The position numbers and the translations under genes were made by a program. A model generated the notes under the pieces. It worked only from the letters and a program-made list of their open reading frames with translations, made no database searches and was not told the DNA's origin. A stretch of DNA of 41,624 nt. It comes from a bacterium. Its GTDB lineage: Bacteria; B130-G9. The DNA is taken from assembly GCA_021160245.1 (NCBI GenBank), contig JAGHCW010000018.1, positions 1 to 41,624 of the forward strand, written 5' to 3'. This document shows, one piece after another, positions 1 to 41,624 of this stretch (positions are counted from its first letter, which is position 1; every line of letters begins with the position of its first letter).

Positions 1-1113
1 CCCATAAACCGTCATAAGATTCGACAGGTCAGCATCCTTGCTCTTGTGGCAGAACTCGCAAAACACGCCCCGTTGGGCAAGTCCCGTCAATTTCGACATA
101 TCCGAATCATAAGGCGATTTGAGCGCGGCAACAGGCGCATGGCAAAGCGCGCAGCTTCCAGCCGTATTGGGGAAATCGAGCTTGTATCCCATCCCCACGC
201 CCGGATTCCCGCTCACGTCCGTGCCGCTATAGAGCGTCTGAAATATCTGATTGCTAGCGGAGAGCGCATGGGAATTAACAGACCACTGTTCATGTATGCC
301 CGGGTGGCACTTTATGCAGAAATCCTGCTCGAGATTGACCGGGTCCGGCGCCAGCCACTCATACGCCTCGTCATCGTCCTCGGTAATCGCGTTGAGATGC
401 AGGATCACGCTCACGGTCGGAGGCGTCGCCTCAACTACCGCGCAGTAATATCCATACTTCCAGGCAGAGACCCTGACCGTTTTCCCGCACGGCACGCCCT
501 CAAGGCGGAACCGCCCGTTACTATCGCTCAGCGTTGCATTGGGCGTTGTCTGTATCTTCACCGTGGCTGACGAGGCAAGCCCATGCTCGTCGAATATCGT
601 CCCGCTCAAGGTGCAACGCTGCGGCCGAAAATAAAAGGACGCGCCGGAAATGGAAATAACCGACGAAGTTCCTGAGAGACAGGCCATCGAGTAAAGCGTG
701 TATGTGCCCTCGGCAAGGTCAAGCTCGCGGGCAAAGACCGCCTTGTAAACCAGAGTCTTTCCCAGAACTTGCCCGACAAAAAGCCGCAGATTCCTCGCAG
801 CAGGTACCAATGTCCTAAAATAGCTCGAATCCGCCGGGAAAAGCTCGCTATTCTCGACCATAAGGCCGGAGAACGACAGATCGGGCACGAGGCAGAATAA
901 CTGGCCATCCGGAGTCGCAATGGCAAGATACAGATCAATCTCCAGCTCGTCCGAACCGCTATCCATTGCCAAATAGAGCCTGAGCCGGTCCCACGTGATG
1001 TACTTCTGCTTCTCAGGACTGAACTCAATCGACAGGCCCTGCGAATCGCCTTGATCCTGAGATAGCCCTAGCGCAGAAATGCCACAAAGACACAGGATTA
1101 GGGCTGTTAACAT
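1..1113 (-). CDS. Multihaem c-type cytochrome (cytochrome c554-like) with N-terminal signal and carboxypeptidase-regulatory-like domain; C-terminus runs off the window
   Basis: Manual minus-strand translation from ATG at 1113-1111: MLTALILCLCGISALGLSQDQGDSQGLSIEFSPEKQKYITW...LSGTIFDEHGLASSATVKIQTTPNATLSDSNGRFRLEGVPCGKTVRVSAWKYGYYC...DFCIKCHPGIHEQWSVNSHALS...SCALCHAPVAALKS...GVFCEFCHKSKD..., open to base 1. Three CxxCH motifs. Absent from the supplied ORF list because it has no stop in the window; the listed 606..1028 ORF is a shadow frame. Confidence 0.85.
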   Translation of the reverse strand, partial: MLTALILCLCGISALGLSQDQGDSQGLSIEFSPEKQKYITWDRLRLYLAMDSGSDELEIDLYLAIATPDGQLFCLVPDLSFSGLMVENSELFPADSSYFRTLVPAARNLRLFVGQVLGKTLVYKAVFARELDLAEGTYTLYSMACLSGTSSVISISGASFYFRPQRCTLSGTIFDEHGLASSATVKIQTTPNATLSDSNGRFRLEGVPCGKTVRVSAWKYGYYCAVVEATPPTVSVILHLNAITEDDDEAYEWLAPDPVNLEQDFCIKCHPGIHEQWSVNSHALSASNQIFQTLYSGTDVSGNPGVGMGYKLDFPNTAGSCALCHAPVAALKSPYDSDMSKLTGLAQRGVFCEFCHKSKDADLSNLMTVYG

Positions 1114-1207
1114 GTCCACCTCTACTCGCCGAGAGCACATTGTGCAGCCGCACTTTAAATTCTGAGACTGTTGTACAAAATGCCGAAAAACAACTTGAAC
1201 GTCAAGC

Positions 1208-1480
1208 GCCGAAGAATCAGATTGGCGCAGGCGGCTCTGGCCTTTTGGACTGCGGCGGCTTGATGCCGCTTTCACTGGTGGTGGCTTGACACCACCATCA
1301 TAGATTGCTCTCTTGCCCTTTCAGACAGCGATTTAGGGACCCAGACACCAATGGGCCTAACATAGCACGCCGCGCCTGGCCGCGGCGATCAAAAAGCGGC
1401 GCCTGCCACCGCACTCCGAAATTATCCAGCCTGTGCATCTCACAAACTGATCCCTTTCGAGATCATAATCCTGATGAAGC
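1208..1480. repeat. Second, diverged copy of the dispersed intergenic element, with tandem hairpins
   Basis: ccgaagaatcagattggcgcaggcggctctggccttttggactgcggcggcttgatgccgc parallels cccgaaaaatcagattggcgcgggcggttctggctttttggagtgcggtggctcgacgccgc at 20167; hairpins GCGGCggcttgatGCCGC and GGTGGTGgcttgaCACCACC; distal part (gcatctcacaaactgatcc...) resembles 20253 onward. Confidence 0.6.
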
Positions 1481-1485
1481 TTGGG

Positions 1486-2514
1486 CTAAATGTGGCAGCG
1501 CCTGCACTGCTCGCCGGGGTCCGGATGCTTCATATAAGGTGAATGACAGGACCGACACTGCTCATCACCAACGCCCCTGTGCCGCCCGTCATTCGGGATA
1601 GGCGCTGCCTGAGCACGATGGCTTGAGTCGGTCTTATGACATACAAAGCATGACTGGCCCGAAAGCGGAAAGTGACACATCAAGCAGTGCCGACTTCGAG
1701 GCGAGCCAAAGGAGCCGGTATGCGTTCGAGGCGCATTGCTCTCGTGGCAACTGGTGCAGAGATCGGTTTTATGACAAGTCAAACATCTGCGCCTGTCCAT
1801 GCCTGCCGCGATTCCATGGCCTCGCCGTCGGAAGAAGTTGGTGTGGTCGCGGGGTTGCTGGGTCTGATGGCAGCTCTGGCATTCTGAGTCCAGATGGCAC
1901 ATCTTGCAGCGATACTCGGACGGAAAATCACGGCTCTCCCGCACAGCGTAACCGTGCGCTCGTTCCCAACCTCGTGCGTGTGAGGGCGGCGCCCATTCCC
2001 TGTTGATAACCTTGTGGCAAATCTGGCATTCACTTGACAGATTGGCCTTGCCGTGACAGCTCAGGCAGTCGTCTTTTGACACCTTCAGCTCGGCCGTAAT
2101 CGCCCCGCTCCCCGTTATGCCTCGATGGCAAGACTCGCAGTTGATGCCTTTTCCAGAATGGAGCTTGTGCGAGAAGATGACATCTTCAGGAACGTTAGTT
2201 ACCGTGCTGAGGCTGAGTCGCCCGTCCCGAACGAAGGGCTCGATGTATTTCGCATATTGCTCCGCGCCTCGGTGGCAGGTCTTGCAGGCAGCGAGCTTTG
2301 GCATCCCGGCGTCGTTGGACTCGCGGCAACCCGGATGGCAGCTCTCGCAATCTTGTCCCAGCTTGGTAACATGAACATCATGGCTGAAGGGAAATCGCCC
2401 AGCGCCCGCTGGCGACAGCTCGTGGTAAACCGTGCAGCCGAAGAACGCCAGCAAGACGCCCAACACAAGCAACCCAAGATTCGTCTTCAGCTTTCTGAGA
2501 TTCTCAATTATCAA
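1486..2514 (-). CDS. Multihaem c-type cytochrome, 13 CxxCH motifs, N-terminal membrane/lipoprotein-like signal
   Basis: 342 aa; motifs counted: CESCH, CKTCH, CESCH, CLSCH, CQICH, CKMCH, CQSCH, CLTCH, CTSCH, CLMCH, CFVCH, CRSCH, CRRCH. Repeated FSHxxH contexts as in cytochrome c7/c3-type proteins. N-terminus LGLLVLGVLLAFFGC is lipobox-like. Confidence 0.95.
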   Translation of the reverse strand: MIIENLRKLKTNLGLLVLGVLLAFFGCTVYHELSPAGAGRFPFSHDVHVTKLGQDCESCHPGCRESNDAGMPKLAACKTCHRGAEQYAKYIEPFVRDGRLSLSTVTNVPEDVIFSHKLHSGKGINCESCHRGITGSGAITAELKVSKDDCLSCHGKANLSSECQICHKVINREWAPPSHARGWERAHGYAVRESRDFPSEYRCKMCHLDSECQSCHQTQQPRDHTNFFRRRGHGIAAGMDRRRCLTCHKTDLCTSCHESNAPRTHTGSFGSPRSRHCLMCHFPLSGQSCFVCHKTDSSHRAQAAPIPNDGRHRGVGDEQCRSCHSPYMKHPDPGEQCRRCHI

Positions 2515-3956
2515 AACGCCACCTTAAGGTCGGCCTGAACTCTGTGATAAATCTCGAAATCATCGTCCTCAAGATCATACCTCAACCCAAGCGTAAGCAC
2601 CTTCACAGGCCTAAACCGTAGCTTAACATAGTACGTCCTGACGTCGTCCCGCTCCATGTCCGAAAAGTAATCATACTCAAAGAGCGAATAAGCGGAACCC
2701 AGCGACACCTTGAACTTGCGACCGACCTCATAATCCAAGTCGCCGCCAATCGTCCAGTTGTCCCCAGATTTCGCCTCGCTATCCCACAGGTCCCCGTTGA
2801 GGCTGAACGTCAAGTCCTCGATTGGGAGGTCGAATAGCGAAAGGATGGTGAAATACCTCTTGAACTCATGGTTATAGGTCGATTCATCTCTCTTCCTCCT
2901 CAACTGCCTCAACTCAAAGCCCGCCTCGGCCAGAAAATGCTCCGTCCAGCCCTTGTGAGCCGCGAACCGGGCCTGCCAGTAAGAATACAGCTCGCGCAGA
3001 GATGAGAAACAGGGATCAAACTCAGTTGAAAACTCTCTCTTCGTCTCAAACAGCTGATAGTAGGACGCATTCACGCCGAAATCCGCCACCGGCGCCTCAT
3101 AATTCGCCCGGAAGAGGAGATCGCCATCGTTGTCATTGAGCCTCTCGTACTGCAAATGAAGCCCCAGTCCAAGATCAAAGCGCTGCCAAATCGACAAGGC
3201 CAGATGATTGTCCTCCCTCTTCCCAGATTCCAGCTCGTCCTCAACGCGAGCGAACGAAGTCTGAACCTTACCTCCCGTCCACGGCCTGATATTCGTAAAG
3301 AGCCCCGCGAGAAAATCCCCTGTCCTCGACGCCTCAAAAGAATGGATCGGAAGACCGCCATAGAACGTGAACTCAAGCGACTTAAGAGACCGTATTCTCT
3401 CGGTCGTAACCAGCGCTCCATCGAAATGCGCCGGCTCGGGTGTCTCATAGACCAGCTGCCGTCCGAGCCTTATCTTTTTGACAAATCCCAAGCGGTGAAT
3501 ATCTATATAACAGTAGCCAAGTCGGCTTCTTGACCTTGCCTCGTATGTCTTTCCACGGTGGTGAAACTCCCGCGAAATATGATAGGTGTCGTCAATGCCA
3601 GCAGGCATCCGAGCGCCATCGTCGCGCCTCTCGCCCAAACTCGACGTGGATAAGCTGAAGACGTGCCCAGTAACTTTGTGCCGCTCGGGGTCTCCCAAGT
3701 CCAGCGAGAGCTGGCTGTAGTTTAATAGCTCCCATTCGCCATCAGCAAATCGAAGGCGATACCGAATGAAATAGGAGCCGTGAATGGGAAAGCTCTTCTT
3801 CTTAATCTCCGCCTCCTTCTGAGCAGTCAAATCCATCTTCGCGGGTGGGCTCTCACCTGCAAAAGAGTCGCAAGATGCTGAGGCAATAAGGCATATAAGC
3901 AAGAATACAAGATGGCTTTGCCTCTTCATTCTGATCTTGCCATTACTCAGCCCCAA
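2511..3956 (-). CDS. Outer-membrane beta-barrel protein, putative porin partner of the multihaem cytochrome
   Basis: 481 aa; signal peptide in MKRQSHLVFLLICLIASASC; alternating amphipathic segments (LGLRYDLEDDDFEIYHRVQADLKVAF), C-terminal Phe, 4-nt overlap with the 13-haem cytochrome. Confidence 0.75.
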   Translation of the reverse strand: MGLSNGKIRMKRQSHLVFLLICLIASASCDSFAGESPPAKMDLTAQKEAEIKKKSFPIHGSYFIRYRLRFADGEWELLNYSQLSLDLGDPERHKVTGHVFSLSTSSLGERRDDGARMPAGIDDTYHISREFHHRGKTYEARSRSRLGYCYIDIHRLGFVKKIRLGRQLVYETPEPAHFDGALVTTERIRSLKSLEFTFYGGLPIHSFEASRTGDFLAGLFTNIRPWTGGKVQTSFARVEDELESGKREDNHLALSIWQRFDLGLGLHLQYERLNDNDGDLLFRANYEAPVADFGVNASYYQLFETKREFSTEFDPCFSSLRELYSYWQARFAAHKGWTEHFLAEAGFELRQLRRKRDESTYNHEFKRYFTILSLFDLPIEDLTFSLNGDLWDSEAKSGDNWTIGGDLDYEVGRKFKVSLGSAYSLFEYDYFSDMERDDVRTYYVKLRFRPVKVLTLGLRYDLEDDDFEIYHRVQADLKVAF

Positions 3957-4013
3957 ACTCGGTGTCAGCGGATTCTCAACTCAAAAGCGCTTTTTGCTTT
4001 ATGATGATTATCC

Positions 4014-4019
4014 TATAAT
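4014..4019 (+). promoter_or_regulatory. Candidate -10 box (TATAAT) upstream of tilS
   Basis: Exact TATAAT about 58 nt upstream of the tilS start in a divergent intergenic region; no convincing -35 box at standard spacing. Confidence 0.35.
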
Positions 4020-4076
4020 GTTTGTGCATTAAGGAGCAAGGTGGGTGAGTCTGACCCCCGTATTCAAGGTTAGGTA

Positions 4077-5522
4077 TTGACTATGACAGACGGGAATCTC
4101 CAATCGCAGACGGAATTGGTTCCGGTAACGGTCATCAAGACAATCGCCGAGACCAAGATGTTCTCCCCAGGCGACAAAGTGTTAATCGCCTACTCCGGCG
4201 GGCCAGACTCAACCGCCCTAGTCCACATCCTCATGCGGCATAGAGATAGGTATCGAATATCGCTTGACCTCTGCTACTTAAACCACAACCTACGAGGCGA
4301 TCAATCGGACTTCGAGCAAAAGTTCGTCGAACGCGCCGCATCAGCCCTCGGCCTGCCGCTCCATGTAAAGGTCCTCTCCGAGAATGAAGCGTCCGAAATC
4401 GCAAGAGGGTCGATTGAGGCGCGGGCAAGAGCGCATAGACTCTCTTTTCTCAAAGATACGGCGGCGGCAATCAGCGCGGACAAGATTGCCACCGGCCACA
4501 CGTCAGACGATCAGGTGGAGACCCTTCTCATGCGACTCTTCATAGGCACGGGCCCGGACGGCTTCCGAGGTATTGAGCCAATCTCCTCGCGCCTCGTTCG
4601 CCCATTGATCAACACGCCAAAGTCGGAGCTTCTGGCGTTTCTTGACTGCAATGGGATTGATTACGTCCAGGACAGCACGAATCTCCAAACCAGATTCCTG
4701 CGCAACAGAGTACGGCATCAACTTGTCCCAAGAATAGTTGAGATATTTGGCGATCATGCGTTGCGAAAGATCTGCGCTCTCTCGAAGATCGTCCAGGATG
4801 AATCAAAAATCGTCAGCAAATTGGCTTGGGAAGCCTATCAGGAAGCCCGGCAAGACTCGAGCGAACCTCTATCGCTTAATGTAGAGAACTTAGATCGCTT
4901 GAAGCCGGCGCTCTTGAGGCGCGTTCTTAGGCTCGCGCTATCGGAGTCTGGCTACGATAATCAGACCATTCGCGCAAATCATCTCGGATTGCTTCAATCC
5001 GTGCTTAAGTCTAGTAAAAGCGAACCAAGCGTATTGCTGCCCGGCGGCATCAGAGTTCTGAGAAGAAATGGTCTAATGCTCTTCGATGCGAGCGCGGAAG
5101 TATCCCACGCCCTGCCGTTCTGCGTGGAGCTGCCGGTGCCCGGCGAAGCCTCGGTTGCGGATCGATCTCTTCGTATTACGGCACAGATCGTTGAAGAGCC
5201 GTCGAGATTGTTGCCGATATCGGAGGAAGGCGCTCTAATCGATATGGACTCCTGCCTCGGCCAGGGCAATGCCCTTATCCTAAGAAGCGCGAGCCCTGGC
5301 GATGCATTTGCGCCTCTTGGAATGACCGAGAAAGTCGGTGTGAGTTCCTTTCTAAAGAAGGCCAAAATCCCGAGTTCGGCAAGAAAGCACTATCCGCTGC
5401 TCTGCAGCCAGAGCGGGCAGGTGCTTTGGATTATAGGCATGAGAATCGACCACTCGGCGCGAGTAACAACGAGCAGTCAACGAGGCGTCCTGCTGCTCAC
5501 GCAGAGCGTTCCGAAGAGTTAG
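4077..5522 (+). CDS. tilS: tRNA(Ile)-lysidine synthase TilS
   Basis: VLIAYSGGPDSTALVHIL (SGGxDS PP-loop), YLNHNLRGDQSDFEQ, GHTSDDQVETLLMRL; 481 aa. Start may be TTG 4077 or ATG 4083. Confidence 0.95.
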   Translation: MTMTDGNLQSQTELVPVTVIKTIAETKMFSPGDKVLIAYSGGPDSTALVHILMRHRDRYRISLDLCYLNHNLRGDQSDFEQKFVERAASALGLPLHVKVLSENEASEIARGSIEARARAHRLSFLKDTAAAISADKIATGHTSDDQVETLLMRLFIGTGPDGFRGIEPISSRLVRPLINTPKSELLAFLDCNGIDYVQDSTNLQTRFLRNRVRHQLVPRIVEIFGDHALRKICALSKIVQDESKIVSKLAWEAYQEARQDSSEPLSLNVENLDRLKPALLRRVLRLALSESGYDNQTIRANHLGLLQSVLKSSKSEPSVLLPGGIRVLRRNGLMLFDASAEVSHALPFCVELPVPGEASVADRSLRITAQIVEEPSRLLPISEEGALIDMDSCLGQGNALILRSASPGDAFAPLGMTEKVGVSSFLKKAKIPSSARKHYPLLCSQSGQVLWIIGMRIDHSARVTTSSQRGVLLLTQSVPKS

Positions 5523-6195
5523 GATTGACAGAGCCGTTCGCTGGGAATCTCCCTCCGTGTCTGCGCATAAGCTCGTGGACGATTTGCTTGTGTATCAACT
5601 CCTTGCTCTCTCTGCCATTAACAACTACAAATCGCTCCGGATTCTCTTTGGCAAGAATAAGATACCCCTTGCGCACCCTTCTGTGGAATTGAAGCGACTC
5701 GCTCTCCACACGGTCCAGGCCGCTCAAGCCGCTCCTAAATATGCCGAGAGGTCTGGACGATATCCGTGCAAGCCCGATCTCAGGATCGAGGTCCAAGAGC
5801 ACAGTGAAGTCCGGTATAGAACCGTTTGACACGCTCTTATTGAGGTGCTTGACGAATCTCAAGTCCACGCCGCGCCCATATCCCTGGTAGGCGACGGATG
5901 AATCCATGTATCTGTCGGAGATGACGAAAGTGCCGCTTTTCAGGGCAGGCGCAATGACCTCCTTTGCAAGCTGCGCTCTCGCCGCCATGTAAAGCAAGAG
6001 CTCGGTCTGGGCCGAAAACGGGGTGCTAGATGGCTCGAGCAGTAGCGAGCGCAACCGGTCTCCTACCGCTGTTCCCCCTGGCTCACGTGTCTTGACTACT
6101 GAAAGCCGCATGTCCACAAAAGTGTTGTGAAGCATCTCGATCTGAGTGGATTTGCCGGAACCCTCAACCCCCTCGAAAGTAATGAATAGACTCAC
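5497..6195 (-). CDS. tmk: Thymidylate kinase
   Basis: MSLFITFEGVEGSGKSTQIEML P-loop, TREPGGT, SDRYMDSSVAYQGYGRG. Confidence 0.95.
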   Translation of the reverse strand: MSLFITFEGVEGSGKSTQIEMLHNTFVDMRLSVVKTREPGGTAVGDRLRSLLLEPSSTPFSAQTELLLYMAARAQLAKEVIAPALKSGTFVISDRYMDSSVAYQGYGRGVDLRFVKHLNKSVSNGSIPDFTVLLDLDPEIGLARISSRPLGIFRSGLSGLDRVESESLQFHRRVRKGYLILAKENPERFVVVNGRESKELIHKQIVHELMRRHGGRFPANGSVNPNSSERSA

Positions 6196-6419
6196 AACTA
6201 TTGCACCTCGTCTATGTCAACTATCATCCGCCCCTCAGAATGCGATGCAATCCGAACTCCTCAGAAGTAGAGGAAAGCCCGCCAGCACGATTCGCCGGCG
6301 TCAAAAGGCCGCTCTCTAACACACTCCCAGGTGGCGATTCTTTTTCCGCTTGATAATGACCCAGAGCGACGCTTTTTGTCAAGTCGCGCCAGCAATCTCC
6401 AAAAAAGACTAAAAAACCA

Positions 6420-7310
6420 TCAAAGAAGAATCACCAACGCGGCGCCCAGCATAGCAAGGCCGAATCCAAGCCCACGGCGCCAAGTGATAGGCTCCTTCAA
6501 GAACATCGCCGAAAACACAAAGATGAAGACCATGTTCAGCTGGTTTAATATCGCAGCACACCCGGCCAATGTGTATTTAAAGCCCGCAATCCAAAAACCG
6601 AGCGCGAGATACGGACCGATGAAAGAGCCCGGCAGAATGTACTTCCAGTTCGCTGTAGGAAGCAAAGCTGCAAGCAGGGTGTTCCTTCTCTTACTAATCA
6701 AAACCATCACAATGAGGCCCACCGTCGCACCGATGAGCCGCACCTGTATGGCCCACCAAAGCGGCGTTCTGCTCAGAACCGGCTTCATCATTACAATGCC
6801 TGCCGCCATCAGAAGAAGACTTAGAATAGCCATTCCAATGCCGATTATGAGATTCCTATCGAGGCGAACGTTGAGCTCGTCCCGCTTGACCGACGCGAGA
6901 ACTATGGCCCCAACGATAGTCACCACACCGACTATGTCCCAATTCGTTAGCTTCTCGTCAAGCACGAAATATGCCATCAGGATGACACTCGGCGCGTAAA
7001 GCGCGCTGATGATTGCCCATAGCGAGGCCCCCATGCGCTTAAGCGCGGCGAAAAAGAGGGTATCCCCAATCGTCATCCCCACAAGCCCGCTCGCGATTAT
7101 AATCACATAATCCGAGATAGGGACATCTATCAGAAGGGACTGACCCACAATCGGCAGAGTTATCGCGAAAAGACCGACACCAAACAGGTTCTTGAAAAGA
7201 TTCAGCGAGAGCGCTGGCATATCTGCGCCGCCTCTTTTGAAGAGGCAAACGGCTATGCCCCAGAATAGCCCTGAGAGGACCGCATATATCTCACCCGCGT
7301 GGGCTTCCAT
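6420..7310 (-). CDS. EamA/DMT-family transporter
   Basis: 296 aa, about ten hydrophobic segments, duplicated EamA-like halves (GLFWGIAVCLFKRG..., NQLNMVFIFVFSAMFLKEPITWRRGLGFGLAMLGAALVI). Confidence 0.85.
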   Translation of the reverse strand: MEAHAGEIYAVLSGLFWGIAVCLFKRGGADMPALSLNLFKNLFGVGLFAITLPIVGQSLLIDVPISDYVIIIASGLVGMTIGDTLFFAALKRMGASLWAIISALYAPSVILMAYFVLDEKLTNWDIVGVVTIVGAIVLASVKRDELNVRLDRNLIIGIGMAILSLLLMAAGIVMMKPVLSRTPLWWAIQVRLIGATVGLIVMVLISKRRNTLLAALLPTANWKYILPGSFIGPYLALGFWIAGFKYTLAGCAAILNQLNMVFIFVFSAMFLKEPITWRRGLGFGLAMLGAALVILL

Positions 7311-7568
7311 CTGATTATACCTTCATCTTGACCTGTGTTTCTTTGCAGGCTAAATTGGAACATGGATAGTGATCTACCTCCTATAACAAGTCAATGATCG
7401 ACTGCTACATGTAAATCTTGAACATTCCGGAACCTTAGAGTCCGTCCGCTGCTTATGAAGAAGCGAGATCGTGGAAGCTAATCACCTTCGCGCCAAGAAA
7501 GCAGTCGGTCTTGAGCGACTGAATATGTGTTGAGCAAATGACGCACAAGAAAAATGGAGGTCATCTGA

Positions 7569-8216
7569 ATGGACCTGTTCATCTATTTCGTCAAAGTTGT
7601 GGGAGCGATCTTTGCCATCGTCAACCCCGTTGGGGCTGCGACCATTTTCGTGTCGCTCTCCCAGGGCAGAGGCCATGATGAGGTCCGGCGCATCCCGAGG
7701 CGCACCGCTATTGCAGTCAGCGCCATCCTGATCGTTACGGGTTTCTTCGGTCATTACATCCTAGCTTTCTTCGGCGTGGGCATACCGGCATTCAGAGTCG
7801 GTGGCGGAATACTCATTCTGCTGATCTCGATCGCCATGATGAGAGCTCGCCAACCGCGATCCAAGTACACGCCCCGTGAGGCGAGCGAGAGTGCCGAAAA
7901 GGAGGACATCGCCGTAGTTCCCCTCGCCATCCCGTTGATGGCCGGCCCAGGAGCAATCAGCACGGTAATTATGCAGACGCAGCAGGCCTCAAACCTGGCG
8001 CAATCCGCAACCATCGTCGCCGCGATCACTTTGATAGGAGTCGCAATCTATGTCTTCTTCAAGCTCGGCGCCCCATTGGTCGAGAAACTAGGTAGAACCG
8101 GAATCAACATCTTCACCCGAATAATGGGACTTATGCTCGCGGCGGTCTCGATCGAGTTTATTACCGATGGCCTGGGGCAATTATTCCCGGCGCTGACCGT
8201 TGTCGCCATACATTGA
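7569..8216 (+). CDS. MarC family (UPF0056) integral membrane protein
   Basis: FVKVVGAIFAIVNPVGAATIFVSLSQG, PLAIPLMAGPGAISTVIM, GINIFTRIMGLMLAAVSIEFITDGL; RBS-like ggagg upstream. Confidence 0.9.
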   Translation: MDLFIYFVKVVGAIFAIVNPVGAATIFVSLSQGRGHDEVRRIPRRTAIAVSAILIVTGFFGHYILAFFGVGIPAFRVGGGILILLISIAMMRARQPRSKYTPREASESAEKEDIAVVPLAIPLMAGPGAISTVIMQTQQASNLAQSATIVAAITLIGVAIYVFFKLGAPLVEKLGRTGINIFTRIMGLMLAAVSIEFITDGLGQLFPALTVVAIH

Positions 8217-8343
8217 GGTTTCGGGCGGGCTTTCCAGGCTGCCACCCTCATTCGACTAGTTCTCATTGCAACAGAGTCCACTATCCCCTACATTCTTGTT
8301 TTAGTCGATCATAAGAAATGGAGAACCAGAAAGGAGGAAGACT

Positions 8344-9840
8344 GTGCATCCAGGCAAATACCTCGCGAAAGCGGCGCGGGACAGTGCCAGCAAGCTCGCG
8401 GTTATTGAGGACGAGAGAACGATAACCTACGGTCAGCTCTTCGAGAACGCGGCGGCGCTTTCTGTCCGGCTGCGGCAGTTGGGCTGCGGAAAAGGCCGGG
8501 CGGTGGTGCTGTTTCTTCCCAATTGCATTGAGTTCGCGACGAGTTATTTCGCGGTGATGCTTCTCGGGGGTGTTGCCGCTCTGACAGATGCGCGTTTGAA
8601 GGCTCCGGAGCTTGCCGCCTTTGTTGACGTGACCAAGCCCGAGGTCGTCATCACAACGCCGGACCTGGAACCCCTTGTGAAAAACGCGATCGGCCGTTTG
8701 CCGTTTGAGGTTTCCGTGCAAAGCACAGCGAGCTTCGCAGAGCTGTCACAAGCGGGAGCGCCTTCTGCGGATGAACTCCCGATTGAGAAGGTGGCGCCGG
8801 ACGCCGCCGCCCTCTATCTAAGCACATCGGGCACGACCCGGGAGCCGCACACGGTTGTGCTAACCTATTCGCAGCTTGATCTCTTCCCGGAGACCATGCA
8901 CGCAATGACGCAGACGTCGGCCGCAGATGTTGTGGGCATCATCTTGCCGATGTCTCACATATCCGGGCCGATCATCTGCAATGAGATAGTCAAGTACGGC
9001 ATCCCGCTCGTGCTTCTTCCAATAGCCCACCCGGAGAAGACGCTCTCGTTGATCGAGAAGCACGGCGTCACCTGGTTCCACGGCGTTCCGGCGGTCTTTC
9101 AGGTGCTTTTACGCTTAGCCAAAGTGAAGCAATGCGAGCTGAAGTCCCTTCGCTTCGTTGCTCTGATGGGAACCGTGGTTCCTGTCCCCCTGCTAAGGGA
9201 GTCTGCCAAACAGTTCCCCCATACCGCGATTATCCAGGGCTACGGCACGACGGAGACCTCCCCGCTCGTCACGCTGTTGAGGACGGAGGAGGCTCAGCGG
9301 AAGATCGGCAGCGTTGGTCAGGCCGCGCGTCGCTGCGAGATAATGATCGTCGGCAACGATGGCAACGAGCTTTTGACAGGGCATATCGGGGAGGTAATAG
9401 TCAAGGGACCACAGGTAATGAAGGGCTATCTGAACGACCCAGAGGCTACTGCCAGGGTGATAAAGGACGGCTGGTATCACTCCCGCGACGCCGGTTACTT
9501 CGATGAGGATGGCTACCTCTACATACTCGGCAGGAAAGACGACGTGATCATCACCGGCGGCCTGAACGTTCATCCGGGCCAAGTTGAGAACGTTCTTTCA
9601 GAGCATCCATGCGTGCTCGAAGCCGCTGTTGTCCCTGCACCGCACAAACTCAGCGGAGTTGTCCTCCACGCCGTCGTCGTGCTGAAATCCAATTGCCGTG
9701 CCACGGAGAGCGACCTCATCGCGTTCTGTCGCGAGCGACTGGCGGAGTTCAAGACACCCAGGCAGATTGAATTCAGAGAGAACCTGCCCAGAACGAGAAT
9801 GGGCAAGATAGACAGACAGGCGCTCGGCGCGCAAGCTTGA
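8344..9840 (+). CDS. AMP-dependent acyl-CoA synthetase/ligase (adenylate-forming)
   Basis: YLSTSGTTREPHTVVLTYSQ (P-loop), YGTTETSP, GWYHSRDAGYFDEDGYLYILGRKDDVIITGGLNVHPGQVE, PRTRMGKIDRQAL; GTG start. Confidence 0.93.
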   Translation: MHPGKYLAKAARDSASKLAVIEDERTITYGQLFENAAALSVRLRQLGCGKGRAVVLFLPNCIEFATSYFAVMLLGGVAALTDARLKAPELAAFVDVTKPEVVITTPDLEPLVKNAIGRLPFEVSVQSTASFAELSQAGAPSADELPIEKVAPDAAALYLSTSGTTREPHTVVLTYSQLDLFPETMHAMTQTSAADVVGIILPMSHISGPIICNEIVKYGIPLVLLPIAHPEKTLSLIEKHGVTWFHGVPAVFQVLLRLAKVKQCELKSLRFVALMGTVVPVPLLRESAKQFPHTAIIQGYGTTETSPLVTLLRTEEAQRKIGSVGQAARRCEIMIVGNDGNELLTGHIGEVIVKGPQVMKGYLNDPEATARVIKDGWYHSRDAGYFDEDGYLYILGRKDDVIITGGLNVHPGQVENVLSEHPCVLEAAVVPAPHKLSGVVLHAVVVLKSNCRATESDLIAFCRERLAEFKTPRQIEFRENLPRTRMGKIDRQALGAQA

Positions 9841-9886
9841 GGCCCGCTGTCAGGAAACAGTCCACCGCGTCACTTCAGAGGCCATA

Positions 9887-10828
9887 ATGCGACTGAGAAA
9901 GAGACTCAGGAAGGGATACAAGAAAACCAGCCGCGCGGTCAGATACTGGTTCGGGCGCCAGATGCTCAGACTGGGGCTGTTTCTGATCCCTCTATTTCCC
10001 CTCGCGTTCATCGTGCTACTCGCGAGCTTTGCGGGCAAACTGGCGTGGTATCTGCGGGGGAAGGACCGGAGGCTTGCGTTCGCCAACATGGAGCTGGCCT
10101 TCCCGAGCCTAACGGATGAGGAAAAGACAAGCATAAGCAAGACCGCGGCCCGTAACCTGCTCAAGAATCTCCTTGAACTCGCATGGATAAATGGACATCC
10201 CGATCTAATGCCTAAACTCGTGGAATTGGAGGGGATGGAGCATATCCAGAATGCCGCAGCCAACGGCAAAGGCGTCGTTGTAATTAGCGCACACCTCGGC
10301 AACTTCATGCTTCTATGCCTCAGGCTGGCAATGGAGTGCGATGGATTCTCCGTCGTCATCAATATACCGCCGGATAAGGGGATCGCCGCCATGTTGAGGA
10401 GCTGCCACGCGAGATTCAGCATGAACCCCATCAACCGCAACCCTCAGTGGGCATCATTCAGGGAGTCGTTGCGAAGGCTGAAGAAGGACGAAGTCATCTG
10501 CCTCATCGCCGACGAAGAAGCCAGGAAAGGCGGCGTCTTCGTTGACTTCTTCGGCCATCTCGTCCCAACGCCCAAGGGACCAGCGGCACTTGCCATCCGC
10601 TCAGGCGCGACCGTAGTCCCCGCGTTTGCGTATCATTTACCTGAGGGCAGACAGAAGGTTGTCGTCCATCCCCCACTGAGGATGCCCGAAGGATACACTG
10701 ACGAACATATCCAAGAGGGCACGGCGGTCTTCACCAAGACAATTGAGGAGGCAATTCGGGAACATCCCGAGGAATGGGCCTGGATTAACAACAGGTGGCG
10801 CAAGCGCCTCACGAAAACCGGCCCATAG
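9887..10828 (+). CDS. LpxL/HtrB-like lysophospholipid/lipid A acyltransferase
   Basis: 313 aa, GKGVVVISAHLGNFMLLCLRLA (HxxxN/D-type motif), GPAALAIRSGATVVPAFAYH, PEEWAWINNRWRKR. Confidence 0.88.
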   Translation: MRLRKRLRKGYKKTSRAVRYWFGRQMLRLGLFLIPLFPLAFIVLLASFAGKLAWYLRGKDRRLAFANMELAFPSLTDEEKTSISKTAARNLLKNLLELAWINGHPDLMPKLVELEGMEHIQNAAANGKGVVVISAHLGNFMLLCLRLAMECDGFSVVINIPPDKGIAAMLRSCHARFSMNPINRNPQWASFRESLRRLKKDEVICLIADEEARKGGVFVDFFGHLVPTPKGPAALAIRSGATVVPAFAYHLPEGRQKVVVHPPLRMPEGYTDEHIQEGTAVFTKTIEEAIREHPEEWAWINNRWRKRLTKTGP

Positions 10829-11176
10829 CAGGCCCCATCGCTCTGGACGAGATTGTCGGATGGCGGAGGATTCCCCGGTCGCCACCCTCTCCGATCCCCA
10901 GACTGGCGCCTACTGCTACTCACATGCCCTTTCAGCGCATTTAGGCTTGGCAATAGGGCGCTCAACCATCCATAAACGACACAAATGGCCACAAAATGCA
11001 GCATACCCAACAATCTAATGGCAAATCCCTGCGAGATAAAATTCGCAACCAGGAGACGCGTGACATGAGTATCCTGAGCGCAGAAAGCGATTGATCAGAA
11101 TTACCCTACCTCAGTACTCCGCCTCTTCAAAAAATCTAGAACAGCCCCGACGTAATAGCTATCATCAAGCCAATCA

Positions 11177-13669
11177 CTAGTCCTTAGACTTCCGCCCGAT
11201 GATCGCGTAATCCTGAAAGCCAAAGAGCATTCCGTCGATCTTCTCAAGATTCATGCGCATCGTCGTGTCCCGGTCATCCGAATCGCCTTCTGGAAGGGCG
11301 AGCCTCGTCTTGCTCCCAACCGGGGCGAGATATAGCACATCCTCAACCTCAACGTCTGTAAGCGAGAGCCCGAACCTCAGGAGCTCGGGATGAATCGGGA
11401 AAACGTGCGATGGATCGAGCAGAAAACTATTGATTAACGCATACAAAGAGAAGGGATTAATGGTCTCGAAGACAACAACACCGCCCGGTGAGAGCTTCTC
11501 CGCAATCAGCTTGCAGAGTCCAAGCACCTGAACGGGCGGAAGATGCTCCACAACCTGCGAGCAGAAGACTCCGTCAAATGATCCCACCTTCGCCTCCGAA
11601 AGGAAGGTGTGTAGGTCATAAGCCTCTGCCCTCAGCCCCTTTGACTTGCACAATTGAATCATCTCGGGATTCCGGTCAATGCCGAGCGCTTCAATCCCAC
11701 GCCCCTTGAGCAATTCCAGAAACTCCCCTCGCCCACAGCCAAGATCAATCACTCTCCGGCAATTTTCAAAATGAGGCGCATATCGCTCCTGACGCGCCTT
11801 CAGGGCGGTGCTGTCGCCTCGAAAGCGCTCTTCGAATATAACGTATTCATCATCTGTTAAGCCAAAGCCCTGTCCATTTCGCGATGGGCTGAGCTGAATA
11901 CTTGGCGCCTCGAGCGCATTCTGCGGTTCAGACTGGAGCTTGCGCTTGATGAAGATTATCGAGTGGTCGATCTCCTTCTGCCGACGGTTGAGCTCATTGA
12001 GCGTGACCGCGTGTTTCTCCTGTGTTTTCTGGAGATTGCTGGCCCAAGCATCCTGCAACTCGTTGCTCTTCTGGAGAGTTGATAGCCATTCTCGATACTC
12101 GTCCCGGGCGGTCTCAAGATTATCGAGCCAGTCCGCATGCTTCTTCGCCTGAGTTGAGACGTTCGAGAGCCATTCATCCTGCTTATCCGCCTTGTCGTTC
12201 AGATTCGTGAGCCATTCATTCGTCGCCTCATAGCTCTCATTGAGGTTCTGGAGCCACTTCTCATGGCCCTCTGTCTTGCTCTCAAGGTTCGAGAGCCAAG
12301 TATTGGCGGCCTCATAGCTCTCATTGAGATTTTGGAGCCACTTGTTTGCAACCTCGTGGTTGTCGCTGAGGTTCTGGAGCCACTCGTCGTGACCCATGGC
12401 CGTGTTCTCTAGATTGGAGAGCCACTCGTTTGACGCATTCTGGCCATCGCTGATGGTTGAAATCCACTTATTGTGACCATCAGCCCTGCTCTCGAGGCTT
12501 GAGAGCCTGTTGTCTGCCGCTTCGGAACTCCCATTGAGGTCCAGAAGCCACTTAACATGTTCCTCGCTAACGTTCTCGAGGTTAGTAAGCCACTCGTTGT
12601 GCTCATCAGCCTTGCTCTCGAGATTTGAGAGCCAATCCTTCGCCTCGTCCAGCCCGCCCTTAAAAGCATCCATCGATTCCGACGCCTCAACCCGCTTTAT
12701 CTCTGTGTGTTCAAGCCGAGTATCCAAAGACTCAATTTGCAGCGAGAAGAAAGAGCGGAGATCGTCGATGCTCTGTCCAAAGAACTGTATCTCTGCCAGG
12801 GTTTTCTCCAGCGCTCGCTCGTTCTGCTCAAAGCGCGCGTTGGTTGCCCTAGTAGCATCTTCCATCCTATCCGCTCGCTCATCCAGAGCCGCAAGATGCT
12901 CGGGGTATTCATCCAACCTCACCTCAGCTCTATCCGACCTTCCCTCGAGGCCATCCAGTCTCCTCTCGCACTGACTGATCTTCCCCTCAATGGACTCCTT
13001 TAGGGAAGCCGCGAGATCGGATGAACTGTCAATCATGTCATTCATCAGCGATGTCATCTGCGAGTTCACCGCGCTCTGACGCTCAAGCATGGTCGAGAGG
13101 AATGAAACCGTCTCGGACATCCCCTGAATGCAGGAAACTACTCCTTTGCTAAACAGTCTTTGATTCTCCACTTTCTGCTCGAGATTCCTCTCAACTTCCT
13201 GTATGCGGCGAACCTCATCCGCATTCCGTTTAAGGAGCGAGACCACTGCTCTATTGAATCTTGAGACCTGTGGAAAGAGACCGTCGGTGTAAGTTCTCGT
13301 CGAATATCGGAAAACTTTGAACGCGACTCGTTTGAGCGACCCCCAGATTCCCTTCGTCTTGGCCAAATAATTCAGGTCGATCTCTACATTCTCATCGATC
13401 TTCGCGAGGCCTTGCTCCGACGCCCGAGCGAGCTCCTCAGGCGCCAATTGCATCACAGATTTCTGCGACTCAAGAACGTCTCTGGCACTCGAAAGAGCTG
13501 TCTCTTGGGCCGAAAGCATCTCCAAGTATTTCGCCGAGCGCCTATTGGGGTCTGTGTTTGACAAACTGCCCAACAGGTCACGCCTCGTTCGATTCAGATT
13601 CGAGAAGTATCGAGCGAATGGGTCATTTGTGCCCTTTGTGCTTGTCATCTTACCGTTCCTTATTCTCAA
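11177..13669 (-). CDS. Class I SAM-dependent methyltransferase with long N-terminal coiled coil containing 14-residue tandem repeats
   Basis: C-terminal VIDLGCGRGEFLELLKGRGIEALGIDRNPEMIQLC...FDGVFCSQVVEHLPP (Rossmann methyltransferase motifs); N-terminal 500+ aa heptad-like coiled coil. Confidence 0.92.
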   Translation of the reverse strand: MRIRNGKMTSTKGTNDPFARYFSNLNRTRRDLLGSLSNTDPNRRSAKYLEMLSAQETALSSARDVLESQKSVMQLAPEELARASEQGLAKIDENVEIDLNYLAKTKGIWGSLKRVAFKVFRYSTRTYTDGLFPQVSRFNRAVVSLLKRNADEVRRIQEVERNLEQKVENQRLFSKGVVSCIQGMSETVSFLSTMLERQSAVNSQMTSLMNDMIDSSSDLAASLKESIEGKISQCERRLDGLEGRSDRAEVRLDEYPEHLAALDERADRMEDATRATNARFEQNERALEKTLAEIQFFGQSIDDLRSFFSLQIESLDTRLEHTEIKRVEASESMDAFKGGLDEAKDWLSNLESKADEHNEWLTNLENVSEEHVKWLLDLNGSSEAADNRLSSLESRADGHNKWISTISDGQNASNEWLSNLENTAMGHDEWLQNLSDNHEVANKWLQNLNESYEAANTWLSNLESKTEGHEKWLQNLNESYEATNEWLTNLNDKADKQDEWLSNVSTQAKKHADWLDNLETARDEYREWLSTLQKSNELQDAWASNLQKTQEKHAVTLNELNRRQKEIDHSIIFIKRKLQSEPQNALEAPSIQLSPSRNGQGFGLTDDEYVIFEERFRGDSTALKARQERYAPHFENCRRVIDLGCGRGEFLELLKGRGIEALGIDRNPEMIQLCKSKGLRAEAYDLHTFLSEAKVGSFDGVFCSQVVEHLPPVQVLGLCKLIAEKLSPGGVVVFETINPFSLYALINSFLLDPSHVFPIHPELLRFGLSLTDVEVEDVLYLAPVGSKTRLALPEGDSDDRDTTMRMNLEKIDGMLFGFQDYAIIGRKSKD
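12005..12634 (-). repeat. 15 tandem 42-bp (14-aa) repeats inside the coiled-coil methyltransferase gene
   Basis: Consensus WLxNLxxxxExxxE/K. First Trp codon at 12634-12632, last repeat ends at 12005; 630 nt = 15 x 42, matching a manual count of 15 units. Confidence 0.95.
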
Positions 13670-13894
13670 ATTATATATCGCTGATTAGCATCCGATGCGC
13701 CTGATAGAATAAGTATCATAATATGGCGGCGTTGTAAGTTGCATACACTTTAATGCGCAGGTATGCGGATCATGCACGAGCCGCAAAAACCGGACATTGA
13801 GCAATTCAGTGATCTCAGAAAATGGCAGGAGTGTTCCAATATAATGAGGCGCAGCAGGTAGAACGCGCTGAGAAGTCAAGGAGCAGGCCCGCGT

Positions 13895-14509
13895 CTAAGC
13901 CGTAATCCCAAGGATCAAGAGCGGAACCGGGGGATTGCTTCTTCCCTGCCGGAGCACATTATATACCTCGCCTTCATAGTACGCTATGCCCGACGACATT
14001 TCGGACTGCATCGCCTTGACCGGCAAGATTTCGACTCCGACATTGATTACTCCGCCTGAGTAGAACAGCATGTGCTTCACGAACAGGTCGTATGCGACAA
14101 ACGCGTATTTACCAAACTGGACCTCTACTGCAACCGTCTCGTTGACGAAGTCGGTCTGCTTGTATGAGCGGATTGGCGATTCTTGTCCACACGCGATCAA
14201 ATGCTCCCTCTGCTGGTCCAGCGGCAGATTCATGGTCTCTTCCATTTGCGTTCGATCTGTCGTCACAAAATAGCTGTATCTGCGCTCGCTCCAGCCACGA
14301 TCAGCGAACAGCCTCTTGAATTCCGCATTTAATTCTGTGGGGCTATATAGATTCCTACCTAGCGTCCCGCGTTCTTTGCTGACCTTCGTCTTGAACTGGT
14401 CAGCTTCAACCGACTCTATGACGCTCCGTATTTCCTCATAAATGGCTGAATGATGAACAATGAGGTATTCCTCGCCATTAAGATGCGAGTATTTCTGCTC
14501 TATCTGCAT
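13895..14509 (-). CDS. BglII-like type II restriction endonuclease
   Basis: 204 aa; TDFVNETVAVEVQFGKYAFVAYDLFVKHMLF...GVINVGVEILPVKAM...IAYYEGEVYNVLR...VPLLILGI. D-x8-E-x-Q spacing matches the BglII active site as I recall it (D84, E93, Q95; LVEVQFSNYPF). Sits directly downstream of a DNA methyltransferase. Confidence 0.8.
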   Translation of the reverse strand: MQIEQKYSHLNGEEYLIVHHSAIYEEIRSVIESVEADQFKTKVSKERGTLGRNLYSPTELNAEFKRLFADRGWSERRYSYFVTTDRTQMEETMNLPLDQQREHLIACGQESPIRSYKQTDFVNETVAVEVQFGKYAFVAYDLFVKHMLFYSGGVINVGVEILPVKAMQSEMSSGIAYYEGEVYNVLRQGRSNPPVPLLILGITA

Positions 14510-14511
14510 CT

Positions 14512-15468
14512 TCAGCTAGGGCTCAACGTTTCAAAAGGGCTTTTTGCAATGCTCAAGTTGCCCGTCGGCTCGTAAACCGGCCTCTCTGGCCGTATTTTCA
14601 ACCTTCCTTGATACGCAAGCCCCACTCTCTGGACAGCGATATCGAAGTACTTCTCCACCGTCTCAGCCCCCGCGCCTCTTCTACCCTCGATGACGGCGGC
14701 AGCAATAGAAGAACCCACTCCCATGAACGGATCGAGCACGAGATCACCGACATTCGTCATCGACCGGACGAGCCTCTGAACCAATGCCACCGGGAACTGG
14801 CACGGATGTTCCGTTTTCTCGACATGGTTGCTCTTCACATTGGGGATGTCCCAGACATCACTCGGGTTCTTTCCGCTGGGATTGCAGGAGTATCGGCCAG
14901 CATTGGGACCTTTGAAGTGCTTCTTGCCGGGGTACTTCTGTGGAACACGCACCGCGTCGACATTAAATACGTATTTATCCCCTTTGGTAAACCATAGAAT
15001 GACCTCGTATCGGCCAGAGAACCTCTTGGAGCAGTGTAGGCCGTGACCAAAATGCCAGACGATGCGATTGCGGAGCTTCAAACCGTGCCTCGCAAAACAA
15101 TCATACAGAAGGATATCCAGCGGCACGATCTCACCGTTTTCGACCCAGTTTCCAACTTCCCAACAGATACTACCCCCATCCTTCAAGGCCCTGAAACACT
15201 CGTCAATGACCTCAGCCTGAACTCGCACATAGTCATCCAAGACGAGCTTCGACTCATACGACTTCCCAATGTTATAGGGCGGCGAGGTAACGACCAGTTG
15301 AATGCTCCGGTCCGGGATCTGCCTGAGGAAATCGCGGCAGTCGCCCAGATAGAGAGATACGGTCGCATCAAGGGAGAATGTGCGCGATATCTCAAGCGAT
15401 TTCTTCGGAGCCAGAATGGTGAGATTTGGGTCATGTCGAGGCATAACCCGTTCCGAGGAATCAATCAT
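14512..15468 (-). CDS. Type II DNA methyltransferase, TSPPY class (probably N4-cytosine), partner of the BglII-like endonuclease
   Basis: IQLVVTSPPYNIGKSYE (motif IV) ahead of DLVLDPFMGVGSSIAAAVIEGRRGAGAE (motif I): beta-type order; 318 aa. Confidence 0.9.
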   Translation of the reverse strand: MIDSSERVMPRHDPNLTILAPKKSLEISRTFSLDATVSLYLGDCRDFLRQIPDRSIQLVVTSPPYNIGKSYESKLVLDDYVRVQAEVIDECFRALKDGGSICWEVGNWVENGEIVPLDILLYDCFARHGLKLRNRIVWHFGHGLHCSKRFSGRYEVILWFTKGDKYVFNVDAVRVPQKYPGKKHFKGPNAGRYSCNPSGKNPSDVWDIPNVKSNHVEKTEHPCQFPVALVQRLVRSMTNVGDLVLDPFMGVGSSIAAAVIEGRRGAGAETVEKYFDIAVQRVGLAYQGRLKIRPERPVYEPTGNLSIAKSPFETLSPS

Positions 15469-15504
15469 AGTGGTTGGCCATATCCCCTATCCCCAACACT
15501 CCAC

Positions 15505-16521
15505 TCAGAATTGCTTTAGGAAACGCAGATCGTTCTCGACGAAGAGCCTGATGTCATCAATGCCATACTTGAGCATCGCAATTCGCTCAATGCCCATCCC
15601 GAATGCGAAGCCAGTATACTTCTCCCTGTTATACCCAACGTTGTCGAAGACGTTTGGATGAACCATTCCACAGCCCAATATCTCAAGCCATCCAGTTCCC
15701 TTGCACGACCGACAGCCCTTGCCTGAGCATATTCCGCAGCTGATGTCCATCTCCGCGCTCGGCTCCGTGAAAGGAAAATAGTGAGGTCGAAAGCGCGTCT
15801 TGCGCTCCTCGCCAAACATCTGCCGAGCAAACTCGCCCAACACGGCTTTGAGATTGGAGAACGTAACGCCCTCGTCAACCATCAAGCCCTCAACCTGAGT
15901 GAACATGGGCAAATGCGTCGGGTCAGCAGCGTCACGCCGATAGGCCACTCCGGGCGAGATCACCTGCACCGGCGGTTTGACCGACTCCATAACTCGAATC
16001 TGTACAGGGGATGTGTGCGTTCGCAAAAGGACGTCATCTGAAATGTAAAACGTATCATGCAAATCTCGAGCCGGGTGCTCCTTCGGTGTGTTAAGCGCCC
16101 CAAAATTGTAGTAGTCCAGCTCCACTTCCGGACCGGTCTCAACCTTGAAACCCATCTCCACGAATATGTCTATAACATCGTCCATTACCTGTGTGCATGG
16201 GTGAAGGTGTCCCCGCGCGAACGAATACGAGGGCAACGTCCAATCGAACGAACTCGCGGCTACCTCCCCCTGATTTGCGACAGCAATCCGCTCCTTGGCC
16301 TCATCAAAAGCCTGCTGAACAGAGACCTTCGCATCGTTGATCACCTTCCCGGCCCCCGGACGCTCCTCGGTGCTCAATTTGCCGATTGACTTTAGGAACA
16401 TCGCTAAGAGACCGCGCTTGCCAAGATACTTTATCCTAAATCTCTCCAGCTCCTCTGCACAACTGGCGGAGGCGAATTCCTTAACAGCCTGCTGCTTGGC
16501 CTCGGCAACTTCCTCGATCAT
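15505..16521 (-). CDS. pheS: Phenylalanyl-tRNA synthetase alpha subunit
   Basis: PSYSFARGHLHPCTQVMDDVIDIFVEMGFKVETGPEVELDYYNFGALNTPKEHPARDLHDTFYI, TQVEGLMVDEGVTFSNLK, GFAFGMGIERIAMLKYGIDDIRLFVENDLRFLKQF. Confidence 0.97.
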   Translation of the reverse strand: MIEEVAEAKQQAVKEFASASCAEELERFRIKYLGKRGLLAMFLKSIGKLSTEERPGAGKVINDAKVSVQQAFDEAKERIAVANQGEVAASSFDWTLPSYSFARGHLHPCTQVMDDVIDIFVEMGFKVETGPEVELDYYNFGALNTPKEHPARDLHDTFYISDDVLLRTHTSPVQIRVMESVKPPVQVISPGVAYRRDAADPTHLPMFTQVEGLMVDEGVTFSNLKAVLGEFARQMFGEERKTRFRPHYFPFTEPSAEMDISCGICSGKGCRSCKGTGWLEILGCGMVHPNVFDNVGYNREKYTGFAFGMGIERIAMLKYGIDDIRLFVENDLRFLKQF

Positions 16522-16682
16522 AATTCCCTCAAAGTAAGCAAGTCATTGCAAAATCGCATCATGCGATGGGATTCCCCAAGTTCTAAAAATATGACTCATT
16601 GCCTTCTACCTTGCTGCCGCAACACGGTCCATAATAGCGAGTTTGGAGCGGAAAGGCGGAAAGCAGGATGCTATCGTCACAT

Positions 16683-17915
16683 TTACGGCATGTAGGGGCC
16701 TGGCGTAGACCGCTTTTTCTTCTTCCTCCTCTCAGACTTGTCTATCTTGATCTGAGCTACACGCGCACGCACCTTCTCCTGTATATCGACAAAACGCCTT
16801 CCAGCAAGAACCAGGAAACGGGAGTAGTTATGAACCGCCTCGTCTGGCTTGCCACGTCCGTCGTAAAGCACCCCCAAGCCATAGTATGCCAAAGGCGCTC
16901 TGTTATCCATAAGTAGAATGCGGCAATATGTCCGTCTGGCCAACTCCAGCTTGCCTAGTCGCTTGTAAACGACCGCCAGATTGTTATAGACATTGATGTT
17001 CCCCTCATTCAAAGCGATAGCCTTCTGATACTCGCGCCCGGCCTCATCAATCATCCCCATCATAAAAAGAGTCAACCCGAGATTCGTGTGCAATGCGCTC
17101 TTCAGTTCATTTGAGCCCCGCTCTGTGCCAATACCCGTGCGCAAATATCGCTCCGCATCTGAATAAGACTTCCTGTCCAACAAGAAACTGCCTATGCCCA
17201 AGAGAGCCATCTCGTTGTCCGGCTCCTTGCTGAGCGCCAATTCATACTCCGCCAACGCCTCTTCAAGCTTGCCCTTCTTCCTGAACGCTCGAGCGTTACT
17301 CAGATGAGCGAGGCACGCCGCCGTTCTCTCCCTAGACATCTGGAGCGCAGCCGGCCCACCGCTAACTTCCTGAATATCGATTGAACCCCTCCTCGAACGC
17401 TCCTTCCGCTTCATCCTCGATACGGCCATATCCGCTTCGGACAAAGAGATAGCGAGAGACCGCGCGGGGGATCGCTCATCTGATGCAGCGGAAACGTCAT
17501 TGGGCGGTTCGACGACACCCGTATCGCCGACAGCAGCATCAGCAGCCTCCGCAACTAGCTCCGGAAGCACTATCGCTTCAGCAGAAGGCGTATGCGCTGG
17601 TCTCTGCTCAAGTGAGCCAAGTGCTGGATTGTCATTCGACCTCCTTTGACTATCTAGCCCGTCTGGGCCGCGCGATGTACCCTCGGATTTCTGACCGGAC
17701 ACCCGAGATGTCTGTTCCATGTCCCCGCCAACAAACAGCGAAAAGGCCGCAATCAATGCCGCCAAGCCTAGACAGAGAACGCCAACTGATGCTAGAATCT
17801 GCCAGGATTGCCGTTTCAAACCTCTCGGCCTTCCCGCCCGCCCAGCAATCGCCACGCCAGCCCTGGGTTCCTTCTCATCCTCTGCTCGCCTCAATGCATC
17901 GTGAATTATGCTCAC
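16683..17915 (-). CDS. GspB-like inner-membrane protein with TPR repeats
   Basis: N-terminus MSIIHDALRRAEDEKE plus one TM helix resembles GspB/ExeB-type proteins; several TPR units (LAEYELALSKEPDNEMALLGIGSFLLDRKSYSDAERYL...). Confidence 0.75.
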   Translation of the reverse strand: MSIIHDALRRAEDEKEPRAGVAIAGRAGRPRGLKRQSWQILASVGVLCLGLAALIAAFSLFVGGDMEQTSRVSGQKSEGTSRGPDGLDSQRRSNDNPALGSLEQRPAHTPSAEAIVLPELVAEAADAAVGDTGVVEPPNDVSAASDERSPARSLAISLSEADMAVSRMKRKERSRRGSIDIQEVSGGPAALQMSRERTAACLAHLSNARAFRKKGKLEEALAEYELALSKEPDNEMALLGIGSFLLDRKSYSDAERYLRTGIGTERGSNELKSALHTNLGLTLFMMGMIDEAGREYQKAIALNEGNINVYNNLAVVYKRLGKLELARRTYCRILLMDNRAPLAYYGLGVLYDGRGKPDEAVHNYSRFLVLAGRRFVDIQEKVRARVAQIKIDKSERRKKKKRSTPGPYMP

Positions 17916-19636
17916 TATATATCTCTTCTTCTGGGCGCCCAGGCGCTAAGCCTTGCAACCCTCGTTGTCATTATCTCTCTGCAAACCACAACCATTGTCC
18001 GCCATCCAGCTATCCCATCGGCACTCAACCCACAACTGAGCTGGAATTCTCGAACCGCCCGAGCGCATTCCGCGTCGTATTCGTCGCTTCTAGAACCGCC
18101 CAGAAAACCTAGATTGAAAAGTCTAGCCCTAAACGCCGCAACATCAGGTCCTCGCTTGCCTGACCGCAACGGCCGTCTCAGACCATCAAGGTCCGGCAAT
18201 ATATATATTGCCCTCGAATTGGATCGCTTGTCAAGAACCGTGCTGTGAAGCCTTAAAAGCCCGTCAATGGAATCCGCGACAATGGCCGCCTTGCCGTCGT
18301 ATCCAACAAGCGCGCAATACCGAGGCGCGACTCCGGTTTCAGGCGTCAGGAGCGCTAAGCATGGAACATCAAGCTGAATAAGACGCGATATTCTGGCCCG
18401 ATGTGACTCGAGCCTAAATCCAATACCGGTCATCATTATCCTAACATCGGACAGAGTGGTTGCCCGCTCAAACTCGTCCCGAGAGTAAAACTTCGAAATG
18501 TCCTCCCCCCAAAGCCGCAGAACCGTGGCGACCGCGCCGGCCAACGCGAGCTGCTCCGACTCTACACGGAAAACACCAGAATCGTCGAATTGCGCCCAGC
18601 TCTTAGAGCTCGCAATCGGCGACTCATCCGCCTGTCCGCCAAATAGTGCCCCCTCACGAGCAGGCCCTCTCGCTGCGGCCGAGGCAGGCTCTTTGTGCCC
18701 GACTTCGCTTCGATAAATGCCCAGCCGCCCTGAAGTTAAAACCCAACCCACAAGGAGCGCGGCCAGAATGGCTGCCGCCGCCGGAACGCCTATCCTCAAA
18801 AGAGCCCTGCCTATGACTCCGGTACTCTCTGCGTGTTGAATGCCGATTTCCTTGAGCGCCGCCCTAACATGGGCTACCTTAACGCGGTTCTCATTTGTCC
18901 CGTACGCGCAGAGCATCGACTTATCGCAGACGAGGTTTATCTTGCGCGGAATGCCCCCTGAATGACGAAAGATCTTCTTAATAGCGCCGCTATCGAAGAT
19001 ATCTAGGTGAGCGCCCGCAACCCTCAGACGATGAGCAATATACTGAGATGTCTCAGAAAAATCCAAAGGCCCAATATGATATCTGACCGCGACGCGCTGC
19101 GCAAGAGGAGTCATTGAAGGCCTGGACAATACATCTGAAAGGTCCGGCTGCCCCACCAGAACAATCTGGATTAACTTCTCCTTCGCGGTCTCGAGGTTAG
19201 AAAGAAGCCTTATCTGCTCCAGCGACTCCTCAGAAAGCTTGTGCGCCTCATCGACTATGACAACAACATTGCCCCCAATCTCGAACTGCTTGAGCAGAAA
19301 ATCATTCAATGCCTTCGTTAAGCGCTTGCGACTATTGTCCTCATGCTCAAGTCCTAAGTCCTCATTGATCGTCTGAAGAAGCTCAAGCGGCGACAAAGTA
19401 GGATTAAGAACCAGCGCCGTCTTGACACCCTCGTCTAATCTCGTGAGAAGCGACCTACATAAAGTCGTCTTGCCCGCCCCAACGTCGCCCGTTATCACCA
19501 CAAAGCCCTGCCGGTTGCTTATCCCAAAATCAAGATGCTCCACCGCCTCATGATGCTTGTGGCTCATAAAGAAGAATCTTGGGTCCGGAGTGAGATTGAA
19601 CGGGAGCTCCTGAAGGTTAAAGAAGCTCAGATACAT
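17915..19636 (-). CDS. GspA/ExeA-like AAA ATPase with C-terminal peptidoglycan-binding domain
   Basis: MYLSFFNLQELPFNLTPDPRFFFMSHKHHEAVEHLDFGISNRQGFVVITGDVGAGKTTLCRSLL (Walker A), VVVIVDEAHKLS (Walker B), TM near residue 285, C-terminal LRSGKRGPDVAAFRARLFNLGFL...AVREFQLSCGLSADGIAGWRT (PG_binding_1-like). Confidence 0.9.
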   Translation of the reverse strand: MYLSFFNLQELPFNLTPDPRFFFMSHKHHEAVEHLDFGISNRQGFVVITGDVGAGKTTLCRSLLTRLDEGVKTALVLNPTLSPLELLQTINEDLGLEHEDNSRKRLTKALNDFLLKQFEIGGNVVVIVDEAHKLSEESLEQIRLLSNLETAKEKLIQIVLVGQPDLSDVLSRPSMTPLAQRVAVRYHIGPLDFSETSQYIAHRLRVAGAHLDIFDSGAIKKIFRHSGGIPRKINLVCDKSMLCAYGTNENRVKVAHVRAALKEIGIQHAESTGVIGRALLRIGVPAAAAILAALLVGWVLTSGRLGIYRSEVGHKEPASAAARGPAREGALFGGQADESPIASSKSWAQFDDSGVFRVESEQLALAGAVATVLRLWGEDISKFYSRDEFERATTLSDVRIMMTGIGFRLESHRARISRLIQLDVPCLALLTPETGVAPRYCALVGYDGKAAIVADSIDGLLRLHSTVLDKRSNSRAIYILPDLDGLRRPLRSGKRGPDVAAFRARLFNLGFLGGSRSDEYDAECARAVREFQLSCGLSADGIAGWRTMVVVCREIMTTRVARLSAWAPRRRDI

Positions 19637-19777
19637 CGTCAGACCAAAACGAAATCAAGCCAACTACTGGCATTGAGGCGGGGGTTACTTCCAATAACGC
19701 AAAGCACGGCTGCCGCATTGTCGATTCCTCGCATACTCGCTCGCACACCCTTCTCACCGATTCCGCTTCTGAGCGAT

Positions 19778-19874
19778 TGGCGGAAGCGTGTGGGAATCGA
19801 ACCCACCAGAGACAGCATTACTGCCCCTTACTGGATTTGAAGTCCAGAAGACCCACCAGGACCTATCCGCCTCC
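19778..19874 (-). tRNA. selC: Selenocysteine tRNA, anticodon UCA
   Basis: Reverse complement GGAGGCGG-AT-AGGTCC-TGGT-GGGTCT-TCTGGACTTCAAATCCAG-TAAGGGGCAGTAATGCTGTCTCTG-GTGGGTTCGATTCCCAC-ACGCTTCC-GCCA: anticodon loop CTTCAAA (UCA), 6-bp D stem with 4-nt loop, long variable arm, T arm GTGGG-TTCGATT-CCCAC, encoded CCA. Confidence 0.95.
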
Positions 19875-20019
19875 GCTCAAATCATTGCTAGAACAAATGA
19901 ACTCTAAAGAGTGTTCACCAAAATCCAAAGCTTTGGTTAAACAGAACCACATGTCAAGTACTGGCGGACGTCCGGTGATCCTCGATTGCAGGAGGCTGTC
20001 CACAGGTTCGCGTTCCAAC

Positions 20020-20091
20020 GTAGGGGCGATTCACGAATCGCGCAACTTCAGCGCCACAACATATTGTGGGCGATTCGTGAATCGCCCCTAC
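20020..20091. repeat. Nested palindromic intergenic repeat, 21-bp perfect inverted arms
   Basis: GTAGGGGCGATTCACGAATCG (20020-20040) and its exact reverse complement CGATTCGTGAATCGCCCCTAC (20071-20091), with an inner hairpin CCACAA-CATA-TTGTGG (20054-20069). Confidence 0.9.
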
Positions 20092-20144
20092 AGAACACGC
20101 CTTGCCCATTTATGACCCAGCCTCAGGAAGCCCGCCCTACACAT

Positions 20145-20349
20145 CAATCTGATTTGGGGGGTGATGCCCGAAAAATCAGATTGGCGCGGGCGGTTCTGGC
20201 TTTTTGGAGTGCGGTGGCTCGACGCCGCACTCCATAATCACCCAACGGATGCAACTCATAGACCGACTCCTTGCGAGCTCATAACCTCTGGGCAGCCGGC
20301 AAACGTCTTCATCCCTCCATGTCCTTTGCGGTCAATCTGATTTTCCGGG
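20145..20349. repeat. MITE-like element with terminal inverted repeats, related to 1208-1480
   Basis: CCCGAAAAATCAGATTG (20167-20183) versus reverse complement of 20333-20349 (CCCGGAAAATCAGATTG), 16/17 match; additional end copy CAATCTGATTT at 20145-20155; internal hairpin around AGTGCGGTGGCTCGACGCCGCACT. Confidence 0.7.
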
Positions 20350-20439
20350 TGATGATTATCAGCTTGTCAGGCTCTTATATCTTGGGTATTGTATATCTTG
20401 CAGCATAAAATGGCTGTTTGGGTGTCTCAAAGGTAGATT

Positions 20440-21597
20440 TTGGAGAGAAGACAAATGAACCGCTACACACGAGCCGGTCTAACATACTCGCTTGCCCTGC
20501 TGGTAGCCCTCGGCATCAGCGCCTCGAGTATGGCTCTGGCCGAGGCGATTATTATTGACCACAATTGTATCGATCTGTCACAAATACCACCTGAATGGAT
20601 CGACGCTGCCCAGCAGCAGCTAAAGCTCCATTATGGACACACGTCTCACGGCTCGCAGCTGATATACGGGCTTGAGAGGTTGGCGAGTGCCGATCCCACC
20701 TTCGATGCCGCAATAGGACACGGTGAACTGCCAACGCAGCAGGGCGCATTGTGCGTTTATGACGTGGACAACTCGCCAGATGACTACTATTACGACACGC
20801 AGTCGATCCTGGACAGTCTTGAGGCGCTGAATCTGTCGATGTTTGGCTGGTGCTGTCAGGCGGACTACAGTGATTGGGAAGACTACCTCGATGACTACTT
20901 GGCGAATATGCAGGCATTCGAGGACGCAAATCCCGACGTCACGTTCATCTATATGACCGGCAATGCGCAGAGTGAAGATCAGGATGGCTACAATCGATAT
21001 CGATTCAACGGGGAGATTCGCAGATTCTGCAATGAAAATGACAAGGTGCTATTCGATTTTGCCGATCTCGACTCTTGGTACGACGGTGAGCAGCACACAT
21101 ATCGCTATAATCGTAACAACGTACCGCTTGAACACCCCCACTTTAATGGGAACGAGGCGGGGCACACCACGTATGAGAGTTGCGAGCAGAAGGGTCGGGC
21201 TGTTTGGTGGATGATGGCCAGGCTAGCCGGATGGAATCCACATCCCGATCCATCCCCAGACATCAAGGCGAATCACTCAGATGAGGACCTCATGCTATTC
21301 GAAGGGCAACCCGTTGTCATAACGGTAAGCCTCGCTCCAGGCGACGCAACCGAGACAGTGGACTTTTGGCTCTGCGTCGATACACCATTTGGCTGGTATT
21401 CTTACGTCAACTCGGTTGGCTGGGCGCCCGGTCTTGAGCGAACGGCGCTTGTTCAGCCATTTGCCTTCGCAGATTTGGAGGTTCTTAGATTGTCCATTCC
21501 TGTTGGTGATTATGTATTCTATTTCGCGATTGATGACGATGCCGACGGGATACCAACTGGCGACTTCTTGGATTATGTAAGAGTTGAGGTGAATTGA
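20440..21597 (+). CDS. Secreted hypothetical protein, possible SGNH-hydrolase-like fold with C-terminal beta domain
   Basis: Signal peptide (TRAGLTYSLALLVALGISASSMALA), HTSHGSQLIYGL, DVTFIYMTGNAQ, HPHFNGNEAGHTTY; 385 aa. Likely start is the internal ATG at MNRYTR. Confidence 0.65.
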   Translation: MERRQMNRYTRAGLTYSLALLVALGISASSMALAEAIIIDHNCIDLSQIPPEWIDAAQQQLKLHYGHTSHGSQLIYGLERLASADPTFDAAIGHGELPTQQGALCVYDVDNSPDDYYYDTQSILDSLEALNLSMFGWCCQADYSDWEDYLDDYLANMQAFEDANPDVTFIYMTGNAQSEDQDGYNRYRFNGEIRRFCNENDKVLFDFADLDSWYDGEQHTYRYNRNNVPLEHPHFNGNEAGHTTYESCEQKGRAVWWMMARLAGWNPHPDPSPDIKANHSDEDLMLFEGQPVVITVSLAPGDATETVDFWLCVDTPFGWYSYVNSVGWAPGLERTALVQPFAFADLEVLRLSIPVGDYVFYFAIDDDADGIPTGDFLDYVRVEVN

Positions 21598-21722
21598 TCT
21601 ATTCTGGAGGCAACAGGCCGGTCTTGATTCAAGCTACCTTGCTCAAGTAAAGTCCCGCTAATCAGGTTGGCCGGATGTGATCATCTTGCGCTCAATCGGT
21701 ATCTTGGATTGCAGTGTGGGAT

Positions 21723-21790
21723 GAGCTGTGGTGTAGGACGGGTTTTCCAGCCTGTCCATGGTATAGGACGAGCTGCGGTGTAGGACGGGT
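21723..21790. repeat. Short direct repeat of 21 nt (one mismatch) in an intergenic region
   Basis: gagctgtggtgtaggacgggt (21723-21743) and gagctgcggtgtaggacgggt (21770-21790), with a partial related unit ggtataggacgagctg between them. Confidence 0.75.
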
Positions 21791-21937
21791 AATTGTATGG
21801 CAGGCCAGAGAATCCGCCTTACTCTGATTATTCGGGAGATAACTTCGCGGTGACAACCCCGCAAAAGCGGTGTTAGTATAATTGCTGGAGGTCGCTTAGT
21901 TGATGAGTGAATCTGCAGGGCTTTACATTAAAGTAGG

Positions 21938-22705
21938 TTGCGGATTATGAAGATTCGTGTTTTGGGATGCTACGGCGGTGTGACTCGGGACCATCGAGTT
22001 ACGGGCTTCCTTATCAATGATCATATTCTACTTGACCCAGGCACTGTGGCCGACCCGCTGACTCTTGAGGAGCAAAACCTGATCGATGTTGCCATAATCA
22101 GCCATTCGCATCTCGATCACTGCGCCGGCATTGCCTTTCTGGCGGATAACATCTTCGCGCAAGCTGATAGAGGTGTCCGCATAATCGCCATGCCAAAGAC
22201 TGCTGAGGCCATACAAAAGCATCTTCTCAATGGAACTATGTGGCCAGATTTCACAAGCATTGCGAATGAAGTGAGTTCTATCGCGGCAATAGAAACACTG
22301 AGTGTGAACAAGGCAAAGCCTGTTGAGGAGCTCGTCATTACGCCCTTCCCTGCTGAGCATACCGTTCCGACGGTCGGTTTTGTGATTGCGGATGAGGGAG
22401 GCGCTCTTTTGTATTCTGCGGATACTTCCGACATCACAGCGGCAGTTGACGCCTCGACAGGAGTTGAAAACTTAAGATTGGCGATAGTCGAGGCCTCATT
22501 CCCAAACAGGATGAGGGAGCTAGCCCGGAAAACGGGGCATCTTGTGCCTGAAATGTGCTCGCCACTGGTCAAAGCCCTGGGCAATAAAGTGCCGATCCGA
22601 CTGTTCCACATGAAGCCTCGATACGTCGATGAAATAAGAAGCGATGCCGCCTCGCTCGATGGGGATGTCGCTCTTCTGTCTGAAGGCGAGGTCCTGCAGG
22701 TTTAG
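21938..22705 (+). CDS. Metallo-beta-lactamase-fold hydrolase, class II cyclic-nucleotide phosphodiesterase-like
   Basis: VAIISHSHLDHCAGIAFLADNIF (HxHxDH), FPAEHTVPTVGFVI, LLYSADTSD; likely start ATG at 21947. Confidence 0.8.
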   Translation: MRIMKIRVLGCYGGVTRDHRVTGFLINDHILLDPGTVADPLTLEEQNLIDVAIISHSHLDHCAGIAFLADNIFAQADRGVRIIAMPKTAEAIQKHLLNGTMWPDFTSIANEVSSIAAIETLSVNKAKPVEELVITPFPAEHTVPTVGFVIADEGGALLYSADTSDITAAVDASTGVENLRLAIVEASFPNRMRELARKTGHLVPEMCSPLVKALGNKVPIRLFHMKPRYVDEIRSDAASLDGDVALLSEGEVLQV

Positions 22706-22756
22706 GACTTCAAATCTCAAATACAAAGCGAGTTATCGAATATGGACTTTAGATAG

Positions 22757-23644
22757 ATGGTTTGGTTTAAGAAGAAAAAAGGAATACAGACTCCCGTCGG
22801 GGGACTCAAGATCGAGATGCCCGATGGCATGTGGCTCAAATGCCCGGGCTGCATGGACCTCATCTACCGAAGAGAGGTCGAGGATAATCTCAAAGTCTGC
22901 CCCAAGTGTGATTACCACTTCAAACTCGGCTGCCGAGAGCGCTGCGAGCAGCTCTTCGATGGTGGTAAGTATGAAGAGTTTGATATGGATGTCTATCCGA
23001 CAGACCCACTGAAATTCACAGACAGCAAGAAGTACAAGGACAGGATTAAGGAACACCAGAAGAGGACTGGCCTCGTGGATGCTGTGATTAACACCGAGGG
23101 CAAGATCGCCTCGTGCCCGGTTATTGCCTCCGTGATGCACTTTGGTTTCATGGGTGGGAGCATGGGTTCCGTGGTTGGGGAGAAGGTAACGCGAGCCTTT
23201 GAGCGCGCGGGTAGGAAAAACCTGCCCATGATAACGATCGCAAGCACCGGAGGCGCAAGGATGCAAGAGGGTATGCTGTCTTTGATGCAAATGGCTAAGA
23301 CCAGCCAGGCTGCAGCGCGATTTGCGGCGACGGGCAACGTCTTCATCTCCATTCTCACGGATCCATCCACGGCCGGTGTCATGGCATCATTTGCAATGCT
23401 AGGTGATTTGATCATTGCCGAGCCAGGCGCCCTGATAGGCTTTGCCGGGCCCAGGGTGATAAAAGAGACGATCGGCGAGGAGCTGCCGGAGGGCTTCCAG
23501 AGCGCGGAGTTCGTCCGGGAGCACGGCTTCGTTGACATTATCGTCGAGCGCAAACGACTCAAGAAGGTGTTGGGCTCTCTGCTCACTTTCTTCACATCCG
23601 CCGGCAAAGGCTCTGACCTCGGTGAATTGAAGGCTCAAGGGTGA
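22757..23644 (+). CDS. accD: Acetyl-CoA carboxylase carboxyltransferase subunit beta
   Basis: Zinc finger CPGCMDLIYRREVEDNLKVCPKC; ASTGGARMQEGMLSLMQMAKTS; GFAGPRVIKETIGEELPEGFQ. Confidence 0.97.
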   Translation: MVWFKKKKGIQTPVGGLKIEMPDGMWLKCPGCMDLIYRREVEDNLKVCPKCDYHFKLGCRERCEQLFDGGKYEEFDMDVYPTDPLKFTDSKKYKDRIKEHQKRTGLVDAVINTEGKIASCPVIASVMHFGFMGGSMGSVVGEKVTRAFERAGRKNLPMITIASTGGARMQEGMLSLMQMAKTSQAAARFAATGNVFISILTDPSTAGVMASFAMLGDLIIAEPGALIGFAGPRVIKETIGEELPEGFQSAEFVREHGFVDIIVERKRLKKVLGSLLTFFTSAGKGSDLGELKAQG

Positions 23645-26139
23645 TTCACACCGGCTGGCATTCTCTGGCCTCAAGGGCCTGCCTGCCAGTTCTTGCCGCA
23701 ATGTTGCTCTTCACTACTCTTCTTGTGGCCGATGCCGACGCTCAGAACAAGATAATTGGCCAAATTGAAGATGTACAAGACAGGTTCATGAATCTCGCCG
23801 ACGCGGATGACAAGATTCAGATGCGAGCCATGCGACAAAGCTATGACGCAAATCTCGGTATATGGACATGCGAGGGAGCCGTGGACATCCGATTCGCAGA
23901 GGTGCGCATTCGTGCGGATAAGCTGACTTTCAACGTCAACACCAGAGAGACAGTCGCCACGGGTAACATCATTCTGGAGTATCTGGAGAACAGAATCGTC
24001 GGGGAGCGGCTCGAGATAAACCTCAAAACGCGCCTCGGCCGAGTTTATTCCGCGCAGGCGTTCCTTGCTCCATCCTACTTCCTGAAGGCGGTACAACTTG
24101 AGCGATTTGAGTGGGACAAATACAAAATCACCGATGGAACGTTCACATCGTGTGAGCAGAAGGTCCCCGACTGGTCGCTTAAGATGAAGCGAGCGACAAT
24201 ACACATAGACCATTACCTCTACCTCGCGCACGGCTCAATGTGGGTTAAAAAAATGCCGGTGGCCTATCTGCCTTACTGGATATACCCAATAAAGCCGGCC
24301 CGAACGACGGGGTTCTTAATGCCGGAAATCGGCAGTAGCACGAGGCTGGGAAGTTTCATGAAGAACTCCTTCTTCTGGGTAACCTCAGACAACACAGACC
24401 TCACGCTTTTTGCGGACTTATACGATGAGGGAACGTTTGGGCAGGGATTCGAGTTCCGTTACCTACTTGGAAAAGAGTCCTTCGGCGACTTCTATTTCTT
24501 TCATATCAGTGAAAAAAGCGACGACCAGCCGGATAACTCCACAATGCTCTATGACAACTTGTCCGAACGATGGGACACGTACCTACATCACCAGCAAAAC
24601 CTGGGCCTCGGCTTTAAGGGAACCGCCAACATCAACTACATCAGTGACCGCGACTATGGGAAGGACCACATATTCTCCATCTCGAGGCGCCCGCAGGAGT
24701 TGACCTCCCAGGTCTCCGTCACCCGAAGTTGGAGTGGCTTCTACATGTCGGGCAACGTGGTTCATATCGAGGGACTGGGTGAAGAGAATGATTACAATTC
24801 GATGCTGCAAAAGCTCCCAGAGCTCAATCTGGTAGGAATAAGACAGAAGATATTCGACTTGCCTGTCTATTACCAGTTCAGCCTTCAAGCAGCCAATCTA
24901 GTGCAGACATCACAGGCGCAGGGCAGCTGGCACTCCGTTAAGCGCTCGACGAAGCGATTCAACGTGTACCCTCAGATCGTGTATCCACTGAACTTCGGGC
25001 AGTGGTTTTCGATTACCGCCAATGCCGGACTACGCGAGACTTGGTACATCGACTCGCAAATGGACCTCTCCAATTTCGACCTAGAGGGCTTGGGCAAGGT
25101 CAAGACGTATTCCTTCCTTGCGGACAATAACCACCTGCTAACGGGCGGCCGCGACGGGGAGATATTCGACAGAGAGGGCACATTTGAGGGGATCGAGCGA
25201 CACGGCAATGACGTGAGACGAAGCATCTATGATTGTGGTCTCTCTCTCTCTGGGCCCTCGGTTCACAAGATATTCTCCGTCTCCGGCTGGGGCAACATAG
25301 ACAAGATCGAGCATCTGATCACGCCCGCCCTAAGCTACAACTACATTCCGGCCGTCAACCAGTCTCTGCTCTATAAGGTGGATTTGTCCGGCGATGGCGA
25401 CCCCGAGACAATGGCAAATGAATACAATCTCAACTACGATAGCACCGACTACATTGGCTGGGTTTACGGGGAGTGGGGCCGCAATTATATGACATACTCC
25501 ATCACAAACCGCCTCAGGGCCAAATCCATAACGTTGGACGACGACGGGCAGCCTCAAACAGAATACAGGGATCTCGTCACGCTCAAGTTCATGCAGCAGT
25601 ACGATTTCAGGATGAGGAAACTGCTCCAGAAGCCGGACTATGCCGGATACACACCCTATCTGAATCCGTTGTCTAATATCGGCAGTTACTTGACGCTCAA
25701 TCCGACCAAGACGCTCGAGGCGAAGGTGGACCTTTACTACAATCCACATAACAATTGCTTCGAGAGATATTACTTAAGTGGTGATTACAAGAGCGAGAGT
25801 TGGAATGCGGAGCTGGGATTCAGGGCAACTGACCCAGTCTATCCTGGCTCAGTTGATACGCGCTACTTAACTGCCAAGATCGGCTGCGCGCCTCATCCGA
25901 AGATCGAGCTCTTCGCCGAGGTCAATTACAACATCATCGAGGACCTGTTTAACCAGAATCAATATGCGATCGTCTATCACTCGCAATGTTGGTCGGTAAC
26001 GTTCTTCGCAGGACACGAGGCGCAGTATGTTTCCAGGTCCGAGAATGGCCAATCATATATAGAGAGAGAGGAAGAGACGCAGTTCTCTATCGTCATTTCG
26101 CTCAAAAATGTGGGATCGAGTAAGGTTCCTTTCATGTAG
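23641..26139 (+). CDS. lptD: LPS-assembly protein LptD
   Basis: 832 aa, signal sequence, OstA-like domain (GIWTCEGAVDIRFAEVRIRADKLTFNVNTRETVATGNI), W-Y-rich barrel, AYLPYWIYPIKPARTTGFLMPEIGSSTRLG; GTGA 4-nt overlap with accD. Confidence 0.92.
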   Translation: MIHTGWHSLASRACLPVLAAMLLFTTLLVADADAQNKIIGQIEDVQDRFMNLADADDKIQMRAMRQSYDANLGIWTCEGAVDIRFAEVRIRADKLTFNVNTRETVATGNIILEYLENRIVGERLEINLKTRLGRVYSAQAFLAPSYFLKAVQLERFEWDKYKITDGTFTSCEQKVPDWSLKMKRATIHIDHYLYLAHGSMWVKKMPVAYLPYWIYPIKPARTTGFLMPEIGSSTRLGSFMKNSFFWVTSDNTDLTLFADLYDEGTFGQGFEFRYLLGKESFGDFYFFHISEKSDDQPDNSTMLYDNLSERWDTYLHHQQNLGLGFKGTANINYISDRDYGKDHIFSISRRPQELTSQVSVTRSWSGFYMSGNVVHIEGLGEENDYNSMLQKLPELNLVGIRQKIFDLPVYYQFSLQAANLVQTSQAQGSWHSVKRSTKRFNVYPQIVYPLNFGQWFSITANAGLRETWYIDSQMDLSNFDLEGLGKVKTYSFLADNNHLLTGGRDGEIFDREGTFEGIERHGNDVRRSIYDCGLSLSGPSVHKIFSVSGWGNIDKIEHLITPALSYNYIPAVNQSLLYKVDLSGDGDPETMANEYNLNYDSTDYIGWVYGEWGRNYMTYSITNRLRAKSITLDDDGQPQTEYRDLVTLKFMQQYDFRMRKLLQKPDYAGYTPYLNPLSNIGSYLTLNPTKTLEAKVDLYYNPHNNCFERYYLSGDYKSESWNAELGFRATDPVYPGSVDTRYLTAKIGCAPHPKIELFAEVNYNIIEDLFNQNQYAIVYHSQCWSVTFFAGHEAQYVSRSENGQSYIEREEETQFSIVISLKNVGSSKVPFM

Positions 26140-26313
26140 GATCAAGTTTTCACGCTAGGCCTTCCCTTCTTCCTCTTCTCCCGTTTGCCCGGCGGGGAAA
26201 TTCCCCTCACAATAGCGACTTGACATTGGCGCTTGAATGCTGCGAGGATTATTGGCGGCGATAGGGATTGTATCAGTATGATTCGCGGATTTACTGATTA
26301 ATGAGGATGAGCT

Positions 26314-26583
26314 ATGAGTGTTGCCTTCATTAGCGGCTTTGCATTCAAGGCCATCAGGACCGTTTTTCTGGCGGCTCTTCCGCTTCTTCTGGCCGGGCTG
26401 ATAACGGGAGTTATGATCTCGATATTCCAGGCTGTGACCTCCATCAGCGATCAGAGTCTGGTCTTCATCCCCAAGGTTATTGCGGTTATGCTCTCGCTTC
26501 TGATTTTTCTGCCGTGGATACTGGGCATTCTGACGGGCTTCACAGTAGAGCTGTTCACGAATTTCCCCATATATATACAGTAA
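26314..26583 (+). CDS. fliQ: Flagellar export protein FliQ
   Basis: 89 aa, two TM; LPLLLAGLITGVMISIFQAVTSISDQSLVFIPKVIAV. Confidence 0.95.
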   Translation: MSVAFISGFAFKAIRTVFLAALPLLLAGLITGVMISIFQAVTSISDQSLVFIPKVIAVMLSLLIFLPWILGILTGFTVELFTNFPIYIQ

Positions 26584-26694
26584 ACATTGGGAGGGCTTCG
26601 TTCAGCCCATTCTATAGGGGCCTGACACGAAGGTCCTATCCACTTCGGGGGAGGTGCAAAAGGTCTTCTCCTATGTGTTGATTATGGAAGGTAA

Positions 26695-27477
26695 ATGGAA
26701 CTTTTCAACTTTCAAATAGAAGAGGTCCAGGTTTTCTTCCTGATATTGGCCCGGACACTTGGAGTAGTAGCGCTCGCGCCGATATTCGGTGCGCCCGTTG
26801 TTCATCGGATCGTGAAAGTGGGACTTGCCTTATTCATCACAATTCTTCTCTTCCCCGTTGTGCCAATCGACGGGGTGGTGATTCCGGATGGGCTGGGCCA
26901 GCTTGCGATAGGTCTTCTGGGCGAGCTTGCGGTTGGGATAATTGTTGGCTTCATCGCGCGTGTGTGCCTCATCGCGGTGGAAATGGGCGCTCAAGTGGTC
27001 AGCTATCAGATGGGCTTTGCAATAGCGAATGTCCTCGACCCCCAGAGCAACAGCCAGATGTCAGCCATATCGCTCTTTCAGAATATGACCGCCGTACTCA
27101 TATTTTTGGCAATTGATGCGCATCACTGGCTCCTTGAGGCGTTAGCGGAGAGTTTCAAGGCGGTCAAGCCACTCTCTGTCGTGGTTCCGAAAGAAGTTGG
27201 GCTCATGGGTGTTAATATCATGCAGAATCTATTCGTCGCGGCAGTGAAGATCGCAGCCCCGGGTATCGTCGTTCTCCTGATGGTCTCGCTGCTGATGGGC
27301 ATAATTGCTCGAACTGTGCCGCAGGTGAATATACTCATCGTGGGACTCCCTCTTAAGATAGGGATTGGGCTTATCGTGATCGGGGCGTCGATGCTTCACT
27401 TCTCAAACGAGGTAGTGAAGCTGCTGATTAGAATGCGTTTTGACATCTCAACCGCCATCAGATTCCTGGGAGGATAG
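26695..27477 (+). CDS. fliR: Flagellar export protein FliR
   Basis: 260 aa; FFLILARTLGVVALAPIFG, YQMGFAIANVLDPQSNSQMSAI; located between fliQ and flhB. Confidence 0.95.
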   Translation: MELFNFQIEEVQVFFLILARTLGVVALAPIFGAPVVHRIVKVGLALFITILLFPVVPIDGVVIPDGLGQLAIGLLGELAVGIIVGFIARVCLIAVEMGAQVVSYQMGFAIANVLDPQSNSQMSAISLFQNMTAVLIFLAIDAHHWLLEALAESFKAVKPLSVVVPKEVGLMGVNIMQNLFVAAVKIAAPGIVVLLMVSLLMGIIARTVPQVNILIVGLPLKIGIGLIVIGASMLHFSNEVVKLLIRMRFDISTAIRFLGG

Positions 27478-27483
27478 GCCTGA

Positions 27484-28611
27484 ATGTCATCGGCCCAAGG
27501 TGAGAAAACCGAAGAGGCGACTGCCAAACGGAAAAGGAAGGCCAAAGAGCGAGGCCAGGTTCCCAAAAGCAAGGAAGTCAACTCTGTGATGATTCTCACA
27601 GGCGCCCTGATCTACTTTCATTTGATGGGCATCAAATTCATCCTTGCAACCGCGCACAATATCAAGATAGGTATATCAAGAAGCGTCTCCGGACAACCGT
27701 TGAGCGCCCATTCACTTCAGTTGATTCTGAAAGGGGCGATGCAGTATTTCGCCGCAACAGTCCTTCCATTGATGGGAGTCTTAATCGTCATAGTTATCGC
27801 CGCGAATGTTATGCAAGGCGGCTTTGTCTTGACCACGAAGCCTCTTGAACCAAAATTCAGCAAGCTCAACCCACTACAAGGCTTCAGCAGGATATTCGGG
27901 TCATTCAAGACAATCGCGGAGACGGTAATCAGTATCGTGAAGCTCTCTATTGTCGCTCTGATTGGCTACTTCACAATACAGCCCGAGCTTATGAAAATCC
28001 CCATTATCTTCGAACAATCTGTCACCGAGCTTCTGGCCTACCTGTTCGATCTCGCATTCAAATTGGTTTTTCGCATCCTGATTTTCCTTATTCTACTTGC
28101 TATCTTTGACTTCTACTATCGTAGATTCGAGCACAAAAAGAGCCTTCGAATGACTAAGAAAGAGGTAAAAGACGAGTACAAGGAGATGGAAGGCGATCCG
28201 ATGATCAAGAGGCGCATACGGCAGAAGCAGTTCGATATAGCTCGACGCCGGATGATGAGTGAAGTGCCTCAAGCGGATGTGGTAATAACTAACCCGACTA
28301 GGCTGGCGGTCGCGCTGCAGTACATTGGCATCGGCGCGGGGGCGCCCGTTGTCTTAGCAAAGGGCTCGGGCACAATTGCGAAGCAGATTATCAAGATTGC
28401 GACGGAGAATGATGTGCCGATCGTGGAGAATAAGCCACTGGCGCGGGCGCTATACGGAGCAGTCGAGCCTGGAGATGTAATTCCGGAGAATCTCTATAAG
28501 GCCGTAGCGTCGGTTCTAGCGTACGTTTACAGGTTAAAGAATCGCACCGGCCAGGTGATGAGCGGCAATGCGCAAGATGCGTCAGCCAAGAGTAACGCCG
28601 CCGGGAATTGA
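27484..28611 (+). CDS. flhB: Flagellar export switch protein FlhB
   Basis: GEKTEEATAKRKRKAKERGQVPKSKEVNS; DFYYRRFEHKKSLRMTKKEVKDEYKEMEGDP; NPTRLAVALQY at the autocleavage position. Confidence 0.96.
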   Translation: MSSAQGEKTEEATAKRKRKAKERGQVPKSKEVNSVMILTGALIYFHLMGIKFILATAHNIKIGISRSVSGQPLSAHSLQLILKGAMQYFAATVLPLMGVLIVIVIAANVMQGGFVLTTKPLEPKFSKLNPLQGFSRIFGSFKTIAETVISIVKLSIVALIGYFTIQPELMKIPIIFEQSVTELLAYLFDLAFKLVFRILIFLILLAIFDFYYRRFEHKKSLRMTKKEVKDEYKEMEGDPMIKRRIRQKQFDIARRRMMSEVPQADVVITNPTRLAVALQYIGIGAGAPVVLAKGSGTIAKQIIKIATENDVPIVENKPLARALYGAVEPGDVIPENLYKAVASVLAYVYRLKNRTGQVMSGNAQDASAKSNAAGN

Positions 28612-28638
28612 GCATAATGTTCCAAAGAGATGAGATAG

Positions 28639-30717
28639 ATGCGATTAGTTGAGGCTTTTGTCGGGAAACACTATCAGAATATTATCTCTAAGTACAGCCA
28701 TCTTGTTCTCCCGATAGCTGTCATCGCGGCTCTGGTAGTTGTAATTGTTCCGCTGCCAACCACCGTGCTCGATATCCTGATCACGCTCAATATCACGCTC
28801 TCAATCGTCATCTTGCTGGTCTCGATGTACATTGAGAATCCGATGGAGTTCTCCGTATTCCCATCGATACTGCTCTTGACGAGCTTCTTTCGCCTCACAC
28901 TAAACATCGCCTCAACCAGGTTGATTCTGGCGCACGGTCACAAGGGCACTGCTTCCGCGGGTAACGTGATCAAGGCCTTTGGTGATTTCGTCGTCAAAGG
29001 GAACTTCGCGGTAGGAATAGTGCTCTTCCTAATCATAATCGCGGTCCAGTACATAGTCATCAACCACGGCGCCGTTCGGACGTCGGAGGTGACGGCCAGG
29101 TTCACCCTTGACGCGCTCCCCGGCAAGCAGATGAGCATCGACGCCGATCTCTCCGCCGGCTTCATCGATGAGAAGGAGGCGAGGGCGAGGCGCAAGGAGC
29201 TCTCAGACGAGACGGAATTTTACGGCTCCATGGACGGTGCGATAAGGTTTACCGCGCGTGATGCGATGGCCGCGATGATAATTACTGCAATAGACATAAT
29301 AGGCGGGCTCATAATAGGCGTTGGCTCCAGGGGCATGGACATAGCGTCGGCAGCAGAGAATTACACAAGGCTGACTGTCGGGGATGGCCTTGTATCCGCA
29401 ATACCCTCGCTCTTCATCTCAGTCGCCGGCGGACTGATTACGACGAGAGCCGCAGCGAAGTCGAACCTCGGTGAGGAGCTGGTGGGCCAGATACTCCTTG
29501 ATCACAGGCCCTGGATGATATCATCAGTCGCTCTCTTCGGCTTCTCCCTAGTTCCAGGGCTCCCTCATCTGTCATTTGCCCTGTTTGGAGCCGTGTCCGG
29601 TACCCTAGCCTACACAATATATAAGCAGAAATCTCTTCAGACGGAAGAGGTCGCAAAGAAAATCCCTGAAGCAAAGCCTCCGGAACGCATCGAGACGCTG
29701 ATGCGAATGGACCCGCTAGAACTGGAGGTCGGCTACGGTCTGATACGCCTCGTGGATGAGACGCAGGGCGGGGACTTACTTGCGCGGATCAAGGCGATAA
29801 GAAAGCAATTCGCCCTTGAGATGGGCCTTGTGGTTCCACCCGTTAGGATACGAGATAACTTGGAGCTCACCCAGAACGAGTACAAGATACTCCTAAGAGG
29901 CAATGATGTCGGCGGATCGGAAGTAATGATGGACCATTACTTGGCAATGAATCCTGGTATCGTTGCAGAGGAGATTGAGGGAGTAGAGACAATAGAGCCG
30001 ACATTTGGACTGCCGGCGATATGGATATCGGAAGAACAGCGAGAAGGAGCACAGCTTGCCGGTTATACAGTTGTTGATACTTCAACGATTATAGCCACTC
30101 ATGTCTCGGAGATTATCAGGGCGCATGCTGACGATCTCTTGACACGTCAAGATGTTCAAAATCTCCTAGATATGGTAATCGAGACTCATCCAAAAGTGGT
30201 GGAGGAGCTACTGAGCGACAAGGTCAGCCTGGGCACGATCCAAAAAGTCCTCAAAGGACTTCTAGTGGAGAGAGTCTCGATTCGTGATAGGGTGGCAATA
30301 CTTGAGGCGATCGCGGACGCGGTCCCATTAACAAATGACATCAACATGATAATCGAATTCGTTAGACATCGATTGGGTAGAATGATCTGTCAGCAATATC
30401 TGACCCAAGAAGGCGATCTCCCCGTTCTTGCCGTCTCGCCGGCGATTGAGCAGATAGTCGGTGATGGCGTGAAATCCACGGAGCAAGGGGCATATCCAGT
30501 GCTCGAGCCGAGTGTCGTGGAGAAGCTGGCAATAAAGGTGCGAGAGTCCATGGATTCTGCCTCAAATGACTTCGTGCCGGTGATTCTCTGCTCTCCCAAC
30601 ATAAGGCGCCACCTAAGGCATTTGACCGAGCGGTTTGTCCCAAATATCGTAATTCTATCTCATAACGAGATCCCAAGTGACCTGAAGATACGGTCATTGG
30701 GTGTCATCTCTCTTTAG
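28639..30717 (+). CDS. flhA: Flagellar export protein FlhA
   Basis: 692 aa; FPSILLLTSFFRLTLNIASTRLIL, RFTLDALPGKQMSIDADLSAGFIDEKEARARR. Confidence 0.97.
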   Translation: MRLVEAFVGKHYQNIISKYSHLVLPIAVIAALVVVIVPLPTTVLDILITLNITLSIVILLVSMYIENPMEFSVFPSILLLTSFFRLTLNIASTRLILAHGHKGTASAGNVIKAFGDFVVKGNFAVGIVLFLIIIAVQYIVINHGAVRTSEVTARFTLDALPGKQMSIDADLSAGFIDEKEARARRKELSDETEFYGSMDGAIRFTARDAMAAMIITAIDIIGGLIIGVGSRGMDIASAAENYTRLTVGDGLVSAIPSLFISVAGGLITTRAAAKSNLGEELVGQILLDHRPWMISSVALFGFSLVPGLPHLSFALFGAVSGTLAYTIYKQKSLQTEEVAKKIPEAKPPERIETLMRMDPLELEVGYGLIRLVDETQGGDLLARIKAIRKQFALEMGLVVPPVRIRDNLELTQNEYKILLRGNDVGGSEVMMDHYLAMNPGIVAEEIEGVETIEPTFGLPAIWISEEQREGAQLAGYTVVDTSTIIATHVSEIIRAHADDLLTRQDVQNLLDMVIETHPKVVEELLSDKVSLGTIQKVLKGLLVERVSIRDRVAILEAIADAVPLTNDINMIIEFVRHRLGRMICQQYLTQEGDLPVLAVSPAIEQIVGDGVKSTEQGAYPVLEPSVVEKLAIKVRESMDSASNDFVPVILCSPNIRRHLRHLTERFVPNIVILSHNEIPSDLKIRSLGVISL

Positions 30718-30734
30718 AAGCCAGGAGCGAGGAT

Positions 30735-32009
30735 TTGCAGGTAAAGCGATACGAGGCTGAGAATATGTCCGCGGCACTAAGATTAATTCGCGAAGACCTC
30801 GGGCCACAAGCATTTGTCCTCTCTACGAGGCGCATCCAGAAAACGGACGCCTCGGGGCGCGTCAGGTCGCTAATAGAGGTGAGCGCAGCTGCTGACGTCG
30901 TTGATATCAGCGGCAGAATCGATAGTAGAACCAGGGGCAGGACCGATGCTAAAGGCCCGGCCAGAACCAATGCTAGAACCAATGCGAGACCACGCTTAGC
31001 GATCCCAACTCAAGACAAGTCAGAATCAATCGCCTCATTAAAGAGGCAGATAGAGCAACTACGTATTGACATAAGTTCGCATCGGGGAGATGGAGACTCT
31101 CAGATTCTGGAAGAGCTCAGGGATGAGCTTGCGGAGGTTCGCGACCTCGTTGAGCGAGCGACCGACCGCTGGGCAGACTCAACTACAAAGAGCTATGGGC
31201 CGCTGCTATCACCCCTTTTCAGCAGGCTTCAACGCTCGGATGTGGACAGCAGGCTTGCGGCAAACGTGATTGGAATCACATCAAAGGAACTGGCTAATTC
31301 TCCGCTTTCAAACGAGAAAGACGCGCTCAAGGTTCTGATGGATGTTATGAAGCGTCAGATAAAGACAACAGGCCCAATCGAGCTGCTATCATCCGGCCCA
31401 AAGCTCGTCATACTAGTGGGGCCGACGGGAGTTGGCAAGACAACCACGCTCGCGAAGCTGGCCGCGCAGTATTCGATGTCTAAGGGGAAGAGGGTCGGCC
31501 TTTTGACTATCGATACATTCAGAATAGGCGCTGTGCAACAGCTGGCGACTTATGCGAACATACTTGAGCTTCCGCTCAAAGTATCGAATACTCCGGAACA
31601 GATGCAGAAGCACGTGAGAGAATACGATGATATGGACCTTATCTTAATTGATACCGGCGGTCGCAGCCACAAGGACAAGGATAAAATGGCCGAGCTGCTA
31701 AGCTTCATCGGACAGCGACACGATATGTATTGTGAAGTGCATTTGCTCCTCAGCGCCGCAACCAAGAATCGTGATCTTGTGGAGATAACTCGTGAGTTTG
31801 GCAAGATAGCGATCGATAATCTGGTCTTCACCAAGCTCGATGAGTGCAATAGTTTCGGCGGCATGTTCAATGAGTCGCTTTGGACACAAAAGCCAATTAG
31901 CTATGTTACAGTTGGGCAAAGCGTCCCCGACGACATAGAGGTTGCAAGCGCCGGGCAAATAGTGGAGCTTGTTCTGACAGGCAAGTTCAGAAGAAGAACC
32001 GGCAACTGA
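30735..32009 (+). CDS. flhF: Flagellar SRP-like GTPase FlhF
   Basis: MQVKRYEAENMSAALRLIREDLGPQAFVLSTR; VILVGPTGVGKTTTLAKLAAQY-type G1 motif; DTGGRSHKD; TTG start. Confidence 0.95.
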   Translation: MQVKRYEAENMSAALRLIREDLGPQAFVLSTRRIQKTDASGRVRSLIEVSAAADVVDISGRIDSRTRGRTDAKGPARTNARTNARPRLAIPTQDKSESIASLKRQIEQLRIDISSHRGDGDSQILEELRDELAEVRDLVERATDRWADSTTKSYGPLLSPLFSRLQRSDVDSRLAANVIGITSKELANSPLSNEKDALKVLMDVMKRQIKTTGPIELLSSGPKLVILVGPTGVGKTTTLAKLAAQYSMSKGKRVGLLTIDTFRIGAVQQLATYANILELPLKVSNTPEQMQKHVREYDDMDLILIDTGGRSHKDKDKMAELLSFIGQRHDMYCEVHLLLSAATKNRDLVEITREFGKIAIDNLVFTKLDECNSFGGMFNESLWTQKPISYVTVGQSVPDDIEVASAGQIVELVLTGKFRRRTGN

Positions 32010-32029
32010 GGACAGGAGACATAGGCAGA

Positions 32030-32956
32030 ATGCCCACTGGTGATCAGGCTCTGAAACTCCGGCAGATGGTCGCCTCGAGGCGCAAAGGAGCAACTGACGC
32101 GATTCAGTCAGATGAGCGCGCGCGCGAGGGGTGGCTCTCCGATGGCGGAGGAACAGTGATTGCCATTACGAGCGGAAAGGGCGGCGTTGGCAAGTCCGTA
32201 ATGACCGCAAACCTCGGCCTATATTATGCCATGTCCGGCAAGAAAGTGCTCTTGCTGGACGCGGACTTTGGCCTTGCGAATCTGGACGTTATGTTGGGAC
32301 TGAATGCTGAGAAGAACATCAGGGATGTGCTCCTCGGGGAGACGAGTATCGACGATATAACCCTTCAAGGTCCCGAGGGCATACGGCTGATTCCCGGTGG
32401 TAACGGCATACGCGAGCTCGCTAACCTGTCGCAATCACAAGTAACTGGCCTTATGGATCAGATGTCGGGATTTGACCAAGATTTTGACGTCTTGCTAATA
32501 GACACTGCCGCCGGGATAGCCGATGGGGTCTCGGGGGTGCTACTGGAGGCTGATGTCGTGATTGTCGTTACGCAGCCAGAACCCACCGCCGTGCTCGACG
32601 CTTACGCAATAATAAAAACTCTTGCGGCCGATAGACCAGGTACCCCGGCGTTCGTGGTTGCCAATCGAGTTCAGTCGGAGCAACAGGGCTCTACAGTATT
32701 CAACAATCTCCAGAACGTGGCTGGTCGGTTCTTGGACGTCAAACTAGACTTTGCGGGCTCAATTCCAGAGGACTCAAGCCTCCGAGAATCGATAAGGCTC
32801 CGAAGACCAAGTCTCTTGGAGTTCCCCGAGTCCAATTTCAGCAAGGCAATCGGTCGTATAGCGACAACGATCTCTCGTCTTTTGAGCGAAAAGGAGCGGC
32901 CTGGCCGAGGCATCGGGCGTTTCTGGAGTCGCATTATCTCACAGGGGGGCAAATGA
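32030..32956 (+). CDS. flhG: MinD-like ATPase FlhG/YlxH
   Basis: N-terminal GDQALKLRQMV (DQAxxLR FlhF-activating motif), ITSGKGGVGKSVMTANLGL deviant Walker A, LLIDTAAGIADGV. Confidence 0.95.
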   Translation: MPTGDQALKLRQMVASRRKGATDAIQSDERAREGWLSDGGGTVIAITSGKGGVGKSVMTANLGLYYAMSGKKVLLLDADFGLANLDVMLGLNAEKNIRDVLLGETSIDDITLQGPEGIRLIPGGNGIRELANLSQSQVTGLMDQMSGFDQDFDVLLIDTAAGIADGVSGVLLEADVVIVVTQPEPTAVLDAYAIIKTLAADRPGTPAFVVANRVQSEQQGSTVFNNLQNVAGRFLDVKLDFAGSIPEDSSLRESIRLRRPSLLEFPESNFSKAIGRIATTISRLLSEKERPGRGIGRFWSRIISQGGK

Positions 32957-33330
32957 GCACGAAAAGCGAGGACCAAAGCGCCTCATCCGCCCATCAGCTT
33001 GAGGCGCAAGTGCATCGCGGGCCTGTCATTCGACTTGCCAGAGGCAAGATGGCAGCTCTATTTGCCACGATCGCAGCGCTAGTCACTGCAATGATGCTCC
33101 TTTCGCGAGAGGCTACTCTGCTTGAGCTCGGACAGTCCGTTCTCACTGCCGCCTTCATTTTTGGGTGGCTGGGCTGGGCAATAGCGATTGTGCTCAATCT
33201 CTTTATCCATTCATCCGAAAAGAAGATTGAGGCCGCCAATTGCCCAGAGACAGAGAATGAGTCCCAGGGGCCTGATGGGGAAGCTCAGGAAGAGACCAAT
33301 GATGCGGCCGCGGCGGAGACTGAATTATGA
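32953..33330 (+). CDS. Small membrane protein of unknown function within the flagellar run
   Basis: 125 aa; ATG overlaps the flhG stop by 4 nt; two predicted TM segments, acidic C-terminus. Confidence 0.75.
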   Translation: MSTKSEDQSASSAHQLEAQVHRGPVIRLARGKMAALFATIAALVTAMMLLSREATLLELGQSVLTAAFIFGWLGWAIAIVLNLFIHSSEKKIEAANCPETENESQGPDGEAQEETNDAAAAETEL

Positions 33331-33381
33331 TTTTGAGACCATGTTTGATAACAACGAGACGACCTGAAGCGAGGGGATAAT

Positions 33382-34446
33382 ATGCCACGGCTGCTTTCTC
33401 AGGAAGAGATCGACGCTCTTCTTACTCAGGTCTCGACGGATGACGAAGAGGATGGGGGAGCGCAGAGGCCTCAGGATGTAATCAGCAAAAAGGCCCAGCT
33501 ATACGACTTCAAGCGACCGGATAGACTCTCCAAGGACAATATCCGCTCGTTGCACCTTATTCATGATAGGTTCGCTCGAAGCTGCTCATCGTCATTCTCG
33601 GCCTATTTGCGAACGATGTCCGAGGTCAACATAATATCAGTTGACCAATTCACATATTTCGAATTCCTGATGTCTTTGCCCGACCCGACCTGTTTCAACG
33701 TGCTGAGCATGAGCCCGTTAGAAGGGAATGCTGCGCTGGAAATCAATCCATCCATCGTCTTTCCAATTGTGGACAGACTGCTTGGCGGTCCCGGCGAGCC
33801 GCTGAATGAGATTCGTCAAATAACTAGTATCGAATTTAGAATAATCGACGGCGTAATCCAGCAGGCGCTTACCGGCCTCAAGGAGGCGTGGGCGCAGGCC
33901 ATAGAAATCGAGATCAAAATCGTCGAAAGAGAGACGAGTCCCCAGCTGATACAGATCGCCGCGCCGAACGAACCGGTCGTTCTGATATCATTTGAGGTAA
34001 AAATATCCGATCTGTCCGGCATGATGAACCTCTGCGTTCCGACAAGAATGATCGAACCTGTGAGCAATAGATTCACTCAAGATTGGCACTCGGTATCCTC
34101 AAAGAATCGGCCTGAGGATATTGGAACATGGATCAATGAACTGATGAGCGAAATTCCACTACCTGTGTCTGTGCTTCTCGGCAAAACCGTGCTCCCGGTC
34201 AAGGAAATACTCAATCTTGAGGTCGGCAATATTCTTGTTCTGCCGAACAAGGCATATTCGCCTCTTACAGTCAAGATCGCGGATAGTCCCAAATTCAAGG
34301 CCACAATTGGAGAGCATGAGCGGAAACGGTCTGTGAGGATCACATCGAGAATAGAACTGCCCAAGGCGCCCGAAGTAGCAATCAAGGGCGAGGGCGCACA
34401 GCCCCAAGAGAAAAGCCAAGCATCAGACATTAAAACGAGTACATAG
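33382..34446 (+). CDS. fliM: Flagellar motor switch protein FliM
   Basis: MPRLLSQEEIDALLTQVS (CheY-binding motif), YDFKRPDRLSKDNIRSLHLIHDRFAR, C-terminal SpoA domain. Confidence 0.96.
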   Translation: MPRLLSQEEIDALLTQVSTDDEEDGGAQRPQDVISKKAQLYDFKRPDRLSKDNIRSLHLIHDRFARSCSSSFSAYLRTMSEVNIISVDQFTYFEFLMSLPDPTCFNVLSMSPLEGNAALEINPSIVFPIVDRLLGGPGEPLNEIRQITSIEFRIIDGVIQQALTGLKEAWAQAIEIEIKIVERETSPQLIQIAAPNEPVVLISFEVKISDLSGMMNLCVPTRMIEPVSNRFTQDWHSVSSKNRPEDIGTWINELMSEIPLPVSVLLGKTVLPVKEILNLEVGNILVLPNKAYSPLTVKIADSPKFKATIGEHERKRSVRITSRIELPKAPEVAIKGEGAQPQEKSQASDIKTST

Positions 34447-34494
34447 CTGTCCGGAAATAACACCGGACCCTTATGAATTAAGCAGGGGAAACAC

Positions 34495-35472
34495 GTGGCA
34501 TTTGATCCATTCAAGACAATTGAGGCAGAGCCCAAGACTCCGATAGAGCCTCAACTTCAGCCAGTCGCGGCCGCATTCGGGCAATTGTCCGATGTGTTGA
34601 AGGAGACATTCGGTATTATGCTCGGCGCGGAGATCGAGGTCTCGAAGCCCAACTTGGGCATCTTGCCCGCAAAAGACGTCATCTCAGCCGTCGGACAGGG
34701 CATAGTTGTTGCACATACAACCTATTCAAAGGGCGTTGATGGCTCTATCTTCATCCTCGCCAAGACCAACGTTGCGGTATCCATCGTTGGGCTCATACTC
34801 GGCGTGTCTCCAGAAGAGCAAGCCGATGACCTTGACGAAGACGCAATGGATGCCTACCTTGAGCTTGTCGGCCAAGTTTGCGGAAAGGTCAACCTCTCTT
34901 TCTCGGAGCTATATGGCAAGACCGTGAGCACCAATCCATTCGCCGCTTTCTCTGGCGAAGCCGACGATGCCAAAAAACTCTTTGGCGAAGGCGACCTGCT
35001 TTGCGCGGAGCTCGGACTCTCCTCCGGCGAGGCGCTTGATGGCGCCTTCATGTTCATTATGCCGACAGGCGTCGCGGATCAGCTAGGCGCGGCCGGGGGG
35101 CAGTCGATAGACGACATAATTGCCCAAGCTGCAGAGTCCGCCGAGGCGGAAGAGGCGCCTGCTCCACCCCCAATAGATGCAGTTGCGGCCCCGATGCCGA
35201 ACGGAATGGACGAGCGGCTTCAGGTCATCATGGACATGGATTTGCCGATCCATGTGCGCTTCGGCGAGACACAGATGCTCATTAGGGACGTGTTGCAGCT
35301 GGGCCCAGGCTCAATCATAGAGCTGAATAAGTCCGTGGATACACCTGTTGATCTGGTGGTCAACAATAAGCTCGTCATCGCAAGAGGAGAAGTGGTCGTA
35401 GTGGAGTCAAACTTCGCCATCCGCATAACTGAGATCAAGAGCAAAACCGAACGCATCAAAAGCTTGAGCTAG
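34495..35472 (+). CDS. fliN: FliN/FliY-type motor switch protein with CheC/CheX-like N-terminal domain
   Basis: C-terminal VIMDMDLPIHVRFGETQMLIRDVLQLGPGSIIELNKSVDTPVDLVVNNKLVIARGEVVVVESNFAIRITEI (SpoA); about 200-aa N-terminal domain; GTG start. Confidence 0.9.
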   Translation: MAFDPFKTIEAEPKTPIEPQLQPVAAAFGQLSDVLKETFGIMLGAEIEVSKPNLGILPAKDVISAVGQGIVVAHTTYSKGVDGSIFILAKTNVAVSIVGLILGVSPEEQADDLDEDAMDAYLELVGQVCGKVNLSFSELYGKTVSTNPFAAFSGEADDAKKLFGEGDLLCAELGLSSGEALDGAFMFIMPTGVADQLGAAGGQSIDDIIAQAAESAEAEEAPAPPPIDAVAAPMPNGMDERLQVIMDMDLPIHVRFGETQMLIRDVLQLGPGSIIELNKSVDTPVDLVVNNKLVIARGEVVVVESNFAIRITEIKSKTERIKSLS

Positions 35473-35555
35473 CGTAGTCCATCGTCCTATGAGCTGCATC
35501 ATTGTCCTGCCAGAACAGACCTTCGCGGGTGGCCCATATCATGCGTTAGTGCCGC

Positions 35556-36857
35556 TCAATTAAGAATGCGGCTCACACGGCACATCCGGCCCAGATATCG
35601 AAGATCATAGCAGGGCAGCAATTCCACATTCCCGATCTCCGAAACGAGCCCCTCGGCGTCCGAAGCAGCCGCGACATCGGACACCACAATTAACCGTTCA
35701 AGACCATCGATTAAGAGCCTCCTTTTCGCCGCAGCAAGTTCCGAAAATCTGAGCTCTTCGCCCGGCAAATGGACAAGACCGGCAAGCTTACCCCCATCTT
35801 GAACAATCAGCGGATGATCCCGAAGGAACTCCCTGCCAAGCCAATCGCCATTCTCAAACCTGACCGCAAGGTCGTGGACACCAGTCGCGCATGGCGCAAC
35901 GCTAGCTCCCCACTTCGATTTGAAGCGGAGTATCCCATCCAAGAGAAACGGGTGGCTGACACCCAGATCGAGCGACTGAAAGCCCTGCTCGCAGCACCAT
36001 TCAATGGCAAAACCATAAAGCGACTCAATAACTCCTCGCCGCATCGCCGCACGAGCCTCGCCGTGAACGCCCGAGATAACTAGCGAGGCGCACGTCCCGA
36101 TCTCATGAATCATAACGCCACCAAGCGCGTCTTGGAGGGAACTTCCTCCCTTGAAAGAGACGGGCCGACCGAGGCGAGCATTATCAAAAAGAAGCATCAG
36201 AACAGAATCTCTTGCCAGCGACTTGACATAGGTGAGGCTCTTGACGATTTCATTGCCGGCGAACCTACTCTCGCAATACGGACCATACATCTCGTGATAG
36301 AAACGCTCAATGAAACCGTCACAGGGCACAATGCTTTGCCAATATCCCGCATCTCGTGTTGCTTGCGAGGCGCGCCTCGCGCTTCTTGAGAATCTTTTTT
36401 TGACAGCCTTTATTCCCATCGAGAGATCGATGCGGGATGAGACCAGCCCCGGCAGCACAATCCACCCTCCTTGCCTGAACTTTCCGGCGCGAAGTCGGTT
36501 GTGCCATACAAACCGCATGGAGGGCTTCCGGCTTGTTTGGGGCAGAGCGGCGCTCTCAATGCCCGCACCTAATTCGCTCAGGCGTTGAGATAGATAATGA
36601 TAGCCGTTCGCGTTGCCCCATATTCGGACAATGGCCGGCTGCCCGTCTGATGCGTCGCGCGCAAGATACAGATCACGACTTGAGAAACGCTCTGGAATAA
36701 AAAACTCAGCGAATGAGCGACCACAGCGAATTATGCTAAATACAACGCTACTCAAGGGGGCCTGCCTCGACCGCTCAGCCAAAGACATGTACCGGGCCTT
36801 AATTCGAGTTTTAATGCCGGCTCTAGCTCTCGCCTTAATGATGGGTCTTGCGCTCAT
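35556..36857 (-). CDS. GNAT/FemAB-like acyltransferase domain protein
   Basis: 433 aa; FYHEMYGPYCESRFAGNEIVKSLTYVKSLARDSVLMLLFDNARLGRPVSFKGG...IESLYGFAIEWCCEQGFQSLDLGVSHPFLLDGILRFKSKWGA. Start may be ATG 36788 (MSLAERS). Confidence 0.6.
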   Translation of the reverse strand: MSARPIIKARARAGIKTRIKARYMSLAERSRQAPLSSVVFSIIRCGRSFAEFFIPERFSSRDLYLARDASDGQPAIVRIWGNANGYHYLSQRLSELGAGIESAALPQTSRKPSMRFVWHNRLRAGKFRQGGWIVLPGLVSSRIDLSMGIKAVKKRFSRSARRASQATRDAGYWQSIVPCDGFIERFYHEMYGPYCESRFAGNEIVKSLTYVKSLARDSVLMLLFDNARLGRPVSFKGGSSLQDALGGVMIHEIGTCASLVISGVHGEARAAMRRGVIESLYGFAIEWCCEQGFQSLDLGVSHPFLLDGILRFKSKWGASVAPCATGVHDLAVRFENGDWLGREFLRDHPLIVQDGGKLAGLVHLPGEELRFSELAAAKRRLLIDGLERLIVVSDVAAASDAEGLVSEIGNVELLPCYDLRYLGRMCRVSRILN

Positions 36858-38451
36858 CGGAAAGAGGTCTTGTCAGGTCATAGAAACGAAGCGGCGCTCC
36901 ATAAAAATCTCTCGATTCGAGATGAGGGTAATTGGCGTCTAAGTACCGCCGAATGTGAGACATCTCGCCGTGATAGAAGTCATCTCTGCCGATATCCCAC
37001 ACGCTTTCAACCAGAATCAGCCTCCTGTAGCCGACGGGAAGGTCGAAAACCGCGATCGGTAGCGAGTCCGCCCCCTGTTTCCTCTCCCAAAGCCCCTTAT
37101 ATGGATACTTCTGCATGACCCGTGCCCGATGCTCTCGAGACGAGGCTAGGACAACCTGCTTGATGTTGCTCGGAAGATAGACAACAAAAGGCGCGTAGGA
37201 GCTTCTGCAAGTGTGCCCCACGATATCCGCGGGTGAAAGCCTCGCACTCAGAAACTCGCAAGCCTGCCGGAAGCTCTTGCGCGGCCGAACACCCGGCGCA
37301 TCCGAGATATCGGGTATGATGTTGCGATAGAGATTGACAAGCGAGAATGAGGTCAACAGGAGCATAGAAAATAGCACGGCAATGGTTGCTTCCTTTCGCA
37401 AAACCGATATGCCGTAAGCAGCCATCATAAGAAGGAACAGCCCCGACGGTATGAGGCAGCGATCGAGATACACGGAGTTCTTGGCAATGTGTGAGATTGA
37501 GAAAGCAAGCAACATCGGCAGAAGCGCGTTGATAGCCACAAATCGAAGCTCGCGGTCTCGGCTGTGATGCGCCGCGCAGACTAGCCCGATCACGATCATC
37601 AAAACAACGAGCCCAGCAGCCAAGTATCCCGGGACGCTCGGCGCTGTGAATCCAGCTGACATGTTCTTGAGGCTGACAAGCAGAGTTTCGAGGCCCGGCT
37701 TGGGTATCCAGAAATCCGCGACAAAGACGGTGGCCCTCGCCTTCTCAATAAATACTAGAAGCCAAGGCGCGACTAGAATGAATGAGCCGCCCAAAACCAG
37801 GATGCTCAACTTCGCATTATTCAGCAGCTCGCGACTCGTCCGGCTAAGCGAGAGCACCGATATGGGCAGTGAGACAATCCACAGCGCGGCGCAGTAGTGC
37901 GAATAGAAAGAAAGAGCGAGCGCCACGGCGGCAATGCCCACATAGAGCCACCGACCTCGACTAGTGACGGCAGCTTTGTGCCAGGCGTACCCCGCCACAA
38001 CAACGAGAAAGGGCAGCAGCGAATATGCCCTTAGTTCTTGTGAATAATAGATGCAGAGCGGACTAATCGCGACAAGAGCTGCGGCTATCAGGCCAGCTCT
38101 TCTGCTGAATAGACGCCTTCCGAATACAAAAACTAGAGGAACAACTGCGATGCCGATAAGCGCCGGCCATAATCTCACCCAAAACTCAGAGGTTCCCAGG
38201 GCGTTCCAAAAATGAGCGATCGCAAAAGAAAGCGGAGCAGAAGTGGACAGTGATGTGGGCAGAGCAAGAAGATCACGCGAGAGAATGATCGTCGTCGCCT
38301 CATCATACCAAAAGGACAGGCGCCCAAGCCGATATAACCGCAGGACTGCGGCCACAAGGACGACTGCGCCCGGCAAAACCGCCAGCACTCGACGCGTATG
38401 AGCTCTCTTCGTTAGCCGCCCGTTCTCTCCTCTGAAGTGTGAATCGGACAC
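36835..38451 (-). CDS. GT39/ArnT-like membrane glycosyltransferase
   Basis: 538 aa, multiple TM; LYRLGRLSFWYDEATTIILSRDL (early acidic DE motif), AALVAISPLCIYYSQELRAYSLLPFLVV. Confidence 0.85.
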   Translation of the reverse strand: MSDSHFRGENGRLTKRAHTRRVLAVLPGAVVLVAAVLRLYRLGRLSFWYDEATTIILSRDLLALPTSLSTSAPLSFAIAHFWNALGTSEFWVRLWPALIGIAVVPLVFVFGRRLFSRRAGLIAAALVAISPLCIYYSQELRAYSLLPFLVVVAGYAWHKAAVTSRGRWLYVGIAAVALALSFYSHYCAALWIVSLPISVLSLSRTSRELLNNAKLSILVLGGSFILVAPWLLVFIEKARATVFVADFWIPKPGLETLLVSLKNMSAGFTAPSVPGYLAAGLVVLMIVIGLVCAAHHSRDRELRFVAINALLPMLLAFSISHIAKNSVYLDRCLIPSGLFLLMMAAYGISVLRKEATIAVLFSMLLLTSFSLVNLYRNIIPDISDAPGVRPRKSFRQACEFLSARLSPADIVGHTCRSSYAPFVVYLPSNIKQVVLASSREHRARVMQKYPYKGLWERKQGADSLPIAVFDLPVGYRRLILVESVWDIGRDDFYHGEMSHIRRYLDANYPHLESRDFYGAPLRFYDLTRPLSDERKTHH

Positions 38452-38456
38452 GCGAG

Positions 38457-39581
38457 CTACCTTCCCGAATACTCAGATTGACAGCACCCGGCGCAGGCTG
38501 GGAATATCCCAGCGTCCTTGAGCATACGGCGGAATGTCATCATCTTGGGGGCCATCCAGAGCTCCGAAAGCGTGCTCTCCCGCAAGTTGCCGACCCATTG
38601 GTTGAAGCAGATCAGAACGTCGCCGTAAGCGGAAATAAAGACCTTCGACCAGGGCATATAGCACCGATAGTGAGCTAGATTAAGCCGCTGCCTGTGGAAA
38701 TCGACCATCTCCTGCCGGGAAATGCCTTGCGGAGATAGTCTAAGCTGGACGCGAGATGCCTTCGCCCGCGCATCAAGCGACTCAAGTTGACTGTCCAATT
38801 CGCAGAGATCGAGCTTCTCAGGAACCGCCGGAGTGTTGGCCCATGAGCGTATCTTGGTCTTATCGGAGAGCTTCGCCAATCGACAGTAAAAGTCCAAAGC
38901 GCTGTTCATGGTCAATAGATTGCAGATGTCTGCGCCAAGTCGCTCCGCATTGTCAAACATCTGCCCCAAATAAGGCACTGTCTTGCGCGTGATGACTGTC
39001 TTCTGATTGATCAACGGGTACCTCTTGCCGAGTCGGTCGCGGTGATACTTAATCATCTCGATGGCCCTGCACGCCTTCTCATAAGAACCTTTGGCGCCGG
39101 TTATCTCGTCGTGCAAAGCCTCATCTCCATGAATCGAGACTCCAACCAGCACCAGCCCCTTTTTCAACGCCGAACTGCATCCAAGCTGCGCAAGCTGCTC
39201 TGCTCGCGCCTCATCGACGAGCGTTCCATTAGTTATGACATGCGTCGTGTTTCGGGAAGAAGCCCATTGAAGTATCTCCATAATGTCGCGCCGAACGAAC
39301 GGCTCGCCTCCACTGAAACTTAGAAGCGAATACCTCGGCAGCTGGCGGACAATGCCCTTGATCTCATCAAGCGAAAGCTCACTGACCTTACCGAGTATCT
39401 TCTGGTTCTGGTCGAAGAACTCACTGAACTGGCACATATCGCACCTGAGATTGCACCTGTAAGTTACCTCAAAGAACGCCTGAAGTGGTGGCAGAGCCTT
39501 CTTTGGTGAGATGCAGTATGGTATCTCGGCATATAGGCCGATCAGTCTTCGATAGACATCCGAATAGCTCTTTATTCTCAT
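38457..39581 (-). CDS. Radical SAM/SPASM-type protein
   Basis: FFEVTYRCNLRCDMCQFSEFF (CxxxCxxC), SLLSFSGGEPFVRRDI, THVITNGTLVDE; C-terminal CYMPWSKVFISAYGDVLICFNQWVGNL...CAGCC. Confidence 0.92.
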   Translation of the reverse strand: MRIKSYSDVYRRLIGLYAEIPYCISPKKALPPLQAFFEVTYRCNLRCDMCQFSEFFDQNQKILGKVSELSLDEIKGIVRQLPRYSLLSFSGGEPFVRRDIMEILQWASSRNTTHVITNGTLVDEARAEQLAQLGCSSALKKGLVLVGVSIHGDEALHDEITGAKGSYEKACRAIEMIKYHRDRLGKRYPLINQKTVITRKTVPYLGQMFDNAERLGADICNLLTMNSALDFYCRLAKLSDKTKIRSWANTPAVPEKLDLCELDSQLESLDARAKASRVQLRLSPQGISRQEMVDFHRQRLNLAHYRCYMPWSKVFISAYGDVLICFNQWVGNLRESTLSELWMAPKMMTFRRMLKDAGIFPACAGCCQSEYSGR

Positions 39582-39621
39582 TGGGTGACAATCGCTCTGT
39601 TATTGAACATCGGATGGACCA

Positions 39622-41298
39622 TCACTGGAACAGATTCCCATTCTTGTCCTTATGAACTCTCTCGGCCTTGGGGGCCTTCTTGAACGTTACATTGGCTCGC
39701 TTCAGTGGCGGACAATCAATAGCCTTGCCGTGCATAAAGTCCTCGACGGTGAGTATCTGGATTCGAGGATACCGCTTCTGCCACGTTGGCGACTCGTAAA
39801 ACCCGGCGGAAAACGCCTCGTCTCGCATGTTCTTGGTCGATTTCAACATTGTGATAAACACACCAATCTGGGCGTTCTCGCGCTCAACCACACCCCTCAA
39901 GTCGCGAATGTGCGAGACGGTCACGTGGCCGGCCTTTACTGAGAAGATGAGCTGCTTGGTCTGGCCGCCCTGTGGCTCATCGTGAAAATAGAGCCGACCA
40001 TCGATGCCCTTGTCTGCGCCCTTTTTCTCCTCGACCGGTCTAGCCCCAACGAGCCCGAGCGCCCACCACTGAAATTGATACGGATTCTCCTTCGCAAGCG
40101 CCATCGCGCCGGAAATAGAGGCCGGCTCGCCGATGACCTGATAGTTGACCTCGTCGTCAAAGACATCACGTAGACGATACTTGATCAACGTAACCGCGAG
40201 ATGAGTTATGTCAATGCCGATCCAGGGGCGATTCAGTCGCTGGCAGACCGAGACCATTGTGCCGCACCCGCAAAATGGGTCAAACACCACATCACCCTCA
40301 ACGCTGCTCACATTGATAATCCGCTCGAGAAACGACTCTGGCTTTTGTGTCGGGTAACCCAGCGATTCTCTAGCCTGCGAGTTGATGGGCGGTAGGTCGC
40401 TCCACAAATTCCCCAGAAGAGGTCCCTGGGCCTCGTCCAAGAAACGCTTGTAGGCCGGCGCCTTCCCTTCCGGCGGAATTTCCACTCTCCCCTCGGCAAG
40501 CCACTCCTCGGCTCGAGTCTGTGGCATTCGCCATCCGTTTCGGGGCGGAGGATGTCCAAGCAACGTGTAAAAAGAGCCTCTACTCCCTTTGGGTTTGACC
40601 AAGTTATCGTAACGAAAGACCCGTCCAGCTTGGTCAGTATGCGTGTAATGTGTCCCCAGATATGTGTCGCTGTACGAGCCTCGAGGCTTTGTCCAGACGA
40701 AGCGGTCTGTTTTGCTGTAAAAGAATATAGTATCCGTGATTCTGGCAAATCGCTTCGCATCGCTGTGTCCAGATGTCCGTTTCCATACTATCTCGTTGCG
40801 GAAGTTTTCCGGGCCAAATATAGCGTCCATGAGCAACTTCAGATAGTGACTGGCTGTCGGATCACAATGCAAGTATATGCTTCCGGTCGGCTTTAGAACA
40901 CGACGCAGCTCCACGAGGCGAGGGGCCATCATCGCCATGTAGGCCATCATATCGCTGCTGCCAAGGAGTTTTCGGAAGGCCTGCATCGCCTCGGACACGT
41001 TACCGCCCGCCTCGACTACCTCCTCGAACGCTTCTGCGGCCTGCAGGTCCCAGCGCCATGTATCTTTGAATGCTCTTATCTGGGCCGCGGACTCTGAGCC
41101 ATTCTTCTCCGCGAACAGAACGTTGTAGGTCTGATTGCTATTGAAAGGCGGATCGAGGTAAACGAGATCAACCGACTCGTCGCTTATGTGCTGCCTCATG
41201 ACCTCCAAATTGTCTCCGTAGTAAAGAATACTCCCTCTCTGCATCAACGACCCTTCATCAATCAAGTATTGTCCATTCATCATCCTGTAGTTGAACAA
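39622..41298 (-). CDS. DNA methyltransferase (DPPF class) with C-terminal Mrr/PD-(D/E)XK-like domain
   Basis: VDLVYLDPPFNSNQTYN (motif IV), DVVFDPFCGCGTMVSVCQRLNRPWIGIDI (motif I); C-terminal KGADKGIDGRLYF...KQLIFSVKAGHVTVSHIRDLRGVV resembles an Mrr-type nuclease core. Confidence 0.88.
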   Translation of the reverse strand: MFNYRMMNGQYLIDEGSLMQRGSILYYGDNLEVMRQHISDESVDLVYLDPPFNSNQTYNVLFAEKNGSESAAQIRAFKDTWRWDLQAAEAFEEVVEAGGNVSEAMQAFRKLLGSSDMMAYMAMMAPRLVELRRVLKPTGSIYLHCDPTASHYLKLLMDAIFGPENFRNEIVWKRTSGHSDAKRFARITDTIFFYSKTDRFVWTKPRGSYSDTYLGTHYTHTDQAGRVFRYDNLVKPKGSRGSFYTLLGHPPPRNGWRMPQTRAEEWLAEGRVEIPPEGKAPAYKRFLDEAQGPLLGNLWSDLPPINSQARESLGYPTQKPESFLERIINVSSVEGDVVFDPFCGCGTMVSVCQRLNRPWIGIDITHLAVTLIKYRLRDVFDDEVNYQVIGEPASISGAMALAKENPYQFQWWALGLVGARPVEEKKGADKGIDGRLYFHDEPQGGQTKQLIFSVKAGHVTVSHIRDLRGVVERENAQIGVFITMLKSTKNMRDEAFSAGFYESPTWQKRYPRIQILTVEDFMHGKAIDCPPLKRANVTFKKAPKAERVHKDKNGNLFQ

Positions 41299-41340
41299 GC
41301 ATTCACTCTTTGATCATATTCGCATTGTAACGGGCAGATT

Positions 41341-41624
41341 TCACTTCACAAAAAGCACCTGACCGTTCATCTCCTTTGGAATCTCAACCCCGAGCATATA
41401 GAGGATTGTCGGTGCAACGTCAGCTAGCTTGCCATCTTCTCTCAACTGACCTCCATCGAAGCCCGCAATAATGCAGGGCACTTCATTGGTCGTGTGGGCG
41501 GTATGCGGTGAATTGGTCTCCTCGTCCCACATCTTCTCGGCATTGCCATGATCGGCAGTAATGAGAGCGCAACCCCCAACTGAAAGCGCCGCCTTTACAA
41601 CCTCGCCCACGCACTCATCAACTA
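41341..41624 (-). CDS. gpmI: 2,3-bisphosphoglycerate-independent phosphoglycerate mutase, C-terminal part, 5' end beyond the window
   Basis: [54 protein letters not shown]...[16 protein letters not shown]; frame open to the window edge. Confidence 0.93.

Follow-up and report, generated by a model that had tools for sequence, protein, structure and literature searches.

The window, the whole stretch of 41,624 nucleotides analysed here, corresponds to C106:1-41624 of a Candidatus Coatesbacteria MAG of 3.43 Mb, with base 1 being the first base of the contig. At this end, genes for a β-barrel protein, a densely haemed cytochrome and a further exported multihaem protein follow each other on the minus strand (Table 1), and no RNA families or repeats were found at the locus. 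A sequence-only reading of this DNA had described a signal-bearing barrel ending in Phe, a 342-aa cytochrome with 13 CxxCH motifs and a third protein with at least 3 CxxCH and a carboxypeptidase-regulatory-like domain. All three descriptions were borne out: the barrel frame ends in ...KVAF, the motif count of the cytochrome was confirmed, and the third frame holds 3 motifs up to the contig end. The 4-nt overlap of the barrel and cytochrome genes also stands, but its sequence is TTGA (a TTG start over a TGA stop) and not ATGA as had been stated.

Table 1. Features at the start of the window (positions in the window).
Feature	Position	Strand	Description
Third exported multihaem protein, 371 codons to contig end	1..1113	-	Candidate outer-surface partner; probable, unproven member of the unit
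Terminator-like hairpin and T run	1396..1412	-	Separates the cytochrome and third genes; no clear excess over regional chance
13-haem c-type cytochrome, 342 aa	1486..2514	-	TTG start; 13 CxxCH; hydrophobic N-terminal helix, lipobox-like FFGC
Cytochrome C-terminal module, residues ~181-342, 8 CxxCH	1489..1974	-	Similar to 8-haem OmaB-like cytochromes; boundary approximate
Cytochrome N-terminal module, residues ~1-180, 5 CxxCH	1975..2514	-	Similar to ActA (Alternative Complex III) and QrcA
Outer-membrane β-barrel (porin) subunit	2511..3956	-	Signal peptide, C-terminal Phe, AF2 barrel, Foldseek, OmbB-like homology
Divergent intergenic region, barrel gene/tilS-like gene	3957..4076	.	Probable promoter place
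tilS-like gene	4077-5522	+	Divergent neighbour of barrel gene

The barrel protein is 472 aa long if translation begins at the internal ATG at 3929 and 481 aa long with the possible TTG at 3956, and it has no sequence matches in Pfam, NCBIfam or the PDB. Its AlphaFold2 model (pLDDT 81) is a β-barrel of about 22-23 long strands, and all Foldseek matches listed for this model are outer-membrane barrels. In global size it is nearest to the 22-24-strand ushers and TonB-dependent receptors (best TM 0.52-0.55), with 18-strand porins reaching a TM of about 0.36. The barrels of porin-cytochrome (Pcc) conduits have about 18-22 predicted strands (PMC4245776), and the AlphaFold2 count lies at or slightly above this range, as obtained with different methods. 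That the barrel is not MtrB-like, as had been proposed, agrees with the lack of any CxxC or CxxCH in its sequence and with hmmscan, in which neither TIGR03509 nor the Pfam MtrB/PioB model matched it at E-values up to 1; by this family scan the barrel is not of the MtrB/PioB type. A TIGR03509 search of the genome, run without a positive control, gave no match either.

Profile comparison links the barrel to the Pcc porins. The hhalign match of its profile to an OmbB-like set reached 99.0% with a score of 135 over 354 columns, and controls with reversed, block-shuffled and LptD sequences scored at most 35, which excludes a chance or generic-barrel origin of the match. Membership of the OmbB-like and OmaB-like sets was assigned from architecture and not by accession. 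A CxxCH-bearing MtrB-like set was matched only in part (88%, score 55). The suggestion that the locus might be an unrelated solution is therefore not supported, as most of the barrel's length shows remote homology to OmbB-like porins and the cytochrome is likewise remotely homologous to OmaB-like proteins. In the barrel tree, this clade and the OmbB-like porins fall into separate halves with an SH-aLRT of 100 on both sides. Judged from sequence, the locus would represent a new sister clade of the Pcc conduits, a distant branch previously without a name and one that is missed by the Pfam and NCBIfam models though it recurs in several phyla.

The haem density of the cytochrome is far from accidental: shuffling its residues gave a mean of 0.17 and a maximum of 3 CxxCH in 5000 trials, and in the rest of the 41.6-kb window no frame has more than one such motif except the third ORF. 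The 13 motifs lie within the 5-14 haems of periplasmic Pcc cytochromes, and a periplasmic location is probable for this protein too. Its two halves resemble different proteins. Over its first 180 residues the cytochrome matches ActA of Alternative Complex III (3e-20) and also QrcA, and an OmaB-like profile matches the cytochrome profile at 99.3% in profile-profile comparison, with the similarity falling in the C-terminal eight-haem half. AlphaFold2 predicts a long, confident N-terminal helix; the model, made without haems, is otherwise poor (pLDDT 51) and structurally unusable. This composition gives rise to the speculative and rather improbable idea that a quinol-side ActA/QrcA-like five-haem module has been fused to an OmaB-like wire, whereby a single protein might relay electrons from a complex in the inner membrane through the periplasm and into the barrel, making separate periplasmic carriers unnecessary. 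If true, such a single-polypeptide route would be in keeping with the small number of other multihaem cytochromes found in the genome.

The pairing of barrel and cytochrome is highly conserved. For all 15 cytochrome relatives found in public genomes, a barrel homologue is encoded immediately upstream, its gene lying just before or overlapping that of the cytochrome, and all the complete barrels inspected at their C terminus end in Phe; the absence of co-conservation, which the sequence-only reading had named as an argument against a conduit, was thus not seen. As these pairs come from Coatesbacteria, Planctomycetota, Elusimicrobia and several deltaproteobacterial lineages, the proposal that the conduit is lineage-specific is not supported. 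In a broad sample of 386 genomes the barrel profile found matches in 26, and in the phylum of one relative (locus L016) in 62 of 395. Of 54 further matches examined, 50 have a cytochrome with at least 3 CxxCH on the same strand no more than 2.5 kb away, and the remaining 4 lie at contig ends. The two proteins have also diverged together: across 94 pairs their distance matrices correlate with r = 0.94 (2000 permutations gave no more than 0.11), and the barrel tree predicts the haem number of the partner with 12 changes, compared with 34 when shuffled.

The third gene behaves differently. Its most likely start is the ATG at 1113, 372 nt downstream of the cytochrome gene, and it encodes a signal peptide, a β-rich region, a CarboxypepD_reg-like domain and a cytochrome c554-like haem region; no clear lipobox was seen in this protein, which is incomplete at the contig end. 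The other multihaem loci of the genome, on C173 and C240, were considered as its missing rest and are different proteins. BLASTP showed no significant similarity to the third proteins of two related loci (L014 and L012). The majority of Pcc clusters include an outer-surface cytochrome, which tends to be a lipoprotein. Most other loci do have a multihaem protein downstream of the pair, with clear lipoboxes in three of the relatives (L010, L012 and L014), and these proteins belong to different families: besides the CarboxypepD-reg/c554-like type there are a PKD-bearing lipoprotein, a decahaem lipoprotein of the OmcA/MtrC family in a planctomycete (221.3 against a cut-off of 209.3 bits) and a large eight-haem protein with an in-frame UGA. 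The third gene is exchangeable between lineages, and a stable barrel-cytochrome pair with a swapped outer partner makes the notion of a fixed core with interchangeable ends testable.

Taken together, the co-conserved pair and the remote homology of both of its parts make it highly probable that the locus encodes a trans-outer-membrane electron conduit of the Pcc kind, as the sequence-only reading had proposed. The barrel would be exported, fold into the outer membrane and sheathe the 13-haem cytochrome, whose OmaB-like C-terminal half would run through the barrel while the ActA-like N-terminal half would stay in the periplasm, where it would exchange electrons with carriers there or in the inner membrane. 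Electrons would then be passed to the cell exterior, or taken up from it, by an exchangeable outer multihaem protein, in this locus probably that of the third gene. Several observations count against a conduit: a Cytochrome_C7 search of the genome found only two other multihaem proteins, unlike in typical metal reducers, the barrel is missing from two further genomes of this family, and the third gene is truncated, distant and devoid of a clear lipobox.

The resemblance to ActA and QrcA and the predicted N-terminal helix would also fit an inner-membrane-anchored quinol-side cytochrome (ActA/QrcA/NapC-like) which feeds periplasmic acceptors, with the barrel being an ordinary porin that happens to share the operon. 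This is very unlikely given that the barrel accompanies the cytochrome at every one of the 15 loci and at almost all of some 100 further ones, that the C-terminal half is OmaB-like and that nine-haem relatives lacking the first four haems still adjoin a barrel. Furthermore, the frames inspected next to the pair showed no NrfD-like gene, the neighbours being the barrel, third cytochrome and tilS-like genes up to the start of the contig.

Two variants leave the core of the conduit model intact. The unit may consist of the barrel and the 13-haem cytochrome only, with the third gene encoding an independent exported cytochrome, which is a real possibility albeit not the favoured one: another Coatesbacteria genome has the pair without an adjoining third cytochrome, and clusters without an outer cytochrome are also known from Anaeromyxobacter and Kuenenia (PMC4245776), but the frequent downstream multihaem proteins of other loci, several with lipoboxes and not of one family, speak for a third component. 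Unit membership of the third gene is unproven because of the gap with its terminator-like hairpin, the absence in the other Coatesbacteria genome and the differences between lineages. As to the substrate, it is somewhat unlikely that the conduit serves a purpose other than respiration with solids, e.g. the extracellular reduction of soluble oxyanions or electron uptake from a partner cell. In Geobacter, ExtI has an effect on the reduction of selenite and tellurite (PMC6148476), OetI-type conduits have been proposed for syntrophy (PMC10553843), and the few multihaem cytochromes found in the genome would fit, but the sequence holds nothing that decides the substrate. A literature search on Coatesbacteria and cytochromes found no relevant paper, and the Pcc-type conduit would place a probable route of extracellular electron transfer in this uncultured phylum.

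Among known systems, the Geobacter Pcc (OmbB-OmaB-OmcB and its duplicates) shares the order of barrel, densely haemed cytochrome and variable outer multihaem partner as well as the homology of both core proteins. It differs in having 8 instead of 13 haems, as the ActA-like five-haem module is added here, and in its barrel of about 400 aa compared with about 470 aa; the lipobox-like N terminus of the cytochrome is a further difference. MtrCAB, PioAB and GSU2203-2204 likewise combine a barrel sheath with a multihaem wire, and the planctomycete homologue shares their type of outer protein, but MtrA is a 10-haem protein and the barrel here matches neither MtrB nor PioB. Alternative Complex III and Qrc resemble the N-terminal half only; here this half is fused to eight OmaB-like haems and has no NrfD-type partner seen beside the pair. 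The OetABI system of ANME-partner sulfate reducers (periplasmic cytochrome, barrel and outer lipoprotein cytochrome; PMC10553843) is similar by description only. The same applies to the Anaeromyxobacter and Kuenenia clusters, in which a cytochrome of 338-344 aa with 12-14 haems lies adjacent to a barrel (PMC4245776), in agreement with the locus in size, haem number and arrangement. Two other 13-haem sets (L128 and L130) lie in the opposite half of the barrel tree.

On the minus strand, leading away from a tilS-like gene, lie the genes for an outer-membrane barrel, a cytochrome with 13 CxxCH motifs and a third exported protein (see table). The locus is very probably best read as a porin-cytochrome conduit (Pcc) like Geobacter OmbB-OmaB-OmcB, the kind of device proposed by the sequence-only reading, as the barrel is homologous to the OmbB-like set and the pair is co-conserved. 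The 4-nt overlap of barrel and cytochrome genes in that reading is present, but its letters (barrel stop/cytochrome start) are TTGA, not ATGA. Thirteen motifs in 342 residues are far from chance: 5000 shuffles of the residues gave 3 at most. Apart from the third ORF, with three, every other frame of the window holds one at most. The window begins with base 1 of its contig, which belongs to a genome of 3.43 Mb. Among named relatives, the closest one that also has the pair is a Candidatus Coatesbacteria MAG, and there too a tilS-like gene is nearby.

Coordinates of the features discussed (L, loci outside the window)
Sequence	Feature	Position	Strand	Remark
Window	Outer-membrane barrel gene	2511-3956	-	472 aa if start is ATG 3929
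Window	13-CxxCH cytochrome gene	1486-2514	-	342 aa
Window	Third ORF, exported protein	1-1113	-	Runs off contig; 372 nt past cytochrome gene
Window	tilS-like gene	starts 4077		Borders barrel gene
Window	tRNA-Sec	19782-19874	-	Rfam, 75 bits
Window	Flagellar-type gene run	26695-35472	+	fliR, flhB, flhA, flhF, fleN, fliM/fliN-like (ORF reading)
L010	Decahaem lipoprotein	9007-11808		TIGR03507, 221.3 bits
L015	Third gene, 12-haem subtype	9010-12264		
L016	Third gene, 12-haem subtype	3350-7339		
L017	Third gene, 12-haem subtype	3830-4759		
L018	Third gene, 12-haem subtype	9005-13021		
L019	Third gene, 12-haem subtype	7720-11748		
L020	Third gene, 12-haem subtype	8986-13011		
L022	Third gene, 12-haem subtype	8914-12939		
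L128	13-haem cytochrome	7135-8145		
L130	13-haem cytochrome	961-2013		
C173 (L151)	UshA-like-looking protein	6309-7586		Four-haem c554-type end
C240 (L152)	Four-haem lipoprotein	3466-4026		

Sequence searches of Pfam, NCBIfam and the PDB gave nothing usable for the window barrel or for its tested relatives. The AlphaFold2 model, made with 14 homologues, is a β-barrel (pLDDT 81) of about 22-23 long strands, an approximate count read from DSSP. The Foldseek matches listed for it are outer-membrane barrels, with the best global-size agreement for 22-24-strand proteins (PapC, TM up to 0.52-0.55; PfeA, 0.52-0.54) and a poorer one for 18-strand porins (TM about 0.36).

The suggestion that the barrel could be an unrelated solution is contradicted by its profile, which matches the OmbB-like set at 99.0% (score 135, 354 columns). 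This set was recognised by its architecture: the barrel has about 400 aa, the 8-haem protein about 235 aa, and a lipoprotein with 9 to 12 haems completes the group. Two genomes carry it in duplicate, the copies being neighbours; the same architecture in neighbouring copies has been described for Geobacter (PMC4245776). A chance or generic-barrel origin of the match is rejected, as the reversed set, the shuffled set and LptD score 35 at most. L145, a 581-aa barrel-like protein, also scores 35 against the barrel profile. That the barrel is not MtrB was rightly supposed, with CxxCH-bearing MtrB-like barrels giving a partial match (score 55). At three loci (L127, L137, L143), 10-haem lipoproteins have as neighbours MtrB-like barrels that are 633-658 aa long, contain a single internal CxxCH, end in ...YGG before the stop and are probably of GSU2203/2204 type.

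In the barrel tree (quick method), the window falls in a half of 27 rows with partners of 6-14 haems, whereas the OmbB-like, 10-haem and 5-haem types fill the other half, and the split has full SH-aLRT support. Within its half, the nearest rows (support 86, quick method) are those of the other Coatesbacteria genome, locus L024 and the planctomycete, each of which has a 13-haem partner. The tree predicts the partner's haem number. At L128 and L130, 13-haem cytochromes stand beside barrels of the other half, which implies that the 13-haem partner would have arisen more than once or been retained. These comparisons place the window pair beside the known porin-cytochrome conduits, as a new sister clade that has a predicted composite 5+8-haem wire.

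The conduit was also taken to be lineage-specific, which its distribution contradicts: when genome contigs were scanned with the cytochrome alignment, 15 loci emerged in Coatesbacteria, Planctomycetota, Elusimicrobia and several Deltaproteobacteria/Thermodesulfobacteriota, all 15 with a homologous barrel directly upstream. The barrel profile matched in 26 of 386 broadly drawn genomes, where nearly every match adjoins a 5- to 16-haem protein, and in 62 of 395 genomes from the phylum of locus L016. Further barrel loci have a same-strand multihaem protein nearby in 50 of 54 cases, the other four being cut by contig ends. Three extra matches at full sensitivity all adjoin 10-haem proteins; the very weak match L145 does not. 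Over 94 pairs, barrels and cytochromes diverge in step, with a correlation of 0.94 (permutations, 0.11 at most), or 0.89 for barrels below 50% identity, which points to joint inheritance rather than contact, because shared ancestry contributes. One genome, G377, has four barrel copies; for two of them (L037, L049) the neighbour is a six-haem protein about 160 aa long.

Over residues 14-181 the cytochrome resembles ActA of Alternative Complex III (3e-20 to 7e-16) and, under the family cut-off, QrcA (2e-15). The C-terminal half matches the 8-haem cytochromes that have an OmbB-like barrel on one side and an outer lipoprotein cytochrome on the other. Taken together, these matches define a predicted two-part protein in which the 13 haems are 5 plus 8. 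Some relatives, with 9 haems, have no counterpart of the first four. The N-terminus is hydrophobic with a lipobox-like FFGC, and many relatives carry canonical lipoboxes (LAGC, VVSC, LGAC). The AlphaFold2 model of the cytochrome is too poor for use, as expected for a model from which haems are absent.

Downstream of the pair the genes vary among loci, in agreement with the outer-component swapping reported for Geobacter (PMC6148476). At L014 the third protein is a lipoprotein that weakly matches CarboxypepD_reg and paired-CxxCH models, and at L012 a PKD-bearing 8-haem lipoprotein. In planctomycete L010 it exceeds the OmcA/MtrC cut-off, so that a Pcc-type barrel and 13-haem wire are joined with an OmcA/MtrC-family partner in a putative mixed Pcc/Mtr conduit. 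In the 12-haem subtype, the third protein is about 1340 aa long; all seven cases covering the site have an in-frame UGA (TGA in the gene) at the same place (GAW*PPSYRQ or GGW*PPSYRQ) and, about 15-25 nt downstream, a conserved stem-loop with a short apical loop. The protein is likely a selenocysteine-containing eight-haem cytochrome. The window's own third gene, encoding a CarboxypepD_reg and c554-like protein, is only a candidate outer partner because it is cut by the contig end, shows no lipobox that is clear and follows a terminator-like hairpin, itself not clearly above chance.

A Cytochrome_C7 model search of the window's genome found as other multihaem proteins only L151 and L152. The window's tRNA-Sec makes selenocysteine use by this Coatesbacteria lineage probable, and the flagellar-type gene run suggests that the organism is probably motile.
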